From the NCBI RefSeq assembly GCF_006937785.1, contig NZ_SJEE01000001.1:62001-126000 (forward strand): a stretch of 64,000 nt of DNA, given 5' to 3'. Positions 1 through 64,000 of this stretch are shown here, in pieces. The position numbers and the translations under genes were made by a program. Source of the DNA: Pseudanabaena sp. UWO311. GTDB lineage: Bacteria > Cyanobacteriota > Cyanobacteriia > Pseudanabaenales > Pseudanabaenaceae. The notes beneath the pieces are model-generated. The model worked only from the letters and a program-made list of their open reading frames with translations. It was not told the origin of the DNA and did not search any database. Position 1 is the stretch's first letter. Each line of letters opens with the position of its first letter.

Positions 1-1
1 T

Positions 2-673
2 CGGGAGTCTCTGGACAGTAAGGATCATAAGTTACGGTTTTTTGCTGGGATTCCGAAGATTCCGCCAAAGGATAAGGACAAGATGGCGATTTATACGCTA
101 TTTTTGCAGCATATTATCTATTCCCTAAAGCCCAAGGGTAAGGCGGCGGTGGTGGTTCCGACGGGGTTTATTACGGCGCAGTCAGGGATTGATAAGGCGA
201 TCCGTCAGAAGCTAGTCGATGAGAGGATGTTGGCGGGGGTGGTGTCGATGCCGAGCAATATTTTTGCAACGACGGGTACGAATGTGTCGATTTTGTTTAT
301 GGATCGCGGCAATAAGGGTGATGTGGTGTTGATTGATGCGTCTGGGTTGGGAGAGACGGTGAAGGATGGCAAAAATCAGAAGACGGTGTTAACGGAGGCG
401 GAGGAGGCGCAAATTATCTCGACTTTTAATGAGAAGAAAGCCATTGATGATTTTTCGGTGGTGGTGAGCTATGAGGATATTGCGGCTAAAAATTATTCGT
501 TGAGTGCGGGTCAGTATTTTGATGTAAAGATCGAGTATGTGGATATTTCGCAGGATGAGTTTGAGGAGAAGTTAAGGGCTTTTTCTAGTAATCTAGATCG
601 CTTTTTTGCGGAGTCTAGGGATTTGGAGATCGAGATTAAGAGCCAGTTGGCGGGGTTGACGTATGAAAGATAA
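2..673 (+). CDS. hsdM: Type I restriction-modification methyltransferase subunit (HsdM), 3' part
   Basis: The frame is open from the first bases of the window, so the gene begins upstream and only about 223 C-terminal residues are visible. They carry the region that follows the catalytic NPPF/Y motif in HsdM proteins (VVVPTGFI, then SMPSNIFATTGTNVSILF), followed by a charged helical tail. HsdM transfers a methyl group from S-adenosylmethionine to adenine and works in a complex with HsdS (and HsdR for cleavage). The stop overlaps the hsdS start by 11 bp, which indicates translational coupling. No hsdR is seen downstream, so it may lie upstream. No HIP1 octamer occurs in hsdM or hsdS, consistent with acquired DNA. 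Confidence 0.93.
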   Translation, partial: RESLDSKDHKLRFFAGIPKIPPKDKDKMAIYTLFLQHIIYSLKPKGKAAVVVPTGFITAQSGIDKAIRQKLVDERMLAGVVSMPSNIFATTGTNVSILFMDRGNKGDVVLIDASGLGETVKDGKNQKTVLTEAEEAQIISTFNEKKAIDDFSVVVSYEDIAAKNYSLSAGQYFDVKIEYVDISQDEFEEKLRAFSSNLDRFFAESRDLEIEIKSQLAGLTYER

Positions 674-1847
674 GTTACATATTGGTATTGCCTGTAATAT
701 TACTACTGGTAAGCTCGACTCTAATCATGCAATTGAAGGTGGGGAATATCCATTTTTTACTTGCGCTGCCGAACCTATTCATATTGACCACTATTCATTT
801 GACGGTGATGTTGTTTTAGTTGCTGGGAATAATGCTCAAGGCAATTTTCATATTAATAGATTCAAGGGAAAATTTAATGCTTATCAAAGAACTTATGTTT
901 TAACAGCCAAAGAAAATTTCGACATTGATTATATTTATTATTCACTCAGATTAGAACTTAAACGCTTAAAAGAAAAAGCTCAAGGTTCGCAAACTAAGTT
1001 TCTTACAATGCCTATTCTAGAAGGTATAGCTCTTCGTGAAATAAATAGTAATATACAGAAAAAAATTGCAGATGTTCTTTCTGCTCTTGATGCCAAAATT
1101 GAACTGAATAATCGAATTAATGCTGAGTTAGAGAGTCTTGCTAAGACGATTTATGATTATTGGTTCGTGCAGTTTGACTTTCCTAATGCAGATGGCAAGC
1201 CCTATAAGTCTTCTGGCGGTGAGATGGTGTATGTGGATGGTGGAGGTTGCGATCGGGCAATTCCTGCGGGTTGGGAAATTGGATGTGTTTCTGATTTATT
1301 TGAAATCAATCCTTCTGAGACGTTATCCAAAGGAAATATTAGTGCTTATATAGATATGAGTGCTATCCCTACATCTGGCTTTATGACAGGAGAAATCCAA
1401 TATAAACCCTTTAATGGTGGTATGAAGTTTAGAAATGGAGATGTTGTAATTGCAAGAATAACCCCATGTTTAGAGAATGGTAAAACAGGCTTAATTACAT
1501 TACTAAAAGATAATGAGATAGGATTTGGATCAACAGAATTTATTGTTTTGAGAGGGAAAAATAGATCGTTAAGTAGTTTTGCAGCTTGTCTTTCACGCTC
1601 TACATCTTTTAGAAATTTTGCTATTTCAAATATGACTGGTACATCAGGACGTAAACGAGTAGATGCAAAAGCAATTGAAAGATTTTCTATCCCAATTCCT
1701 GAGAATGGATTGATTTCTCAATTTGAAAATGTTGTTAGTAGATATTTTCAGCTATTAACGATTAACACTAGAGAAAATCAACAACTAACCAAACTCCGCG
1801 ATTGGCTGCTACCGATGCTAATGAACGGACAGGTCAGCATTAAGTAA
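663..1847 (+). CDS. hsdS: Type I restriction-modification specificity subunit (HsdS)
   Basis: The 394-residue protein has the usual HsdS plan. A first target-recognition domain covers about residues 1-135. A conserved central helix (DAKIELNNRINAELESLAK, then IYDYWFVQFDFP) covers about 140-180. A second recognition domain covers about 200-350, and a terminal conserved helix ends in LRDWLLPMLMNGQV. HsdS chooses the DNA site that HsdM methylates. Base composition drops sharply to AT-rich inside the recognition domains, as expected for a swapped specificity domain. The last 23 codons are the parent sequence of four degenerate downstream copies (see the repeat entries at 1933, 2248, 2928 and 3922). 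Confidence 0.93.
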   Translation: MKDKLHIGIACNITTGKLDSNHAIEGGEYPFFTCAAEPIHIDHYSFDGDVVLVAGNNAQGNFHINRFKGKFNAYQRTYVLTAKENFDIDYIYYSLRLELKRLKEKAQGSQTKFLTMPILEGIALREINSNIQKKIADVLSALDAKIELNNRINAELESLAKTIYDYWFVQFDFPNADGKPYKSSGGEMVYVDGGGCDRAIPAGWEIGCVSDLFEINPSETLSKGNISAYIDMSAIPTSGFMTGEIQYKPFNGGMKFRNGDVVIARITPCLENGKTGLITLLKDNEIGFGSTEFIVLRGKNRSLSSFAACLSRSTSFRNFAISNMTGTSGRKRVDAKAIERFSIPIPENGLISQFENVVSRYFQLLTINTRENQQLTKLRDWLLPMLMNGQVSIK

Positions 1848-1860
1848 CCTTCAGCAGTTG

Positions 1861-1926
1861 AGATCTCCGACTTTTTCTATAAAATCAGAGATAACCTATG
1901 TCATGCACAAAAAAAGTCGGAGATCT
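1861..1926. repeat. Inverted repeat downstream of hsdS
   Basis: Perfect 16-bp arms at 1861-1876 and 1911-1926 (agatctccgacttttt and its complement) enclose a 34-bp loop. It lies between the real hsdS end and its first duplicated tail. It could be a terminator or a small non-autonomous palindromic insertion; the T/A runs sit inside the arms. Confidence 0.75.
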
Positions 1927-1932
1927 GGATAT

Positions 1933-2001
1933 CAGCAACTAACCCAACTCCGCGATCACCTGTTGACGATGATAGCGATCGGGCAAGTTAACATTAAATA
2001 A
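1933..2001 (+). repeat. hsdS 3'-end repeat, copy 2
   Basis: Read in the hsdS frame this segment encodes QQLTQLRDHLLTMIAIGQVN followed by I, K and a stop. This is collinear with the true hsdS terminus (QQLTKLRDWLLPMLMNGQVS, I, K, stop, at 1779-1847). It is a detached, diverged copy of the hsdS tail with its stop codon kept. It precedes the antitoxin ORF by 20 bp. Confidence 0.9.
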
Positions 2002-2021
2002 ACCTAAATAAAAATAAAATC

Positions 2022-2243
2022 ATGCAACTAATTGACATCACCCACGCCCAAACCCAACTCCCACAACTCATGCAAATCGCCCTGCAAGGCGAAGAAATCA
2101 TCATCACCCGCAACAATCAACCAATCCTCAATCTAAGTCAAATATCCTCCACACCCAAAAGAAGACAAAGAGGCAGCGCCAAAGGACAAATCAAAATTGC
2201 ACCCGATTTTAAAGCACCACTTGAAGTTAATCGCCAATGGTAA
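2022..2243 (+). CDS. Phd/YefM-type antitoxin, orphan
   Basis: The 73-residue protein resembles VapB-like antitoxins of the Phd/YefM class. An N-terminal dimerisation and DNA-binding fold runs through about residue 50 (ITHAQTQLPQLMQIALQGEEIIITRNNQPILNL), with a short toxin-wrapping tail that includes GSAKGQIKIAPDFKAPLE. Such proteins normally precede a PIN-domain VapC toxin. Here a hsdS-tail repeat begins about 5 bp after the stop and no toxin follows. The last residues (VNRQW) differ from the usual ending, as if the junction replaced the original 3' end. It is likely a solitary or decayed antitoxin. Confidence 0.8.
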   Translation: MQLIDITHAQTQLPQLMQIALQGEEIIITRNNQPILNLSQISSTPKRRQRGSAKGQIKIAPDFKAPLEVNRQW

Positions 2244-2247
2244 ATAA

Positions 2248-2314
2248 CAACTAAATCTAAATTGGCGATCGCCTGTTGGTGATGGTAGCGATCGGGCAAG
2301 TCAGCGTTAAGTAA
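2248..2314 (+). repeat. hsdS 3'-end repeat, copy 3
   Basis: The better-conserved part (2261-2314) reads IGDRLLVMVAIGQVSVK and stop in the hsdS tail frame. The first part (2248-2260) is only weakly similar. One HIP1 octamer replaces the CGCGATTG of the parent. It lies between the orphan antitoxin and the Uma2 gene. Confidence 0.88.
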
Positions 2315-2339
2315 ATATTTCATTAACTGGAGAAAAAAT

Positions 2340-2915
2340 GTGACTGTTACTTTAATCAATCAAACCTATACATTTGACGAATATTTAGCAATGGAAGAGC
2401 TTGCTACTGAAAAACATGAATATAAAAGCGGAGAAATTATTAGCATGACAGGTGGCACAACAGACCATAATAAAATCGCCTTAAATTTTGCCGCAAACTT
2501 AAAATTTGCCCTCAAAAAGCAAAACTACAACATATTTATCGGTGATGTTAAGCTCTGGATTCCTGCTTACTCAGAGGCAACCTATCCTGATGTGATGCTG
2601 ATTGAAGATGAGCCAAATTATTACGGTACTGGCAAAACAACCATCACAAATCCCTCTTTGATTGTCGAAGTTCTATCAAAATCAACGCAAAATTATGATC
2701 AAGGCGAAAAGTTTTATTATTACCGCTCAATTCCTGAGTTCAAAGAATATATTTTAATTAGTCAATATCAATATTATGTAATGCAATTCAATAAAACAAA
2801 TCAGGGCAAATGGATATTATCTGAATATCGAAATGATAATTCAGCATTATCTTTACAAACAGTGAAATTTGACATTTCTTTTGAAGAAATTTATGAAAAT
2901 GTCAACCTCGGCTAA
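2340..2915 (+). CDS. Uma2 family (DUF820) endonuclease-like protein
   Basis: The protein has 191 residues. Uma2 proteins are PD-(D/E)XK-fold nucleases that are greatly expanded in cyanobacteria, with unknown biological role. The fold signature is visible: PDVMLIED around residues 80-87, IVEVLSKST around 110-118, then K and Y residues in the FYYYRSIPEFKEYILI segment. The start is GTG at 2340. The nearby ATG at 2338 runs straight into TGA, and a GGAG lies about 8 bp upstream. It stands alone between two hsdS-tail repeats. Confidence 0.88.
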   Translation: MTVTLINQTYTFDEYLAMEELATEKHEYKSGEIISMTGGTTDHNKIALNFAANLKFALKKQNYNIFIGDVKLWIPAYSEATYPDVMLIEDEPNYYGTGKTTITNPSLIVEVLSKSTQNYDQGEKFYYYRSIPEFKEYILISQYQYYVMQFNKTNQGKWILSEYRNDNSALSLQTVKFDISFEEIYENVNLG

Positions 2916-2927
2916 CTTAAGAATTAA

Positions 2928-2993
2928 TAACTATCTAAGATCCGCGATCGCCTGTTGATGATGGTAGCGATCGCGCAAGTTAGCATTAAGTAA
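2928..2993 (+). repeat. hsdS 3'-end repeat, copy 4
   Basis: The conserved part (2940-2993) reads IRDRLLMMVAIAQVSIK and stop in the hsdS tail frame. It carries two HIP1 octamers 15 bp apart, one near each end of the core, so the single strand could fold into a hairpin. It separates the Uma2 gene from hicA. Confidence 0.9.
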
Positions 2994-3010
2994 ATCAATC
3001 GTTAAAAACA

Positions 3011-3247
3011 ATGAGTAAACTAGAAAAACTAATCCAAAAACTTCTAAGAGATCCACCTGAACTAAGCTATGACGATGTTTACTACATTCTCACTCAATTT
3101 AATTTCCAAGAAATATCTAACAAAGGAAGCCATCATACCTTTCGCAATGAATCAAGCCTCAAAATAACCATACCAAAGAAAGGAGGTCAAACCGTTAAAA
3201 GAACTTATCTCAAACAAATTGTAAAACTTCTAGAACTCGACAAATAA
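3011..3247 (+). CDS. hicA: HicA-type mRNA interferase toxin
   Basis: The 78-residue protein has the double-stranded RNA-binding-like fold of HicA. It shows the catalytic G-S-H-H motif (NKGSHHTFRN around residues 37-46) followed by the basic strand LKITIPKKGGQTVKRTYLKQIVKLLE. HicA cleaves mRNA when it is not held by HicB. The partner gene begins 4 bp after its stop, the toxin-first order usual for hicAB. The N-terminal extension of about 15 residues is slightly longer than in the shortest HicA proteins. Confidence 0.88.
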   Translation: MSKLEKLIQKLLRDPPELSYDDVYYILTQFNFQEISNKGSHHTFRNESSLKITIPKKGGQTVKRTYLKQIVKLLELDK

Positions 3248-3251
3248 CGCC

Positions 3252-3491
3252 ATGAACACAGTACAAACTCTCAAGACCTTAGAAGACTATATCAACCTCA
3301 ACTATCCCATCACCTTTTATCCAGAAATAGAAGGCGGCTATACCGTTGTTATCCAAGATTTATCTGGTTGCATCTCCACAGGTGAAAGTCTTCAAGAAGC
3401 TATGGATAACATTCTTGAGGCAAAGAGACAATGGCTTGAAGCTGCAATCCAATATAAAGATCCTATTCCGCTTCCTTCAAATATGATCTAA
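3252..3491 (+). CDS. hicB: HicB-type antitoxin
   Basis: The 79-residue protein carries the compact HicB partner fold: YPITFYPEIEGGYTVVIQDLSGC, then STGESLQEAMDNILEAKRQWLEAA. It lacks a separate ribbon-helix-helix or HTH domain at the C terminus, so it may neutralise HicA without binding DNA strongly. It lies 4 bp downstream of hicA and is presumably co-transcribed with it. Confidence 0.9.
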   Translation: MNTVQTLKTLEDYINLNYPITFYPEIEGGYTVVIQDLSGCISTGESLQEAMDNILEAKRQWLEAAIQYKDPIPLPSNMI

Positions 3492-3510
3492 ATATGCGAT
3501 GTAAATTGAA

Positions 3511-3918
3511 ATGTTTAACACCATAACCCTTAATTCTCTCGAACAAACCACAAGAAAAATCATTAGCTTGCTAGATCAGTTAACCCATGACTATCATCAA
3601 ATACAACAAAATGAGGCTAAATATCTCATAGAAGCATTTTCTCTCAATGAGCAAGAATTCTCAATCATGGAAGAAATAGACCTAATTGCGACCGATTTGC
3701 GTGGTTATGCAAGTCAAATAAAAATCACTAATCAAATTCAAAAACCAGAGCAAGCATTAAAATATCTCCGTCAAATCTTTATACTAAGTAACCCTTTGGT
3801 TGCCGATCTATACTTTTCTCAGAAAGAGAAATTTCCCCTCACCCATCAGTATTTACAAAAACTAGACTACCTAAAGTTCTTGTTAATAGATTCACTAACA
3901 AATAATGGCGATCGTTAA
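3511..3918 (+). CDS. Hypothetical helical protein in the hicAB module
   Basis: The protein has 135 residues and no family is recognised. The sequence looks all-helical, with no signal peptide or membrane segment, and contains leucine- and glutamine-rich amphipathic stretches. It starts 19 bp after hicB and ends 3 bp before the fifth hsdS-tail repeat, so it shares a module with hicAB. It could be a third component of that cassette or an unrelated passenger; the sequence does not decide. Confidence 0.65.
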   Translation: MFNTITLNSLEQTTRKIISLLDQLTHDYHQIQQNEAKYLIEAFSLNEQEFSIMEEIDLIATDLRGYASQIKITNQIQKPEQALKYLRQIFILSNPLVADLYFSQKEKFPLTHQYLQKLDYLKFLLIDSLTNNGDR

Positions 3919-3921
3919 AAT

Positions 3922-3990
3922 CAACAATTAACACAAATCTGCGATCGCCTGTTGATGATGGTAGCGATCGCGCAAGTCAGCCTTAAGTAA
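3922..3990 (+). repeat. hsdS 3'-end repeat, copy 5
   Basis: The full 23-codon tail is readable: QQLTQICDRLLMMVAIAQVS, then L, K and stop. It has two HIP1 octamers at the same places as copy 4. It closes the module array, and ordinary core sequence (sqdX) follows. The antisense of this repeat family creates spurious minus-strand ORFs at 2138-2359 and 3928-4197. Confidence 0.92.
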
Positions 3991-4108
3991 ACTTTCCTTT
4001 ACACAATTACACCAGCTATGAGGATTTGACTTTTTATTTGTATAGGAGATTACCTGCCATAGTATGATGCTGTCAGCCCATAGCCAACGATTCCGTACAG
4101 TCATCACT

Positions 4109-5236
4109 ATGCGTATCGCCATATTTACCGAGACATTTTTGCCAAAAATTGATGGCATCGTTACTCGCCTCAAATATACCGTCGAATATCTGGTCAAGCT
4201 CGGTAACCAAGTATTGGTGTTTTCGCCCGATGGTGGACTTAAAGAATACTGTGGTGCAAAGATTTATGGCGTATCAGCCTTTGACTTCCCGCTATATCCA
4301 GAACTAAAAGTAGCTCTCCCGCGTCCTTCAATTGGCTATGCGCTAGAGGAGTTCAAGCCCGATATTATTCATATTGTAAATCCTGCAATTTTGGGCATGG
4401 CAGGTTTATATTATGCCAAATCGATGAATTACCCACTTATGGCTTCCTATCACACACATTTACCCCAGTATTTGCAGCATTACGGATTGGGGTTTCTTGA
4501 GGGTGTGATGTGGGAATTGGTCAAAAATACTCACAATCAAGCAGCGCTGAATCTTTGTACTTCAACAGTGATGATCGATGAATTGCGATCGCATGGTGTC
4601 GAGAGGCTTGATCTTTGGCAGCGCGGTGTTGATACCGTGCAGTTTCATCCGAGATTTAAAAGCGCGGAAATGCGATCGCGCCTCACCCAAGGACATCCTG
4701 AAGAAGTTTTATTTCTGTACGTTGGTAGACTCTCCGCCGAGAAAGAAATTCAGCAAATTTTGCCAGTGCTAGAAGCAATCCCCAATAGTCGCCTTGCTCT
4801 AGTTGGAAATGGCCCCTATCGCCAAGAGTTAGAGAAGATTTTTGCAGATACTAAAACTAATTTTGTTGGCTATTTACGTGGGGATGATCTTGCCGCAGCT
4901 TTTGCCTCCAGTGATGCCTTTTTATTCCCATCGCGCACTGAGACTCTGGGCTTAGTTCTGCTCGAAGCAATGGCGGCTGGTTGTCCAGTTGTTGCTGCAA
5001 ATTCAGGGGGAATTCCTGACATTGTCACCAATGGCATTAATGGCTATTTATTTGAGCCTAATGACAGCAATGGCTTGACCTTGGCAACTCAAAATCTTTT
5101 GCAAAATCGTAATGAATATATGTGCATTGAAGCCCGCTTGGAGGCAGAAAAGTGGGGTTGGGATGCTGCCACGCGACAATTGCAAAATTATTATGAACAG
5201 ACAATAGAGGCTTGTAAACCAGTTTTAAGTGCTTAA
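4109..5236 (+). CDS. sqdX: Sulfoquinovosyltransferase-like glycosyltransferase family 4 (SqdX)
   Basis: The 375-residue GT4 enzyme is predicted to transfer sulfoquinovose from UDP-sulfoquinovose to diacylglycerol, the last step of the thylakoid lipid SQDG. The N terminus MRIAIFTETFLPKIDGI, the HTHLPQYLQHYG segment and the donor-site motif SRTETLGLVLLEAMAAG (E-x7-E) match cyanobacterial SqdX. The frame is open further to ATG 4064, which would add 15 residues unlike the family, so ATG 4109 is chosen. A GC-rich hairpin at about 5244-5270 follows the stop. Confidence 0.88.
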   Translation: MRIAIFTETFLPKIDGIVTRLKYTVEYLVKLGNQVLVFSPDGGLKEYCGAKIYGVSAFDFPLYPELKVALPRPSIGYALEEFKPDIIHIVNPAILGMAGLYYAKSMNYPLMASYHTHLPQYLQHYGLGFLEGVMWELVKNTHNQAALNLCTSTVMIDELRSHGVERLDLWQRGVDTVQFHPRFKSAEMRSRLTQGHPEEVLFLYVGRLSAEKEIQQILPVLEAIPNSRLALVGNGPYRQELEKIFADTKTNFVGYLRGDDLAAAFASSDAFLFPSRTETLGLVLLEAMAAGCPVVAANSGGIPDIVTNGINGYLFEPNDSNGLTLATQNLLQNRNEYMCIEARLEAEKWGWDAATRQLQNYYEQTIEACKPVLSA

Positions 5237-5243
5237 AGTGCAG

Positions 5244-5270
5244 GAGAGTGGGCCCCTCTGGGGCACACTC
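5244..5270 (+). terminator. Hairpin after sqdX
   Basis: Agagtg-ggcccc-tct-ggggca-cactct forms a near-perfect stem just after the sqdX stop. It lacks a strong T run, so termination is only plausible. Confidence 0.45.
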
Positions 5271-5365
5271 TTACATAAAGAAGTATTGCGATCGCGCTCC
5301 CAAGCGGTATTGCTTCACAGTACAATGGCGATCGCTATCATTATGTCGTAAGCATAAATACTCTT

Positions 5366-6304
5366 TTGATTTCCCTTGAATCTGTCACCGAAATTTACCA
5401 TAAACCATTGCTGTCTCTAGTTTTTGAGGCGCAATCAATACATCGGCAATATCATCAAACTGATGCTGTGCAGATGTGCACATTATCAAATATCAAATCA
5501 GGTCGCTGTCCTGAAGATTGTAAATATTGTCCGCAAAGTGCTCGCTATCCGACGGGGGTAGAGACTTATCCCCTGTTACCTTTGGATGAAGTGATTAGCC
5601 AAGCAAAAGAAGCTAAGCAACATGGGGCAACTCGTTTTTGCATGGGAGCAGCATGGCGCAATGCACCTGATGGGGAAGAGTTTGAACGGGTTTTGCAAAT
5701 GGTCGAAGCCGTAGCAGGGATGGAAATGGAAGCCTGTGTAACCATGGGGATGTTGCGTCCAGATCAGGCTCAGCGCTTAGAAAAAGCAGGCTTAACCGCC
5801 TATAATCATAACCTCGATACTTCCGAAAGTTTCTATCCCGAAATTATTACGACTCGTACCTATCGCGATCGCCTCGAAACGATTCAGCATGTGGCTGATG
5901 CAGGTATTCAAGTTTGTTGCGGCGGCATCGTCGGCATGGGCGAAACTGACAGCGATCGCATTGATCTTTTACACACATTAGCAAACCTCACCCCACAACC
6001 TGAGTCAGTGCCAATTAACGCATTGTCTCCTGTTGCGGGAACTCCATTTGGAGAGCTTGAGGCGATCGATCCTTTGGTTTTAGTGCGCATGGTCGCAACT
6101 GCAAGAATCCTGATGCCCAAGGCAGTTGTGAGACTCTCCGCAGGACGCGATCGGCTCAGTGTCTCCGACCAAGCACTTTGCTTTCTCGCAGGTGCAAATT
6201 CGATCTTCTCCAGTGAGAAGTTGCTCACGACTGCTAATCCAGACTGGCAAGATGATGCGGAGATGTTTCAAAAATTAGGTGTAAAACCGAAAGAATTCGC
6301 ATAA
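5366..6304 (+). CDS. bioB: Biotin synthase
   Basis: The 312-residue radical-SAM enzyme inserts sulfur into dethiobiotin. The 4Fe-4S/SAM motif C-x3-C-x2-C is at Cys48, Cys52 and Cys55 (RCPEDCKYC). Other family blocks are YNHNLDTS, CCGGIVGMGE and the 2Fe-2S-ligand region ending in RLSAGR. No ATG is available, because the upstream ATG at 5344 is followed by TAG/TAA stops. TTG at 5366 is therefore taken as the start. The last codons (GAATTCGCATAA) lie inside a long palindrome shared with the convergent ppk1. Confidence 0.93.
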   Translation: MISLESVTEIYHKPLLSLVFEAQSIHRQYHQTDAVQMCTLSNIKSGRCPEDCKYCPQSARYPTGVETYPLLPLDEVISQAKEAKQHGATRFCMGAAWRNAPDGEEFERVLQMVEAVAGMEMEACVTMGMLRPDQAQRLEKAGLTAYNHNLDTSESFYPEIITTRTYRDRLETIQHVADAGIQVCCGGIVGMGETDSDRIDLLHTLANLTPQPESVPINALSPVAGTPFGELEAIDPLVLVRMVATARILMPKAVVRLSAGRDRLSVSDQALCFLAGANSIFSSEKLLTTANPDWQDDAEMFQKLGVKPKEFA

Positions 6305-6347
6305 TAAAAAAGGCTCCCTTTGGGAGCCTTTTTTATTATGCGAATTC
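6293..6347. terminator. Bidirectional terminator palindrome that includes both gene ends
   Basis: Perfect 26-bp arms (6293-6318 and 6322-6347) with a 3-bp loop contain A/T runs on each side, so the hairpin would terminate bioB and ppk1. The arms extend into both coding regions. Both genes therefore finish with the identical codons GAA TTC GCA TAA. Confidence 0.9.
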
Positions 6348-8531
6348 AGGTCGCCCTTGAGACATAAAGTGCTTTTGTGAGCTCATTTCAGGCTCTCCAT
6401 CCTTGGGAGAGCGCTGAATATAGGTTCCATCTGCTTTAAGATCCCAAGCTTGACGATTATCGGCTAGGATGATTTCTAGAATCTGCTTCAGTTCCTTGAC
6501 TAGAGATCCTTCCTCAACGGGGGTAATTACCTCAACCCTTGCATCAAGATTACGCGGCATCCAGTCAGCACTACCGATATATACCTGCTCTTCGCCGCCA
6601 TTACTAAAGTAAAAGATGCGTGAATGTTCTAAGAAGCGACCGATCACACTGATCACCCTGATGCGATCGCTTAATCCCTTCACCTTAGGACGAATACAGC
6701 AAATACCACGAATGATCAGATCAATATTTACACCGACTTGCGAAGCCTCATACAGCGCCGAGATAATCTCAGGATCGACCAGTGAGTTCATTTTAGCAAT
6801 GATGTAGGAAGGATAGCCCTGCTTTTGATGTTCAATTTCGCGATGGATCAGTTTCAAGAATTTCTCGCGCATATTCACAGGTGCAACTAGCAGCTTGCGA
6901 TAATCGCGCTGACGGGAATAACCAGTCAGGTAGTTAAACAAATCAGTCAAATCTGCACCCAAATTATCATTGCAGCTAAAAATACCAAGATCGCTGTAAA
7001 ATCTCGCTGTTTTGGGATTGTAATTACCAGTACCAATGTGAACATAACGAACTAAGCGATCGCCTTCTTGCCTTACCACTAGAGCAGTTTTGGTGTGGGT
7101 TTTGAGATTCTTAAAGCCATATACGACATGTACTCCCGCATTTTCTAGCTTCTTCGCCCAGAGAATGTTATTCGCCTCATCAAATCGCGCTTTTAGCTCT
7201 ACTAACACTGCTACCTGCTTTCCATTCTCCGCCGCCCGAATCAGCGCATGGACAATTGGAGAATCTCCAGATGTGCGATATAGAGTTTGTTTGATCGCAA
7301 GTACATTGTCATCATTTGCCGCCTCTTCGATAAACCTCTGTACTGTGGTGGTGAACGACTGATAAGGATGATGAACTAAAAAATCACCTTCGCTAATGAT
7401 GTCAAAAATGTTCTTCCCATCCTCATCCCCTTGCTTTAATCGAGTATGAGTTACAGATTTCCATGGCTTATCTTGATACTCAGGCATTGGCAAAAAAGAG
7501 ATCGCCATCAGACTACCTAGACCAATTAGCCCTGGGATATCGTACACATCAGCTTCAGTAATTCCTAATTGCTCAATCAACTCCTTACGGATTTCTGGCG
7601 GGATATCGCTAGCGATTTCCATCCGCACAACTGAGCCGAACTTTTGTTTGCGTAGTTCTTCTTGCAGAGCCGAAATCAAGTCATCTGCTTCTTCTTCTTC
7701 GATGTCTAGTTCTGCATCACGGGTAATCCGAAATGGATAATAACTGATAATCTCCATTCCAGGAAATAACGCATCAAGGTTATGGGCGATTACCTGTTCC
7801 AACGGCACAAAAGTATGATCGTCAGTTTCAGGGATTTTGACAAAGCGTGGTAATACATTTGGTACTTTTACTCGTGCAAAGTTTTTTTCCTTAGTGTCGC
7901 GATCGCGCACAATCACCACCAAATTGAGACTGAGATTAGAAATGTAGGGAAATGGATGCGCAGGATCGACGGCTAGTGGCGTGAGAACAGGAAATAACTT
8001 GTCTTGGAAATAAGCTTTGAGATATCGCTGATGTTTCTTATCGATATCCTTGTAGTCAAGGAGCTTCACTCCATGATTATGTAATTCTGGACGCAATGTA
8101 TTCTCAAAAAATTCATGCTGCATCGTAACCAATGGCACAAGAGCCTCGCGAATTGCTTGCAACTGCTTTTCTGGATTAAGCCCATCATCGGAGATAATAT
8201 CCATCCGCTCAGCAAACTTTTTCTTTACCCTAGCCACTCTAACCATAAAAAACTCATCAAGGTTAGTGCTAAAAATTGCAAAGAATTTAGCTCGCTCTAG
8301 CAATGATGTGCGCGAGTCAAGTCCTTCGCTTAAAACTCTCTTATTAAAAGCAATCCAGCTTAGTTCACGATTAAAAAAATACATAGAGCGATCAACTGAC
8401 TTTTCATCTTGCTTGTCAATTGTCACTAGTGTAGATTCTGAGGTTTCTGACGACACAACACTTTCTATGATGTCAACTTCTAGCGAAACATCTAAATCTT
8501 TATTCTCTAAATCTTTTTTGGTTCTAGTCAT
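6336..8531 (-). CDS. ppk1: Polyphosphate kinase 1
   Basis: The 731-residue enzyme polymerises ATP gamma-phosphate into inorganic polyphosphate. The Ppk1 order of N, head, C1 and C2 domains is readable: FNRELSWIAFNKRVL near residue 55, the VLTPLAVDPAHPFPYISNLS block, LVHHPYQSFTTTV, and the catalytic-histidine segment RYVHIGTGNYNPKTARFYSDLG. It has a low-complexity, charged extension of about 50 residues before the family core. The C-terminal EFA is encoded by the shared palindrome with bioB and is probably not ancestral. Confidence 0.96.
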   Translation of the reverse strand: MTRTKKDLENKDLDVSLEVDIIESVVSSETSESTLVTIDKQDEKSVDRSMYFFNRELSWIAFNKRVLSEGLDSRTSLLERAKFFAIFSTNLDEFFMVRVARVKKKFAERMDIISDDGLNPEKQLQAIREALVPLVTMQHEFFENTLRPELHNHGVKLLDYKDIDKKHQRYLKAYFQDKLFPVLTPLAVDPAHPFPYISNLSLNLVVIVRDRDTKEKNFARVKVPNVLPRFVKIPETDDHTFVPLEQVIAHNLDALFPGMEIISYYPFRITRDAELDIEEEEADDLISALQEELRKQKFGSVVRMEIASDIPPEIRKELIEQLGITEADVYDIPGLIGLGSLMAISFLPMPEYQDKPWKSVTHTRLKQGDEDGKNIFDIISEGDFLVHHPYQSFTTTVQRFIEEAANDDNVLAIKQTLYRTSGDSPIVHALIRAAENGKQVAVLVELKARFDEANNILWAKKLENAGVHVVYGFKNLKTHTKTALVVRQEGDRLVRYVHIGTGNYNPKTARFYSDLGIFSCNDNLGADLTDLFNYLTGYSRQRDYRKLLVAPVNMREKFLKLIHREIEHQKQGYPSYIIAKMNSLVDPEIISALYEASQVGVNIDLIIRGICCIRPKVKGLSDRIRVISVIGRFLEHSRIFYFSNGGEEQVYIGSADWMPRNLDARVEVITPVEEGSLVKELKQILEIILADNRQAWDLKADGTYIQRSPKDGEPEMSSQKHFMSQGRPEFA

Positions 8532-8623
8532 AGGGGCAAAGCTATCGGCTGGAGTAAAACACTTAATACTAGATTAGCGAAGTATAGGTCATTACTATGT
8601 GAGCTTAAACACTTCTAAAAATA

Positions 8624-8651
8624 AAAGGCGGCACTTCGTGCCACCCTTTCT
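8624..8651 (-). terminator. Hairpin after the glutathione peroxidase gene
   Basis: An imperfect stem, aaaggcggcac-ttc-gtgccacccttt, lies just past the minus-strand stop at 8661 and ends in an A-rich (U-rich in RNA) tract. Confidence 0.55.
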
Positions 8652-8660
8652 TTACAAAAC

Positions 8661-9134
8661 TTAGCCTAAAAGTGCTTCGATATCTTTACGCAGACCAGTA
8701 TCTTCAGGTGCAACGCTGGAAGGGTAGTATTTCACAACTTTACCTTCTTTATCAACTAGAAACTTATTGAAGTTCCACTGCACTTGGCTACCTGTGGTCT
8801 CAGTGAGGTACTTGTAAGTATCGGCAATACCACTGCCACTTACCTTCACCTTGCTGAACATATCAAAGGTGACATCATAGGTGAGCGAGCAAAAGCTCTT
8901 GATTTCTGCCTCAGTACCAGGTTCCTGTGCGCCAAAATCGTTGCTAGGAAAGCCAAGAATCTCGAATCCTTTGTCTTTGTATTCACGATAAAGAGATTCT
9001 AGTCCTTTGTACTGCTTAGTGTAGCCACATTTGGAGGCAACGTTAACAACTAAGGCGACTTTGCCTTTGTACTGAGCGAGATCGACTGGTTGACCGTCAA
9101 TATTAGTGATCTTGAAATCGTAAAGAGTGGACAT
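8661..9134 (-). CDS. Glutathione peroxidase / thioredoxin-type peroxidase
   Basis: The 157-residue protein has the GPx signatures NVASKCGYT (peroxidatic Cys36, not selenocysteine), GFPSNDFGAQEPG and the catalytic WNF. A further Cys82 (SFC) lies where a resolving cysteine sits in Cys-GPx enzymes that use thioredoxin. Cyanobacterial homologues reduce lipid hydroperoxides, often with NADPH or thioredoxin as donor. It is monocistronic, with hairpins on both flanks (one at about 9180-9216). Confidence 0.94.
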   Translation of the reverse strand: MSTLYDFKITNIDGQPVDLAQYKGKVALVVNVASKCGYTKQYKGLESLYREYKDKGFEILGFPSNDFGAQEPGTEAEIKSFCSLTYDVTFDMFSKVKVSGSGIADTYKYLTETTGSQVQWNFNKFLVDKEGKVVKYYPSSVAPEDTGLRKDIEALLG

Positions 9135-9256
9135 ATTTTCGTTTTTAGGGTTATTTGAGAATTGTTAGTGTCAGCAGCAATTTTAGGGTTTTCAGCACGA
9201 AAATCCTAAAATTGCTGCATAGTTAAAAAACTTACTTAGCTTTTTATAGCGATCGC

Positions 9257-9781
9257 ATGGCAAGTGTAATTATTCTGATTGGTGTACCCGCGTGTGGCAA
9301 ATCTAGCCTCGCTGAGAAGATGTTGCGTGCTTCTAATCAGACTTCTCATCAGAATAGTAGCAGCCTCACCCATGGGCAAACCCAGCTAATCAGTCCCGAT
9401 CTGATTCGAGCATCACTCTATGGATCAGCCGAAATACAGGGAGACTGGACAGAAATTTGGGCGCAGGTGCAAGAAGCATTTGCAAATGCAGCGAAATCGC
9501 AACAATCTGTAATATATGATGCCACAAACTATAAACGCGAATATCGTAAAAATATTATTGACCTTGCCAAAGAACACCGATTTAAGCCAATCACAGGGAT
9601 TTGGCTAGATGTGCCGCTCTGGATTTGTTTATCACGAAATGACATGCGCGATCGCGTTGTCCCTGAAGATGTCGTAGTAGAAATGTATCGCACCCTTTCC
9701 TATAGCCCCCCAACCCTCAGCGAAGGCTTTGATCGCATCTTGCTGCGAGATCAGAAATTAGACAACGAATGGATTGACTGA
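9257..9781 (+). CDS. P-loop kinase-like protein (AAA_33 type)
   Basis: The protein has 174 residues. Walker A is at the extreme N terminus (GVPACGKS, residues 9-16). Next come an ISPDLIRASLYGS substrate segment, YDATNYKREYR, and a lid-like stretch SRNDMRDRVVPEDVV. This layout is that of the zeta-toxin/polynucleotide-kinase-like AAA_33 family. The true substrate is unknown. No antitoxin neighbour is present, so a toxin role is unlikely. The ATG follows a HIP1 site by one base. Confidence 0.82.
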   Translation: MASVIILIGVPACGKSSLAEKMLRASNQTSHQNSSSLTHGQTQLISPDLIRASLYGSAEIQGDWTEIWAQVQEAFANAAKSQQSVIYDATNYKREYRKNIIDLAKEHRFKPITGIWLDVPLWICLSRNDMRDRVVPEDVVVEMYRTLSYSPPTLSEGFDRILLRDQKLDNEWID

Positions 9782-9814
9782 CGAAAGGCGTTGCTTAGCA
9801 ACGCCTTTCGTTTA
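9781..9814. terminator. Bidirectional terminator between the P-loop kinase and SulP genes
   Basis: Acgaaaggcgttgc and gcaacgcctttcgt form a perfect stem around a short loop, with a T run on the plus side, between two convergent stops. Confidence 0.85.
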
Positions 9815-11509
9815 TGGTTTGGTAACCAGTGTTTTACTTAACGCAGCAGTCTCTTGAGACTTGTTGTCATTGGGCATAATCTTTCGTAGAGCATCATTAG
9901 TTGACTCAAAACAATTCTCTTGTCCAATTTCCTTGAGTAAGCCACTGCGATCTAAAAGTTGCTCGACTTCAGGACGCAAACCACTCAAAAACAACTGGCA
10001 ATTGTGGCGTTGTAAATCGTGATAAATCTCTTCTAGAGCAACTAGTCCAGTCGTATCCATACTCGGTACATAGCGCATTCTCAAAATCAAATACTTAACT
10101 TCAGGTGCATCACGAAGGAAGCTAACAAATCTCTCGGCTGCACCAAAGAACATCGGCCCATCAATCCGATAAATGGCGATTTGTTTGCCAAAATCTAGGG
10201 GTACGCCAGCAAGGAAGACATTATCTTCAGGCATTTTGACAAGACTGAGTTCACTCATCCGTTTGATAAAGAGAATACCAGCGGCAATTAGACCAACTTC
10301 CACCGCTAAGACTAGGTCAAAACAGACGGTAACTAGCCATGTCAGCATCATTACTCCGAAGTCAGCATAGGTAGTATGGATCAGTAGCCCGATCGCTTCC
10401 CACTCCATCATGCGAATACTGGTAATCATTAGGATTCCAGCGAGGGCAGCAAGCGGAACTTGCGAGGCAAGAGGTGCAAAAGCTAAGACGATCGCAGCAA
10501 GCGCGACACCGTGAATCACTCCTGATAAGCGAGTTTTACCACCAGCCCGCACATTTACCGCTGTACGGGCGATCGCACCAGTTGCAGGAATCCCACCGAA
10601 AAATGGCACGATCATATTCGCTAAACCCTGTCCAATTAGCTCTTGATCGCTATTGTGGCGATCGCTAACACTCATACCATCGGCAACCACGGCTGCTAAT
10701 AAAGATTCGATGCTGCCTAATGCGGCAAGGGCGATCGCGGGATTAATCAGCTCTCTAATTAATTTGAAATCATTCCAATGGGGAATCCCTTGGGGTATTG
10801 GTAAAGATTGGGGAATTAGCCCAATAGTAGGTACTTCTAGATGCCATTGTGATTTGGCGATGACTGCGGCTATGGTAGCGACGACTAACCCAACTAAAGA
10901 CCCTGGAATCGAGTGATTGATTCGGTTCCATAATAATTTTGTGCCTATGGTCAATAGGGCTAAGGCGATCGCTAACCAGTTATAGCCTTCCAAATTGGTG
11001 ACAGTTTGCCAAAGTGCTTGGAGGAAATGCTCTTGATTTGGCAGGTGCAACCCAAAGAAATTATTTAACTGTCCACAAAAGATAATTACGGCAATACCAT
11101 TGGTGAATCCTGCGGTGACAGGATAGGGAATGAATTTCACTAAACGCCCTAACTTTGCCACGCCGAGAGCAATTTGGATAATTCCCGCCATTACGCCAGC
11201 AATCCAAACTTTCTCGATGCCATATTTAGCGACAATTCCCACTAAAACAACAGCCATCGCTCCCGTGGGGCCCGTAATCTGCACAGGTGAGCCACCAAAT
11301 ACAGCGGCAACGACTCCAGCCACAATCGCTGTATAAAGCCCTGCTTTCGGCTCCACACCACTGGCGACTGCAAAGGCAAGCGCTAAGGGTAACGCGACGA
11401 CTGCGGCGGTAAGTCCCCCCGTCAGATCGCCACGAAAATTACTAAATAATCCCTTGAAGGGTTTATTTTTGGGACTTTGATTGTTGCCTAAGCTTACTGC
11501 TTGTGCCAT
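9812..11509 (-). CDS. SulP family anion transporter with STAS domain
   Basis: The 565-residue inner-membrane protein has a hydrophobic core of about residues 25-430. It carries the SulP signatures GLTAAVVALPLALAFAVASG and GPTGAMAVVL, and the conserved NMIVPFFGGIPATGAIART. A cytoplasmic STAS domain follows at about 445-545 (MDTTGLVALEEI). SulP proteins move sulfate, bicarbonate or other anions. It does not resemble the cyanobacterial bicarbonate transporter BicA closely enough to use that name. The ArsR-type gene lies 10 bp upstream on the same strand and probably controls it. Confidence 0.92.
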   Translation of the reverse strand: MAQAVSLGNNQSPKNKPFKGLFSNFRGDLTGGLTAAVVALPLALAFAVASGVEPKAGLYTAIVAGVVAAVFGGSPVQITGPTGAMAVVLVGIVAKYGIEKVWIAGVMAGIIQIALGVAKLGRLVKFIPYPVTAGFTNGIAVIIFCGQLNNFFGLHLPNQEHFLQALWQTVTNLEGYNWLAIALALLTIGTKLLWNRINHSIPGSLVGLVVATIAAVIAKSQWHLEVPTIGLIPQSLPIPQGIPHWNDFKLIRELINPAIALAALGSIESLLAAVVADGMSVSDRHNSDQELIGQGLANMIVPFFGGIPATGAIARTAVNVRAGGKTRLSGVIHGVALAAIVLAFAPLASQVPLAALAGILMITSIRMMEWEAIGLLIHTTYADFGVMMLTWLVTVCFDLVLAVEVGLIAAGILFIKRMSELSLVKMPEDNVFLAGVPLDFGKQIAIYRIDGPMFFGAAERFVSFLRDAPEVKYLILRMRYVPSMDTTGLVALEEIYHDLQRHNCQLFLSGLRPEVEQLLDRSGLLKEIGQENCFESTNDALRKIMPNDNKSQETAALSKTLVTKP

Positions 11510-11519
11510 GAGATTCTAA

Positions 11520-11858
11520 TTACTCCAATTTTTGCAGGGATTCCCGCATTTCAATTACATGATTGTTAAAAAGTTCTAGCGCCGCATCCAACACCTTAAA
11601 AATCGTGGGATCACCGACGGAATAGTAAGCAAAGTTTCCTTGTTTCCGCGATCGCACTAGGTTGTATCGCCGCATCACTGACAACTGTTGCGAAACTGCT
11701 GATGGCTCTGCCTCAATCCCCTGCGCGATCGAATTAACGCTCTGCTCACTGATCCGCAAAGCATCTAATATCTGAATCCGAACGGGATTGGACAAAACCT
11801 TAAATAAATCAGCCTTGAAATAACTCGGTTGAAATGTCATATGAACGACCTTACTCAC
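11520..11858 (-). CDS. ArsR/SmtB-type winged-helix regulator
   Basis: The 112-residue protein has a winged helix-turn-helix (LSNPVRIQILDALRISEQSVNSIAQGIEAEPSAVSQQLSVMRRYNLV). It contains no cysteine, so it cannot be a thiolate metal sensor of the ELCVC type. The ligand could be bound elsewhere or be non-metal. It is the first gene of a likely two-gene operon with the SulP transporter (10-bp gap). Confidence 0.9.
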   Translation of the reverse strand: MSKVVHMTFQPSYFKADLFKVLSNPVRIQILDALRISEQSVNSIAQGIEAEPSAVSQQLSVMRRYNLVRSRKQGNFAYYSVGDPTIFKVLDAALELFNNHVIEMRESLQKLE

Positions 11859-12198
11859 TTACGCCTCCTAAACTTTACGAGATTGAGTTGCAAGGTTAAG
11901 AGTGTATTCAGTAGATCTTTTATACTTAAAGATGCATGTATTCTAACCTATGAATCTTCAAAGTATTGCGGATAAAAGGTAAAGAGGTAGCTTTTTATTT
12001 AGTGAAACTGATTTTGGGATTTTCAACGCTTCCGATGCTGAAAATCCCAAAATCGATTTTTTGAAAGCCCGCCTACGGGCTTTCAAAAAATCGATTTTTA
12101 TAATCAGAATTGCTATTAAAAAATAATTGGGCTTTGTCTATTTCTCGTTTTGTGTTAGCTTAAATAGACTCAATCTCTAAGGGGTACAGTAGGTTAAA
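11859..12198. other. Intergenic region with divergent promoters and a palindromic element
   Basis: This 340-bp gap lies between the divergent ArsR-type gene and the small basic protein gene. The only clear structure is the family A double hairpin at 12005-12114. The remaining AT-rich DNA on both sides should hold the two promoters, but no box is convincing by eye. Confidence 0.6.
12005..12114. repeat. Family A palindromic element, copy 1
   Basis: Two nested hairpins sit back to back: gattttgggattttc... with its complement, and gattttttgaaagcccgc with its complement. The right flank ends in ataatcagaattgct. The same plan occurs at 19281-19409 and 27735-27836. Confidence 0.75.
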
Positions 12199-12414
12199 AT
12201 GGCTAAGCGCCGCAATCAGAAAAAAGAAAAAGCTCTTCGCAACCAAGCGTATGCGCGTAAGTTTCGTAAGCGCACCCCAATGGGTCGCTTTGGGCGTAGA
12301 AGACCAATGGGCAGCTATAACGATCCAGAAGATTCTGAATCCAATGGAGCTGCTGATACAGGTGCAGCCGATACTGGCGCTGCTGACACTGGCGTTGGTG
12401 GCAATAAATTCTAA
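12199..12414 (+). CDS. Small, very basic cyanobacterial protein
   Basis: The protein has 71 residues. The first 40 are extremely Lys/Arg-rich (AKRRNQKKEKALRNQAYARK, then RKRTPMGRFGRRRP), and the tail is acidic with three GAADT repeats. I recall short proteins with this N terminus as conserved but uncharacterised in cyanobacteria. The composition suggests RNA or ribosome binding, which is inference only. tsaB begins 39 bp downstream on the same strand. Confidence 0.75.
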   Translation: MAKRRNQKKEKALRNQAYARKFRKRTPMGRFGRRRPMGSYNDPEDSESNGAADTGAADTGAADTGVGGNKF

Positions 12415-12453
12415 TTTGAATTCTGGTGATTATATTCCAGTATTCTACGGATC

Positions 12454-12906
12454 ATGACCACAAGTTTTGCCCTTGCTTTACATACAACGACTACCAAATT
12501 AGAGCTTGCGATCGCTGAACTTAACCCAAATTCTGATCGCAATCCTCAAATCTATAGCATTCACAAGCAGCAGTCATGGGAACTAGGCAGAGAACTATCT
12601 CTACAGTTACATGACTGCTTAGGTTTGTTTGTGGGTGACCGCGCATGGACTGATTTTGCTTTTTTAGCGATCGCCACAGGTATCGGTAGTTTCACTGGCA
12701 CAAGGATTGGCATTGTTGTCGCAAGAACAATTGGCGAACAGTTAAATATCCCTGTATATGGGATTGACTGCCAAACAATTATTTCTAGAGCACAGCAGTC
12801 TAAACCAGCCTTATCTCTAAGTGAAAGTTTGTTAGCGATCGCTCACGATCAATGGCAAGCAGGTATTTATCCTAGTTGGCAAGATGCTTTGCCAATCTAT
12901 GAATAA
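12454..12906 (+). CDS. tsaB: tRNA threonylcarbamoyladenosine biosynthesis protein TsaB
   Basis: The 150-residue ASKHA-fold protein carries the TsaB hallmarks SWELGRELSLQLHD and ATGIGSFTGTRIGIVVARTIGEQLNIPVYGID. TsaB is the partner of TsaD in making t6A37 on ANN-decoding tRNAs. It is short beside typical TsaB proteins of 200-230 residues: the C-terminal lobe is reduced to about 30 residues after the FTGTR motif region. The reading frame ends cleanly before a strong terminator, so the short form is probably real. Confidence 0.85.
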   Translation: MTTSFALALHTTTTKLELAIAELNPNSDRNPQIYSIHKQQSWELGRELSLQLHDCLGLFVGDRAWTDFAFLAIATGIGSFTGTRIGIVVARTIGEQLNIPVYGIDCQTIISRAQQSKPALSLSESLLAIAHDQWQAGIYPSWQDALPIYE

Positions 12907-12943
12907 AAAGCAGAAGGGACGCTATGCGTCCCTTCTGCTTTTT
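12905..12943 (+). terminator. Terminator after tsaB
   Basis: Perfect 18-bp arms (aaaaagcagaagggacgc and its complement) with a 3-nt loop and a terminal T run overlap the tsaB stop codon by two bases. Confidence 0.9.
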
Positions 12944-13090
12944 CGTATCTCAAAGTGATAGAATTACAGTGTTGAAAGTACATAAAAGTTGAACTTTCTT
13001 AACTAGCGATCAATCGTTAGGATTAGAAGGGAAAGATTTTATTACTTAAGCAAAACCCACTTAAGACGGTAGTTATTCCCAGCTTGACCT

Positions 13091-13351
13091 ATGCTTCAAG
13101 ACGCGATCGCCATTCGTCAATATCAAAAGATTACCGACTCTCTAGTCGAAATGTCAGAACGTGGTTATCGTTCTACGGACGAAATGAGACTTTTTTTAGA
13201 CGGTTATCTCTCGGCTCTACGCTTTACTAATGCTGTAGAAGCTCATCATATTCATCGTCTTGAAGAAGAAGTAATCCGATTTTTATATGATTCCTCCAAC
13301 TTTGCCTCTCCTTATGAGTTTGAGTTTGAGGTTGAACGGGGTGAAAGATAA
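13091..13351 (+). CDS. Small conserved cyanobacterial protein (DUF6761-like)
   Basis: The 86-residue acidic, mostly helical protein (AIRQYQKITDSLVEMSERGY, later HRLEEEVIRFLYD) resembles a cyanobacterial family I recall as DUF6761; function unknown. Its last 40 bp overlap the convergent rsmG 3' end (13312-13351), so both C termini are encoded on opposite strands of the same DNA. Confidence 0.75.
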   Translation: MLQDAIAIRQYQKITDSLVEMSERGYRSTDEMRLFLDGYLSALRFTNAVEAHHIHRLEEEVIRFLYDSSNFASPYEFEFEVERGER

Positions 13352-14004
13352 ACGCTATGGCGAATCCCTGCTGTAAGCGGAGTTTGAAAGCGATCTTGCT
13401 TAACGACTTGTAACCCTTGTTGCTCACAAAATATATCTAGATGTTCACTCTCTTCGGGTAGCCATTGACCACGATATAGTACTGCTGTGCCGCTTTTTTT
13501 GAGAAATGGTAATGCGTAATCAGCACAAATATCTGGCTTGCCTACGGCTCTTACAAGGGCTAAGTCGTACTTTTTTTTATAATCTGAGAGTTTATTAATT
13601 TCTTCGCTACGCCCTGATAGCGCGATCGCATTAGATAATTGCAGAGTTTCAATTGTTTCTTGGACAAAGGCAACCTTTTTTTGCTTGCTATCTAACAAGA
13701 TGACTTGCCACGACGGCTTGGCGATCGCGATCGGCAGCCCTGGAAACCCTGCACCAGTGCCAATATCAATTACCTTAAGATCTTCACGATCCCAGAAAGC
13801 TAATACGCCACGTAATGAATCCCATAAATGCTTTTCCCAAAAATCATCAGCAGCCGTAATCCGAGTCAGATTTTGTTTGCTATTGCCTTCTAGGACAAGT
13901 TCGTACAGCTTTTCAAATTGATCAATTTGATCAGGGGTTGGTGACCAGTTGAGGGTAGATTGCCAATGCTCGAATAGATGGGAAAAGTGGGGCATAAAAA
14001 ACAT
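13312..14004 (-). CDS. rsmG: 16S rRNA 7-methylguanosine methyltransferase RsmG (GidB)
   Basis: The 230-residue class I SAM methyltransferase has motif I VIDIGTGAGFPGLPIAIA at about residue 75, then LLDSKQKKVAFVQETI and LVRAVGKP. RsmG methylates N7 of G527 of 16S rRNA (E. coli numbering). The length matches the family. The 3' end overlaps the neighbouring convergent gene by 40 bp. Confidence 0.95.
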   Translation of the reverse strand: MFFMPHFSHLFEHWQSTLNWSPTPDQIDQFEKLYELVLEGNSKQNLTRITAADDFWEKHLWDSLRGVLAFWDREDLKVIDIGTGAGFPGLPIAIAKPSWQVILLDSKQKKVAFVQETIETLQLSNAIALSGRSEEINKLSDYKKKYDLALVRAVGKPDICADYALPFLKKSGTAVLYRGQWLPEESEHLDIFCEQQGLQVVKQDRFQTPLTAGIRHSVYLSPRSTSNSNS

Positions 14005-14329
14005 GAAGTAAATACTGCGCTTCGCGCAATCTCTACTTTATACCAAAACACAAAATGGCTACGCCATTTTGTGTTTTTAAAACCCTTACGGGGTTTGGGT
14101 TTTAATTCACAGAAGTATTGCCACACTTTTGTGAATTGGTATTACTAGCGATCTCGGGATCTCTTATTCGATGTTTGTGGAATTTCGACATTAGACGATA
14201 AGATCAAACAAACATTAAGATTCATGTAGCATTGCTAAGCGATGATAGATGAATAGCTGCGCGAAGAGCTGTCGCTTATTGCCTGCTACCGATATAACAA
14301 AAAAATATAATAATTAAGGATGAAATCTA
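14005..14329. other. Intergenic region upstream of the Hlip-like gene
   Basis: This 325-bp gap lies between divergent genes. It contains the family B palindromic element at 14041-14141. The remainder (14142-14329) is unstructured AT-rich DNA that should carry the promoter of the Hlip-like gene. Confidence 0.6.
14041..14141. repeat. Family B palindromic element, copy 1
   Basis: The 101-bp element is bounded by TACCAA and TTGGTA. Inside are three consecutive hairpins: cacaaaatggc-tac-gccattttgtg, aaacccttacggggttt, and ttcacagaagt...acttttgtgaa. An element of the same length and order occurs at 36743-36843, and a reversed, partly degraded one at 15545-15650. Confidence 0.85.
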
Positions 14330-14557
14330 ATGACCGAAGAACCTAAAGTGCGGACTGCTTTTACAAAAGATGAGCGCGGCATCTTGAATAATTGGGCAAT
14401 CGAACCCAAGATGTATTTTGATGACAAAGCCGAGAAAAACTCTGACAATCAAGTCAATAAGCAGACTGGCAAAATGCCGAAAGGACGATTGGCAATGATT
14501 GGGATTACCTTGCTCGTCTTGGCAATGATTGGGATTACCTTGATTTCTATTGCTTAG
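14330..14557 (+). CDS. High-light-inducible-protein-like small membrane protein with duplicated helix segment
   Basis: The protein has 75 residues. The soluble N terminus (FTKDERGILNNWAIEPKMYF) and the KGRLAMIG start of a single membrane helix resemble cyanobacterial Hlip/SCP proteins, which bind chlorophyll through an ExxNGRxAMxG motif. Here the preceding glutamate is absent. The helix continues as two copies of LAMIGITL encoded by an exact 24-bp direct repeat with a 30-bp period (14497-14520 and 14527-14550), replacing the usual end. Pigment binding may be altered. RBS aaggatg lies upstream. Confidence 0.72.
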   Translation: MTEEPKVRTAFTKDERGILNNWAIEPKMYFDDKAEKNSDNQVNKQTGKMPKGRLAMIGITLLVLAMIGITLISIA

Positions 14558-14569
14558 GGCTTGGTCGTA

Positions 14570-14634
14570 AAATAAAGAAGCAATTTTTGGATGGCGCGGC
14601 TTTGCCCCGCCATCCAAAAATTGCTTCTTTGATT
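14570..14634. terminator. Palindrome after the Hlip-like gene
   Basis: A long perfect stem built from aaagaagcaatttttggatggcg and its complement around a short GC-rich loop lies about 12 bp after the stop. It could terminate transcription or be another palindromic insert. Confidence 0.7.
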
Positions 14635-14737
14635 CAATTTCAGATTCTTTGGGTAGTTACTGGTAAAGAATTTTTACGAATTATCGGCTTCTAAAAATGG
14701 AGGTAAAGCTTGCCTTTGCTACTAGAATTATAATTTT

Positions 14738-15238
14738 ATGACAATTCCCCAAGACCCAATTCAGTTTTTAACGCTTGCCGAAGCCCATGCGATCGATGGG
14801 GCTATGCTTTCCACGATGGAAAAATTTATGACTCGCATCACGATTTCATCAATGCGGATCATCACCAAAATTGCTCAAGAATTGAATATTCATGCTGAAG
14901 AGATCGGAGCTAGCCAAATCGTGCAATGGATTGAGCATGATTCGCAGATTCGTAAAGAGCAAGGTGAAGATGCTGCATTTTTGAAATGGACTTCACCGCA
15001 TCCTGATTTAGACTTTGAAGATAATCGTCAGGATGAAGTTACACCTGCGAATCTTTCTAGTCATGAAAAATTTCTCACGCGCATGGTGATTTCTGCTATG
15101 ACGGCATTAGTTGCGATCGCGAAAGATCACAGCGCTCACATCGAAGATTTGACCGTATCGCAAATAATTTCTTGGGTGGAACGCGATGCCAAAGTTAAGC
15201 GTGAACAGGGTGTCGAAGCAGCATTTTTATCATGGTGA
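14738..15238 (+). CDS. Unknown protein made of two homologous ~65-residue repeats
   Basis: The protein has 166 residues and no family is recognised. It contains two tandem homologous units, each starting near EKF(M/L)TR and ending in EQG(E/V)(D/E)AAFL(K/S)W. The first covers about residues 28-88 and the second about 107-166. They are separated by a short acidic linker. Each unit looks helical, with no signal peptide or membrane segment. A small cysK remnant follows. Confidence 0.75.
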   Translation: MTIPQDPIQFLTLAEAHAIDGAMLSTMEKFMTRITISSMRIITKIAQELNIHAEEIGASQIVQWIEHDSQIRKEQGEDAAFLKWTSPHPDLDFEDNRQDEVTPANLSSHEKFLTRMVISAMTALVAIAKDHSAHIEDLTVSQIISWVERDAKVKREQGVEAAFLSW

Positions 15239-15258
15239 CATAAGGATATCGCTTAATT

Positions 15259-15544
15259 TTGACAATGCCCGAAACGATGAGTCTAGAGCGTCGCGCTAGT
15301 GATTGGGATTTCCGATGAACAAGTGAGCGCATATGGTCGCCGACTTGCCCGTGAAGAAGGTTTGCTATCGGGAATTTCTTCGGGTGCAGCATTAGCAGCA
15401 GCTATTGAAGTTGGTATGCGGGAAGAAAATCGTGATCGCCTAATTGTGGTCATCTTGCCAAGTTTTGGTGAGAGATATCTCAGTACAGCACTCTTTCTGA
15501 ATCCTGATTTTGCCGCTAAGGCTACAGCTTCTACTAAACATTAA
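15259..15544 (+). pseudogene. cysK: Internally deleted cysteine synthase (cysK) remnant
   Basis: Two CysK pieces are joined. The first (15259-15297) reads [12 protein letters not shown], which matches the substrate-loop region of cysteine synthases (TMPxTMSxERR). The second (from about 15298) reads [20 protein letters not shown], then [12 protein letters not shown], and later [17 protein letters not shown], the PLP-phosphate-proximal C-terminal block. They lie in different frames and the roughly 120-150 residues between them are missing. The N-terminal third with the PLP lysine is also absent. A C-terminal ORF of 81 residues stays open but cannot be an enzyme. Confidence 0.85.
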
Positions 15545-15650
15545 TACCAATTCACAAAAGTGTGCCGACACTTTTGTGAATTAAAAACTAAACCCTGAAA
15601 GGGTTTTAAAAACATGGGACAAGCAGAGCTTTGCTCGGCAACCCCATTTG
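15545..15650. repeat. Family B palindromic element, copy 2 (reverse orientation, degraded)
   Basis: It begins TACCAATTCACAAAAGTGTG and contains the ttcacaaaagtgt and aaaccctgaaagggttt hairpins. The third hairpin differs (gcagagctttgctcggc). It directly follows the cysK remnant. Confidence 0.65.
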
Positions 15651-15788
15651 TTGAACTAAAGTTAATCTACTAATACCCAACAGATAAACCGTAGATTTTA
15701 TTTGTATGATACGAAAAAGTATTGTATGGTATTTAAATACGGTAATCCTCCCAAGATGTCGTAGATTAATTTTTGGAGATATAAGCTC

Positions 15789-16973
15789 ATGAGTTCAAGA
15801 CAACATCCTTTAAGCACTTCCAAATCTGCGTTCAAGACGATCGCCAGCCTATTTAGCAGTATATTCAGTCATAAATGGGGACGTAAATTTGTCTCTTTCT
15901 TTCTAGCTGGTGCATTGATCAGTGTCACTATGGCTGCTTGCACAGCAACTACCGACACCAAACCCACAGCAGCAACTAGCCCAACAACTGGTGGTATTCC
16001 AGTTGCTCAAACAAAACCAGCAGGTGAGCCTAAAAAGGATGTTGAATTAACTCTTGTTTCCTTTGCTGTAACTAAGCAGGCGCATGAAGCAATCATTCCG
16101 AAGTTTGTCGAAAAGTGGCAAAAAGAGCAAAATCAAAAAGTTACTTTTAAACAAAGTTATGGTGGGTCGGGTTCTCAAACCCGTGCAGTTATCGATGGTT
16201 TAGAAGCAGATGTCGTCCACCTCGCCCTTGCTGCGGATACCAGCAAAATTGAAAAAGCAGGTTTGATCGATAAAGGATGGGAGCAAGAATATCCTAATGA
16301 TGGAATTGTCTCTAAATCTATTCCAGTTCTAGTGACCCGCGAAGGAAACCCTAAAGGTATTAAGGACTGGTCGGATTTAGAAAAGGATGGCATTAGCTTA
16401 ATTACCGCCGATCCTAAAACTTCGGGTGTGGCTCGTTGGAACTTCCTCGCTTTGTGGAATGCCGCAGTCAAAAAAGGCGGTAGCGATGAAAAAGCGCTAG
16501 AAGCATTGACAAAAGTATATACAAATGTGCCAATTTTGACCAAAGACGCTAGAGAAGCAACCGATGCTTTCTTTAAGCAAGGTCAAGGCGATGCATTGAT
16601 CAACTATGAAAACGAGATTATTCTTGCTTCTCAAAAGGGACAGAAGGTTAACTACGTCATTCCTGATGTCAATTTCTCCATTGATAATCCGATCGCTGTA
16701 GTCGATAAAAATGTCGCAAAACATGGAACCAAAGAAGTCGCAGAAGCGTTTGTGAAATTCCTATATTCTCCCGAAGCCCAAACTGAATTTGCCAAGGTTG
16801 GTTTCCGTCCTGTAGATGAGACTGTGGCTAAAGAAAAACAATTTGTCGATCTTTATCCTAAAGTAAAAGATCTTTCAACCGTTAAAGATCTTGGTGGTTG
16901 GGATGCGATCAACAAAAAATTCTTTGCTGATGGTGCAGCTTTTGACCAAATTCAAGCCAAAATCAAGCGCTAG
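15789..16973 (+). CDS. sbpA: Sulfate ABC transporter substrate-binding protein
   Basis: The 394-residue periplasmic sulfate binder has an unusually long N terminus: about 35 polar residues, a hydrophobic stretch and a lipobox-like SVTMAAC, indicating a lipoprotein. The conserved ligand-binding blocks YGGSGSQTRAVIDGLEADVV and the long C-terminal lobe (GVARWNFLALW, INYENEIILA) identify the Sbp family. It heads a cluster with cysT and cysW. A stem-loop after the stop may limit read-through into the permease genes, which would give more binding protein than permease. Confidence 0.93.
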   Translation: MSSRQHPLSTSKSAFKTIASLFSSIFSHKWGRKFVSFFLAGALISVTMAACTATTDTKPTAATSPTTGGIPVAQTKPAGEPKKDVELTLVSFAVTKQAHEAIIPKFVEKWQKEQNQKVTFKQSYGGSGSQTRAVIDGLEADVVHLALAADTSKIEKAGLIDKGWEQEYPNDGIVSKSIPVLVTREGNPKGIKDWSDLEKDGISLITADPKTSGVARWNFLALWNAAVKKGGSDEKALEALTKVYTNVPILTKDAREATDAFFKQGQGDALINYENEIILASQKGQKVNYVIPDVNFSIDNPIAVVDKNVAKHGTKEVAEAFVKFLYSPEAQTEFAKVGFRPVDETVAKEKQFVDLYPKVKDLSTVKDLGGWDAINKKFFADGAAFDQIQAKIKR

Positions 16974-17007
16974 AAATTACTAGAAGCTAGCTAGTTTAAA
17001 CATTTAC

Positions 17008-17027
17008 AAGGGGCTTTAGCCCCTTGT
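17008..17027 (+). terminator. Intercistronic stem-loop between sbpA and cysT
   Basis: Caaggggc-ttta-gccccttg forms an 8-bp perfect stem in the 90-bp gap between the genes. Only a short T run follows, so partial termination or mRNA 3'-end protection is more likely than a full stop. Confidence 0.65.
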
Positions 17028-17063
17028 TTGATATACCCCAAGCTTTTTGAAATTAAAGACAAC

Positions 17064-17924
17064 ATGGTCACGACACCTTCTTCTCTACCTGAACGAAAGC
17101 AAAAAGCTAATCCCGTTCTGAAGTTCCTTGGCAAAATACCTTGGACATGGGTAATTACTTTTACTTATCTGGCTTTCTTGCTGATTTTACCGATTGCTGC
17201 AATGCTGACAAAAGCCGCCAGTGAGCCATTTGAGAGCTTCTGGAAGACTGCTACTAGCCCACTCGCCCTATCTAGCTATGAAATTACTTTTGTAACAGCA
17301 TTTGCTGCTGCCGCCGTAAATGGTGTATTTGGCACTTTAATAGCTTGGGTTCTAGTTCGTTACGAGTTCTTTGGCAAACGGTTTCTGGAAGCTGTAGTCG
17401 ATTTACCTTTCGCCTTACCGACCGCAGTTGCAGGGCTTACCTTGGCGACTGTCTACAGCGAAAAAGGCTGGATTGGTTCATTATTTGTGCCATCAGGCTT
17501 CAAAATTGCCTTCACTCGTCTGGGAGTTTGGCTCGCCATGATGTTTATTTCACTACCTTTCATCGTGCGAACTGTCCAACCCGTTCTCACAGAATTAGAA
17601 AAGGAAATTGAAGAAGCAGCATGGTCATTAGGAGCTTCTAAATTGCAAACATTTGTGCAGGTGATCCTTCCTCCTCTAACACCTGCAATTCTTACAGGTG
17701 TCGCGCTAGGTTTCTCTCGCGCAGTAGGTGAATATGGTTCAACCGTAATTATTGCCTCTAATACCCCATTTAGGGATCTGATCACCCCAGTTTTGATCTT
17801 TCAACGCTTAGAACAATACGACTATGTTGGCGCAACCGTAATTGGGGTAGTAATGCTAGGCATCTCCTTTGTCAGTTTACTCACAATTAATTTATTACAA
17901 GCATGGAGTAAACGATATGGCTAA
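17064..17924 (+). CDS. cysT: Sulfate ABC transporter permease CysT
   Basis: The 286-residue inner-membrane permease has about six hydrophobic segments and the EAA loop that docks the ATPase (EEAAWSLGASKLQTFVQVILPPL, about residues 185-205). The frame is open to a TTG at 17028, but the added 12 residues come from the intergenic stem-loop side. ATG 17064 gives the family-like N terminus. The stop overlaps the cysW start by 8 bp. Confidence 0.93.
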   Translation: MVTTPSSLPERKQKANPVLKFLGKIPWTWVITFTYLAFLLILPIAAMLTKAASEPFESFWKTATSPLALSSYEITFVTAFAAAAVNGVFGTLIAWVLVRYEFFGKRFLEAVVDLPFALPTAVAGLTLATVYSEKGWIGSLFVPSGFKIAFTRLGVWLAMMFISLPFIVRTVQPVLTELEKEIEEAAWSLGASKLQTFVQVILPPLTPAILTGVALGFSRAVGEYGSTVIIASNTPFRDLITPVLIFQRLEQYDYVGATVIGVVMLGISFVSLLTINLLQAWSKRYG

Positions 17925-18804
17925 TCTGGAGAATTCTCCCCAAAATTTTGAGGGTGTTCGCCCTCAAAATTTGCCAGAACCAATCAAAATCACTCAAAAA
18001 AAAAGTTGGGTTCCGACAATCTTAATTGCGATCGCCTTTATTTATCTGGGACTGGTATTGCTCATCCCTGCGGCGAATGTTTTTGTTACGGCTTTTAGTA
18101 AAGGCTTCGGTCCCATACTAGATGCTGTAAAACGACCCGATTTTCAAAATGCTGTCAAGCTCACCGTCAGCTTAGCGGTAATTGCATTACCTCTAAATAC
18201 GATTTTTGGTTTAAGTGCTGCTTGGGCGATCGCCCGCAACAAATTCCCTGGGAAAGCATTATTACTAAGTATTATCGATTTGCCATTCTCGATTTCGCCC
18301 GTAGTTGCGGGTTTAATGATTGTCTTGCTATATGGTCGCCTAGGCTGGTTTGGCTCATGGCTTGAATCCAATGACATCAAGATCGTATTTGCCTTTCCCG
18401 GAATGTTACTCGCCACCATTTTTGTGAGTATGCCCTTTATTGCTCGTGAAGTAATTCCTGTCCTTGACGAAATGGGAACTGATCAAGAAGAGGCTGCGCG
18501 TACACTTGGCGCAAATGATTGGCAAATATTTTGGCGAGTTGTTGTTCCCAATATTCGTTGGGGATTACTCTATGGATTAGTTCTAACCAATGCTAGAGCC
18601 ATGGGTGAATTTGGAGCTGTATCCGTAGTCTCAGGTAATATTGCCAGTAAGACTCAGAGTTTACCGCTCTTTGTTGAAGAATCTTATAAACAATATGAAA
18701 CAGAAGTGGCTTATTCCGCTGCTGTGCTGCTTGCATTGCTGGCGGTAGTTACACTAATTCTCAAAGAAATCTTAGAACGCAGAACCAGTAAGGTTCAAAA
18801 ATAA
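17917..18804 (+). CDS. cysW: Sulfate ABC transporter permease CysW
   Basis: The 295-residue second half of the permease heterodimer has the EAA loop EEAARTLGANDWQIFWRVVVP. ATG 17917 lies within the last codons of cysT (8-bp overlap), so translation is probably coupled. A longer upstream frame (GTG region at 17869) would lie inside cysT and is not used. The ATPase gene cysA is not found after it; a small NIL-domain gene follows instead. Confidence 0.93.
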   Translation: MANLENSPQNFEGVRPQNLPEPIKITQKKSWVPTILIAIAFIYLGLVLLIPAANVFVTAFSKGFGPILDAVKRPDFQNAVKLTVSLAVIALPLNTIFGLSAAWAIARNKFPGKALLLSIIDLPFSISPVVAGLMIVLLYGRLGWFGSWLESNDIKIVFAFPGMLLATIFVSMPFIAREVIPVLDEMGTDQEEAARTLGANDWQIFWRVVVPNIRWGLLYGLVLTNARAMGEFGAVSVVSGNIASKTQSLPLFVEESYKQYETEVAYSAAVLLALLAVVTLILKEILERRTSKVQK

Positions 18805-18917
18805 ATGAAGATGGCAAAATCCATAAAATCTGAGACAACCCTTAAGGGATTCTCTAATTTCTGGGTTTTGTAATCCACTAAGCGTAAAAAAATTAGTTCT
18901 AGAAAGGAGTTTCTGTG

Positions 18918-19187
18918 ATGACTGTTGATACTCGCCCTGTAATTAAAGATATTCGCCTTCGTATTCCCGAAAACTTGCATGAGGAACCTGTAATTTCACA
19001 GTTAACTTCCCATTGTGGTGTAACTGTGAATATCGTTTCCGCAACTTTAGGTGTAAATGCTGGTAGTGGCTGGTTTCATCTCAGCCTCAAAGGTAATGCT
19101 GCTCAAATTCAAACAGCGATCACCTATCTCAACGATCTAGATATCGAACTTTGGCAAGAGAATATTGAAACAAATACATCCCTTTAA
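18918..19187 (+). CDS. NIL-domain small protein linked to sulfate transport genes
   Basis: The 89-residue protein consists of one NIL-type ferredoxin-like fold (IRLRIPENLHEEPVISQLTS, GVTVNIVSATLGVN, GWFHLSLKG, AITYLNDLDIELW). NIL domains sit at the C terminus of some methionine ABC ATPases, where they bind substrate and regulate transport. A similar free-standing gene is known beside the sulfate permease cluster in other cyanobacteria, from memory. The strong RBS aaaggag at 18903-18909 supports ATG 18918 over the GTG at 18915. Confidence 0.85.
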   Translation: MTVDTRPVIKDIRLRIPENLHEEPVISQLTSHCGVTVNIVSATLGVNAGSGWFHLSLKGNAAQIQTAITYLNDLDIELWQENIETNTSL

Positions 19188-19280
19188 ATCAGAATCGTTA
19201 CTAAGCAACTATTATGATCAGCAATTCTCATTTTGAGAATTTGTTTTAAGCAAAGTCCACTAATGGCAATATTTTTGATT

Positions 19281-19409
19281 AGCAATTCTCATTATGAAAA
19301 TCGGTTTTTTGAAAGCACGCCATGGGCGTGCTTTCAAAAAACCGATTTTGGATTTTCCAGCGCCGCAGGCGCTGGAAAATCCAAAATCGGTTTCATAATG
19401 AGAATTGCT
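19281..19409. repeat. Family A palindromic element, copy 2 (intact ends)
   Basis: This 129-bp element is bounded by perfect inverted ends AGCAATTCTCATTATGAAA and its complement. Inside are two hairpins: tttttgaaagcacgcc-atgggcgtgctttcaaaaa, and ttttggattttccagcgc-cgcag-gcgctggaaaatccaaaa. It is the best-preserved copy in the window and looks like a MITE or REP-like unit. Confidence 0.85.
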
Positions 19410-19468
19410 GGTTTCCGATTTAAAATTTGCAACAAATTACCTTAGTTTGTTATAATCATTCTCCGTTC

Positions 19469-19539
<71 letters not shown>

Positions 19540-19543
19540 TTAA

Positions 19544-19580
19544 CAAAAAAGAGTGAATGCATAGCATTCACTCTTTTTTT
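19544..19580. terminator. Bidirectional terminator between tRNA-Cys and the LysR gene
   Basis: Caaaaaagagtgaatgc-ata-gcattcactctttttttac forms a perfect stem with A/T runs on both sides between convergent transcripts. Confidence 0.9.
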
Positions 19581-20523
19581 ACCACGTAGTATCTTCAGCG
19601 ATCTGCTTTCCTTCAGTTTGCAAATATTCCAGAAAAGCCTGAGCTACCACGGATAACTGCTTACCAGCCAGATGAATAACGTACCAGTTACAAGGAATCG
19701 GGAAATGCTCCACATCCAAAACTGCAATCTGGCCCGAAGCCCCCTCCAAAGCAATCGTGTGTCGCGACAAAACTGAGATTCCTAAACCACCTGCGATCGC
19801 CTGTTTAATCGCCTCATTACTTGCAAGCTCCATTTTTATTTTCGGAGTAACTTTGTGTTCATCAAATAGCCTTTTTACATATCCCCTTGTACCAGAGCCA
19901 GACTCTCTGGTGATAAATGGCTCATCCGCTAACTTTTGAATGGGAATATTTTTCTCGTTAGCCAAATGATGATCGTGACTTGCTAGAACCACTAATGGGT
20001 TTGACAAAAACTGATGAGACTTTACATCAGGCTCATCAGGAACTTGGCTAAGAATATATAAATCATCCTTATTCTCAGCAAGCCTCTCTAAAACACCGCT
20101 ATGGTTAGTTACCTTCAAAGATATTTCTACCCCTGGATAACGCTGACAAAATGGTCCTAGTAAACGCGGGATTACATATTTTGCTGTTGTTACGACCGTG
20201 ATCTTTAAATATCCCTGTTTTAGACCTTTCATATCGGCAACACTCATCTCAAATTGAGATATGCGCCCAAAGATCTCTTGACAAGTTGTAAATAACTCTC
20301 GTCCAGCCTGAGTTAAAAAAAGTTTTTTGCCAACCTGCTCAAACAATGGCATCCCAATTGCCTTTGTTAAATGCTTAATCTGCATCGAAACAGTTGGTTG
20401 TGTTAAAAATAGCTCTTCAGCAGCACGGGTATAGCTGCCGTGTCGAGCCGCTACCTCAAAGACCTGCAACTGATGCAAGGTAATATGAGTAGCTAATTGA
20501 GCATCAGATAGGCGGTAACTCAT
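19579..20523 (-). CDS. LysR-type regulator of the CmpR/CcmR (CbbR-like) group
   Basis: The 314-residue protein has an N-terminal winged HTH at about residues 14-75 (LHQLQVFEVAARHGSYTRAA, then FLTQPTVSMQIKHLTKAIG) and a LysR effector domain. The wording of the HTH and the block EMSVADMKGLKQGYLK resemble the cyanobacterial inorganic-carbon regulators CmpR and NdhR/CcmR. A role in carbon response is an inference. It lies next to the sulfate block but transcribes toward it. Its start codon is embedded in a long dyad, suggesting autoregulation. Confidence 0.85.
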   Translation of the reverse strand: MSYRLSDAQLATHITLHQLQVFEVAARHGSYTRAAEELFLTQPTVSMQIKHLTKAIGMPLFEQVGKKLFLTQAGRELFTTCQEIFGRISQFEMSVADMKGLKQGYLKITVVTTAKYVIPRLLGPFCQRYPGVEISLKVTNHSGVLERLAENKDDLYILSQVPDEPDVKSHQFLSNPLVVLASHDHHLANEKNIPIQKLADEPFITRESGSGTRGYVKRLFDEHKVTPKIKMELASNEAIKQAIAGGLGISVLSRHTIALEGASGQIAVLDVEHFPIPCNWYVIHLAGKQLSVVAQAFLEYLQTEGKQIAEDTTW

Positions 20524-20571
20524 ATTAGTGATAAAACCATAGATTATGTTCTATGATTTTATCACTAATAT
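20522..20571. promoter_or_regulatory. Long inverted repeat over the LysR start codon
   Basis: Arms at 20522-20543 and 20550-20571 are 22 bp with one mismatch, separated by 6 bp. The LysR-gene ATG (complement of 20521-20523) touches the left arm. LysR proteins bind dyads, usually of T-N11-A type, upstream of their own gene. This one is much longer than needed, so it could also act in the mRNA leader. Confidence 0.7.
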
Positions 20572-20840
20572 ACATTTTTAGTCTATGCATTTAATCTATA
20601 TAATCTTTTTTAGTGCGATTACCAGTAAATTTATGTAGATGAGCATAATTAATTTCAAACTCCAACCCGTAAGGTTGAGCAACCTTACGGGTATTAGACA
20701 GGTAGGCGGCGCTTCGCGCCGCCTACCTGTCTAATACCAAACGGGTCGGTGTAATTTATTTTGCATGAGAGCTGTTTTGCCATCTCCATCTATATCATTC
20801 TGGTTCTGTCGAATAAAAAATCAAAAGGTGTGGGTCTGGA
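20524..20840. other. Intergenic region between the LysR and PsiE-like genes
   Basis: This 317-bp divergent gap holds the LysR dyad near its left end. It also holds two hairpins at about 20666-20690 (cccgtaaggttg-agcaaccttacggg) and 20691-20740 (attagacaggtaggcggcg-cttcg-cgccgcctacctgtctaat). No promoter motif is clear. Confidence 0.6.
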
Positions 20841-21314
20841 ATGAGATTAAGGCAACAAGTTACAAATTTATTTCGCTTTTTGACTCTTGCCTGTAAAGAT
20901 GAGAGTTTTTTAAAAGCAATTAGAACAGTCGAAAACGTTGTTTCTAAAATAATGGCGATCGCGCTAGTATTTGTCATTTTTGGCGCACTATTTGACTTGT
21001 TGCGGATACTAACCTTTGATCTTTTTTTTACTGACCCAAGAGGAGCTTTTAGCATCCCTTTACTCAAAATATTTGGGATGTTTCTGAATGTATTGATTGC
21101 CCTTGAACTCATGGAAAACGTGACGGCTTATTTGCGCCATCACACAATCCAGCTAGAGCTAGTGATCATTACCGCCTTAACTGCGGTTGCGCGTAAAGTC
21201 ATTATCTTTGATAGCAAAGCTGATGGTGACCTTACAGGGCTCGCGATCGCAGTGCTTTCTCTGTCTATCAGTTACTGGATTGTTCGCAACCAAAACAAAA
21301 TTCACAAACATTAA
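20841..21314 (+). CDS. PsiE-like membrane protein
   Basis: The 157-residue protein has about four hydrophobic segments (AIALVFVIFGALFDLLRIL, LLKIFGMFLNVLIALELM, then two more). It carries the conserved cytoplasmic-loop blocks ENVTAYLRHHTIQLELVIIT and LTAVARKVIIFD of the phosphate-starvation-inducible PsiE family. Function is unknown in all members. A perfect palindrome (about 21313-21372) follows the stop. Confidence 0.85.
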   Translation: MRLRQQVTNLFRFLTLACKDESFLKAIRTVENVVSKIMAIALVFVIFGALFDLLRILTFDLFFTDPRGAFSIPLLKIFGMFLNVLIALELMENVTAYLRHHTIQLELVIITALTAVARKVIIFDSKADGDLTGLAIAVLSLSISYWIVRNQNKIHKH

Positions 21315-21372
21315 AACCAATTTTTATGTTTGCGGTGCTTAAAGCACCGCAAACATAAAAATTGGTTTTAAT
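21313..21372. repeat. Perfect palindrome after the PsiE-like gene
   Basis: Taaaaccaatttttatgtttgcggtgctt and its complement are separated only by a few bases. It may act as a terminator, since the arms end in A/T runs. It also separates the gene from psbX. Confidence 0.75.
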
Positions 21373-21456
21373 GCGAAGAGCTGACTCCATAGCTTTTTAA
21401 GCTAAAATTATGTTAAGAATTTAATTTGTATATCAAAACTTTACCTACATATCTAT

Positions 21457-21576
21457 ATGACACAATCATTAACTAATTTTCTAGGTAGCCTTGTCGCAGG
21501 TGGCGTAGTACTTGGGCTGATCTTCGCAGCAGTGTTGCTCGTTAGCCGAAAGGATCGCATCATCCGCCGAGGTTAA
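21457..21576 (+). CDS. psbX: Photosystem II protein PsbX
   Basis: This is a 39-residue single-pass thylakoid protein too short for routine ORF listing. It starts MTQSLTNFLGSLVAGGVVLG and continues with a hydrophobic helix and a basic end (VSRKDRIIRRG). Position, length and the pattern T-x-SL-x-xF-x-x-L ... S-x-x-D-(R/K)-(I/V) fit PsbX, a peripheral helix near cytochrome b559 that affects quinone turnover. The next gene is ycf66, the same pairing seen in other cyanobacteria from memory. A palindrome follows immediately. Confidence 0.87.
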   Translation: MTQSLTNFLGSLVAGGVVLGLIFAAVLLVSRKDRIIRRG

Positions 21577-21639
21577 TCAAAACCCAAAAGACAAGAGGCG
21601 GCGCAAAGCGCTGCCTCTTGTCTTTTGGGTTTTGATTTA
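21577..21639. terminator. Palindrome after psbX
   Basis: Tcaaaacccaaaagacaagaggc-ggcgcaaagcgct-gcctcttgtcttttgggttttga has 23-bp perfect arms beginning at the psbX stop. Confidence 0.8.
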
Positions 21640-21770
21640 GAGAAATTTGCGCCATGGCAAAGCTCTCTGTTGTTATACTGAATGACGTAGATAGACTGAA
21701 AGCATTGTACTAGTTATACATACAGTGTTTGGGTCAAAAAATGCAGGTACTTTAGGAGAAATATAGAGCC

Positions 21771-22523
21771 ATGATCAACATCGGTGGCAACCCGCTAATG
21801 ATTCTTTTGGCAATTGTTGCCGCTTTAGGAGGCGTGGGTTTATATTTTGTGCGGAACTTTCGCCCTGAACTAGCCCGTGACCATGACATTTTTTTCTCGG
21901 CGATCGCCTTGGTCTATGGCATCATCTTGCTAGCTTTTAATTTTCGGATGGAAATTACTACTCAGCTAGCCCAAGTTTTGGTAGTAGGCTTCGCAGGTTG
22001 GTTTGCTGTAGAGTCCTTGGTCTTACGTCAAGCCTTAGCCAATCAAGCCCGAAGAGCACCTTCCTTCAACCCTCTGGTTGATGATGAAGAACCCATCGGT
22101 TCTGATTATCGAGTTGAGATTGATCCCACTCGTGAAATTGCGCCGCGCCGCGATCGCGATCCTTCGCGTCGGATGCGTGGTTCTATTTCTAACAGTGCCG
22201 AAGCAAGCGAACTTCGCGGAGATACCACTGATACACGCCGTTCACGCCGTCCAAAGCGCAGTAGTGGTGATTCCAATGGCAATGATTCAGTGATTGATAT
22301 TGATGAAAGTGATATTCGTCCTGTGAGCCCCAAGCGTCGCCCACGACCTAGCGATGATAATATAAGCGGAGAACGCCCCAGAAATCGTAATAACGAATCT
22401 GACAACTTTGGTACTGGGGAATCTAACAAAGACAATGCTTCTGCATCTGGACGCAGACGAAGACCATCAAGCCGTCCTTCCCCATATGCCAATAACGACG
22501 GAGCAAATACTGATGATTTTTAG
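21771..22523 (+). CDS. ycf66: Ycf66 family membrane protein
   Basis: The protein has 250 residues. Three hydrophobic segments lie in the first 85, with the family wording GGVGLYFVRNFRPELARDHD and FAVESLVLRQ. A long, highly charged Arg/Ser/Asp-rich tail of about 160 residues follows and is probably disordered. Ycf66 is conserved in cyanobacteria and some plastids without a known role. It lies downstream of psbX, and an RBS aggag precedes the ATG. Confidence 0.88.
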   Translation: MINIGGNPLMILLAIVAALGGVGLYFVRNFRPELARDHDIFFSAIALVYGIILLAFNFRMEITTQLAQVLVVGFAGWFAVESLVLRQALANQARRAPSFNPLVDDEEPIGSDYRVEIDPTREIAPRRDRDPSRRMRGSISNSAEASELRGDTTDTRRSRRPKRSSGDSNGNDSVIDIDESDIRPVSPKRRPRPSDDNISGERPRNRNNESDNFGTGESNKDNASASGRRRRPSSRPSPYANNDGANTDDF

Positions 22524-22573
22524 ATTTATTTGCTAAAGTTAATCACAAATATAATTTTGATTTTATCTAGATT

Positions 22574-22615
22574 CACAACTATTTAAAGTTGTGTAAATAA
22601 CTTTAAATAGTTGTG
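22574..22615 (+). terminator. Hairpin after ycf66
   Basis: 17-bp perfect arms, cacaactatttaaagtt and its complement, with an 8-nt loop, about 50 bp after the stop. The stem is AT-rich. Confidence 0.6.
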
Positions 22616-22766
22616 ACCTCTCTCCGCAACTCCCATAAGTTTCAAAAATCCCCAGATTTTTTGAAATTGATATAAGCTATGAGTCTGAGTAGGGCAGTGA
22701 CATATTAAACTGTTATTATCCCTGCAACTTGATTTGATCAACCATCACTTGGGCTTTCGATCAACC

Positions 22767-24383
22767 GTGAGTTATTGCGTTAATCCGAACTGTGCTAATC
22801 CGAATAATGAACCATTTGCCATGAATTGTGCGGCTTGTGGTTCTAATTTAAAGCTGCGAAATCGTTACCGAGCTAGTCGTCCACTTGGCAAGGGTGGGTT
22901 TGGTGCAACATTTTTGGCTGCTGATGAGGGTCTTCCTGGATTCCCATCCTGTGTAGTTAAGCAATTGCGCCCAAACACTCAATCCGCCAGTGTGCTGAAA
23001 ATGGCGCGAGAATTATTTGAGAGGGAAGCTTTTACTCTTGGCAAAATCGGGAGTCATCCTCAGATTCCTCGCTTACTAGATTATTTTGAAGAAGATGGTA
23101 GTTTTTATCTGGTTCAAGAATTTGTCGATGGGGAAACTTTAAAACAAGAATTTGAGCGTCGGGGCGCATTCAATGAAATTGAAATTCGGAAAATACTTGC
23201 AGAAATATTTCCAGCACTAGGGTTTATGCATGAAAACGGTGTGATTCACCGTGATATTAAGCCTGCTAACATCATGCGTCGGAAGCAAGATGGACAGTTA
23301 GTCTTAATTGATTTTGGCGCAGTTTCTAGCCAAGTTAATAAACCCACAGCGGATGATGATCCCAGCGGTCTGTTAACTAACTTTGCGATCGGTACACCAG
23401 GATTTGCGCCGCCAGAACAGATGGCAATGCGCCCTGTTTACTCAAGCGATCTGTATGCTACAGCGATGAGTTGTCTATATCTCATGACAGGGCGATCTCC
23501 TAAAGATTTACCCCACGATCCCTATACAGGTGAAATTAATTGGAAATCGCAGGTTAAGCTTAGCGATCGCCTCAGAGTAGTTTTTGAGAAGCTCCTCCAG
23601 CAATCAGTTGCCCAAAGATTTCGCTCAGCGGAAGAAGCTTTGCGTGCTCTAGAGTCGGGCGGAATTCCTGAAGAACCACCCAAAGCTACAACTCCAGCAG
23701 CAAATTATGCCCCTCCAAGTGCACCTTCTTCTGTAACCGTGAGACCTGCCACTCAGATACCCAACTCACGCATTCAATCACAGAAACATGGCAATGGTCT
23801 TGATAATAGTGGCATGTTGACATCCGGAAATACAAGAACAGGTAGTCGGATCGGTACTGGCGAGCTTAAAGGTGGGCGTAGAGTGATTGTGGAATACAAC
23901 CAAGGCAAACGTAACTTTGCTAACCAAGATTACACTAAGGCTGCTTTTGGTAGTGCAACCCTTACAGGCATTGTGATGAGCCGATCTAAGTTAGTTGAGG
24001 CAGACTTTTGTCATAGTGACTTAACTGGTGCTAGTTTTCAAGGGGCTAATTTATCTCAGGCTAAGTTGAATAGTGCTAATTTGCGGGAAGCAAAAATGCA
24101 ACGAGCCATCCTGATCAAATGTGATTTGGGGAGTGCATCAATGATTTTGGCTGATTTGCGCGAGGCAAATCTCCAATCAGCTTATATGAGTAAGGCTGAT
24201 TTATCTGGAGCTAATTTAAGTGGAGCTAATTTGAAGGGAGCGTATTTAAGTCAAGCAAACTTAAATGGTACAAATCTTTGTGGTGCAGATTTAAAAGGGG
24301 CTAAGATCTCTGAAGATCAATTAGCCCAAGCCAAGACGAATTGGGGTACGATTCGTCCTGATGGTAGTAAACGCTTATTTTAA
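22767..24383 (+). CDS. spkB: Ser/Thr protein kinase with Zn-ribbon and pentapeptide repeats (SpkB-like)
   Basis: The protein has about 538 residues. An N-terminal four-cysteine ribbon (YCVNPNC, then NCAACGS) is followed by a Hanks-type kinase at about residues 35-300: glycine loop LGKGGFGATF, Lys in CVVKQL, HRDIKPANI and DFGAV. Then comes a Pro/Thr/Ser linker and a C-terminal run of pentapeptide repeats (A(D/N)Lxx) from about residue 400. This order matches Synechocystis SpkB, linked to oxidative stress. GTG 22767 gives the family start MSYCVNP; the TTG at 22734 would add 11 unrelated residues. Confidence 0.87.
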   Translation: MSYCVNPNCANPNNEPFAMNCAACGSNLKLRNRYRASRPLGKGGFGATFLAADEGLPGFPSCVVKQLRPNTQSASVLKMARELFEREAFTLGKIGSHPQIPRLLDYFEEDGSFYLVQEFVDGETLKQEFERRGAFNEIEIRKILAEIFPALGFMHENGVIHRDIKPANIMRRKQDGQLVLIDFGAVSSQVNKPTADDDPSGLLTNFAIGTPGFAPPEQMAMRPVYSSDLYATAMSCLYLMTGRSPKDLPHDPYTGEINWKSQVKLSDRLRVVFEKLLQQSVAQRFRSAEEALRALESGGIPEEPPKATTPAANYAPPSAPSSVTVRPATQIPNSRIQSQKHGNGLDNSGMLTSGNTRTGSRIGTGELKGGRRVIVEYNQGKRNFANQDYTKAAFGSATLTGIVMSRSKLVEADFCHSDLTGASFQGANLSQAKLNSANLREAKMQRAILIKCDLGSASMILADLREANLQSAYMSKADLSGANLSGANLKGAYLSQANLNGTNLCGADLKGAKISEDQLAQAKTNWGTIRPDGSKRLF

Positions 24384-24446
24384 TAGCTTATATATTGGGG
24401 CAGCACGAACTGCGTCAAATAGCATGTATGAACGGACATTAATTTT

Positions 24447-25829
24447 GTGAGACTTACTGATAATCAACTGATTGCATTATTTACTGGCTGGCTTGGAGTC
24501 GATAATATTGTTTTATTCGATCGCTTAGCACCAAATTTGCATCAGCGAATTGTGAGTAGCCTTACTCCTGACAGCCTGTCACCTACCTGTGTACTTTATC
24601 CACAGACGATTGCTGACTTATCAGCTGCGATCGCGCTAGCTTACGAACATCGATTACGAGTTTTGCCTTGTGGTAATGCCACTAAGTTAGATTGGGGTGG
24701 GTTGGTAAGTCGAGCAGATGTGGTAATCAGCACATCAAAGCTAAATCAGGTAATTGAACATTGTGTCGGCGATCTCACAGTTACGGTTGAAGCAGGAGTG
24801 AAATATCAAGATTTGCAGACTAGCTTAGCCAAAGCAGGACAATTTTTAGCAATTGATCCCCCTTATAGAACTAACGCGACGATAGGTGGGCTTTTAGCCA
24901 CAGGTAGTGCTGGTTCATTGCGACATCGCTACAACAGTGTGCGGGACATGTGCTTGGGTATTGAGTTTGTGCGAACCGATGGGGAAGTGGTGAAAGCAGG
25001 TGGGCGTGTAGTCAAAAATGTTGCTGGCTATGACCTGATGAAATTATTAACAGGTTCTTATGGAACTCTGGGAATTGCTTCTAAGATTACTTTTCGACTT
25101 TATCCATTGCCTGAATACACGCAAATTGTTGTGGTTACTGGCTCAGCTGAGGCGATTGCCAAAGCGCAGCAAAAAATTAGTACATCGGTACTTACTCCCA
25201 CTGCCTGTGATTTACTGTCAGCAACTGCGATCACCGATCTTGGATTAGGACAAGGTATTGGCTTAGTTCTGCAATTCTCAAGTCTCAAGGCTAGCGTGAT
25301 TGAGCAATGCGATCGCATTGCTACCTTAGCGAAAGAATTAAATTTAGAAGTGCAAATGCTGGGCGCGGCTGAAGAATTCTGGGAATTGTTAGAGATTATG
25401 ATTTGGCAGGGTGAGCAGCGGAATTTGGTGCAACCCGACAATGATGAACATGTGGTTTGCAAGTTGGCAGTATTGCCATCGACTAGCACGTCCTTCCTCA
25501 AACAATGTGAACTAATTTTTGAAGAGCAATCCTATTATTTACAAATACATTCTGGAAGTGGATTAGGTGTTTTACGTTTAGAGGATTTGCAGGATTTAGG
25601 TGCGATCGCAAATCAGATCACTAAAGTGAGAAGCATTGCCGAATCTTGCGGTGGATTTCTATCAATTCTTGAATCACCACAATTGCTAAAGTTTGGGAAT
25701 GTAACATTAGGAAATGCTTCTAGTAATCTCGAAAATGTCTGGGGCTATCGTGGCAATGCTAGAGATGTTATGGTTAAAATCCAACAACAATTCGATCCTA
25801 GGGGTTTGCTCAGTTGTGATCGCTTGTGA
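24447..25829 (+). CDS. glcE: FAD-binding oxidoreductase, glycolate oxidase subunit GlcE-like
   Basis: The 460-residue protein has an FAD-binding PCMH-type domain: VLPCGNATKLDWGG, the flavin loop DPPYRTNATIGGLLATGSAGSLRHRYN, and GGRVVKNVAGYDLMKLLTGSYGTLG. The C-terminal cap is short. GlcE works with GlcD and GlcF in oxidising photorespiratory glycolate. Neither partner is next to it, so D-lactate or another 2-hydroxy acid cannot be excluded. The start is GTG at 24447, 63 bp after the kinase gene. Confidence 0.85.
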   Translation: MRLTDNQLIALFTGWLGVDNIVLFDRLAPNLHQRIVSSLTPDSLSPTCVLYPQTIADLSAAIALAYEHRLRVLPCGNATKLDWGGLVSRADVVISTSKLNQVIEHCVGDLTVTVEAGVKYQDLQTSLAKAGQFLAIDPPYRTNATIGGLLATGSAGSLRHRYNSVRDMCLGIEFVRTDGEVVKAGGRVVKNVAGYDLMKLLTGSYGTLGIASKITFRLYPLPEYTQIVVVTGSAEAIAKAQQKISTSVLTPTACDLLSATAITDLGLGQGIGLVLQFSSLKASVIEQCDRIATLAKELNLEVQMLGAAEEFWELLEIMIWQGEQRNLVQPDNDEHVVCKLAVLPSTSTSFLKQCELIFEEQSYYLQIHSGSGLGVLRLEDLQDLGAIANQITKVRSIAESCGGFLSILESPQLLKFGNVTLGNASSNLENVWGYRGNARDVMVKIQQQFDPRGLLSCDRL

Positions 25830-25923
25830 TCACAAATTAATTTAGGAATATTCCCAAAATATCTTCTCATCAAAGGCTTGCCTGCTCTACCTCCTGCTTG
25901 CTTTTAGTTCGTCGAACTCATGT

Positions 25924-27537
25924 TTAATTAATCTTTCCTACTAACCAATAGGTCATCATTTCGCCCTTCCCTTTAACTGGAATCAAGCCGCGTTTCTCAA
26001 AATTAAATTGATCACGTAAACGGGAGTAAGTCTCTTCAGTGACTTGAATAGCCTTTGCGGCTCCCAATGATTCCATCCGACTGGCGACGTTGACAGTATC
26101 ACCCCATAGATCGTAAATAAATTTCTTCGTTCCAATCACTCCAGCAATTACAGGTCCTGAATTAATGCCAATTCGCATCGAAATCTGGATACCTTCCCTT
26201 GACTTAACTTGAGAGATAGCCTTTTGCATATCGAGAGCCATACTAGCGATCGCAGCCGCATGATCAACTCTAGGTTCAGGCAATCCACTCACCACCATAT
26301 AGGCATCACCAATAGTTTTGATTTTTTCGAGTTTGTATTGATCACACAAATTATCAAACATCGAAAAAATACGATTGAGTAGACCGACTAGTTGTACAGG
26401 CGACATGTGACTGGATAGCTCAGTGAATCCAACAATATCTGCAAACAAAACTGATACTTCCTCAAAGCCATCTGCCATGGAAGCACGACTATGCTTAAGC
26501 TTTTTTGCAATCTTTTCGGGTAGCATATTAAGCAGCAAACGCTCAGAACGCTCTTGTTCGGCGCGGAGTTCTTGTAATATGCAAATGCGTTCTGTCACAT
26601 CGCGAAAATACCAGACCATCCCATAAAATTTGCCCTCAGGAGAATGTACCTGTCCTGAATAGCAATCAATCACGCGGCGATCGGCAAGATAAATTTCGCG
26701 TTGAGTATACTTCTCAGGAGAATCATAGGCATTTTCCAGAGCCTCAACTAATCCATCAGGTAATTGAAGATGATGTTGCAAAAGGCTTAGTAATCCTCCA
26801 TACTCCACAGATTGCAGAACTGAGTCAGGAATTTGCCATAATTCGCAAAATTGATTGTTATAGCTAACAATACGACCTTGCTCGTCTACTGCCAGAACTC
26901 CATCAAATGAAGTTTCACGCTGAGCTTTTAAAAGTGAGTTACTACGCTGTAATGCTTCTTCAAATTCTTTGCGCTGAGTAATGCTTGATAATTCGCGCGA
27001 TCGCACAAGTGAAATTGCTACCTGTTGGCATAGCGATCGTAATACTTGTAGGTACTCAGCTTGTAGTAGTTGGTTGCTAACGTTATCCTCTAAATAAATT
27101 GCTCCTAATAATTCTTCTGCTTCGCATAGAGGTATACACAACCCTGCTTGAGGAGAATTAGCCAACCAATAGGGGTCATCGGCAAAATGCGGATCAGGAT
27201 TATCTTGATTCCAGATTGCTTCTATTTGATTGTCTAAGGTATATTGCACCATCAACATTGGCAGATTAGAAGGCTCAAAACCTGCTAATGTTATTCGCTG
27301 AGCTAATAATAAATCTGGCGATCTCTCAGATGTTATGGCAGCGATCATAAATTCTTTGTTGTCTGATAAAACGACAACACCAGACTGAGCTTTTGATAGA
27401 TTTAATAATGCAGAAAGACCGATTTCAACGAGCTTGTCAACATTTAACTGTCGTGAAATGTCATGTGCTGCTTGGAATACAGCAACAAGATTAACTTGTG
27501 ACTGATTGGCATTGTTTGTTGCGCTCATCAATTTCAT
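25924..27537 (-). CDS. GAF-PAS-class III adenylate/guanylate cyclase
   Basis: The protein has 537 residues and no membrane segment. A GAF domain covers about residues 10-180, a PAS domain with PAC about 205-325, a short coiled coil follows, and a class III cyclase domain covers about 350-535. The metal-binding aspartates are in FADIVGFTEL and in the GDAYMVVSGLP region. The purine-specifying residues look adenylate-type (Lys in EKIKTIGDAY, Asp in YDLWGDTVN). It probably makes cAMP in response to a ligand or light signal sensed by GAF/PAS. No chromophore cysteine motif is obvious. Confidence 0.9.
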   Translation of the reverse strand: MKLMSATNNANQSQVNLVAVFQAAHDISRQLNVDKLVEIGLSALLNLSKAQSGVVVLSDNKEFMIAAITSERSPDLLLAQRITLAGFEPSNLPMLMVQYTLDNQIEAIWNQDNPDPHFADDPYWLANSPQAGLCIPLCEAEELLGAIYLEDNVSNQLLQAEYLQVLRSLCQQVAISLVRSRELSSITQRKEFEEALQRSNSLLKAQRETSFDGVLAVDEQGRIVSYNNQFCELWQIPDSVLQSVEYGGLLSLLQHHLQLPDGLVEALENAYDSPEKYTQREIYLADRRVIDCYSGQVHSPEGKFYGMVWYFRDVTERICILQELRAEQERSERLLLNMLPEKIAKKLKHSRASMADGFEEVSVLFADIVGFTELSSHMSPVQLVGLLNRIFSMFDNLCDQYKLEKIKTIGDAYMVVSGLPEPRVDHAAAIASMALDMQKAISQVKSREGIQISMRIGINSGPVIAGVIGTKKFIYDLWGDTVNVASRMESLGAAKAIQVTEETYSRLRDQFNFEKRGLIPVKGKGEMMTYWLVGKIN

Positions 27538-27734
27538 CTATCACTAAATTTTGAGGGCGAATAATTGATCTGCGATCGTAATGAGAACAATGACATATAT
27601 CAATCAGAGCCTGAAAAACTTGCTCAACCGTAACCCAAATCATCAATTTGTAGCATCAGGCATTTTACTGAACATATTGCATTAAAAAAGGAAATCGACC
27701 GCATAGCGATCGATTTCCTTTTTTAATGCAATAT

Positions 27735-27836
27735 GTTCTGATTATAAAAATTGTTTTTTTGAAAGCCCCATAGGTGGGCTTTCAAAAAAACAATTTTGGT
27801 GCTGGAACCACAGTCGATTTCATAATTAGAATTGCT
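27735..27836. repeat. Family A palindromic element, copy 3
   Basis: Ends ttctgattataaaa and ttcataattagaattgct match the terminal repeats of copy 2 imperfectly. The ttgtttttttgaaagcccc/ggggctttc-type hairpin is intact, and the second hairpin has decayed (gtgctggaaccac). Confidence 0.75.
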
Positions 27837-27844
27837 GTTTTTGG

Positions 27845-27901
27845 TACAGCTTATTTGAAAGTGTTGCTTTGCAACACTTTCAAATAAGCTGTTGTGGTTC
27901 G
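27845..27901. repeat. Family C hairpin, copy 1
   Basis: Acagcttatttgaaagtgttgc-ttt-gcaacactttcaaataagctgt is followed by ggttcg. The family (gaaagtgt...acacttttgaa with GGTTCG at the edge) recurs at 30335-30395 and 37872-37925. Confidence 0.7.
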
Positions 27902-28735
27902 TTACTCTATTGTGCGAGTTAGCAACACTGGCACTGTCGCGTTGACTCGCACATAGTCAGATACTGAAGAGCCTAACAAGCGATCAAGATCGGGTAAACT
28001 ACGTGCGATCGAAGGACGGCGATCGGGAGAACCAATCATCAAGAGGCTAGTATTCGACTCATCGGCAAGTTTGCAGACTTCTTTACCCATATCTCCAGTA
28101 CTGATAAAAGAGCGCGATGGAATATTCATCCGTTTGAGTTTGGCGCTAGCTTCAACTAATACAGGGTCAGTGCTGACATTGGCATCTTCCTTGCGCTTCA
28201 CTACTCTTGCTAAGAAGATTTCTACATCCTTTGCACCACTTACAATTTTAATAGCAAGATCAAGGCAGTTGTTGGATGAAGCAGAGCCATCGACGGAAAC
28301 CATGACGCTACGAATGGTTTTGATGTATACATCGTCTTTAATCAGCAACATTGGTGCGTCGGCTAATTGGAAAACATACTGACTAACGGAGTTTGCCAAA
28401 ATTGCCTGCAATCTCCCCATGCCACGAGATCCCATGATCATTAAATCGGGCTTCAGATCTTCAGCTACTTTGCAAACAACGTCTTTGGGTTCGCCTTCTT
28501 TGAGCATCGTTACGGTGGCATTACCTGATGTCAAACGCAAACTTTTGACTTCTCTTTCGAGAATCTTTTCACCCGCAATGCGATACTCTGTGACTGCTTC
28601 TGAGTTGGTTGCATTGGGGATTACATGCAGTACGTTAATTTGTAAAGTTTGCATACTAGGCAGGGCTAGCAGCATATTCATCATTTCGCGCGATCGCCCA
28701 GAACCATCAACAGCTAATAAAACTTGTTGAAACAT
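27902..28735 (-). CDS. Tandem universal stress protein (UspA) protein
   Basis: The 277-residue protein has two Usp domains, about 1-138 and 142-277. The first has the ATP-binding signature GSRGMGRLQAILANSVSQYV (G-x2-G-x9-G/N-S). In the second this motif is altered by an insert (GSPDRRPSIARSLPDLDRLL then GSSVSDYV), so it may not bind ATP normally. Such proteins modulate stress and growth by unknown partners. Monocistronic. Confidence 0.9.
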   Translation of the reverse strand: MFQQVLLAVDGSGRSREMMNMLLALPSMQTLQINVLHVIPNATNSEAVTEYRIAGEKILEREVKSLRLTSGNATVTMLKEGEPKDVVCKVAEDLKPDLMIMGSRGMGRLQAILANSVSQYVFQLADAPMLLIKDDVYIKTIRSVMVSVDGSASSNNCLDLAIKIVSGAKDVEIFLARVVKRKEDANVSTDPVLVEASAKLKRMNIPSRSFISTGDMGKEVCKLADESNTSLLMIGSPDRRPSIARSLPDLDRLLGSSVSDYVRVNATVPVLLTRTIE

Positions 28736-28828
28736 ACTTTTAGATATTTAATGAATTTGCTATATCTTGAGTAAAGCTTAATTACAAGGCGATCGCAGCA
28801 AAACGTTGAGATTCTTAAAAATTAAAAC

Positions 28829-28858
28829 CAAAAAAAGGGGCGCTTAGCGCCCCTTTTT
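28829..28858 (-). terminator. Terminator after bvdR
   Basis: Aaaaaaggggcgct-ta-gcgccccttttttt forms a GC-rich stem with flanking A/T runs that touches the minus-strand stop of the neighbouring gene. Confidence 0.85.
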
Positions 28859-29850
28859 TACAGGGTAATTATTTGATTAGCGATCGCTGACTTTTCCGCA
28901 GCATTGGCAACTGCAAGAGAATGCAAAATACTCTCATGGCTGGTATAAAGCGGCGTACCTGTAAATAAATGCAAAAGAACGTTTTCGGTGTCTTTCTTAA
29001 ACAAACCTCTTGTCGTCCCTGCGTCAAGTTCCAATGTTCCATCCACCGTAATTAATTTTCCCTTATCTCCAGAAAAAATCAGCGCTCCGTCACTCCCCTG
29101 TAACTCCATAATCCGCTCTGGCTGCCAAAAGTTTTCGCCTTTACTGTAGCCAATATCAGCAATAACTCCATTCTCAAACTGAAGTTGAGCATTGCAAACG
29201 CAGGAAGTAAAATGACGCGGCAAATTGTCGCCACTATAGCGTAACTGACAAGAGACAGACTTCACTTTTCCGAAGAGAACGATAATCCGATTGAGGCGAG
29301 AGACTGCTGCTGTCAGGGGGAATCCAAACAAATCTGGTTTGTAAGTCCATTTATCAGGAACAGGACGTTGTGGACTTTTAGTGGAATATCTTGCATAGAA
29401 GGGAGTGCCAATTTTAGCTAAATATTCCATCACCAATTGATGCACACCGCCCAAAAGTTCAATATGTTCGACATGCAGCATTAAGTTCTGTTGCTGAGCA
29501 AGTTTTACCAATTCCTCTGCTTCAGAAAGGCTAAATGAAAGGGGATACTCTACAATCACATGCTTGCCCGATCGCAAAGCTTGCCCAACAACCGCCGCAT
29601 GGTCTCGATTAACATTACAAACCACAACTAAGTCAATATCGGGACGCATGACTAGTTCTGACCAATATTGATGCACATTTGCGATCGCGAATTCATTGGC
29701 GATCGCTTGTGCTTTTTCGAGATTTCCTGCGATCGCTGTCACGATAATTCGTGGATCTTGACTGAAGATTTCGGTGCGTAACTTGGCAACAAAGCCAGAG
29801 CCAACAATGCCAACTCGCAAAGGTTGATGAAAGGTCGCGTAACTGGTCAT
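28858..29850 (-). CDS. bvdR: Biliverdin reductase-like Gfo/Idh/MocA oxidoreductase
   Basis: The 330-residue protein has a Rossmann NAD(P) motif, VGIVGSGFVAKLR, near residue 12. The blocks VEYPLSFSLSEAEEL, LHVEHIELLGGVHQ, FYARYST, WTYKPDLFGFPL and TTRGLFKKDTENVLLHLFTG closely resemble Synechocystis BvdR, which reduces biliverdin to bilirubin with NADPH and affects phycobilisome make-up. The wider family contains sugar dehydrogenases, so substrate is inferred from the similarity of these blocks. Confidence 0.85.
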   Translation of the reverse strand: MTSYATFHQPLRVGIVGSGFVAKLRTEIFSQDPRIIVTAIAGNLEKAQAIANEFAIANVHQYWSELVMRPDIDLVVVCNVNRDHAAVVGQALRSGKHVIVEYPLSFSLSEAEELVKLAQQQNLMLHVEHIELLGGVHQLVMEYLAKIGTPFYARYSTKSPQRPVPDKWTYKPDLFGFPLTAAVSRLNRIIVLFGKVKSVSCQLRYSGDNLPRHFTSCVCNAQLQFENGVIADIGYSKGENFWQPERIMELQGSDGALIFSGDKGKLITVDGTLELDAGTTRGLFKKDTENVLLHLFTGTPLYTSHESILHSLAVANAAEKSAIANQIITL

Positions 29851-29880
29851 GATTTGGAAGTTATGTAATTATTGCAAACA

Positions 29881-30003
29881 CGGAAGCCCTGCACTCAAGT
29901 GCGGGCTAAAAGCTCAAACCCGTTGAAACGGGTTAATTTAAGATAATTCTTCAGTCTGCTTCAGCAGACTTGAGCTTTTAGCCAAGAACTTGAGTTCTTG
30001 GCT
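29881..30003. repeat. Chain of intergenic hairpins
   Basis: Four short stems occur in a row: gcactcaagtgc, aacccgttgaaacgggtt, cagtctgcttcagcagactg and gccaagaacttgagttcttggc. All lie within an outer pair, ctaaaagctcaa / ttgagcttttag. The wording differs from families A-C. Confidence 0.7.
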
Positions 30004-30290
30004 TATTTGAGACGATTGAGCTTAGAAGGAGGTAATAGTTTGCGTTCTGGGGCAACTTTTTGACGAGGCGATCGCACGTAAAAAACTTTGCGCCCTGTTG
30101 TCTCATTCACCCAACGCGCAAAGCGACTCCAAACTTTTTCTGACAAATATTTCTGAGCAACGATCGCTAGCCCAATCACCACTGCGATCGGAAATACGGA
30201 ATCAAAAGGATTTCCGTCACGACTGCCAACAAATAGCAGCACCACTGAGGAAATCAGTGCAGAGATTAGTAAAAATTGAAATTTAGACAT
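30003..30290 (-). CDS. Hypothetical small membrane protein
   Basis: The protein has 95 residues. Two hydrophobic segments (residues about 5-22 and 32-48) are followed by a basic cytoplasmic tail rich in Arg, Lys and Pro (SPRQKVAPERKLLPPSKLNR). No family is recognised. Flanked by hairpins on both sides, so probably transcribed alone. Confidence 0.65.
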   Translation of the reverse strand: MSKFQFLLISALISSVVLLFVGSRDGNPFDSVFPIAVVIGLAIVAQKYLSEKVWSRFARWVNETTGRKVFYVRSPRQKVAPERKLLPPSKLNRLK

Positions 30291-30334
30291 ATATTTCCTA
30301 CAGTGTCGGTCAAATATAGCAATTTTTGATCAAG

Positions 30335-30395
30335 CGAACCAATAGATTTTTCAAAAGTGTTGCGAAGCAACACTTTTGAAAAATCTATTGGTTCG
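30335..30395. repeat. Family C hairpin, copy 2 (perfect)
   Basis: A 61-bp perfect palindrome with ends CGAACCAATAGATTTTTC and its complement, centred on gttgc-gaa-gcaac. It lies between the membrane-protein gene and thrB and could terminate thrB. Confidence 0.8.
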
Positions 30396-30411
30396 GGTTT
30401 GCACATAAAAT

Positions 30412-31320
30412 CTAACGAGTTTTAAATGTTGTACCATCTTTAGCGATCGCTAGACATTTGGTAATAGCCGTTACACCAATTGCTTGCCATGCTTGTTGCA
30501 TTGCTTGGGCGACTGATTCTATTGTACCCATTGGGGCTAAAGAAAGTAGTGTTGGACCAGCGCCACTGATTACCATGCCATAGGCTCCCGCTGCGATCGC
30601 TGCTGTCTGTACATCCTCCATGCCTGTGATCAAACTTTGGCGATAGGGCTGATGTAAGCGATCCTGTAGTCCTGCCTTAAGCCAACTAGCTCTCCCTGTC
30701 TGAATCCCATGGGTTAACAATGCCAAGTGAGAAGCGTTGAAAACTGCATCATGCATCGAAAATTGTTTCGGCAAAACCTTGCGTGCCTCGGCAGTCGATA
30801 GCTCAAAGTCAGGAATTGCGACAGCGATCGCAATATCTTGATGCCATTGTAAATCGCAAAATTCCCAGCCATCTGCTTGATTTGATGCCATCAGTTGACA
30901 TCCGCCGAGCATCGCTGGAGCCACATTGTCAGGATGTCCTTCCATCGCGATCGCTAAGTCCAATAACTCCATGCGCTCAAGTGGTGAACCTGCCAAGAGG
31001 TTCGCGCCAAAAATCCCGCCGACAATCGCGGTTGCCGAGCTGCCCAAGCCTCGCGATAGTGGGATGGCTGTATCGGTATGAAATGCGATCGCGGGGATTT
31101 TGCGATCGATATGCTGATAAAGCTTAGCAATACCCTGATACACAAGGTTTGTCTCGTCCCGTTCCACCTTGTCTGCACCTTCACCCGACGCTGTGATTGT
31201 GAGGTGATCGGCTAGGGAGAATTCAAAACGGTTATAAAGTGATAGCGCAGCACCAAGGCAATCAAATCCGGGGCCAAGGTTGCCTGTAGTCGCAGGAACG
31301 GAAACTTCAAAAATGGTCAT
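30412..31320 (-). CDS. thrB: Homoserine kinase
   Basis: The 302-residue GHMP-family kinase has the N-terminal PATTGNLGPGFDCLG, the ATP-binding loop PLSRGLGSSATAIVGG (about residues 87-102) and the C-terminal GAYGMVISGAGPTLLSL. It phosphorylates homoserine on the way to threonine. The length matches the family. It marks the core-genome edge of the adjacent defence pair. Confidence 0.96.
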   Translation of the reverse strand: MTIFEVSVPATTGNLGPGFDCLGAALSLYNRFEFSLADHLTITASGEGADKVERDETNLVYQGIAKLYQHIDRKIPAIAFHTDTAIPLSRGLGSSATAIVGGIFGANLLAGSPLERMELLDLAIAMEGHPDNVAPAMLGGCQLMASNQADGWEFCDLQWHQDIAIAVAIPDFELSTAEARKVLPKQFSMHDAVFNASHLALLTHGIQTGRASWLKAGLQDRLHQPYRQSLITGMEDVQTAAIAAGAYGMVISGAGPTLLSLAPMGTIESVAQAMQQAWQAIGVTAITKCLAIAKDGTTFKTR

Positions 31321-31403
31321 GTTGAAAAAATATGATAGATGTTATGTTCCAAGAGATTTAAGTTTTTGTAATTTAGATATCTGATTAATCTAGAACTAAT
31401 TAC

Positions 31404-32150
31404 TCAACCATATTCTTGAAACTTTTTAACAATGGTATTAACTAGTAAATCTATGCGGGGATTAGAAAATTTTGCCCCCATCTCAAGAAGATTTTTTTGA
31501 CTATACTTAGACTCTCGGTTCTTATGGCTTAGAAATCTCAATAAAGCTTGAAATAAGTTTTTGCCACGCAAAGCTCTTGTATATTGACAGTAAATTTTCT
31601 CAATTATCTCTTCAGATGGATCGCTAAAATTGATGCTTTCTTTAAAACTATTAGACAGAGTATTGTCTGGACAAATTTGATTTATATGAACATCACATAA
31701 AACTTCCTTAATCTCTTGATATCGATTAACTTCAAAAGCGAACCAAATAGATAACTGCTTAATTAAGTCGTCAAATTTTTTTGCTTCATCATTATCAAGT
31801 AGTGTATTAAAAAATGATTCGATATAAAGATCATTCTCTAAGGAATAACCATCTGTAAACACTATTTTGTGTTCATATTCTTCTGGAACACCTTCAAAAA
31901 ACCACATATCTTTGTCAGCAACAAAGATAACTTTAGATTTTTCAAATTCTTCTCTTCTATGAAAAATCTTAAGAAGTTTAGGTCTTGCTCCACAAGGAAA
32001 AATACTAACATCTTCAATAGCAATTCTACTTTCTAAATATCTTTTATATACTAGTGAATCATCATCTCCTTCAACCAAGATAGTTGGAAGTGTTGTTTTT
32101 TTTAAGTGAAGTATCAGTTCTTCCTCATTAAGATGTATCCTCCTACTCAT
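31404..32150 (-). CDS. TOPRIM/DUF4435 putative nuclease of a PARIS-like pair
   Basis: The 248-residue protein carries a TOPRIM-type acidic triad: Glu27 in LVEGDDDSLVY, and Asp79 and Asp81 in VIFVADKDMW. A conserved TDGYSLENDLY follows near residue 106. DUF4435 proteins are the AriB component of PARIS systems, released by the ATPase to attack host tRNA when a phage anti-restriction protein is sensed. The start ATG overlaps the ATPase stop by 4 bp. No HIP1 site occurs in the pair, and it is more AT-rich than its neighbours. A different ATPase-TOPRIM defence class is possible. Confidence 0.8.
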   Translation of the reverse strand: MSRRIHLNEEELILHLKKTTLPTILVEGDDDSLVYKRYLESRIAIEDVSIFPCGARPKLLKIFHRREEFEKSKVIFVADKDMWFFEGVPEEYEHKIVFTDGYSLENDLYIESFFNTLLDNDEAKKFDDLIKQLSIWFAFEVNRYQEIKEVLCDVHINQICPDNTLSNSFKESINFSDPSEEIIEKIYCQYTRALRGKNLFQALLRFLSHKNRESKYSQKNLLEMGAKFSNPRIDLLVNTIVKKFQEYG

Positions 32151-33310
32151 TCACCTTTCTCCTGAGACAGAACAAATTCTTTGTCTGCATACTTAGAGTA
32201 AATGAAAGGAGAATGGGTAGCTACAATAAACTGATTACTGGACTGTTGCTTCATCAAATTGGGGAATAATCTACGCTGCCAATCTGCATGAAGACTTAAC
32301 TCAGGCTCATCAATAAATATTATTGAGTCTTCATAAAATGCGTTATAGCAAAGGAAACTCAGCATTTGTTGTTCACCAGCCGACAACAATCTGGAATCAA
32401 TTGCATCGGTTGACTCTCCAATGACAAAGTCATCAAGCTTAATACCTTTATAGCGTAAAACTTTGATCACTAGTTCAGATAGAATCTTAAAAGGTTTAAG
32501 AAGTTCATCACGCTTACTATTAACAGCGTTATTCGCTTGCTGAAGTTTAGTGAGAATAGTCAGAGCTTCTTGTTGATCACTTTGAATATCAGACTTAATA
32601 CCTTCGATTTGATTACTCATTAAAGTACTAAATCTAAGAAACTCCTCATTAGTTTTTTCGGATGCATGAGCATAACGTGAAACTAGTAACAAACCAAGAT
32701 CGTAAGTTGAGATAGAACATATAAATTTATGTGCTGCAATACTTAAACTTTTGGACAATTTATCAAATTCGCTTTTTATACTTACCTTATCACTATTCCT
32801 TTCACTCTGTAATATGCTAACTGTTAAAGGAAATGCACTTCTAAAAGGAGGACTAAGAGATTGCAATGGTTTTGCAATTCGCCCACTAGTTTGAACATTT
32901 GCCATTAAATATCCTCCCTCAATCCTTCTAAAAGTTGGGAAGAAAAGAGATGATGTATTACTTTCTATTATCAGTGATTGCAATGTTGCAATTTCTAGTG
33001 CTGAACTATATGAATCTAAATGAATAAGACCATTTTTTTGAATCTCATTGCCATTATATTTCCACTCAACAACAGTATCTTTACTGCTTAGAGATAGGTT
33101 AAAACAGCTTGTTTCTAAGTTAAATGATTCAAAGCTTATTTCAGATATAAGATGCTCGATATTTCCTGAAATGGCATACCAGAGTATTTTTAAGAAAGTT
33201 GTTTTCCCACAGCCATTGATGCCTGTGACAATATTTATATCATCGTGAAATCCTAAATCACAATCAACTTTATTATTTAGACCTTTGATAGAGACTCTTT
33301 TAAGTTTCAT
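32147..33310 (-). CDS. ABC/SMC-type ATPase of a PARIS-like pair
   Basis: The 387-residue AAA_15/AAA_21 ATPase has Walker A GINGCGKT (residues 30-37), the signature LLSAGEQQMLSF, Walker B DSIIFIDEPELSLH and the switch histidine in VATHSP. A short coiled coil lies between the two halves. This is the AriA layout: sensor ATPase first, DUF4435 effector second, same strand, ATGA overlap. The gene lies between thrB and a chromosomal cyclase, and no mobile-element gene is adjacent. Confidence 0.85.
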   Translation of the reverse strand: MKLKRVSIKGLNNKVDCDLGFHDDINIVTGINGCGKTTFLKILWYAISGNIEHLISEISFESFNLETSCFNLSLSSKDTVVEWKYNGNEIQKNGLIHLDSYSSALEIATLQSLIIESNTSSLFFPTFRRIEGGYLMANVQTSGRIAKPLQSLSPPFRSAFPLTVSILQSERNSDKVSIKSEFDKLSKSLSIAAHKFICSISTYDLGLLLVSRYAHASEKTNEEFLRFSTLMSNQIEGIKSDIQSDQQEALTILTKLQQANNAVNSKRDELLKPFKILSELVIKVLRYKGIKLDDFVIGESTDAIDSRLLSAGEQQMLSFLCYNAFYEDSIIFIDEPELSLHADWQRRLFPNLMKQQSSNQFIVATHSPFIYSKYADKEFVLSQEKGE

Positions 33311-33540
33311 ATTTTTTGCCGATCGTGATCGCTATTAATTGTACAAGAAATTTAGTGTAGGCGTTTTGGCTGAAAGGCGATCGCTGATCTGCAAATACTT
33401 TAGCGTTTTTGAAAATTGGTATAAAATTTTGATCGAGCACATCGAAAAAATGTAATGAAAGCCAATATCAAAAAGAAATTCAAAGTATTTCGCTAAATCA
33501 TCTAGTCTACGATGATTAGTATTAACCTTTTGGGAGAGAG

Positions 33541-35553
33541 ATGACCATGCTAGAGCTTTGGCTAGAAACTATCGCACTACTATTCAATTTTACGAAGGGC
33601 TTTAAAGTCTTATCTAGTCCCAAAGTTATTGGCTATGCGTTGATTGTCGCGATCGCAGCTTTGAGTGCGATCGCGACGGGCTTGGAGCTAAATGAAGTCC
33701 AAAGACTCGAAAGACAGACCCAATCAGCATTTTTTAACTGGCGTGGCCCGATTGCTCCACCTAAAGATATTGTGATTTTGGCGATCGACGATCTCTCCTT
33801 ACGTCAAGGCGAATTTTATGATCCTAAAACTCGTCCCTTTTTAGAACCATTTCGCACGACCACATGGAAGCGGGTAGTCTATGCCCAAGCACTCGAAAAG
33901 CTGGTTAAAGCTGGCGCTAAAGTCGTTTCCTTCGATATTTTATTTGTGACTCCTGGAGATCATGGAACTGCTGATGATGGTAAGTTCCAAGCAGCGATCG
34001 CTAAATATGGTGAGAGAGCAGTATTCGCTGCTAGCTATGAATTTACGCAAATTGGTGAAGCGAATATTATGCAGCTTGCCTCGCCTGAAGGAGTTTTTCA
34101 ATTAAAGCCAAATACGCTAGGACTAATTAATTTTCGTCCTGAAGTTACTGATGGAATTCACCGTTTGGGCGTGCAGCCGCCAGCAGATAGTGGGTTACCG
34201 ATTGTGCCAACTTTTGCCGCTTCAAGTCTGGATGTAGCGAAAATTAATTATCCTAAACCCAAGGGCGATGGAATTTATTTCTTTGGTGGTGCGGATACAT
34301 GGACAAATGCTCGACAACAACTTCCCTTTTATTATGTGATCGATCCATACAATTGGAATAGTGAACAACTTCAAGGTGGCAAATTTTTTAAAGATAAAAT
34401 CGTTCTAATCGGGGCAACGGCTGCATCAAAACAAGATATTCAAAACTCAGCGATGGGGAGAATGGCAGGAGTAGAAATTCATGCCAATGCGATCGCTACG
34501 CTCATGCAAGGGAAAAGCATGGCTGGGCTATTTGCTAATCCAATGCAGGATGGTATCTTTACGTTGTTGTTTGTCGGTATATCAGGTGTTATCCTCTGCC
34601 GATTCAAGCGTCCAACTACCCAGATATTAACGGCTTTTATCATTGCGATCGCTTGGTTTGGGATTGGGTATGTCAGCTTTATTTACACCAGTACGATTTT
34701 GCCTGTGGCAATTCCTGCGATCGCAATCAGCTTAAATGGAATAGCGCTTTTAACTACAGGATCTATTGCCGCTCAAATTGATAAACTCTTGCTGCGACGC
34801 ACTCTAGAGCGTTATGTCGCAGCGCCAATTGTCGAGGAAATTATCAATCAGCCAGAAGGTTTTCGTGATTTATTAGAAGGTCACACACTTAAAGCGGCTG
34901 TTCTCTTCTCGGATATTCGTGGCTTTACTACCCTCTCTAGCCGTCTTCCTGCGAAATTACTAATCCAACAGCTCAATACTTATCTTGGCGGAATGGTGGA
35001 TGCGATTTTGGAATACCAAGGCACAATTGATAAATTTATTGGTGATGCGATTATGGCGGAATTTGGCTCGCCTGTCTCGCGGGGGGAGAAAGCCGATGCG
35101 ATGAATGCGATTAATGCGGCTCTAAATATGCGATTGGCTTTAATGGAACTGCGTAAGGTCTGGCAAGCTGAAAACAAAATCCCTTTCTCAAATGGAATTG
35201 GCATTAATTACGGAGAGGTAACAGTTGGCAACATTGGCTCCTCGCGCCGCCTTGAATATGCAGTAATCGGAGATACGGTCAACGTGGCAAGTCGTGTCGA
35301 AGGAATGACTAAGGATCTTGAGACAGATATTGTCATTACTGGTGCACTTTACGAAATTGTCAAGGATGAAATCGATGTTGTTGATTTTGGCGATCATGCG
35401 CTCAAAGGTCGAGTAGGCAATGTAAGACTCTACGGTGTGATTGGTCTCAAGGGTAGCGATCGCCAAATTTATGATCAAGTTCATAATGATCTCAAGCGAC
35501 ATACTGCGGTGATTGACATCCTGAAAAAAGGTCAGCTACCACCATTGCGTTGA
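33541..35553 (+). CDS. CHASE2-domain adenylate/guanylate cyclase
   Basis: The 670-residue membrane protein has an N-terminal transmembrane segment at about 28-45 and an extracytoplasmic CHASE2 sensor at about 60-330 (AIDDLSLRQG, LVKAGAKVVSFDILF, LIGATAASKQDI). Three membrane helices follow at about 345-410, and a cytoplasmic class III cyclase domain at about 440-620 (FSDIRGFTTLSSRL, DKFIGDAIMAEFGSP, YAVIGDTVNVASRVEG). Architecture common in cyanobacteria; the stimulus is unknown. RBS gggagag precedes the ATG. Its stop codon is inside the murG palindrome. Confidence 0.93.
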   Translation: MTMLELWLETIALLFNFTKGFKVLSSPKVIGYALIVAIAALSAIATGLELNEVQRLERQTQSAFFNWRGPIAPPKDIVILAIDDLSLRQGEFYDPKTRPFLEPFRTTTWKRVVYAQALEKLVKAGAKVVSFDILFVTPGDHGTADDGKFQAAIAKYGERAVFAASYEFTQIGEANIMQLASPEGVFQLKPNTLGLINFRPEVTDGIHRLGVQPPADSGLPIVPTFAASSLDVAKINYPKPKGDGIYFFGGADTWTNARQQLPFYYVIDPYNWNSEQLQGGKFFKDKIVLIGATAASKQDIQNSAMGRMAGVEIHANAIATLMQGKSMAGLFANPMQDGIFTLLFVGISGVILCRFKRPTTQILTAFIIAIAWFGIGYVSFIYTSTILPVAIPAIAISLNGIALLTTGSIAAQIDKLLLRRTLERYVAAPIVEEIINQPEGFRDLLEGHTLKAAVLFSDIRGFTTLSSRLPAKLLIQQLNTYLGGMVDAILEYQGTIDKFIGDAIMAEFGSPVSRGEKADAMNAINAALNMRLALMELRKVWQAENKIPFSNGIGINYGEVTVGNIGSSRRLEYAVIGDTVNVASRVEGMTKDLETDIVITGALYEIVKDEIDVVDFGDHALKGRVGNVRLYGVIGLKGSDRQIYDQVHNDLKRHTAVIDILKKGQLPPLR

Positions 35554-35589
35554 TTAAGAGTGTGGCTTCGCCACACTCTTAATCAACGC
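35547..35589. terminator. Bidirectional terminator palindrome spanning both gene ends
   Basis: Perfect 20-bp arms (35547-35566 and 35570-35589) with a 3-nt loop contain the cyclase stop TGA and the last codons of murG, whose stop is the complement of 35554-35556. The stem therefore encodes the MurG C terminus. Confidence 0.88.
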
Positions 35590-36699
35590 GATAATTTGTG
35601 CGATCGCATTCGCATCTTCGCTCTTGTTCATATTCTCGATATACTCGTCACGACGCATATTAAGATCTGCGATCGCTGACAATAAACTTTCGCTAGTTAA
35701 ATCTTCTTCAAACAGAACTGCACTATAGCCGCGAGATTGAAACGACTTAGCATTGAGGATCTGATCGCCGCGACTGGATAATTTTGATAGAGGAATTAAT
35801 AAATTTGGCTTTCGTAAAGTCAAAAATTCAAATACAGCATTTGCTCCAGACCGCGACACAACTAAATCAGCGATCGCTAAAATATCCGCAAGTTCAGTTC
35901 CCAAATATTCAAATTGCTGATAGCGGGGATGTTCTTTAAGATTACTATCTAGATTGCCTTTACCACAAGCATGAATAACTTGATGATTTTGTGTAAGGAT
36001 ATCTAAAACTGAACGTACAGCTTGATTGATCTTTGCGGAACCCGTACTACCACCAACCACAAATAGAATTGGAAGCTCAGCATTAAATCCACATAATGCT
36101 CTCCCCTTATCTACATTTCCTTGAAGAATGTCAGACCGAATTGGTAAGCCAGTGTGCTTTACCTTTGCTGCATACTTTGCCAGATGTTTAACAGTCTCAG
36201 GAAATGTGACACAGACTTTGGTGGCAAAGGGAATTGATAGGCGATTGGCTAAACCTGAAGAAAAGTCTGACTCGTGGATAATTACAGGAATCCGTTGCAG
36301 CCAACTAGCAAAAATAACGGGAACGGTGACAAAGCCACCCTTAGAAAAAACAACTTTGGGCTTGATTTTGGCGATCGCAAAATAAGCATCAAATATGCCT
36401 TTAATTACTTTAAAAGGATCGATGAAATTCTGCCAAGAAAAGTAACGTCTTAGTTTCCCAGAAGAAATCCCGTAATAGGGAATTCCAGCTTCGGCAACCA
36501 GCTGTTTCTCAATCCCTTGTTTAGAGCCAATATATATAATCTCCCAGCCATCGGATTCAAGACTTGCAGTTAAGGCGAGATTGGGGCTAACATGACCAGC
36601 AGTGCCGCCACCCGTAAGTACAATTTTGGGTTTCTCGGCTAATTTTTTATGGTCTGATGGTAAGTTCGGCTGATCTTCGATCTGATTAGTTGCGCCCAC
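35554..36699 (-). CDS. murG: Undecaprenyl-PP-MurNAc-pentapeptide GlcNAc transferase
   Basis: The 381-residue GT28 enzyme makes lipid II at the inner face of the cytoplasmic membrane. Signatures: VLTGGGTAGHVSPNLALT near residue 28, HESDFSSGLANR, FVVGGSTGSAKIN and SRSGANAVFEFLTLRKPNLLIPL. The first about 25 residues are extra. The last residues (SVAKPHS) come from the palindrome shared with the cyclase gene. Confidence 0.95.
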   Translation of the reverse strand: MGATNQIEDQPNLPSDHKKLAEKPKIVLTGGGTAGHVSPNLALTASLESDGWEIIYIGSKQGIEKQLVAEAGIPYYGISSGKLRRYFSWQNFIDPFKVIKGIFDAYFAIAKIKPKVVFSKGGFVTVPVIFASWLQRIPVIIHESDFSSGLANRLSIPFATKVCVTFPETVKHLAKYAAKVKHTGLPIRSDILQGNVDKGRALCGFNAELPILFVVGGSTGSAKINQAVRSVLDILTQNHQVIHACGKGNLDSNLKEHPRYQQFEYLGTELADILAIADLVVSRSGANAVFEFLTLRKPNLLIPLSKLSSRGDQILNAKSFQSRGYSAVLFEEDLTSESLLSAIADLNMRRDEYIENMNKSEDANAIAQIIALIKSVAKPHS

Positions 36700-37040
36700 A
36701 GGTATTTATTGTCTCTAGATATTAGATTATTGAGAATACTTATACCAAAGCACAAAATGGCGAAGCCATTTTGTGCTTTTACAACCCTGTAAGGGTTTGG
36801 TTTTTAATCCACAAAAGTGTGATAGCACTTTTGTGGATTGGTACGAATTATTCATTGCAAGTATTGTATCGATTCCATGGCAATTTTCCAATAAGCATCA
36901 CTATGCATTGTAAAGCCCAAAGATTGTGAGGTGGCGTAAAGCGGCGACCCACAATCTTTGGGTAATATTTCTATTTTTGGATTTTGATAGGTTTTATGTG
37001 AAAATTAAATCAGGACACAAAAACTCAAAGCCAAAGAGTT
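36700..37040. other. Intergenic region between murG and the VanW gene
   Basis: This 341-bp gap holds the family B element at 36743-36843. It also holds a second inverted repeat at 36918-36963 with 13-bp arms (cccaaagattgtg and its complement). The last 75 bp are AT-rich and probably carry the promoter for the VanW gene. Confidence 0.65.
36743..36843. repeat. Family B palindromic element, copy 3
   Basis: At 101 bp it has the same length, ends (TACCAA/TTGGTA) and hairpin order as the copy at 14041-14141. Compensating changes keep the stems paired (for example cacaaaatggc-gaa-gccattttgtg). This suggests selection or recent spread of a folded unit. Confidence 0.85.
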
Positions 37041-37832
37041 ATGAATCACATCTGGCAAGATTTCAAAAGACCAATCCGTAATAGTCTTAAATATGCAAAA
37101 GCTTTAGCCAAAGGATATCCATTCCATTATGCTAATCAGCAAAATCCCGATCATAGCGATCGCTACTTTCACAAATGGACTGAGTTCATTACTCCAATCC
37201 CTGATCGTGGCACACCAGAAATTCGAGCTAATCGGATTTGGAACTTGCAACTTGCTGCTCAAAAGCTGAACTGCCTTAACATCGCTCCACAAAAGATTTT
37301 TAGCTTTAGCGATCGCATAGGTGAACCGACTAAAACTAATGGGTTTCGGGAAGCTCCAGTATTTGTCCGTGGTCAGGTACTAACTGATGTGGGTGGAGGT
37401 TTGTGTCTAATTGCTACTAATATTTTTAATACTTTGCTTTATGCAGGATGCGAGATTTTAGAACGGCATTGCCATAGTATCGATGCCTATGGAGAATCAA
37501 GATTTTATGAGTTAGGACAAGATGCAGCGGTTGCGAATGGATATAAGGATTTAATCGTTCGCAACCATAGTCAAATCCCTTTACAACTGCGCTTTCAAGT
37601 ATTAGAAAAGGAAGACAAGGTTAAGTCTAGTCTTTGGGGTAATGCACCAAAACCTTGGCAAGTAAGGGTGGAATCGCAAATCATTGAGCAGATACATCCA
37701 TCAGATTCTCAATACCTATCAGGTTGGATTGTCAAAACTTCGCGTTATACCAAAAGTGAATTAGAGCAATCATCTACATGGCTACGTGATTATGAGGCTG
37801 TTAGCTGTTATCAGCCATGCATGAAGTCTTAA
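37041..37832 (+). CDS. VanW family protein
   Basis: The 263-residue protein has the VanW signature: FSFSDRIGEPTKTNGFREAPVF, then the GGGLCLIATNIFNTLLYAGCEILERHCHS block around residues 115-145, a conserved Cys/His/Asn-rich centre. VanW proteins accompany some vancomycin-resistance clusters but their role is unknown; most bacterial copies have nothing to do with resistance. No signal peptide is seen. Family C hairpin follows. Confidence 0.9.
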   Translation: MNHIWQDFKRPIRNSLKYAKALAKGYPFHYANQQNPDHSDRYFHKWTEFITPIPDRGTPEIRANRIWNLQLAAQKLNCLNIAPQKIFSFSDRIGEPTKTNGFREAPVFVRGQVLTDVGGGLCLIATNIFNTLLYAGCEILERHCHSIDAYGESRFYELGQDAAVANGYKDLIVRNHSQIPLQLRFQVLEKEDKVKSSLWGNAPKPWQVRVESQIIEQIHPSDSQYLSGWIVKTSRYTKSELEQSSTWLRDYEAVSCYQPCMKS

Positions 37833-37871
37833 TACGAGTGGTGGCGCGTGCCACTACTTGGTTTTTTTTGC

Positions 37872-37925
37872 TAAATTTTTTGAAAGTGTCGCAAGGCGGC
37901 ACTTTCAAAAAATTTATTGGTTCGG
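37872..37925. repeat. Family C hairpin, copy 3
   Basis: Aaattttttgaaagtgtcgc-aag-gcggcactttcaaaaaattt with a ggttcgg edge. One arm has a compensated or wobble base (cgc/gcg). It lies between convergent VanW and pirin genes. Confidence 0.7.
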
Positions 37926-37935
37926 ACTAGGAAAT

Positions 37936-38634
37936 TTAAGCCAAATCAAAAATTAGAATTTCGGCATTCCCTTTGCCAGTCAATTTCAAGTCGCCAATCT
38001 GATCACTAGAAATAGCATCTCCAGCATTGAGTAAGCGATCGCCTACTAACACACTGCCTCTAGCGACCTGTATCCATGCATAGCGATTTTGACTTATTGT
38101 ATGTGTTACCTCAGCGCTATCTTCGAGAATAGAAGCATAAATATAAGCATCTTGATGAATAGTGACTGAGCGATCGCGTCCATCGGGTGAAGCGATCAAC
38201 CGCAATTGGTTAAGCTTTTCCTCCCGTGAGAAAGAGATTTGTTCATAACTTGGCTTTACGCTCTCTTGATTCGGCAAAATCCATATTTGTAATAAATGGG
38301 CGGATTCCGTCGCTGAATGATTAAACTCACTATGGGTAATGCCAGTCCCAGCACTCATTCTCTGCACATCACCAACACGAATAACTGAGCCATTTCCCAT
38401 GCTGTCCTTATGCTCTAAAGCGCCATCCAGCATGTAAGTAATAATTTCCATATCGCGATGGGGATGCGTTCCAAATCCTTTGCCACCAGCAATCTGATCT
38501 TGATTAATTACCCGTAATGAACGGAATGCCATATGTTGAGGATCGTAATAGTTAGCAAAGGAGAAGGTGTGATAACTATCAAGCCAGCCGTGATTAGCAT
38601 GACCTCTTTCTTCTGATTTACGAATAGTCAACAT
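37936..38634 (-). CDS. Pirin family protein (YhhW-like)
   Basis: The 232-residue bicupin begins with the family text [20 protein letters not shown]. The first cupin has the metal ligands in [14 protein letters not shown] and GITHSEFNH. Some members oxidise quercetin and others act as redox sensors. The order on the minus strand is CDGSH gene, hairpin, pirin, with an HxlR regulator divergent from the pair. This arrangement suggests a small quinone/electrophile- or redox-response unit. Confidence 0.93.
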
Positions 38635-38670
38635 AATTTTTACCTCTGGTAATTGTTTGTTTTTTTTGGA

Positions 38671-38702
38671 TAATTTGCAGCGCTATTAGGCGCTGCAAAT
38701 TG
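38671..38702 (-). terminator. Hairpin between CDGSH and pirin genes
   Basis: Aatttgcagcgc-tattag-gcgctgcaaatt makes a 12-bp stem just after the CDGSH stop, so read-through into pirin may be partial. Confidence 0.6.
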
Positions 38703-38706
38703 TAAA

Positions 38707-38943
38707 TTAGAGTTTTGTATGCGCACCGTCACAGAATGGCGCATTACCAGTGTGTTTGCATAGACAGAGAGCAACTTTCTTGGTTTCAGTCACTTCAAAG
38801 GCAAGAGGTGTAAAACCTGTTCCTTTGTGTGCGCCATTACAATAGGGTTGATTAGTAGATTCACCACAGGTGCACCAGTAATAAGTTTTGGGTTCTAATT
38901 CCAAGACAACAGGTTTCTTGTCAACAATCTTAGGTTCGCTCAT
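38707..38943 (-). CDS. Double CDGSH iron-sulfur protein
   Basis: The 78-residue protein has two CDGSH-type [2Fe-2S] binding motifs: WCTCGESTNQPYCNGAH (with N in place of D) and LCLCKHTGNAPFCDGAH. Each gives three Cys and one His. Redox or Fe-S transfer function is presumed from the family. ATG 38943 is preceded by GGA at good spacing; the TTG at 38955 would only add MEKI. Confidence 0.92.
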   Translation of the reverse strand: MSEPKIVDKKPVVLELEPKTYYWCTCGESTNQPYCNGAHKGTGFTPLAFEVTETKKVALCLCKHTGNAPFCDGAHTKL

Positions 38944-39008
38944 TATTTTTTCCAAATGCGTTGGTTACTGACAAAATTAAATATAATTGCTTTACACTCT
39001 TTTCGTAA

Positions 39009-39037
39009 AGTATGCACTTTTTTGTAAGGTACATACT
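39009..39037. promoter_or_regulatory. Candidate HxlR operator in the divergent promoter
   Basis: AGTATG (39009-39014) and CATACT (39032-39037) form a dyad with inner GTA/TAC matches, 11 bp upstream of the HxlR-type start and between divergent genes. HxlR-family regulators commonly bind such dyads and repress the divergent gene. Assignment is by position and symmetry only. Confidence 0.55.
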
Positions 39038-39048
39038 AAAAAGATACT

Positions 39049-39429
39049 ATGGAAAAATATTCTGATACTTTTATCATTAATCCTTTGCCTGATGTGGATT
39101 GTAGTGCTTCTTACCAGAGCGATCGCCTTAGTTGTCCTGTCGAAGCTACCCTTGAAGCGATCGGCGGAAGATGGAAAGTTTTAATCTTGCACGAACTGTT
39201 TAATGGCACGAGGCGCTTTGGAGAATTACATCGCAGTTTGCATGGCATCACTCAAAAAATGTTGACTCAACAATTGCGAGAAATGGAACACGATGGGCTA
39301 ATACATCGAGAAGTTTATATGCAAGTCCCACCAAAAGTAGAGTATTCTCTAACACCTTTGGGCAAAACCTTACAACCTGTATTGGATGCGATGCATTTTT
39401 GGGGCAAAAGATATTTAGAACAGCAATAA
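39049..39429 (+). CDS. HxlR-type winged-helix regulator
   Basis: The 126-residue protein has the HxlR hallmarks CPVEATLEAIGGRWKVLILHELFNGTRRFGELHRSL, then ITQKMLTQQLREMEHDGLIHR. Cys29 sits just before the wing domain, at the position used as redox or electrophile sensor in several relatives; a further Cys lies at residue 18. Divergent from the CDGSH-pirin pair, which it probably controls. Confidence 0.92.
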   Translation: MEKYSDTFIINPLPDVDCSASYQSDRLSCPVEATLEAIGGRWKVLILHELFNGTRRFGELHRSLHGITQKMLTQQLREMEHDGLIHREVYMQVPPKVEYSLTPLGKTLQPVLDAMHFWGKRYLEQQ

Positions 39430-39460
39430 AAAAAGACGCACTTTGTGCGTCTTTTTTTAT
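39426..39460 (+). terminator. Terminator after the HxlR gene
   Basis: 16-bp perfect arms ataaaaaaagacgcac and its complement, 3-nt loop and T7 run. The stop codon lies within the left arm. Confidence 0.9.
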
Positions 39461-39485
39461 CGTGAAAAAAGCGCGATCGCTTTAT

Positions 39486-41228
39486 TTACTTACCGCCTTT
39501 TTTTAGCGCCAAGATTACTTCGACTTCGGCAGTGTCTGCATTAGGATAAACCGCAGTTCCAGCTAAGCCACGGATAGATTCAATCAAAGCTTTTGCCTCA
39601 GGAGGAGTTTTTGCTTTCTCGGCTGGAGGAATGAACGTTTGGAAAATACTCCAAGCGCGATCAGCATCAATATAGAAGTAGCCGACATTGTTAGAAGGTA
39701 GAGTGCTAATTACGGACTTGAAGGTCGGATCAGCATCGATCGCAGTCGCAGGCTTCGGCACGAATAGAGAAACAATGGGAGATGCCGTAATAAAGAATAC
39801 GTCTTGTTGGCTCCAGCCATGAGAAACGATCGCACCAGCTCCAGCCGCCGACCATTCTGTAACTGATACTCCACCGACATCTTTTTTGGCTACCGTTGCA
39901 CCATTCTTAGATGCAAAATCATCCAGTTTCTTAAACAAGGATTCAGCAGCAGCACGGTTTGTGGTTTGCAGCATTAATAGAGGTGCAAGCCCCTGAGATT
40001 GTGCCAAAATTCCTTCTGCTTTTCCAGATACAGCAGTGAAAGCAAATTCGCCGTCCATCCAGCCAAAGATATCCTTATCAAGATCGATCGCCAAGGGAGA
40101 AGTCTTCAGTTGGGTTCTGATTTCGTCGATTCCCTTCTTGACTTCAGGTGTATTATCGGCTGACTTGACAAATTGCTCCCATGAATTCTTGATATTAAAC
40201 CCAGTGGTTAACATAAATGCTTGGGCAGGAATTTGACTGATAACCTTATTAGGTGAGTTCTTGAGGGCAGAAATAGCAGCAGGATCAAACTTACCAGTTG
40301 CTTTAAAGCGAATGCCTGCATCATCAATGCCAAATCCCATATTGACAGATTTAATCTGTTTCAATTGAGCTAGAGTCTGTGGAGGAATTGTCTCTGCTTC
40401 AGGGTTTAATGCAGCAAGCTCAACAATCGATCCACCAAAGTTAGGGATATAAAATTGGACAACAGGATTTTGGATCTTGAGATCGTCAGCACTTGCAGCA
40501 CTTGCTAACGAAGCCTCACCTTTAAAGGTGTCGATCGCCATTTTTACATCCTCTTCACGAGGACTGAGGACGAGGTAGTCGCCAATCATGGCAGTTTTAC
40601 CAGCCTTAGCACCTTCACCATATTGCGTAATTTGTACGCCTTTGTAATCAGTTTTAGTTTCTTTGCCGCCTGCTTTAGCCTTCACCTTGTCAGTTAAAAA
40701 CTTCTCAGCTCCAGCCTTGTCTTTAACCTCAATTACGATCAGTCCATTTGGTTCTGTCTTGACTTTAGGAGCGTCTTTGTCCTGAACAAACTGAATCGAA
40801 CCTGTATCGCTCATAGGGACATAGCGATTTTGAATAGCTGATTGTGATTTGCTAGGTAAGAGGTTGGCAGTTTTTCCAGAAGGTAAAAGGGCGATAGTCA
40901 CACTTTTGCCAATCCAAGGCTTTACATCTTTTTCGTAGTCAAAGTCACTTGAAGCAAGTCCTTTCTTAGCATCAGTGATCGCTTTGTCGTAAAGCTTTTT
41001 AGTTTCTGGGGACAGGAACTGCTCAATTTTGGACAGAGAGGTACTGTCGGTTGATATAGAAATTGCTACCAAGGACTTTTTAGGCACAACTGCAAGTGTT
41101 CCCGCAGTACTACTACCTATCGGAGGAATAACTGGCTTATTAAGAAAGAAATAAGCGCCTACGCCTCCTGCAACTACTACAGCCGCGCCACCAATAATTG
41201 GTAGTAAATTTGGTTTTGTTTCAGTCAT
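39486..41228 (-). CDS. DUF3352 family membrane-anchored protein
   Basis: The protein has about 580 residues. An N-terminal membrane anchor (GGAAVVVAGGVGAYFFL) is followed by a large extracytoplasmic domain of the DUF3352 type common in cyanobacteria (DYEKDVKPWIGKSVTIALLP, YFYIDADRAWSIFQTF). Function unknown. ATG 41228 with a GAGG nine bases upstream is preferred to the ATG at 41258. Confidence 0.83.
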   Translation of the reverse strand: MTETKPNLLPIIGGAAVVVAGGVGAYFFLNKPVIPPIGSSTAGTLAVVPKKSLVAISISTDSTSLSKIEQFLSPETKKLYDKAITDAKKGLASSDFDYEKDVKPWIGKSVTIALLPSGKTANLLPSKSQSAIQNRYVPMSDTGSIQFVQDKDAPKVKTEPNGLIVIEVKDKAGAEKFLTDKVKAKAGGKETKTDYKGVQITQYGEGAKAGKTAMIGDYLVLSPREEDVKMAIDTFKGEASLASAASADDLKIQNPVVQFYIPNFGGSIVELAALNPEAETIPPQTLAQLKQIKSVNMGFGIDDAGIRFKATGKFDPAAISALKNSPNKVISQIPAQAFMLTTGFNIKNSWEQFVKSADNTPEVKKGIDEIRTQLKTSPLAIDLDKDIFGWMDGEFAFTAVSGKAEGILAQSQGLAPLLMLQTTNRAAAESLFKKLDDFASKNGATVAKKDVGGVSVTEWSAAGAGAIVSHGWSQQDVFFITASPIVSLFVPKPATAIDADPTFKSVISTLPSNNVGYFYIDADRAWSIFQTFIPPAEKAKTPPEAKALIESIRGLAGTAVYPNADTAEVEVILALKKGGK

Positions 41229-41658
41229 AAATGCATACCTCACACTTGTCAATTTCAATATGTCAGTATAGAGCTTAACTTAGAGGCATCCATAGACTCG
41301 ATTCACTGATGTATTGTGAGTTCGCTCACATCAACCCTGTTTAAATAACAATTTAAAGCTTGTCCTAAATCCCTTATTTACTTATGTAGTGATACTTTCG
41401 AGTAGATATTCCTATCACAAACTACTTAGTAAAAATTGATACAAAATCATCCAAAAGGATGAGGCTTAAAAATTCAGCAATTTTAAAAAATATTTTGAAG
41501 AGATTTGATGCGATCGAAGTTGAGAAGCATAGCGACCCAAGCTCACTTAAAAGTCAAGCCATGCTGGGATAATTTGCCAAAAAATTCAGCAATTTTAAAA
41601 AATATTTTGAAGAGATTTGATGCGATCGAAGTTGAGAAGCATAGCGACCCAAGCTCAC
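41229..41658. other. Intergenic region with a tandem 112-bp duplication
   Basis: This 430-bp gap lies upstream of the DUF3352 gene and downstream of the peptidase gene. Apart from the duplication at 41468-41691 it holds only AT-rich DNA (41229-41467), presumably the DUF3352 promoter. Confidence 0.7.
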
Positions 41659-41691
41659 TTAAAAGTCAAGCCATGCTGGGATAATTTGCCA
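41468..41691. repeat. Perfect 112-bp tandem duplication covering a gene 3' end
   Basis: Copies 41468-41579 and 41580-41691 appear identical. The second contains the last 11 codons and stop of the minus-strand peptidase gene, so the first carries a detached copy of that tail plus its downstream region. Confidence 0.92.
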
Positions 41692-42417
41692 TGCTTGACT
41701 AAGAGATTTATCTAATGTTTTGTAATTTGGTTCAAACTTACTGACTAATTTCCAAAATTTGTCTGAGTGGTTCATATGTACTGTATGACAAAGCTCATGA
41801 ATCAACACATATTCAACTACATTGGTTTCGAGGAATAGTAATTTGTAGTTAAGGCTGATGTTGCGGTTGCCAGAACAGCTACCCCATAAAGTCTTTTGAC
41901 TTCTTACTGCTGTAGTGCGATAGGGTAACTTGGCTCGGACACTGACTTTGCGTAGCCAACTAAACAAATGTTTTTCTGCCTTTTGCATTAGCCATTGCTT
42001 CAGGAAAAATTTGCAAGCTTCAACATCAGCAATATTGCCATTTACAACTAGCTTTAGCTCAGACTTATTTTCTTGGATCGCGATCGCTCTTGATTTCGTA
42101 GGAGAGTTACGATACTCGATCTGCCATTCTTCGCCTAGCGATCGCAGATTGATGCTATCAGGTAACTCATGGGGAGCCTGTGACTGAAAAAAAGCCTCAC
42201 GCTGATCGAGTTTAAGCTGATTACGAATAATCCAATCGCGCTTTGTTTGGACAAGCTCAGGAACTTTCTGGCGATCGTAATCAACAGGGATAACAACTTC
42301 TAAACCAGCTTCTACAGAAAGAGAAAGGCGAACAGATTTGGCGCGATCGCTTACACGTACTGTGTAGGCTGGTAAATCAGAATTAATTAAAGACTTAGAA
42401 CCAGAACCAGATGCCAT
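41659..42417 (-). CDS. YgjP-like (DUF45/M48-type) zinc metallopeptidase domain protein
   Basis: The 252-residue protein has the zincin motif HELCHTVHMNHSDKFW near residue 205 (HExxH plus a third His) and the family block RSQKTLWGSCSGNRNISLNYKLL. It is related to YgjP/SprT-like WLM peptidases; the physiological substrate is unknown. No signal peptide. The gene end lies in a duplicated segment (41580-41691). The secreted-protein gene upstream is 17 bp away on the same strand. Confidence 0.88.
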   Translation of the reverse strand: MASGSGSKSLINSDLPAYTVRVSDRAKSVRLSLSVEAGLEVVIPVDYDRQKVPELVQTKRDWIIRNQLKLDQREAFFQSQAPHELPDSINLRSLGEEWQIEYRNSPTKSRAIAIQENKSELKLVVNGNIADVEACKFFLKQWLMQKAEKHLFSWLRKVSVRAKLPYRTTAVRSQKTLWGSCSGNRNISLNYKLLFLETNVVEYVLIHELCHTVHMNHSDKFWKLVSKFEPNYKTLDKSLSQAWQIIPAWLDF

Positions 42418-42434
42418 AGGTTTAATCTTGAGCT

Positions 42435-43319
42435 TTAGTCTTGAAGCAAAATTGTGCCAGCAAATAGAGCATTTAAGCGATCTCGCTCACGGTGGGCATT
42501 ACTTCGGTTAGTATATGTCCGCACTTGAATATAGGATTTCCCTTTAAAAATAGTCACAAAAGCATCGGGTGCAAGTTCACGTATTTGTTTGAGGGTGTTA
42601 GCGCTTACATTGGGAACTAGCACCCGATAAACCTTAGCAGTAGAAGTAGGTTTAGAAGTTGGGACTGAATTTGTGGGGACAGAACTTGTAGAGCTTGTTG
42701 ATGGAGAAGCTATCAGAGATGCCCCAATTACTTGAGCTGCTAGCCCTTGACCTCGAAGCTTTGTCGCGATCGCACTGGCACTCTGTTGACTTGATAGTGG
42801 TGCAACTAAAAGCACCGAACGATTATTAAATGTTGCTAAAACTGCACTCTTTCCAGATAGAGCTTGCACCTGTTGAATTGCCATACTTGGTTCTTGGTTT
42901 AATTCCACTAAAACTACAGCAGCTTGTAAATTAGCAGGAATATCATTTACTTTTGTTGAGAAGGAATGTACAACTGCATCTAGTCCTAATGCGCGTAATT
43001 GATTTGCTCGAAATGTAGAAGACTGGATATTATCAAACCCACCAAAAAAAGTCATAGAAGTATTCAGATAACCACAGGGTACGGCGGCAATCGCGAGAAA
43101 TTCTGGTAACTGGGGTAATTGATTGGCTGGACGATCCAGTACGACGACGTAACGACGATTAGTCAGTTGTTGACAGGTTAGTGTAGAGCCTACAGGCTGA
43201 GCGATCGCTGGATTACTGAGGCTGTTAGTTAAGGCAAGGCAAGTTAGAAAAATACTACTAGCGACAAAATTGGTGGCAATTGCCCCCGAAAATCTGCTGC
43301 TAAGTTTTAACGGTTTCAT
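42435..43319 (-). CDS. Exported protein with SPOR-like repeats
   Basis: The 294-residue protein has a Sec-type signal peptide (hydrophobic about residues 14-33, cleavage near NPAIAQ). It contains three similar alpha/beta units of 65-75 residues: RYVVVLD...YLNTSMTFFGGF..ANQLRALGLDAVVHSF, a middle unit, and YRVLVPNV...YIQVRTYTNRSNAHRERDRLN. They resemble SPOR peptidoglycan-binding folds. A Ser/Thr/Pro linker precedes the last. A cell-wall role is inferred. Confidence 0.75.
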   Translation of the reverse strand: MKPLKLSSRFSGAIATNFVASSIFLTCLALTNSLSNPAIAQPVGSTLTCQQLTNRRYVVVLDRPANQLPQLPEFLAIAAVPCGYLNTSMTFFGGFDNIQSSTFRANQLRALGLDAVVHSFSTKVNDIPANLQAAVVLVELNQEPSMAIQQVQALSGKSAVLATFNNRSVLLVAPLSSQQSASAIATKLRGQGLAAQVIGASLIASPSTSSTSSVPTNSVPTSKPTSTAKVYRVLVPNVSANTLKQIRELAPDAFVTIFKGKSYIQVRTYTNRSNAHRERDRLNALFAGTILLQD

Positions 43320-43523
43320 GCTGTTAAACCCATTACCTTTAGAGCCACTATTTTGGTCATCTCTTTGCTGACCAATTTGTCATAGTTGAGATATACCACT
43401 ATATACCGTGAATTGTCATGACTAGAGCAAACTTTTTCGGTCTTGATTTATAGAAATCAACTGATATTTACAGCGCTTTGCGCTTCTAAAACACTGATCT
43501 TCATGCAGCTATGTTGATAGCGC

Positions 43524-43609
43524 TAATACACACAAGGCTCGCAAAGCGAGCCTTGTGTGTATTAAAACCCATTTTGGAGTTTTCGCAGATACTGAAAACT
43601 CCAAAAATA
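43524..43609 (-). terminator. Two hairpins after the GT9 gene
   Basis: Taatacacacaaggctcgc with its complement (43524-43564) and attttggagttttc with its complement (43571-43609) lie in tandem past the glycosyltransferase stop. Confidence 0.65.
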
Positions 43610-43610
43610 T

Positions 43611-44555
43611 CTATCCTTCCCAGATTTTGGATAGGACTATTTGCGGGTCAATCTCTTTAAGCGATTGACCTGCGATCGCTTGTACATATTTGATGCGTTT
43701 TTCGGTAAGCGGGAGCAAATATCCAGCAGGAGTATTAGCGCCTAAAATCGCCACTATTGCTGTACCAACTGCAACACCCAATTGCATTGCGTCACCTTCA
43801 GCACAAATAAATAGATTTGCTGAGGCAATAAATGCGGTCAGCTTGCCGATATCCGTTGGACTAGTAATTATGAGATTTGTGACTTTGGCTGTTAATTGCT
43901 TCAGCAAATCAGCATTATTGACGCTGTCGATCGCCACAATTGGTAAATCGGGGAGTTTCGCTTGAATACTGAGCGCAATTGTTGCCCAACTCTCCGCAGG
44001 GTAGTTAGCATAAGCGCCACAATTTAGCAGGATAAAACCACTTTGCTGAATGCCGAGACGCTTCTGCTCGCTCGTGGCCCAATCCAAATCACTTTTGGCG
44101 AGCGTAACCTTAATTGGTGGACATAACTTCTGGATATTGATCGCCATCAGCAAGTTATGTTTTTGGACTGCTGCATATTCTTGGGGATCGGCAGTAATAA
44201 TATTAGTCAGCAAAAAGTCACCCTGCCCTGCAAAGGATATTCGCTGGGGAATACCGCTTAACCACAACAAGATATTAATCGAAAAAATAGGCTGTGTAAC
44301 GATCGCTGCATCATATTCACGATCGCGAATGGTTCCGAGTAAGTTGCCAAAATCTGCCAACGAGTTGCGATCGCCGAAATCAAACTTGAGGACTCGGTTC
44401 ACAGATTGGCAAACGCGATAAGCTGCCATTGCCCGTGGTTCGACTACCACATCAATCTCGGCATTGGGATAACTTTGTTTAAGCGTATCCAGTGTCGGGA
44501 AAAATAGTAACTGATCGCCAGTTCCACCTGGAACCAAGGCCAGTATTCGCATCAT
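43611..44555 (-). CDS. Glycosyltransferase family 9 (heptosyltransferase-like)
   Basis: The 314-residue protein has GT-B fold motifs of GT9: LVPGGTGDQLLFFPTLDTL at the N terminus, GFILLNCGAYANYPAESWATIALSI in the middle and a C-terminal ICAEGDAMQLGVAVGTAIVAILGAN where heptosyltransferases have the D/E-x-G-x-x-H nucleotide-sugar loop; here that position is altered. Probably acts in envelope polysaccharide synthesis. Monocistronic. Confidence 0.85.
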   Translation of the reverse strand: MMRILALVPGGTGDQLLFFPTLDTLKQSYPNAEIDVVVEPRAMAAYRVCQSVNRVLKFDFGDRNSLADFGNLLGTIRDREYDAAIVTQPIFSINILLWLSGIPQRISFAGQGDFLLTNIITADPQEYAAVQKHNLLMAINIQKLCPPIKVTLAKSDLDWATSEQKRLGIQQSGFILLNCGAYANYPAESWATIALSIQAKLPDLPIVAIDSVNNADLLKQLTAKVTNLIITSPTDIGKLTAFIASANLFICAEGDAMQLGVAVGTAIVAILGANTPAGYLLPLTEKRIKYVQAIAGQSLKEIDPQIVLSKIWEG

Positions 44556-44710
44556 ATTTATACATCTCTAGACGAAGACCGTATGTAATATTACTTTGTT
44601 TTTGGGAGTTGATACAGATAGCATTAATACAATGTGATTCCGATAGCCGCCATTTATGCCGTGCGAATGAGAGCCTCAAGGTATAGCAAGGTATAGCTAG
44701 CTATTAACCA

Positions 44711-44766
44711 CTCTAAAAAACAAAAGCGAGTGGCGGCGCTTTGCGCCACCACTCGCTTTTGTTTTT
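44711..44766 (-). terminator. Hairpin after the recombinase gene
   Basis: Aaaaaacaaaagcgagtgg-cggcgctttgcgcc-accactcgcttttgttttt forms a 17-18-bp stem ending at the recombinase stop codon. Confidence 0.8.
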
Positions 44767-46333
44767 ATATTAAATCTCCTAATAAACTCGATACTTCACC
44801 TTGCATATTGGTGCGATTGTCGTCGTAGAGCATGAGGGTATCGAGCTTTTTGTGTCGTGATAATTTCTGGACTTTACGTACATTGCCATTAGTCGCATCT
44901 AGAGCAGCTGTAATTGCAGAGTGCCGAATGCGATGCGGGGACATATGTTTAGAGATTCCTGCTGCTTGCGCAATCTGTTTAACAATTTGGTAAATAGCTG
45001 TCCCAGTCAGTCTATGTCCGCGATTAGCCAGGTCTAGGGAGTGAAATAATGGCTGATTTGAACTTTTTGTCCCAAAGCAAGATAGCCAGTCTTGTATTGC
45101 GCCAGCTGTTCCAGTGTTAAGACTAATGAGACTCTTTTGAGAGCCACGTCCTTTACCTAAAATTTGCAGCGATCGCGATTCATAATCAAAATCACCGATA
45201 TTAGCGCTAACTACTTCATTGCGGCGGAGAGCATTGTCCCAAAGTAGTCTTAAAATCGCAAAATCACGTTTTCCTTTCATCGTGTCACGTTTGATGCTTA
45301 GTAACATGGTGCGAATACCTTCAGGCTTAATCCCCGTAGTATCACGATAGGTTTGGACTGTCTCAGTTTGGACATCATCAAGATTCCAATTGCATTTTCC
45401 TAATTTTGCCGCGAAGTTTACTAAGGACTTAAGCGCTGATAACCGCCGATTGATTGTGGATTCCTTTAAGCCTTTAGCAATTAGGTCTGATTTGTATCGC
45501 AAAGCGATCGCGATCGCCTCAAATCTATTCAATTGCAAAAATTGAGCAATTACAGCTTCAGTGGGCTTCTGCCCATAGGCTGCAAGGAAAAAATATCGCA
45601 AGTCTTTTTCGTAGGCGCGTCTAGTATTGAGACTCCGTTTGTCAGAAAGTAAAGCCGTTAATATATCGAGTTTACTTTCTGCAAGTGCGTAGGGAGTATT
45701 GCTGGAATTTGTTAATTGATCGTCTACTCTTATTTGAGACTCGCAAATCTCTAGCTGAGTCTCGTTTTGATTCTTGCATTCTAATTCAGATACATCGGTG
45801 ATTCTCGATTGAGACTCGCGAGTCTCAATCATAGTCCTATTTTGCGTCTTATAATCTTGAATTAATACATATTTTTCTTGGCTAAATCGGAGCTGTTCGG
45901 GGGCGATCGCATTATTAACACCTGCATTAACTGCTGCGCGTTTGACAATCCCATAGATCGCTGTTCCCGTCAGCCTATGTCCATAATTAGCGCGATCTAG
46001 CGATATAAATAATGGTGAATGAGAATCCTCTAACCCATTCTCATCGCTGATATGAATCAAATTCAGCCAGTCTTGTAATGCGGTGACTGTGTTCAAGCTG
46101 AGACTAATAATTTCTGGCTGATTTTGCTGATCTTGACGCTTATAGGGTTGTTGAATCAGAAGCGATCGCAACTTAAAGTCAAAATCGCAAATACTAATAG
46201 CTGTAACCTGCTGCCGTTTTAGTGAATTCTCGATTAATAGTCGCAAAATTGCGTAATCGCGCTGACCTGCTAATGTGTAGCGATCGCAAGCCATGAGAAT
46301 TCGCTCTAAACTATCTATTCCTAGATCTATCAT
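44765..46333 (-). CDS. Tyrosine recombinase with an extra, degenerate catalytic domain
   Basis: The protein has 522 residues. The C-terminal half is a normal integrase: core-binding domain about 215-320 (NTRRAYEKDLRYFF), then catalytic residues Arg370 (ALRRNEV), His467-x-x-Arg470 (HRIRH), His494 and Tyr503. The N-terminal about 160 residues are a second, diverged copy of the catalytic domain (RDYAILRLLIENSLKRQQV; HRLTGTAIYGIVKRA). In that copy the first Arg is Lys, the HxxR His is Glu, and no Tyr follows. It looks chromosomal, not clearly linked to the prophage 7 kb away. Confidence 0.88.
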   Translation of the reverse strand: MIDLGIDSLERILMACDRYTLAGQRDYAILRLLIENSLKRQQVTAISICDFDFKLRSLLIQQPYKRQDQQNQPEIISLSLNTVTALQDWLNLIHISDENGLEDSHSPLFISLDRANYGHRLTGTAIYGIVKRAAVNAGVNNAIAPEQLRFSQEKYVLIQDYKTQNRTMIETRESQSRITDVSELECKNQNETQLEICESQIRVDDQLTNSSNTPYALAESKLDILTALLSDKRSLNTRRAYEKDLRYFFLAAYGQKPTEAVIAQFLQLNRFEAIAIALRYKSDLIAKGLKESTINRRLSALKSLVNFAAKLGKCNWNLDDVQTETVQTYRDTTGIKPEGIRTMLLSIKRDTMKGKRDFAILRLLWDNALRRNEVVSANIGDFDYESRSLQILGKGRGSQKSLISLNTGTAGAIQDWLSCFGTKSSNQPLFHSLDLANRGHRLTGTAIYQIVKQIAQAAGISKHMSPHRIRHSAITAALDATNGNVRKVQKLSRHKKLDTLMLYDDNRTNMQGEVSSLLGDLI

Positions 46334-46339
46334 GTTGGC

Positions 46340-46525
46340 TCATGATTTACTACTAAGGACTTTGTAGATAATCGCAATTAACGCGACACCTCCCAAAAAA
46401 GGTAGCCAATGGTATCGAACGTAATAGAAAAGATTATTAAAGAAGTAGCTAGCCTCACGAGATACCCATGCAGTGATTACGATCGCACCCACAAACATAG
46501 CGAAATACATAGCGAATTTAAGCAT
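46340..46525 (-). CDS. Small membrane protein upstream of the recombinase
   Basis: The protein has about 61 residues with two hydrophobic segments (FAMYFAMFVGAIVITAW and LPFLGGVALIAIIYKVL). No family is recognised. ATG 46525 has an AGGGA eight bases upstream; longer upstream frames to 46627 lack one. It ends 6 bp before the recombinase start, so the two are probably co-transcribed. Confidence 0.55.
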   Translation of the reverse strand: MLKFAMYFAMFVGAIVITAWVSREASYFFNNLFYYVRYHWLPFLGGVALIAIIYKVLSSKS

Positions 46526-46804
46526 TGTTCTATTCCCTAAAGAATCTTTTTGAAAAATGAGTCGGTCATAAATGCAAGACAGATTAGTGTCCATGTACCT
46601 ACCATACATACTATTCGTGGATACCAAAGCTTAACCATTTAAGTGCTTGTGATATAGCTGGTGCACTGGCAACAGGATTGTCCGTGAAAAACATCGTAAC
46701 ATTGAACATAAGGTGAGTAGCACGGATTGCTATAACTTTGCTTATTAGGCTTTTACTCATTTTTATTTTATCTGATATTCATTCACAATCATAATAAAAA
46801 GATT

Positions 46805-47476
46805 ATGTCGCAAACTACTCCATATCAGCCTGTTTTACTAAGGTTATTGCATGGTGCGATCGCTTTACTTGTCTTTGCTGCATTGATTACAGGCTTTATG
46901 GTCTATGACCGTTTTGACAAGAGGTTTGGCACTCTTAATTTGCCAATAGTTCCCAATACTCAGGGTATTCATGGCACGATCGCTTTAACATTTTTGGTTC
47001 TCTTACCACTGTTCGCTTTATATTGCTTTCATATTGGCTCACGGCGATTAGTTCAGCCCCAATCCCTCGTTCAGCTTAAAGAGTTTAATAAACCGATTTG
47101 GTGGGTATCTCTACAGCGGCTCACAAATACAATCATGCTTCTATCTGCTACCTTTGCTGTGATTACAGGTCGGATGATGAAGGAAGAATGGTTACCTAGC
47201 AAAGAGTTAAATCATGTTTGGTATATCGGACATCTGATTTCATGGGTATTAATGATTCTTGCGATCGCAATGCATCTATTGATGAGCGCAAAGGTAGGTG
47301 GATTTCCACTATTAATATCTATCTATAATTGGAAAGTTCGCTCTGAAGACATGCCCAAGTCTTGGTTCAAAGGTTTTAAGCTGAATCCTTCCAGCAAAAC
47401 TCTACTCATTTTTGAAATACTAGTTATAGGTGGCATTGCGATCGCCTTTGTTTTACCAGCCTTATCACCGCAGTAG
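46805..47476 (+). CDS. Cytochrome b561/b6-like membrane protein
   Basis: The 223-residue protein has about five hydrophobic segments. The first four form a b-type di-haem bundle: His in RLLHGAIAL, HGTIAL, CFHIGS and AMHLLM are candidate haem ligands. It resembles the cytochrome b/b561 domain proteins that pass electrons to quinones or periplasmic partners. The partner is unknown. Confidence 0.8.
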   Translation: MSQTTPYQPVLLRLLHGAIALLVFAALITGFMVYDRFDKRFGTLNLPIVPNTQGIHGTIALTFLVLLPLFALYCFHIGSRRLVQPQSLVQLKEFNKPIWWVSLQRLTNTIMLLSATFAVITGRMMKEEWLPSKELNHVWYIGHLISWVLMILAIAMHLLMSAKVGGFPLLISIYNWKVRSEDMPKSWFKGFKLNPSSKTLLIFEILVIGGIAIAFVLPALSPQ

Positions 47477-47537
47477 GTTGGGCATTGCCCAACCTACTAA
47501 GAAAATAATTTGTAGTACTAGCACCCAATTTAAAAAC

Positions 47538-48092
47538 ATGAGAAAAAAAGACCTAACTTTACGCAGCGATCATGGCTGGGAGTCGGAAGAAGGATACAAG
47601 ATCTTTGTTGCCGATCGCGGTGCGGTGCGGTTTGACTTCCCTAAAGATTGGATCGTTAAGTTTAAGGAAAAGTCCGTAAGCTTTCACGATTTTGAGCCAA
47701 CCGACGATACAGGCGCATTAGAAATGTCCTTTAATCGTTTGCCTCCCCACGATTGGAATACCTTCCCGCTCAAAAAAGCCCTACAACAAGTCCTCGATGA
47801 TGACGATCGCGAAATTCTCGCCAAAAGCAAAATTACTAGTGCTAATCGAGATGGCATGAAACTAGTCTGGGCGGATTTGCGATATATCGATGCTACGGAG
47901 AAGAGAGAAGCAACTTCCCGTATTCTGATTGGCATCGGCGGCAATGTCCAAGTCCTATTTACGTTTGACTACTGGACAGAGGGCGAAGAACAAATGCACG
48001 AGGTCTGGGAAGTATTATTGCGATCGCTGCGTCTTGGCTTATTTATTCCTGACCCCACTAGAGGTCATGTTGTTAACCCAAATTTAAACTAG
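47538..48092 (+). CDS. Conserved cyanobacterial protein of unknown function
   Basis: The protein has 184 residues. It is soluble and mixed alpha/beta with many charged residues (FDFPKDWIVKFKEKSVSFHDFEPTDD; GALEMSFNRLPPHDW; ending LLRSLRLGLFIPDPTRGH). It has no signal peptide. The fold-level wording resembles PsbP-like or secretion-effector-chaperone strand patterns, too weakly to claim. ATG 47538 is chosen; the frame extends into the cytochrome gene, which would be artificial. Confidence 0.7.
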   Translation: MRKKDLTLRSDHGWESEEGYKIFVADRGAVRFDFPKDWIVKFKEKSVSFHDFEPTDDTGALEMSFNRLPPHDWNTFPLKKALQQVLDDDDREILAKSKITSANRDGMKLVWADLRYIDATEKREATSRILIGIGGNVQVLFTFDYWTEGEEQMHEVWEVLLRSLRLGLFIPDPTRGHVVNPNLN

Positions 48093-48252
48093 CCAGCAAC
48101 TTAGAGAAGAATCTTGGCATAAGGCTAGATGTAGTGATTTTTTACCGATGACTTAGCAGTCCAATGGTGTATTGTTAACTCACTAAAAATGATTTAGGAT
48201 CATCGGCTTAAAACTCATCTTCTTAAAACTGTATTTTGCGGGTATTGAAATA

Positions 48253-49215
48253 ATGGGAAAAGTAATAGCAACTGTAAATATGAAGGGTGGAGTCGGTAAA
48301 ACTACCCTAACAGTAAATATTGCCACCTGCTTGGCTAAAATCCATCGCAAAAAGGTCTTAGTTATAGACTTAGATACCCAAATTAGTGCCACCCTCAGCA
48401 TGATTTCCCCAGCCGAGTTTGCCAAATGCCGCAAAGAAAATCGCACATTGCGAAATTTGGTTAGTCAGGCGATCGCACGTTATGGCGTACAAGTTAATGA
48501 TCCAGAAGAAAAAGTCTATCAAATCAAAGATCTCGTAATTCCTCATGTTTGCAAAGTGCAAGGTTTAGATCTATTAGTTGGTGATATCGATCTATATGAT
48601 GAGTTTCTTGTCTCCGAAATGCTCTATAACCGATCACTGCTATACGATGAGAAACAAACCTTTCAGCAGACTTGGAGCAAGTTCGAGCAAACCTTAATTA
48701 AAAGTATTCTTGCTTCAGCGCTCAAAACCTATGATTTCATTATTCTTGATTGTGCCCCTGGGTATAACTTGATCACTCGCAGTAGTATTGTGGCAAGCGA
48801 TTATTACCTAATGCCAGCAAGACCTGAGCCTTTGTCTGTAGTAGGGATTCAGCTATTAGAAAGACGGATTGAGAGATTGCGTGAAGTCTATCGAGAAGAT
48901 AACTCAATCAATATCCAACTATTGGGGATTGTGTTTAGCATGTCCGCAGGATTTACTCTAAGCAGATATTACCAAAAAGTAATGGATCGAGTAGCTGCGG
49001 ATTTTAGCAGTGCCAAGATTTTTAAAACGAAGATTCCCAATGATGTAAACATTGCCAAAGCTGTAGACAATTTCATCCCAGCTTCCTTAGCTAATCCCAA
49101 TTCAGGCGGAGCAAAAGCTTTTGCTGAGGTTACAGTCGAGCTTTTGAAAAAGCTAGAAGTTTCTCTAGGCAAAAAAGAACAAACTTCTCGATTGAGTTTA
49201 GTTGACTTGGAGTAA
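48253..49215 (+). CDS. ParA/Soj-type ATPase, orphan
   Basis: The 320-residue deviant-Walker ATPase has MKGGVGKTTLTVNIA at residue 10, VLVIDLDTQISATLS, and FIILDCAPGYNLITRSSIVASDYYLMPARPEPLSVVG. Plasmid and chromosome ParA proteins act with ParB, but no parB or parS is nearby. Instead an AbiTii-domain gene starts 4 bp downstream, so the ATPase may serve another partner. Confidence 0.9.
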   Translation: MGKVIATVNMKGGVGKTTLTVNIATCLAKIHRKKVLVIDLDTQISATLSMISPAEFAKCRKENRTLRNLVSQAIARYGVQVNDPEEKVYQIKDLVIPHVCKVQGLDLLVGDIDLYDEFLVSEMLYNRSLLYDEKQTFQQTWSKFEQTLIKSILASALKTYDFIILDCAPGYNLITRSSIVASDYYLMPARPEPLSVVGIQLLERRIERLREVYREDNSINIQLLGIVFSMSAGFTLSRYYQKVMDRVAADFSSAKIFKTKIPNDVNIAKAVDNFIPASLANPNSGGAKAFAEVTVELLKKLEVSLGKKEQTSRLSLVDLE

Positions 49216-49219
49216 TTTA

Positions 49220-50158
49220 ATGACAACTGAAAACAAGTCAACACATATTATTGAGCTTTGTAAGGAGCTTCTTGATGATATTGAGTTGAGTAGAATTAAT
49301 TCTGAAGCAATTTTATTAAAGGCTACTCGTCTTGCAAGACTTTCTGGTTCAGATGAAATTAGACAGTGGCTCAGATATGAAATGTCTGGATATAACGCTA
49401 CGGAATCTTTATCCCTCAAGTATATGACTCAAACAGGACGATGGATAGACAAAAATAGTAACAAGGGTTTTTGGGGACCACTTGCTCAGCATGAATCTAC
49501 TATAGAGGCTTTGAAACTTCAGCTTATAACTTTAAAATTAGATAGTGTAGGCGGTGACAAGGCTTATATTGTTACACACAATATTGCAAATGAGGCAGAA
49601 AAAATAGTTAATAAGGTCTCACAGTTCAGCTCTATTAGTAGTCGTGTAAAAGGTTTGATTCATAACTTTGTCTCTGGTATTTATTATGAGAAGATTTTTA
49701 GTGGACTTTCTGAAAGTATATTTGAAACTTATAAATCATCAATTGATACATTATTAACTGGTAAATGTAATGATGTTCTTGAGAAAATACCTTCAATTTT
49801 TGAGCGACTTTCCAATGGTGAAAGTGAAGCAGTTAGTCATGCATTAACAACTTGCAGACGGATAATCGACTCTTTCGCTGATTCAATTAGTCCACCTAGC
49901 GAAGAAGCAATTGAGATAGATGGTAATACTCTTAAATTAGACGCAGCAAAACATCAAAACAGAATAAATGCTTATATTCATGTAAAGACTGATAGTAAAT
50001 CTCGCAAGCAAAAGTTGCGACAAACCCTGAGTAATTTGTATGGCAGGGTATCTAGTGGTGTACATTCTGACGTTTCTGTTGATGAAGCTAAAGCTCTTTT
50101 CCTTGAAGTGTATCTTTTCCTCGGAGAAGTTTTATCTCTTGAAAATAAAGGCGATTAA
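49220..50158 (+). CDS. AbiTii-domain protein, candidate phage defence
   Basis: The protein has 312 residues. The N-terminal about 95 (IELCKELLDDIELSRINSEAILLKATRLARLSG, then IRQWLRYEMSGY) match the AbiTii domain named after a lactococcal abortive-infection protein. The C-terminal part is helical and unrecognised (about 200-312; ends KALFLEVYLFLGEVLSLE). It is AT-rich without HIP1, unlike the flanking core. ATG 49220 is used; the upstream TTG at 49202 lies inside parA. Confidence 0.78.
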   Translation: MTTENKSTHIIELCKELLDDIELSRINSEAILLKATRLARLSGSDEIRQWLRYEMSGYNATESLSLKYMTQTGRWIDKNSNKGFWGPLAQHESTIEALKLQLITLKLDSVGGDKAYIVTHNIANEAEKIVNKVSQFSSISSRVKGLIHNFVSGIYYEKIFSGLSESIFETYKSSIDTLLTGKCNDVLEKIPSIFERLSNGESEAVSHALTTCRRIIDSFADSISPPSEEAIEIDGNTLKLDAAKHQNRINAYIHVKTDSKSRKQKLRQTLSNLYGRVSSGVHSDVSVDEAKALFLEVYLFLGEVLSLENKGD

Positions 50159-50177
50159 AATAGAATTAGGAGTTTGA

Positions 50178-50381
<204 letters not shown>

Positions 50382-50383
50382 GT

Positions 50384-50603
50384 TATTTAGGGCTTCCTGA
50401 AAAAGTACAAAAGCTTGCTACATAATGACTTTAAGCTTTTTTTGCCATAACAAGTGCAAGGCTATAGCGTCTAGAGGCTTAAAATCCTTGCACTTCCGTG
50501 GAAAATCGCTGGGTAAATTTGGGAAATATGCGCCAAAATACTATTTTTAAGGCTGTATTGACTTTAAATTCGCTCTGTAGACTTTTTCAGCAAGCCCTAT
50601 TTA
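50384..50603. mobile_element. MITE, 208 bp, with terminal inverted repeats and target duplication
   Basis: The element 50390-50597 begins GGGCTTCCTGAAAAAGT and ends with the near-complement (one mismatch in 17). It is flanked by a 6-bp direct repeat TATTTA (50384-50389 and 50598-50603). It has no ORF of note. The ends look like those of a transposase-bearing IS that would move it in trans. Confidence 0.82.
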
Positions 50604-50627
50604 ATTCAAGTAATTCCTAAATGATGT

Positions 50628-51035
50628 ATGAAAAATATACTTTTTAATTTAGGATTAGCGACACTCTCTACCCATGAGCTAGATGCTGTAACCCAATCAG
50701 AGTGGCATTTACTTTATATATTGAATAGTCTGCCAGAGCATATTGCTGAAACTTCTTTTGTGGCTATCCATGTTCCATTCTTCGCAATTATTTTCTGGTT
50801 AGGATTTAATGAAAACACTAGGATTAGAGAATGGTCAAGAATTGTATTTGCGATATTTCTGATTGTTCATGCTGGATTACACAAGAGGCTAGAAAATCAC
50901 CCGCTATATACCTTTAACTCGCCATTGTCTCAAGGATTAATTTTTGGTGCTGGGTTATTGGGGCTTCTGTATTTAATAGTTGCTTATGTATCGAATAGTC
51001 GCAATTCTAATTATGACAATCGACCTCAAATGTAA
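50628..51035 (+). CDS. Small membrane protein (DUF6713-like)
   Basis: The 135-residue protein has three to four hydrophobic segments and the early block THELDAVTQSEWHLLYILNSLPE. I recall similar short proteins as DUF6713; role unknown. Conserved His and Glu in the first helix (HELDAV) and a His in HAGLHKRLENHPLY could be metal or quinone ligands, which is conjecture. Confidence 0.68.
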   Translation: MKNILFNLGLATLSTHELDAVTQSEWHLLYILNSLPEHIAETSFVAIHVPFFAIIFWLGFNENTRIREWSRIVFAIFLIVHAGLHKRLENHPLYTFNSPLSQGLIFGAGLLGLLYLIVAYVSNSRNSNYDNRPQM

Positions 51036-51041
51036 AAAGCC

Positions 51042-51425
51042 GTGACAATAGTATTATCAGTTAGCAACTTTATTAATCGTGAAAAGCTTAAGGTAAAGAC
51101 CAACGATGTATTTTTGCTTTCGGGATTGTTATGGCTAGATGGTGATGGGGCGAGACTTTATAATTAGGAGGATGACCAATCTATAACCCTCAATGATCCT
51201 GAAGCTTGCTCAATATTGCGATCGCATTTTTCTGATGAGTACCTTGGGGGCGTAATATTGCAAGCTTGGATAAAAGATGGAAATGAAGGGTTAGAGATTT
51301 ATAATGTGTATTGGTTTGCTAGCTGTGAGCCAAACCATAATCCTTGCGCCCCAAGTAAATTTGGAGCAAAGATAATTATTCGACCTGTACCAGAGCAATA
51401 TCAATATTGCAGAGAGCCTTTTTAG
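51042..51425 (+). pseudogene. ORF interrupted by an in-frame amber codon
   Basis: From GTG 51042 the frame reads 41 residues to TAG at 51165-51167, and the same frame then stays open to 51425. It encodes EDDQSITLNDPEACSILRSH, FSDEYLGGVILQAWIKDGNE and so on to REPF. Both sides look like one soluble protein of about 127 residues. Either a recent nonsense mutation or a downstream start at ATG 51216 (69 residues) applies. No family recognised. Confidence 0.6.
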
Positions 51426-51440
51426 CTTGAATTTCTAAAT

Positions 51441-51638
51441 ATGCCAAAAATTGTGCAAATAACCATGCAAATAAATACAGAAGGCGATCGCATTTTATCT
51501 ACTACTCAAACAACTAAATCTTGCCACCCCTGCGAAGGCAAAGGCTATATATCAATTCGTGATTGCTCTGGAGAAATTCAACGCGAAGAAAACTGCTCAT
51601 TTTGCAATGGCTCAGGCAAAATCGAAATAGAGATTTGA
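51441..51638 (+). CDS. Small Zn-ribbon protein with DnaJ-type CxxCxGxG motifs
   Basis: The 65-residue protein has one CHPCEGKGYI and one CSFCNGSGKI, the same paired motif as half of the DnaJ cysteine-rich domain, likely binding one zinc. Similar tiny proteins occur in cyanobacteria as tryptophan-RNA-binding attenuator-inhibitor-like or assembly factors; the role here is unknown. It starts 15 bp after the interrupted ORF. Confidence 0.75.
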   Translation: MPKIVQITMQINTEGDRILSTTQTTKSCHPCEGKGYISIRDCSGEIQREENCSFCNGSGKIEIEI

Positions 51639-51766
51639 ATTTAAAAATCAATCAAGTGCTTACAAAGTAAAGATTTTGACATTAAGCATAAAAGCACTTG
51701 CCTAGTTTTTGTGACTATGCAAACATCTATTTAGAATTTATTCTAAATTTTAGATGAGATGTTCTC

Positions 51767-52516
51767 ATGAAACGTTCTTTGTTAATGCCTGCTATAGCGA
51801 TCGCGCTATTTAGTTGCGAATCTCAGCCAAATTCTGCGCCCACAACTCCAGTAACTGATGCTACACCTAAGCCCATAGTAGTTAAAGAACAAGCGATCGC
51901 TAAAGTATCATTGGTTGAAGAAAAGCCTGTGTCAGTATTATCAAAGAAAGATGCTAAAGAAACCGATGCTAAAGTTGGAATGGGTTTACATGTAGCGGAT
52001 ACCGTCCGCACACAAGGAAAAGGGAAAACTCAAATTGAATTTAATAATGGGATAGGATTTCGGATTGGTGGTAACTCAAGTGTACAGATTAAACCCAACA
52101 ATCGACTTAATCTTACTGAGGGCAAGATGATCACTTGGGTAAAACCAGGTTTAAAAGTTCCAACTGAAATATCTACAGCCTATGCCACAGCTGCAATTCG
52201 TGGTACGACTGCTTTTGTCGAAATCCCTAAAGACCTCAATAAGGGTATTAGGTTTTTCTCATGGGAAGGAACGGTGGTAGTTAAGCTAGCCAATCAGTCA
52301 AAGGAAATTACTTTGTTAACTGGTGAAGAAATAATTGTGATTCCTAATTCCACAAAACCTCCTGTTGTGCGTCGGTTGACCCTAAATGAGTGGAAAGAAA
52401 TTTCTAAAACCAGTGAATTATTGCGAAGCTTTAATTCTCCACTCCCCACTCAAAAAGTCATCGACAAGCTTGTTCCTGGACAATCAAGCCTCAGTCAAAC
52501 GCCTCCAGATAAATAA
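51767..52516 (+). CDS. FecR-domain lipoprotein
   Basis: The 249-residue protein has a lipobox ending in ALFSC (Cys17), then a Thr/Pro linker and a FecR domain (about 75-200). The FecR wording is VADTVRTQGKGKTQIEFNNGIGFRIGGNSSVQI, then AAIRGTTAFVEIP and VKLANQSKEITLLTGEEI. It lacks the anti-sigma N-terminal part of true FecR, so it is probably an envelope-associated sensor or scaffold. The stop codon lies in a palindrome. Confidence 0.88.
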   Translation: MKRSLLMPAIAIALFSCESQPNSAPTTPVTDATPKPIVVKEQAIAKVSLVEEKPVSVLSKKDAKETDAKVGMGLHVADTVRTQGKGKTQIEFNNGIGFRIGGNSSVQIKPNNRLNLTEGKMITWVKPGLKVPTEISTAYATAAIRGTTAFVEIPKDLNKGIRFFSWEGTVVVKLANQSKEITLLTGEEIIVIPNSTKPPVVRRLTLNEWKEISKTSELLRSFNSPLPTQKVIDKLVPGQSSLSQTPPDK

Positions 52517-52552
52517 TCCTAGAGTTACTAAGCAACTCTAGGATTATTTATC
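52508..52552. terminator. Bidirectional terminator between two lipoprotein genes
   Basis: 19-bp perfect arms gataaataatcctagagtt and complement with a 7-nt loop. The FecR-gene stop codon TAA (52514-52516) is inside the left arm. Confidence 0.85.
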
Positions 52553-52556
52553 TTCA

Positions 52557-53183
52557 TCATTTTTTGATTTTAAAAGATTCAATAAAGCGATCAGCATCGG
52601 CTTGCGAGAATTTGTCTGAAGGAGATACTACAACTACCTGATAGAGACGAATATTATCTGCAATACAAATTCGTCCTTTTGCAGTTGCATCAATCGATTG
52701 AATTTTCCCAGTACCATCGAAATCTAGGCATGGCGATTCGCCAAGTTTAGACTCTTTGGAAGAATTGATTTTGCCTTGAATGCTACCAGTAATAAAACCT
52801 TTCGCACCTAGATTGATCCGTTCTTGGAGTTCAGAGTCAGTGAATTTTGCTGGGTAGTCATTATAGCTAACCATATAGGCTGAAGTATTGGACTCAGATA
52901 TTGCCATATTTATCTTGACTGCACCAACTTCAGTCTTCTTTTCTTGAGACTGTTCTTGTGGTTTAGTTGGCATTTGCACGCTGAATTTCCCAGACTCAGA
53001 GCTGTAATCTTGCCAACCATTTGTAGCTGAGGGTTGAGGTTTAGAATCTGTATTTTTAGCTTGATCAGATGAATTGCTTGGAGTTGCTGATTTGGATGAA
53101 CTTGCGGTTTCGTTTGTAGATGGGGTACAAGCACTTACAGCAAATAAAACCAAACTAACTGCAAAGGAAAGATATTTTTTCAT
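52557..53183 (-). CDS. Lipoprotein of unknown function
   Basis: The 208-residue protein has a signal peptide with lipobox VSAC (Cys19) and a Ser/Asn/Lys-rich linker. The globular C-terminal domain is YSSESGKFSVQMPTKP at residue about 60 through ADADRFIESFKIKK. The beginning and end of this domain resemble short cyanobacterial exported proteins of unknown role. The gene is convergent with the FecR-domain gene. Confidence 0.75.
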   Translation of the reverse strand: MKKYLSFAVSLVLFAVSACTPSTNETASSSKSATPSNSSDQAKNTDSKPQPSATNGWQDYSSESGKFSVQMPTKPQEQSQEKKTEVGAVKINMAISESNTSAYMVSYNDYPAKFTDSELQERINLGAKGFITGSIQGKINSSKESKLGESPCLDFDGTGKIQSIDATAKGRICIADNIRLYQVVVVSPSDKFSQADADRFIESFKIKK

Positions 53184-53552
53184 GTTTATTGCATGTTTTG
53201 TTTTTAATTAGCAATGGGATGAGCATCCCGATAGAAACTACAGTTACGCTAATGCTTAAAGACTTAATTAGCAATAGTTTCAGTCGCCAAATTTTATCTT
53301 GATTCGGGATTACTCATGCAGGACTGCTCATATCATATCTATCAGAACTCCCTATCAATAACTAAAACTAGCTTACGAATTTAAGATTTATAGTTTAGCT
53401 TACGTAAATATCCAACGATTCCCCAAAATGCTTGCTGTGAAAGGATTTTAGTATTTTGAACGGTAATCAAAAATAGACGGTGAGACTACAAACAAGTCCT
53501 ACAATAAGACATACAATCTTATTGTAGGACTTGTTTGTATGGAGGGTGCAAA
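53184..53552. other. Intergenic region at the left edge of the phage-like element
   Basis: The 369-bp gap contains AT-rich DNA without recognisable genes and a perfect inverted repeat at 53487-53539 at its right end. It is the most likely left boundary of the element, but no direct repeat marking an attachment site was recognised. Confidence 0.55.
53487..53539. promoter_or_regulatory. Perfect 23-bp inverted repeat abutting a ribosome-binding site
   Basis: Arms 53487-53509 and 53517-53539 (tacaaacaagtcctacaataag and complement), 7-nt loop. GGAGG lies at 53541-53545 and ATG at 53553. Transcribed, it would form a strong leader hairpin right before the RBS. Confidence 0.75.
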
Positions 53553-53822
53553 ATGCCTAGAGCGAAAGGTCAGCTAACAAAAAAGCAACAAATTGGGACA
53601 CAAGGAATCAGATCGACTATCCCGTTAACGGTTTTTAGTGAGGATGAGGTCAAATTATTACTCTCCTACCTTTGGCACTGGGATATAGCCACAGACCAAG
53701 ATAATAATCCTAAGCTCGTTCGTGCTTCCAAGAGTTGTAAACCAGCAATGGCGATCGGTCAGACTAACTACTGTAGATTGCGCTATAAGTTAGAAAATTT
53801 CCTAACACCAAAAAACCTCTAG
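53553..53822 (+). CDS. Small basic protein at the edge of the phage-like element
   Basis: The 89-residue basic protein (MPRAKGQLTKKQQIGTQGIR, then FSEDEVKLLLSYLWHWDIAT) has no recognised family. GGAGG with 7-bp spacing decides ATG 53553; the upstream ATG at 53535 lies inside the inverted repeat. It converges with the next minus-strand gene, overlapping by 4 bp. Possibly a regulator of the element. Confidence 0.6.
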   Translation: MPRAKGQLTKKQQIGTQGIRSTIPLTVFSEDEVKLLLSYLWHWDIATDQDNNPKLVRASKSCKPAMAIGQTNYCRLRYKLENFLTPKNL

Positions 53823-54055
53823 CTTTCAAAATGATCGGAAACCCTAAACTTCCGATTTTGTTTTATTTCAGACTTAATGTCTTTGTTGTCTTCCTTTAGA
53901 GCTGCAAGTTCAGTATGAATAACCGCGATTTTCCCTAACACTTCAGTTTTTCCCACTTCTTGGGCTTGCTTTATCTCATTGATAGCGCTTGTCACTCTCA
54001 CCGTACTGATAAGAATGCCAATAGCTAAACTAGCTTCGATTACAAACGGGGGCAT
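53819..54055 (-). CDS. Small membrane-anchored coiled-coil protein (phage-like)
   Basis: The 78-residue protein has one N-terminal hydrophobic helix (VIEASLAIGILISTV) and a charged helical remainder (KIAVIHTELAALKEDNKDIK). This plan is seen in small phage holin-accessory or Rz-like proteins; no sequence match is claimed. It is last of four minus-strand genes that run from 55592. Confidence 0.55.
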   Translation of the reverse strand: MPPFVIEASLAIGILISTVRVTSAINEIKQAQEVGKTEVLGKIAVIHTELAALKEDNKDIKSEIKQNRKFRVSDHFES

Positions 54056-54057
54056 AA

Positions 54058-54456
54058 TTACAAATTTCCTAAGAATAAATTTGAATTGTCTAGTCTGATA
54101 ACTTCGATAGATGGATCGTAGAGACTCTCGTAAATCGTGATAACTGTTACGGCTTTCAGCTTGGTTGATGGCACGATTACGAGCTTATATTTAGTCGCGG
54201 TTGAAATGTCGATATCGACTAGATTTTTATCGAATTTCAAGGATTGCGATCGCGCCGCCGTAAAGCCTAAAGTCGGGATAAATAGAAACGGTTGCAAACT
54301 TCCAAAATAATTAGAGTTGCCTCTGATTTGCCTTGAAATATTCGCAACCGATAGATCTATAACGAGCCTAGACTGTGTAAGCAATAGAGGGATAGCGTAT
54401 TCACGTTTGAGTCCGAAATTGACGCTAGCCCTATGCAACAGCTTAAGGTTGTTCAT
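54058..54456 (-). CDS. Hypothetical protein of the phage-like element
   Basis: The 132-residue protein is mixed alpha/beta (KYKLVIVPSTKLKAVTVITIYES), with no membrane segment or motif recognised. It is 2 bp from the next gene and 6 bp from the previous one, so it is part of a four-gene minus-strand operon. No HIP1 site occurs except at its far end (54246). Could be a small structural protein. Confidence 0.55.
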   Translation of the reverse strand: MNNLKLLHRASVNFGLKREYAIPLLLTQSRLVIDLSVANISRQIRGNSNYFGSLQPFLFIPTLGFTAARSQSLKFDKNLVDIDISTATKYKLVIVPSTKLKAVTVITIYESLYDPSIEVIRLDNSNLFLGNL

Positions 54457-54462
54457 TAGTTC

Positions 54463-54903
54463 CTACTTCTTGGAAGTATCGCCAGTCTCGTATTTTGTAC
54501 CCGCTGGGGTAATAAATACCTTAGCCTTGCTGTTTTTTGTTAGAGCCTCAATAGCCTTACTGTACGAGCAACCAGACGGAACGATAACGGAATAGAATTG
54601 AACACCATCGGCAGAGCAACGAAGCTTCCGACGGGCGCTTTTAGTACCGTTCTTTCGAGGCAAGTATTTAGCCGTCTTAGACTTGTTATCAACTAGGCTA
54701 GGAGCTTTCGAGGCGGCTGCTTTCTTGAGTTTGATATCAAGAGCAGTAATGGTACTTTCTGAGACTTTTGCAACCAGATCGATAGAGGACTTTGCATTCT
54801 TGGGCTTAATGCTTGCGAACACAATCGAAACCTTCTTACCGCCTCCAGCGCTCTTTCCCTTAGTACCAGTCTTTTTAGTTGATGGCTTTTTGGTCGTTGC
54901 CAT
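54463..54903 (-). CDS. Hypothetical protein with histone-like basic N terminus
   Basis: The 146-residue protein has a Lys/Thr/Gly/Ser-rich tail (TTKKPSTKKTGTKGKSAGGG) followed by a basic domain with few acidic residues. Such tails bind nucleic acid non-specifically. The position in a presumed structural operon would fit a DNA-packing or capsid-lining protein, which is inference. Confidence 0.6.
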   Translation of the reverse strand: MATTKKPSTKKTGTKGKSAGGGKKVSIVFASIKPKNAKSSIDLVAKVSESTITALDIKLKKAAASKAPSLVDNKSKTAKYLPRKNGTKSARRKLRCSADGVQFYSVIVPSGCSYSKAIEALTKNSKAKVFITPAGTKYETGDTSKK

Positions 54904-54992
54904 AATTTAGGATTCCTTTAAGAATGAGATTTGATTGAATCAAGAGAGATTTATGAGAGATAGAAAAAGCTATTTCTATCTCTCATAACCAA

Positions 54993-55499
54993 CTACACGT
55001 AATCGAGTGCAGTGAGGGTGATTTCACCAGCCGAGCCGAAAGAAGGGGTAAAAGGAATTTGTGCGGTGATTGTTGCGATACGAGTTTCCAAGCTGATATC
55101 AACTTGAATATTCGTAGGACGATCGGTCTCAGGCGTAACAGCAAGTTCAGCAGCAGATAACTTTTGAGCGATTTCCAAGGTAGCACCTTGCAATGTTGTA
55201 GACTTCGCGGTACCAGTGCCGGGAACGAAAGCACTGTAAGAACCGCCTAAATAATCGGTTGGAACGGAAACAATTCCACCTGAAGTATTTGCACTTTCAG
55301 AGATTGGAAGTGTGACAGCAATATCGTAAGAATTTGTATCGAAATTCGCCGACATCGCGACATTATTTTTCGGAGCTTGGCTAGAGTTAGCAGCATTGCG
55401 AGTCTTTTCAGCTTCGTTCAACTTGCGAACAACTTCTACAAAAGCACCTGCTAAAGTTGTAGAGTCTAAATCTGAACCAGTAGGGGTATATACGGACAT
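54993..55499 (-). CDS. Hypothetical repeat protein of the phage-like element
   Basis: The protein has about 168 residues from ATG 55499 (up to 199 if GTG 55592 or ATG 55571 is used; the latter has GGGG upstream). It contains two homologous units of about 70 residues: STTLAGAFVEVVRKLNEAEK...YDIAVTLPI and STTLQGATLEIAQKLSAAEL...ATITAQIPF. No family is recognised. First gene of the minus-strand operon, so it may be the most highly expressed. Confidence 0.6.
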   Translation of the reverse strand: MSVYTPTGSDLDSTTLAGAFVEVVRKLNEAEKTRNAANSSQAPKNNVAMSANFDTNSYDIAVTLPISESANTSGGIVSVPTDYLGGSYSAFVPGTGTAKSTTLQGATLEIAQKLSAAELAVTPETDRPTNIQVDISLETRIATITAQIPFTPSFGSAGEITLTALDYV

Positions 55500-55723
55500 A
55501 CGTTTAAGCGTTGGATGTGGAACGTTTACGAGGTTTAGTAATGCCTTAAAATCAAAAAATCGTAAACTCATAAAACCCCAAAAAGCTTTCACTAACTGGC
55601 ATTTTGGTACATAGCGAAAACATTTCGACAGTAGGGGCGAAATGAGCTTTTATGCCTTTACGAAAATTTTTTTTATGACCATAATCAAACCCATAAATTT
55701 ATTAAGAATTCGGGTTAATTGCA

Positions 55724-56050
55724 ATGACAGCAATGGTTAAAACGGGGTCGCCCAGTAGTGCCCAACATCGCTTACCTGACAATGTCGATACGGTTGAAAA
55801 GGCTATTGCATGGGGTCTCGAAATTATGTGGGATTTATACGGAGCTTCAGAGTTCTACCCTGTAAAGAATGCAGCTCCCGTAATGAGAGTGCAAAAGAAT
55901 ACTTTTAAAGCTGGCAATGGCAAGCGGACTAATCTTTACTCGGTTTACCTTACTGTTGACGAGGATTTTGGGCGGGATGGTAACACGAAAGAATGGCTAG
56001 CTACTGAAGAAATCGGGGCCGCTGTGGCTAGCAATGGATTTAATAGCTAA
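55724..56050 (+). CDS. Hypothetical protein of the phage-like element
   Basis: The 108-residue protein is soluble (DTVEKAIAWGLEIMWDLYGA; YSVYLTVDEDFGRDGNTKEW). No motif recognised. It starts the plus-strand block 55724-60164 and diverges from the minus-strand operon, so the 55500-55723 gap should carry divergent promoters. Confidence 0.55.
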   Translation: MTAMVKTGSPSSAQHRLPDNVDTVEKAIAWGLEIMWDLYGASEFYPVKNAAPVMRVQKNTFKAGNGKRTNLYSVYLTVDEDFGRDGNTKEWLATEEIGAAVASNGFNS

Positions 56051-56082
56051 CAGTAAAAATTGAACTATAAACACTAAAATCG

Positions 56083-57465
56083 ATGACTCTATTTACAAAC
56101 ATTTGGAATGCTGATCACGAATTTTCTGACGGCAATATTGAGATTGCAAACACTCTAAGCAGTCTGCGTAAAGCTTATATCGAAACTCTCGTTACAGGGC
56201 TTTCTGACAGCTTGGCTTATCCAATCTTGCTAGGGTTCTTATATCAGATTGATGCTAGCGCAAAGCGCTCGAAACCTTATCCAATTGTGTCTCAACGTCA
56301 AACGATCAATCTAGATTTGTCAGAGTGCGAGACATTCATTTTTATTCCATCAAATCGACTGATTGATGATTACACCTTGAAGTTGTATGTATCGACAGAA
56401 TCAGGCGACGGGGAATCTGTTGACCTGACTGCATACGCTCTTAAAACTGAATTACCAGACTTTGACAGCTTCGTTACTCAAGAATCTCTAGTGACAGCTT
56501 TGAGTGACTATGCTTTGGTTTCACAACTGCCAGATCTATCGAGTTATGTGAGTGAATCAGAACTAGAGACGGCATTAAGTAACTACGTCTCGGTTTCACA
56601 ACTGCCAGATCTATCGAGTTATGTGACTGAATCAGAACTAGCCACGGCATTAAGCTCAGTCGCTAGTTTTCAAAACTTTATCCCTAGTGCGACAAGCACA
56701 ACCCTTGAAAGTGGTAAAAGCTATCAATCTACAGCATCAGATTTAGTTTTTACGCTTCCATCTTCGCCAAGTATTGCTGATGTAATTAAGCTAGCAACTG
56801 GTGATTTTTCGCTACTCACACGACATGGCAATGCTTTGCAGCGAATCTTGAATAGCAATACTTTTACTGTCACAGGCTCAAACAATGGAATCATGCTCAA
56901 ACCTTATAGCTCTATTAGCTTGAGGTTCTGTGGATTCAATATATGGGCAGCTTTTGACAAAACCAGAACCGTAAATAATTTCACCCCAATTACTCAAGAG
57001 TCAACCGCGACAAAGAAAAACTACACAGCTACAGCCCCTGTAGCTGCATACGGCGCTCTCATTTCTGGTATTTGGAATGGAGTGAAATCATTAGGGGCAC
57101 TTGCTAATGGATATCTCTCTGACGCAACCACAGGCGATATTTTAGTCACGGTTTCCGAACCAATTCTATTAAGCCAAATCAGGCTGTGCAATGGACAAGC
57201 TAATGTAGGGCTCGGAATCAATGATCCTTATTCTGTGAGAGACATTAAAATTTATGCTGGCAGTACAGATACAGCTGAATACTTAGGTGTATACACTTTT
57301 TCTAATACCAGTGCTGCTGAGGAGAACAAGGCTATTACTCAGAATACGGCTCCATCAAATACTTTCTTGTTTAGGGTGAATTCCGTCACGCCGCGAATAA
57401 TCGGTATTTTAGAGCTTGAGCTTTGGGGGAAAGGCGCGACAGGGGGGGAAGTGTCGGTATCTTAG
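56083..57465 (+). CDS. Fibre-like protein with tandem repeats and a C-terminal discoidin-like domain
   Basis: The protein has 460 residues. A middle region (about 125-200) repeats L-S-D/N-Y-x-x-V-S-Q-L-P-D-L-S-S-Y-V-x-E-S-E-L-x-T-A-L with a 78-bp nearly identical nucleotide repeat (56515-56592, 56593-56670), typical of trimeric fibre stalks. The C-terminal about 150 residues (LVTVSEPILLSQIRLCNGQA; VRDIKIYAGSTDTAEYLG; GILELELWGKG) resemble F5/8-type discoidin sugar-binding folds. Role as receptor-binding fibre is inferred. Confidence 0.68.
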   Translation: MTLFTNIWNADHEFSDGNIEIANTLSSLRKAYIETLVTGLSDSLAYPILLGFLYQIDASAKRSKPYPIVSQRQTINLDLSECETFIFIPSNRLIDDYTLKLYVSTESGDGESVDLTAYALKTELPDFDSFVTQESLVTALSDYALVSQLPDLSSYVSESELETALSNYVSVSQLPDLSSYVTESELATALSSVASFQNFIPSATSTTLESGKSYQSTASDLVFTLPSSPSIADVIKLATGDFSLLTRHGNALQRILNSNTFTVTGSNNGIMLKPYSSISLRFCGFNIWAAFDKTRTVNNFTPITQESTATKKNYTATAPVAAYGALISGIWNGVKSLGALANGYLSDATTGDILVTVSEPILLSQIRLCNGQANVGLGINDPYSVRDIKIYAGSTDTAEYLGVYTFSNTSAAEENKAITQNTAPSNTFLFRVNSVTPRIIGILELELWGKGATGGEVSVS

Positions 57466-57499
57466 AGGAATTTGATTTAAAAGTTGATTTAATAAAAAT

Positions 57500-59461
57500 A
57501 TGGCAACCCAAAACTCATTAACTGCGGACCAACTGAGACAGCTAGAGAGGCAATTAAACCAAGGAGCTGTGCCGTTCAGCCCTCCTACCGTTCCTAGTGA
57601 CAATGGTTTGCTAAGGCAGCCTCCAAACATCCCAAATACTGCGCCTACTGCATCACAAGCACAAAGACTGATTGAAGATCTAAACAAACGCACTGCGCCC
57701 ACTCCAACAACAGCGCCCACACCTAGCACCCCTATCCCCCCGATAAATACACCGCCAAGCGCTTCTCTAGGGCAGAGGGTAAATACTGCCTTAACCTCTC
57801 CTATCTCCTTTCCTGCTGCTGACAAAGTAAATAATGTATTGAATAAAGCGGGAAATGCCGCTGCTGTTGCAAGTGTTGCGCTAAGCGTTGGTGGATCGCT
57901 TGCTAATGCTGTACGAAATCCTAATGCAAATGCATTAGCACAAAGCGCGGTAACCACTGCCGCTGGAGCTTTGTTACTTGCGCCAAATCCTTATGCTAAG
58001 GCGGCTGGGTTAGCTTTGTCAGTGTTGGGCTCTCCAATAGTTAATCTAGTATTCCCTAGTAAAGAAAATGTCGCTCCAAGCAGATCGGCGTTACCTTTTT
58101 CTGGAGGGCAAAACGATACACTGTATAGGCTTTATATTTCCTATACCGTAATAGCGACAGGGGCTAGAGTTCCATCCTTCCCATTCAACTCTATTCAGGG
58201 GGGGATACGTGGAGCTGAATCATTCACGAACATAAACGAATCGAGTGGAATAATCGTTTATGGGAAAGATGGACAGGTTTCATTCTCTGCAAATTCTTCT
58301 TTCTATAGAGATTTCACTTTAGATCGGGTAGAGAGAGTTGATGGGCTGCCAGATCCTGACAAAATAAATTATGTCCCTTTAGTTATTAATGATGGGAGGT
58401 CTACAGCTCCTCCTTTCGATTTCGACCCTAGCGCTATTGGTGACGCATTAAAGAAACTTGAAGACTTGAAAAACAGCGTCAATGGCTTAAGTGATGACAA
58501 CGTAGAGATCCTTAATCAATTAAGGAATTTGGCTAATCCATCGACTTCTAATCCGTTGCAAAGTGCTCCTGTTGCTCCAAATTCAGCACCATTGCCAAGT
58601 ATTGCGCCGCCTGATAGCAAAGCCCCAAAGAAGGATGATGATAAGGAAAGCTTGGCGGATAAGCTAAAAAAACTAGCGCCTAATAGTACTCCTTCGGCGG
58701 CTTCAGCACCTTTAGCCAAAGCTGGTAGTAGCAATCTTGTCGATCAAGTCAACCAGATAAAGAAAGCCAATGAAGAACATGCTCTAAAAGACACAAAAAA
58801 TACTACACAAAATCAACAAGATAGATTTAGAGATCCGAAGGATTGCCAGTTTAGTTGCGAGAATTTGGCTAAGTGCTTTACTGATTTAAAGGTTCAAATA
58901 TTTGATGGGTGTAATCCTGAAAATGGAACTGCGAAAACTAAGGAGATTACTATTCAAGTTTTGCCAAAGGATAAGGCTAAAACAGAGGCATCATTCAAGG
59001 AATTACTTGATATTAGGTCTAGAGAATGTAGCTTGAATGATCGTGTGCTATCGGTTCCAGAATACTGGCAAGTGAGGGTTGGACAAAAGCCACAGGCGGC
59101 GATTGTTTACCGTGAGTTTAAGGATGGTAAATTTACTAATAGCTGTTGGACTTTGCACATTCCACATTACACAGGGAATAAGAATAGCAAGCCGAATTTA
59201 TCGCAATATAGCAAGGGTGAATCCAGTGCTATCTATGTCTGTAAGGATAATTCTCAATTACAGGTGTATGCCTCAACTGAGGCTGAAGCTAAGCGATTAA
59301 TCAATCAATTAGAGAAGTATATTGACCCTAAATTTAGAGGCGATATCGTTAAGTATGGAACTCGTAAAGGTATCAAGAAAACCACTGTCCGCCCTGTGAG
59401 ACTTGATTACTATTCGACTGGGCAATTGTCGCTTAGTCCTGATTGGAGTATTGCTTTATGA
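57500..59461 (+). CDS. Large unknown protein of the phage-like element
   Basis: The protein has 653 residues. The N-terminal 100 residues are Pro/Thr/Ala-rich and low-complexity. A hydrophobic Ala/Leu-rich stretch at about 108-185 (AAAVASVALSVGGSLANAV, AAGALLLAPNPYAKAAGLAL) has a membrane-insertion look. A charged helical region lies at about 320-420, and a Cys-rich domain at about 450-640 (CQFSCENLAKCFTDLK; DGCNPENGTAK). No family is recognised. It overlaps the next gene by 4 bp (ATGA). Confidence 0.6.
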   Translation: MATQNSLTADQLRQLERQLNQGAVPFSPPTVPSDNGLLRQPPNIPNTAPTASQAQRLIEDLNKRTAPTPTTAPTPSTPIPPINTPPSASLGQRVNTALTSPISFPAADKVNNVLNKAGNAAAVASVALSVGGSLANAVRNPNANALAQSAVTTAAGALLLAPNPYAKAAGLALSVLGSPIVNLVFPSKENVAPSRSALPFSGGQNDTLYRLYISYTVIATGARVPSFPFNSIQGGIRGAESFTNINESSGIIVYGKDGQVSFSANSSFYRDFTLDRVERVDGLPDPDKINYVPLVINDGRSTAPPFDFDPSAIGDALKKLEDLKNSVNGLSDDNVEILNQLRNLANPSTSNPLQSAPVAPNSAPLPSIAPPDSKAPKKDDDKESLADKLKKLAPNSTPSAASAPLAKAGSSNLVDQVNQIKKANEEHALKDTKNTTQNQQDRFRDPKDCQFSCENLAKCFTDLKVQIFDGCNPENGTAKTKEITIQVLPKDKAKTEASFKELLDIRSRECSLNDRVLSVPEYWQVRVGQKPQAAIVYREFKDGKFTNSCWTLHIPHYTGNKNSKPNLSQYSKGESSAIYVCKDNSQLQVYASTEAEAKRLINQLEKYIDPKFRGDIVKYGTRKGIKKTTVRPVRLDYYSTGQLSLSPDWSIAL

Positions 59462-59943
59462 GCGCAATTACCGACGGCATGAGACAAGTATTTATAGAAA
59501 CTTGTAGGCTCTATCAAGCGGAAAGAGAGTATAACTATTTGAATTATGGAAAGTATCCCTATAGGGAACGAAAAAACTCTGTTCAGATAATTGCTGATTT
59601 TAACGAGAATGCTTACAGTGTAAACGGTCTGTTTACTGTAGAGAGTGAATATACGCAGGTTTATCCGCCTGAAATCATTGAATCTATTGAGCAGGTTTTA
59701 ATCGGTACTACGTCTGTTTTTACTACGATCTATGAGGTAATTGAGAATCCTATGCCAAATGAATCAGGGGTGATACTTACGGCTACAGTTACTCCCGAAT
59801 TGCTTGCAGAATACGAGATATACAATACGATTATCACTCGTGATTATGTGGAGCGCGAAGCGGTCACGATCCAAGTCGTTAGTTATGCTTTTCCGTTTAA
59901 TTGTGTGGCTGATAGTTTGGGTAGGTTAGTTTTAAGTTTTTAA
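59458..59943 (+). CDS. Hypothetical protein of the phage-like element
   Basis: The 161-residue protein (AITDGMRQVFIETCRLYQAE; then mostly beta, with repeated VxxxYEVIENPM and VYPPEIIESIEQV segments) has no recognised family. ATG 59458 overlaps the preceding stop by 4 bp, supporting coupling. The frame upstream of it belongs to the end of the larger protein. Confidence 0.58.
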   Translation: MSAITDGMRQVFIETCRLYQAEREYNYLNYGKYPYRERKNSVQIIADFNENAYSVNGLFTVESEYTQVYPPEIIESIEQVLIGTTSVFTTIYEVIENPMPNESGVILTATVTPELLAEYEIYNTIITRDYVEREAVTIQVVSYAFPFNCVADSLGRLVLSF

Positions 59944-59954
59944 GGAGTTTTAAA

Positions 59955-60164
59955 ATGCTTACTATTTTTGAAAAGATTGAAAGAGGTCATGTCAACTTAT
60001 CAGATACCAATAATGATAAAGACTTGATTATGTTTTATCTAAAACAAGCCTATAACGAAGGCATACAGGCAGGTAAAGAAGAAGTCAGAGTCAACATGGA
60101 TAATATTTATAGGGCTATTTATATTTTTCTAGAGAATGGCAATGAAGAATTCTTTGATAAATAA
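59955..60164 (+). CDS. Small hypothetical protein of the phage-like element
   Basis: The 69-residue acidic helical protein (LTIFEKIERGHVNLSDTNND, then YLKQAYNEGIQAGKEEVRV) has aaggag 5 bp before the ATG. It closes the HIP1-free block; the first HIP1 after it is at 60168. No family recognised. Confidence 0.6.
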   Translation: MLTIFEKIERGHVNLSDTNNDKDLIMFYLKQAYNEGIQAGKEEVRVNMDNIYRAIYIFLENGNEEFFDK

Positions 60165-60328
60165 AAGGCGATCGCAGATTTTGCGATCGCATCTATCATG
60201 AGCTAATATAAAAACATCGTGGTGATTTACAGCTTAAGCGCTGCCATGAAAAGCGATAGACTCGCTCGACAGATAAAGGGTGATAGCAGTCTTTGGGGTT
60301 CGACTCCCTGCAAAAACTTCCGCAATTG

Positions 60329-60385
60329 CGGCAATAACAAGAAAGGCGATCGCAAAATCTGCGATCGCCTTTCTTGTTATTGCCG
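60329..60385 (-). terminator. Long HIP1-containing palindrome at a gene 3' end
   Basis: 25-bp perfect arms (60329-60353 and 60361-60385) containing a HIP1 octamer each, 7-nt loop. The stop of the minus-strand gene (60377-60379) sits inside the arm. Confidence 0.8.
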
Positions 60386-60832
60386 ATCTCTCAAAACATC
60401 CTCTATAGCCTTTTCGATTAACCATAGCCTAGACCTGTTCGGGTAATTTCTCCTTAGTCCTTCAAGAATGCGATCGCAAGTGGCTTGATCTCTTATTAGG
60501 GATAGCAGGTATTGTTCTTTCTCTCTCTTGTTTTCACGTCTTGAGACCTTGTTTCTACTAGGCTTGACTTTATCTAACTCATACTTGATTCCTAGCACTA
60601 ATAAAATCAAAAATATTGACGAAGACACCACCACAAAAAGCCCTTGGGGTATCGTCAATCCGAAAAATACCAAGAAGTTTGCAAAAAGGAAAGCGATCCA
60701 CCCTAACAAAAGTATGATCGCCGCCCAAACTAAATATTGAATAAGTTTTTCTAGTTGGTAACTACCCTGAAAAGCCCAAAATATCGTACCTGCGGCGATC
60801 GCAAAACATACCAATCCTAGAAATAAACTCAT
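60377..60832 (-). CDS. Membrane protein linked to the repressor gene
   Basis: The 151-residue protein has three hydrophobic segments in the first 85 residues (LFLGLVCFAIAAGTIFWAF; YLVWAAIILLLGWIAFLFAN; LFVVVSSSIFLILLVLGI) and a long basic tail (SRRENKREKEQYLLSLIRD). No family is recognised. It begins directly after the stop of the XRE-type gene, so the two are co-transcribed. A superinfection-exclusion role would be typical of such a position, but is only a guess. Confidence 0.62.
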   Translation of the reverse strand: MSLFLGLVCFAIAAGTIFWAFQGSYQLEKLIQYLVWAAIILLLGWIAFLFANFLVFFGLTIPQGLFVVVSSSIFLILLVLGIKYELDKVKPSRNKVSRRENKREKEQYLLSLIRDQATCDRILEGLRRNYPNRSRLWLIEKAIEDVLRDRQ

Positions 60833-61192
60833 CTACCTTCCTGCACTCTCCGCGATCGCGACTAACCTATCACTAACAGCTCTATAAAGCTGAGTTAGAT
60901 CTTGGATACTCATGGTTTTAAGTTGACCCATGACATATAGAGGGTTAACTGAATTATCAATCTTTTGATCCGAATCTCCGTTAATAGTTGACATCAAATC
61001 TTCAAGAGATAACCCAGCATAGTTGGCAATTTTAGATAAATTTGCCGAACTCGGACTATTAACTTCTTCGTTTTCCCATGCTTGTATTGCTCCATAGGTA
61101 ACACCAAGAATGTGAGCGAACTCCTTCTGAGTAAGGGTTCCCCGAAGATTCTTAACTAATTCTGCAAATTTTCTTTTAGCATTGCTGTCCAT
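60833..61192 (-). CDS. XRE-family HTH regulator, probable repressor
   Basis: About 119 residues from ATG 61192 (126 from ATG 61213). The Cro/CI-type HTH at about residues 10-60 reads LTQKEFAHILGVTYGAIQAWENEEVNSPSSANLSKIANYAGLSLEDLM. The C-terminal half is short, with no peptidase domain. Divergent from a ribbon-helix-helix-like gene, with a set of dyads between them, like a lysogeny switch. Confidence 0.85.
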   Translation of the reverse strand: MDSNAKRKFAELVKNLRGTLTQKEFAHILGVTYGAIQAWENEEVNSPSSANLSKIANYAGLSLEDLMSTINGDSDQKIDNSVNPLYVMGQLKTMSIQDLTQLYRAVSDRLVAIAESAGR

Positions 61193-61207
61193 GGACTTTA
61201 CACAGAA

Positions 61208-61310
61208 ACACATATATATGTTTTACCACAAATACACCTGTATGTATTGACACACTTATGCTTATGTGTTTAGATCAGATCTGTCCATATAAAACATACA
61301 GATATGTATA
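61208..61310. promoter_or_regulatory. Divergent operator region of the switch
   Basis: Dyads of similar wording: ACATATATATGT at 61210-61221, ATACACCTGTAT at 61232-61243, ACACTTATGCTTATGTGT at 61252-61269 (weaker), and ACATACAGATATGT at 61294-61307. The last overlaps the ATG of the plus-strand gene (61304). This spacing suits a repressor binding several operators. Confidence 0.65.
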
Positions 61311-61495
61311 CGATAGAAAAAGCACGGCTGAACCTTACTGTTTCAAATGACGCAGATGACAAGTTACGGGAGCTTGCTCTGAAGCATCGTAAGTCTTTAA
61401 CCCTCAGCGAGATCGTTGAGGAAATGATCCATCATTGTGTTCACAATCCCAACTTCATCGAAAAACTCACCAAAAAAGAAGAGATCGATCGCTAG
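61304..61495 (+). CDS. Small ribbon-helix-helix-like protein (Cro position)
   Basis: The 63-residue protein starts with a short strand (KARLNLTVSNDADDKLRELA) followed by two helices (TLSEIVEEMIHHCVHN). This is the plan of CopG/Arc-type DNA-binding proteins. It sits opposite the XRE regulator across the operator region and heads the early operon to 64000. Confidence 0.7.
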   Translation: MYTIEKARLNLTVSNDADDKLRELALKHRKSLTLSEIVEEMIHHCVHNPNFIEKLTKKEEIDR

Positions 61496-61560
61496 TTCCA
61501 GCTAGTAATCAATCTCTTCTTTTTTGTTTTTGCACAGACACATCAAACCAATTAGAGACT

Positions 61561-61752
61561 ATGCAACCAAACAATCTTACAGCAACCATCTGGCTATCGC
61601 CTTACCGATTGACCTATCGGACAAGTGACCACGAACTCACAGGTGCAATCAACCGCCCCGATCCAGACCTCCTACAGAAAACCCTAGAGCGTCTCTACGC
61701 CTATCTAATCAACGAAGGCTATTCACCCCTAATTTTGCACATGGAGCATTAA
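61561..61752 (+). CDS. Hypothetical protein, early operon
   Basis: The 63-residue protein (TATIWLSPYRLTYRTSDHEL; LLQKTLERLYAYLINEGYSP) has no recognised family. ATG 61561 is chosen because the upstream frame runs through the previous gene. Next gene follows at 6 bp. Confidence 0.58.
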   Translation: MQPNNLTATIWLSPYRLTYRTSDHELTGAINRPDPDLLQKTLERLYAYLINEGYSPLILHMEH

Positions 61753-61758
61753 TTAACT

Positions 61759-62052
61759 ATGACATTCCCACAACCCGCTGGCTATTACAGCTTGCCGCTA
61801 TCAGAATCCGCAGAGAGTTTGATTACCAGCTTGGACTATAAACAAACCTTTAACTTGCTTTATGACGTTGTTTTTTGTGAATCCGCAGAGGTCATTGGTA
61901 CTCGCTTTTATGCAATGAGCCTATCTCTAGTTAAGTGGTTTGAAGATGAGATCGACGCATTGAGTCCAGCAAACAAGATTGCTTTGATTCGTTGGTTAAG
62001 CGATCGCCTTGCATTCCTGCACAACGTACCAGTCCAAGAGGTGACCAAATGA
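61759..62052 (+). CDS. Hypothetical protein, early operon
   Basis: The 97-residue, mainly helical protein (LITSLDYKQTFNLLYDVVF; FEDEIDALSPANKIALIRWL) has no family recognised. Its stop overlaps the next start (ATGA at 62049-62052). Confidence 0.6.
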   Translation: MTFPQPAGYYSLPLSESAESLITSLDYKQTFNLLYDVVFCESAEVIGTRFYAMSLSLVKWFEDEIDALSPANKIALIRWLSDRLAFLHNVPVQEVTK

Positions 62053-62297
62053 TTGACACACTCAAGATTGATTACCATCTCAGCTACTACAACGCCGCCG
62101 CAAGTACCTTAGCTAGAGGGATTGACGACCCAAAGGAGTTTGCAAGAGTTGACACCATTCGTAAGGCTAGCTTCGTAGCGATCGCTCTAGAGATAGGGGT
62201 AATAACTGCGATCGGTGCTGCCGATCTATCCCGTGAAGAGTGGGAAAGAACTATTTCTTGGATTAGTGATTACGAGAATAAGGAGATTGCAGCATGA
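62049..62297 (+). CDS. Hypothetical protein, early operon
   Basis: The 82-residue helical protein (YHLSYYNAAASTLARGIDDP; IGVITAIGAADLSREEWERT) is coupled to both neighbours by 4-bp ATGA overlaps (62049 and 62294). No family recognised. Confidence 0.6.
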   Translation: MIDTLKIDYHLSYYNAAASTLARGIDDPKEFARVDTIRKASFVAIALEIGVITAIGAADLSREEWERTISWISDYENKEIAA

Positions 62298-62869
62298 GGA
62301 ACTATGAACATTACCCACAAGCGATCGAAAGACTTGTTGATTTCACTGAAAGCATGGCTACGTTCTTGGATGATCTTGTTATTTCGATGCTGGGTGAGGA
62401 TGCAGCCTGGTCTAACCATGTTGGGGTGGAGAGCATCCCTCTAAAGTACGTCGAGACAGATGTTGCCACCGTTTACAACCATAAAAACAAGGTTTGGCGA
62501 CTCCGTAAAGAGGCTAATTCGCTCTTACTAATCGAAACTGATCACCACGTAAAGGAATGGGCAGAGATTGTATCCGAGGTGAATGAAACCTGTAAGCAGC
62601 AACGTAAACAGCTTGAGTCCCAACGGGGGACTATTGACCTAGCTCGCAAAGAAATTACACGGCTGGATAAGGTCATCACCGAAATGAAAAGTGATGTTGT
62701 CAACAGGTTTCACAGCATCAATATCTTGATTGCAACTTCAATCCGCAATTGCGATATAGGTCTATCTCACTGGAAGCGAGATGAACGTCTTAAGCATTTG
62801 AGAGATGTAGTACGCGACCAAATCAAGGAGGTGCAAAGCCATTGCCACTCCTACAATGACGACTTTTAA
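62294..62869 (+). CDS. Coiled-coil hypothetical protein, early operon
   Basis: The 191-residue protein has a central coiled coil of about 45 residues (VNETCKQQRKQLESQRGTID, then LARKEITRLDKVITEMKSDV). No catalytic motif. It overlaps the next gene by 14 bp. Could be a recombination or replication accessory; not recognised. Confidence 0.6.
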   Translation: MRNYEHYPQAIERLVDFTESMATFLDDLVISMLGEDAAWSNHVGVESIPLKYVETDVATVYNHKNKVWRLRKEANSLLLIETDHHVKEWAEIVSEVNETCKQQRKQLESQRGTIDLARKEITRLDKVITEMKSDVVNRFHSINILIATSIRNCDIGLSHWKRDERLKHLRDVVRDQIKEVQSHCHSYNDDF

Positions 62870-63158
62870 CCAATTCATGCGATCGCAACTTTACCCAGTG
62901 AAATTGCGATCGCTATTTTTCAACAAGTTAAAAGATATGGCAAAGAAACCACCAAAGCCGCTATCCAAAGCCCAATTACACCTTAAAGCTTGCCATCTCC
63001 TAGGCTTGCCCCCCAGTTGCATTTTAAATGTTGTCCAAAATTCGGGTAAATCAAAATACTTCATTCATTACGTGACTCTTTCTCCCAGAAAGAAAGCAAT
63101 TTACTCAACTGAGCTAGTTCCTGCCAAGGACTTAGAGAGGTCGAAACCATGCCGATGA
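62856..63158 (+). CDS. Basic hypothetical protein, early operon
   Basis: The 100-residue very basic protein (KKPPKPLSKAQLHLKACHLL; SPRKKAIYSTELVPAKDLER) is probably nucleic-acid binding. It overlaps both neighbours (14 bp upstream, 10 bp with the HNH gene), so translation is likely coupled. Internal ATG at 62938 could be an alternative start. Confidence 0.55.
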   Translation: MTTFNQFMRSQLYPVKLRSLFFNKLKDMAKKPPKPLSKAQLHLKACHLLGLPPSCILNVVQNSGKSKYFIHYVTLSPRKKAIYSTELVPAKDLERSKPCR

Positions 63159-63448
63159 ACCGCAAACTTTATCCACCTGACTGGAATGCGATCGCTTTTG
63201 AAGTAAAGCAAAAGGCTCACTGGATTTGCCAGAAATGTGAAAAGCAATGCCTTAGACCTGATGAAGTAGCTGAAGCCCATAAAGATTGGGCTATTCATAC
63301 ACTCACAGTTCACCACATCGATCATGTGCCGATGAATTGCGATCGCAAAAATCTAATCGCACTTTGCAGCGTGTGCCACCGTCGCCAACACGCCCATGAC
63401 AAGAAATTTGGAATCACCACCCATCAACCAAGTCTTTTTCAGCTATGA
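63149..63448 (+). CDS. HNH endonuclease-like protein
   Basis: The 99-residue protein has CQKCEKQC (first zinc Cys pair), HHIDHVPMNCDRKNLIALCSVCH (HNH core with the second Cys pair) and no other domain. HNH proteins of this size are frequent in prophages as nicking or packaging nucleases. ATGA overlap with the primase-like gene. Confidence 0.88.
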   Translation: MPMNRKLYPPDWNAIAFEVKQKAHWICQKCEKQCLRPDEVAEAHKDWAIHTLTVHHIDHVPMNCDRKNLIALCSVCHRRQHAHDKKFGITTHQPSLFQL

Positions 63449-64000
63449 AATTTTCCATCTTTGATCACGTTCAATTCAACAAAACAGGTAGGGCAATATG
63501 TCCATCGTGCCTACTGACAAAGGGGGAAGGATACCGCAAATACAATTTATCGGTATCACTTCAACCCGCCGATCATGGTGCATACACTTGCCATCGTGGC
63601 TGCACAACCGAGCAAATCAGAGAGTCGATCGGGGATGCAAAGCCACTTGAGAAAACTTATATCCCTACAGCCAAGCCGCCTAAGCCAGTCGAGTATAAAA
63701 GCACCCGTGAGATTGAGTCACGGGCGCAATTGCTATTTGAGACAGCAGGGTATAACGCCCCCAAGGCTCTTCAATATTTATTAGACAGGGGGATTCAATC
63801 AAGGACTTTAGAGTATTTCAAGATCGGACTTACTTACAAAAAATTTCAGTGTGGGGAAAATTGGGAAGATTATCCTTGCATCTTCATTCCCTACGAAATT
63901 GAGACGGGTAAATGGTTAGGGAAATATTTCCCTAACAAATGGCTGCCAGAATCGGAACGACCAGAACAACAAATGGCACAACCATCGGTAACCGCACGAT
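63445..64000 (+). CDS. Primase-like protein, 5' part (cut by window end)
   Basis: 185 residues are visible from ATG 63445, and the frame is open to the end. An N-terminal zinc-binding ribbon (ICPSCLL near residue 19, then CHRGCTT near 50) and the following helical segment (YLLDRGIQSRTLEYFKIGL, CIFIPYEIETGKWLGKYF) match the start of phage or plasmid DnaG-like primases, where the second block precedes the TOPRIM core. It is the last member of the coupled early operon and supports a replicating element. Confidence 0.75.
   Translation, partial: MKFSIFDHVQFNKTGRAICPSCLLTKGEGYRKYNLSVSLQPADHGAYTCHRGCTTEQIRESIGDAKPLEKTYIPTAKPPKPVEYKSTREIESRAQLLFETAGYNAPKALQYLLDRGIQSRTLEYFKIGLTYKKFQCGENWEDYPCIFIPYEIETGKWLGKYFPNKWLPESERPEQQMAQPSVTAR

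Follow-up and report, generated by a model that had tools for sequence, protein, structure and literature searches.

What use does a recombinase have for a second catalytic domain that has lost the residues needed for catalysis? The question is raised by a gene in the DNA analysed here, a stretch of 64,000 nucleotides from the 5.2-Mb genome of Pseudanabaena sp. UWO311 that is referred to as the window. A first-pass annotation had placed a tyrosine recombinase at positions 44765-46333 and had described it as two related copies within one protein, the N-terminal one being dead. The open reading frame is exact, lies on the minus strand, starts with ATG and encodes 522 amino acids, and PF00589 scores above its curated cut-off in both halves (73.8 and 32.1 bits in a search of the window's own genome; cut-off 27.1).

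Architecture and distribution of the fused recombinase

The gene, its parts and a neighbour that recurs below are located as follows:

44765..46333, minus strand: tyrosine recombinase gene with an N-terminal dead catalytic domain, 522 aa (open reading frame, PF00589, genus-wide layout)
45878..46333, minus strand: dead (pseudo) catalytic domain, residues 1-152 (second PF00589 stretch, AF2 model, VIA)
45935..46015, minus strand: presumed DNA-reading segment of the dead domain, residues 107-133 (dN/dS, invariant columns)
45668..45868, minus strand: variable low-confidence linker, residues 156-222 (dN/dS 0.57; low pLDDT)
45344..45667, minus strand: core-binding (SAM-like) domain, residues 223-330 (PF02899 at 228-309; dN/dS 0.05)
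44768..45343, minus strand: active catalytic domain, residues 331-522 (PF00589 at 350-507; five invariant residues)
48253..49215, plus strand: ParA-family ATPase, neighbour between the gene and its site (found in 13 of 18 named loci)

The order of domains is thus dead catalytic (about 1-152), linker (about 156-222), core-binding (PF02899) and active catalytic (PF00589). The losses noted earlier for the N-terminal copy are all borne out: the box-I arginine is replaced by K39 and the histidine of the HxxR motif by E146, and the tyrosine is absent. This copy additionally lacks the β-hairpin lysine (GKG) and the third histidine, and the only catalytic residue it retains is R149, the second arginine of HxxR, which is invariant in all 19 aligned sequences. 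It stops past the HxxR helix, and in 25 genomes a linker of 51-85 aa takes the place of the part that would hold the last histidine and the tyrosine. The active copy possesses R370, H467, R470, H494 and Y503, just as had been proposed, and these residues together with K394 are invariant in the same number of sequences. The C-terminal half therefore has the make-up of the tyrosine recombinase superfamily (PF02899 plus PF00589, R...K...HxxR...H/W...Y), which the N-terminal copy lacks at the level of its catalytic residues. Across the genus the dead half is 42-52% identical to the active half encoded in the window.

The protein is the only intact tyrosine recombinase detected in its genome. At an E value of 0.001, PF00589 matches in three places, namely the two halves of the 522-aa protein and a TetR_N protein, whose recombinase-like domain is devoid of catalytic residues as judged by eye. 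The best NCBIfam score is that for XerA_Arch (138.4 bits), below the cut-off of 220, and the scores for XerC (135.5 bits, cut-off 335) and XerD (136.5 bits, cut-off 330) likewise lie below the respective equivalog cut-offs.

When modelled alone, the dead domain adopts the fold of a catalytic domain (AF2: pLDDT 76.8, pTM 0.77) and not a small unrelated fold as in recombinases of the lambda type. Its best VIA rows are chains of XerA, XerD and XerH; it superimposes on XerA (5hxy_D) with Z 17.2 and rmsd 2.2 over 134 residues, on XerH with Z 15.3 and rmsd 2.6 over 135 residues and on MrpR (8a0a) with Z 11.7 and rmsd 3.0 over 130 residues, further rows being 9rgl and 9rd5. The full-length model is poor (pLDDT 63.6, pTM 0.35), with residues 151-222 below a pLDDT of 50.

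A merely recent fusion, which the first-pass annotation had allowed for, should have been betrayed by relatives possessing the second half alone or by frameshifts in the N-terminal part. Instead, the fused layout is intact in all 25 Pseudanabaena genomes with a readable gene; both halves are kept and stop codons are absent. The whole fused gene is present as a single copy without internal stops in 25 of the 26 genomes of the genus; in the 26th (G006) the gene occurs only as a fragment at a contig edge. The sample of the family comprised 38 genomes, the 26 of the genus and 12 others. Outside the genus the fused layout recurs in G031, in a frame of 448 aa with a shorter dead part. In G277 the dead part ends one contig and the active part lies at the edge of another, G032 encodes the dead part and the start of the core-binding domain before its contig ends, and G028 carries a single-domain gene with different neighbours (judged by eye). 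Eight family genomes from four other genera gave no match at 1e-5. Among 18 named loci, taken with flanks of about 4 kb on each side, the neighbours include a cytochrome-b561-like protein in 16, ParA in 13 and a glycosyltransferase in six cases.

A 28-bp chromosomal site and its inserted elements

Relatives of the protein are found at an E value of 1e-25 in 64 of 388 genomes of the class and 28 of 160 genera. Outside the family they are frames of 319-377 aa, barring fragments and frames broken by stops. At 1e-20, 118 plasmid records contain relatives, some of which adjoin genes for ParA, ParB-like proteins or CyRepA1, and an 11-6-11 inverted repeat is situated directly upstream of several of the plasmid recombinase genes. 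A site matrix built from 12 loci was tested on 35 other genes, a set that includes near-duplicates: 11 genes have an upstream site scoring at least 13 and one has such a site elsewhere in its locus, while the best site lies upstream in 17 cases and not upstream in 18. The consensus of 30 family sites (about RNTWNYGRAAA-CNNNCA-TTATCRNWANY) is partly circular because these sites were picked by eye, and the 12-locus matrix is the cleaner test.

Within 4 kb of the Pseudanabaena gene this matrix finds nothing above 10.6 (18 loci), a conservation scan near the gene finds only a segment upstream of parA (17 loci), and a first and a second broad site pattern gave hits at about the control rate. Two candidates were discarded. 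Position 63530 of the window, which has the top score with the plasmid matrix, lies in a primase-like coding frame, and nine of 200 simulated windows score equally well. The sequence AATATCGAAATT-TGTCGA-..., present in 15 of the 38 family genomes, runs from the end of one reading frame into the start region of the following one; the module that holds the match is presumably of the HigB/HigA type.

The chromosomal site was first picked by eye as one sequence recurring near the gene, and a narrow pattern, GYTTRYGTAAANARCCATTATCGYAARC allowing up to three mismatches, served to test it. The pattern matches 24 of the 26 genomes of the genus (all but G001 and G017) and one of the 12 other family genomes, namely G031, which has the fusion; the reversed control gave no hits. 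In this 28-bp site two inverted arms of 11 bp enclose a centre of 6 bp, the anatomy of dif, which PMC8371274 describes as two 11-nt repeats with a 6-nt spacer, and judged by these sequence features it is probably the chromosomal target of the fused recombinase. It is present once in 22 of the 24 genomes and twice in G021 and G006; both second copies and the match in G015 are of a variant type. In G001 the contig bearing the gene ends 4.2 kb upstream of it. In G017 the left arm and centre are exact and lie, together with an accessory half-site (see below), 5.4 kb upstream of the gene; a divergent arm follows, so that the sequence resembles an insertion junction rather than a whole site. Gene and site share a contig in 17 genomes, and the site is always on the 5' side of the gene, at a distance of 4.9-7.5 kb in 12 of them and of 11-36 kb in five. 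In three of the five far cases (the window's genome, G020 and G024) an inserted element separates the two.

In the window the junction and the element occupy the following positions:

53398..53425, plus strand: attL, comprising the host left half-site and centre at 53398-53414 (no mismatches to GCTTRCGTAAATAHCCA) and then a divergent element arm at 53415-53425 (junction comparison)
53415..64000, no strand assigned: first part of a 13.4-kb element at the site, continuing past the end of the window (junctions)

Positions 53398-53414 correspond to left arm and centre, GCTTACGTAAA-TATCCA, and the sequence diverges afterwards. The complete site of this genome, attR, is found at G000:C1:128771-128798, 2.77 kb beyond the end of the window and separated from attL by 13,373 bp. 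The centre and nearly the whole left arm are common to attL and attR; the arms differ in that attL reads GCTTACG and attR GCTTGCG, as would result from an exchange of arms between host and element. Similar pairs of junctions enclose 13.7 kb in G016, 12.1 kb in G020 and 13.6 kb in G024, where centre and right arm are common instead. Elements of 12.1-13.7 kb thus sit at the site in four genomes. That of the window's genome carries primase-like and HTH genes; the genome-wide profile search (E 0.001) found no PF00589 recombinase within it, and Pfam scans of ten of its open reading frames, serine recombinases included, did not detect any recombinase either. A dif-like site, hybrid attL and attR and no detected recombinase of its own make up the layout of an IMEX (integrative mobile element exploiting Xer), and from these sequences the elements appear to use the host site.

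The presence of elements in four genomes and of a junction in a fifth (G017) bears the possibility that the 28-bp sequence is not a site for dimer resolution at all, being for example a landing site of mobile elements. It also fits such a reading that the site does not lie opposite dnaA: the two are 1.38 Mb apart in the 4.73 Mb of G002, 0.95 of 4.53 Mb in G023 and 1.39 of 4.93 Mb in G022, that is 21-29% of the contig in these three genomes, where dnaA need not mark the origin. A role linked to ParA would agree with the location of this gene between recombinase gene and site in the window's genome and in G022. We nevertheless regard these explanations as doubtful, since most of the 24 genomes have the site in one copy at which no junction was detected, and the junctions in the window's genome carry different left arms, as though half an element site had been joined to half a host site, which looks like exploitation of a site that belongs to the host. 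By its anatomy the arrangement resembles a Xer/dif-like system with one enzyme, and resolution of chromosome dimers is its likely function; given the position relative to dnaA, resolution at the terminus is put forward as a candidate role only.

Half-site copies flanking the core and the role of the dead domain

A further half-site lies next to the host arm of the window:

53371..53382, plus strand: left accessory half-site of the host, GCTTACGAATTT, at a gap of 15 bp to the core (sole zero-mismatch copy of GCTTACGAAWTT in the 64-kb window)

Such accessory half-sites are inverted 12-mers that repeat the outer 7 bp of the core. They were counted at 23 chromosomal-type sites among 27 rows (G021b, G006b, G015 and G031 left out). 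On the left, GCTTACGAAWTT pointing inward is present with at most one mismatch in 19 of 23 and with at most two in 22 of 23 cases; on the right, its inverse is found in 21 and 23 of 23, respectively. The background at one mismatch or less is seven forward and one reverse occurrence in 1991 windows of equal length. The 12-mer was defined on the same flanks on which it was later counted, and the 23 sites are not 23 independent cases because the genus shares descent. Four of the 46 flanks are owned by elements (the left ones in the window's genome, G016 and G020, the right one in G024). G020 is the only failure on the left; at its other junction, where the flank belongs to the host, the motif is present at a gap of 5. 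Host flanks also carry it in G024 (right, gap 26) and in the window (left, gap 15). All 15 zero-mismatch copies of the 12-mer in 343 kb, made up of stretches chosen around gene and site, sit at the site or at a junction. Accessories are missing from the second copy of the site in G006 and from the only match in G015, and they are weak at the second copy in G021.

The gaps between core and accessory half-sites cluster at 5-7, 14-15, 25-27 and 36-38 bp, close to 5, 15, 26 and 37 bp and hence to whole helical turns. The best period is 10.5 bp, with R 0.93 for all 45 gaps and R 0.84 for the 13 distinct values. When the sides are taken separately the best period is 9.6 bp on the left and 10.7 bp on the right, which counts against the arm-binding reading given below; for the centres 5, 15, 26 and 37, which were chosen by us, equal phasing by chance has a p of 0.0026. 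The spacers between core and accessories are 40-56% identical as against 83-100% for the accessories themselves (gap classes with at least three rows, G020 and G024 also omitted), so that simple conservation of the whole block does not account for the repeats. In G031, whose dead part and linker are shorter, GCTTAC on one side and ATAAGC on the other directly adjoin the core, one turn further in (a single case, seen by eye). In the opposite orientation the 12-mer occurs with at most two mismatches in none of 23 left and six of 23 right flanks, the latter counting against a reading of these repeats as arms.

Of the 30 family sites, those of 28 single-domain relatives served as control and have no accessory copies beyond chance. 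With the outer 9 bp of the half-site as 9-mer, none of their 56 flanks matches with at most one mismatch (0.8 expected) and six match with at most two (9.5 expected), compared with 13 (0.4 expected) and 35 (6.3 expected) of 46 flanks in the fused genus. In the latter, 9-mers of opposite orientation are also more frequent than expected (7 of 46 with at most one and 19 of 46 with at most two mismatches), perhaps because the 9-mers are nearly palindromic. As motifs in helical phase, the flanking repeats would be counterparts of the arm sites of lambda Int.

Which part of the protein may read the repeated bases is indicated by two lines of evidence, the first being selection within the dead domain. 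The first-pass annotation had regarded purifying selection on this domain as informative, and it is indeed apparent: the pairwise dN/dS in 25 sequences is 0.18 for the dead domain, 0.57 for the linker, 0.05 for the core-binding and 0.08 for the active domain. Residues 107-133 of the dead domain reach 0.058, with 15 of 27 columns invariant in the 25 sequences, and the remainder of the domain has values of 0.18-0.29. This segment contains GHRLTGTAIY, which is also present in the active copy, and the two copies are identical at 12 of 14 positions in this helix and at 48 of 108 outside it. We take the helix to be the DNA-reading one, as in Cre and Xer structures. The dead half is old, present throughout the genus and selected, chiefly in the presumed DNA-reading segment.

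The assignment of the helix is supported by the second line of evidence, its covariation with the outer half-site. Among 23 proteins (22 of the 30 family sites plus Pseudanabaena) the similarity of the outer 6 bp follows that of the reading helix (partial Mantel r 0.29, p 0.001) and is unrelated to that of the core-binding domain (r -0.06, p 0.71); it also follows the rest of the catalytic domain with the helix removed (r 0.36, p 0.0005). L103, a single-domain protein from another family, has the helix GHRLTGTAIYQLV with the same GTAIY, and the arms of its site, GCTTAAG and GCTTACG, are Pseudanabaena-like; accessory copies are lacking there. Taken together, covariation and L103 imply that a domain bearing this helix but no core-binding domain should read GCTTACG and ignore the inner bases. 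The accessories keep the outer 7 bp and are without the inner AA, in agreement with what is expected of reading by such a domain.

From the constrained helix and the half-sites beside the core we infer that the dead domain binds DNA, and it is probably an arm-binding domain that grips the accessory half-sites of a Xer-like system with a single recombinase. The core-binding and active catalytic domains would clamp a half-site of the core and cut beside the 6-bp centre, and the dead domain, flexibly tethered by the linker, would dock without cutting on the accessory half-site beyond the core. Compared with a core half-site, this accessory retains the outer GCTTACG and lacks the inner AA. Each protomer would in this way grip the DNA twice, and the second grip may raise both affinity and specificity at the chromosomal site and contribute to the synaptic geometry, a service that lambda integrase obtains from its arm sites.

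It is conceivable, if unlikely, that extra full-length protomers, or a neighbouring dimer, occupy the accessories with their active halves, and that the dead domain is otherwise employed, for example in holding protomers together. The outer 7 bp of the accessories are common to the core, so that the active domain could read them, and the length of the linker does not track the accessory spacing (rho 0.25, p 0.31, n = 19 genomes). However, the inner AA that the accessories lack occurs in both arms at each of the 30 family sites, some of which were collected with a matrix that favours AA, and likewise in all 27 cores matched by the narrow pattern. Moreover, the single-domain relatives share the active half, yet their sites have no such repeats beyond chance, and constraint on the dead copy peaks in its reading segment.

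Pseudoenzymes often act as scaffolds or caps, and the conservation of the dead domain as a protein would also be compatible with a protein-protein scaffold or an autoinhibitory cap that makes no contact with DNA. We consider this quite improbable, because constraint is strongest in the segment presumed to read DNA and because the half-sites beside the core would be left without an explanation. The suggestion in the first-pass annotation that the pseudo-domain organises synapsis or regulates the active domain in the manner of pseudo-kinases is partly supported: a synaptic or architectural role exerted through DNA binding is likely in view of the constrained segment and the extra half-sites beside the core, a more specific function than that of a regulator akin to pseudo-kinases, with allosteric regulation at most a possibility.

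Comparison with known systems and origin of the fusion

Single-recombinase Xer systems (XerA/dif of archaea, XerH/difH and XerS) likewise consist of one recombinase and one 28-bp site of 11-6-11 layout. The Pseudanabaena system differs in the additional dead catalytic domain, in the accessory half-sites and in scores below the curated cut-offs. The single-domain plasmid recombinases of cyanobacteria, 48-57% identical (matches 2-30) and in many cases with a dif-like site directly upstream of the gene, have neither a dead domain nor accessories beyond chance. In lambda Int, an N-terminal arm-binding domain of small, unrelated fold grips arm sites that have a motif of their own. The Pseudanabaena protein would resemble it insofar as its N-terminal domain is predicted to grip flanking arms and its C-terminal half to act on the core; unlike in lambda Int, the reading of the arms would fall to a dead catalytic-domain copy, and the arms themselves are repeats of the outer half-site. 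If this holds true, duplicating and killing a catalytic domain is a new route to a bivalent recombinase, and the spacing rule of about 5, 15, 26 and 37 bp makes the arm-binding model directly testable.

A tyrosine recombinase fold that has lost recombinase function and kept DNA binding is described for MrpR in PMC10516654. MrpR/YopR of SPbeta and SroF of phi3T are repressors sharing this fold with the dead domain; they are free-standing and do not read a recombination site, unlike the dead domain of Pseudanabaena, which is fused to an active recombinase in all 25 readable genomes of the genus. According to PMC3025954, a published prediction yielded dif for none of five single-chromosome cyanobacteria, and a candidate chromosomal dif-like site is now supplied for this phylum. 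Neither a fused dead recombinase domain nor a dif of cyanobacteria is named in the portions of the open-licence literature searched, and within that literature this would be the first description of a dif-like chromosomal site with elements exploiting it in a cyanobacterium.

The origin of the fusion was addressed with a tree that took in 14 of the 25 genus genomes. The dead domains of these 14 Pseudanabaena genomes and of G032 form one clade (100/98), which does not nest among the active domains, and the two from genus g7 are placed apart from it with a very long branch. A single dead clade (p-AU 0.41) and a clade uniting dead and active domains (p-AU 0.48) both withstand topology tests, which fit an internal duplication and the fusion of two recombinases alike. 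On balance it seems fairly likely that a catalytic domain, once duplicated, gave up its chemistry and was co-opted as the arm-binder of the same recombinase, where it reads copies of its own half-site at whole helical turns to either side of the dif-like chromosomal site. That the N-terminal copy is a passive leftover of fused tandem genes, for which its shorter form in genus g7 and a plausible source in the tandem recombinase genes of a Calothrix plasmid might be adduced, is hardly credible in view of 25 genomes free of stops and dN/dS values of 0.18 and 0.058 against 0.57 in the linker. The Calothrix plasmid carries three such genes in tandem, an arrangement that represents a possible route to fusion. 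Plasmid AP018292, which at 99% cover had seemed to encode the same fusion, was rejected as such: two adjacent genes of a tandem array lie there in one frame.

Elements at the chromosomal site

In its own genome, the 28-bp dif-like chromosomal site, the probable target of the fused recombinase, is occupied by the following element:

Window 53415-64000, continuing to G000:C1:128770 (L237 and L238): inserted element, 13.4 kb

This element carries HTH and primase-like genes, and no recombinase gene was detected in it. The site is also occupied in three other genomes of the genus (G016, G020 and G024) by insertions of 12.1-13.7 kb, and an insertion junction is present at the site in G017. In G020, an extra junction lies 91 bp from the site, the pattern that a tandem array would give.

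G006, G015 and G021 have second or variant site copies (L204, L207 and L197) whose accessory half-sites are weak or absent; these copies are perhaps located on plasmids or elements.

Surroundings of parA and other recombinase genes

Of 17 Pseudanabaena loci, up to 11 share a conserved noncoding segment upstream of parA (window 48158-48199). An AbiTii-like gene (window 49202-50158) adjoins parA in the genome of the window; in G022, other genes hold this position.

On contig C47 of the genome of the window (G000; L052, 1396-2664), a TetR_N domain is fused to a PF00589 domain that, judged by eye, lacks the catalytic residues, a second dead recombinase domain in this genome. Plasmid2 of Calothrix NIES-4105 bears a tandem run of three related recombinase genes (L083, 3635-6890).

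Flank switches at the HigB/HigA-like junction

Around the junction between genes that we take to be HigB/HigA-like, flanks switch at or near a dif-like 28-mer in four of 16 copies (L170, L173, L177 and L180), which may reflect module exchange or plain deletion; for L177, a contig edge may be the cause instead.
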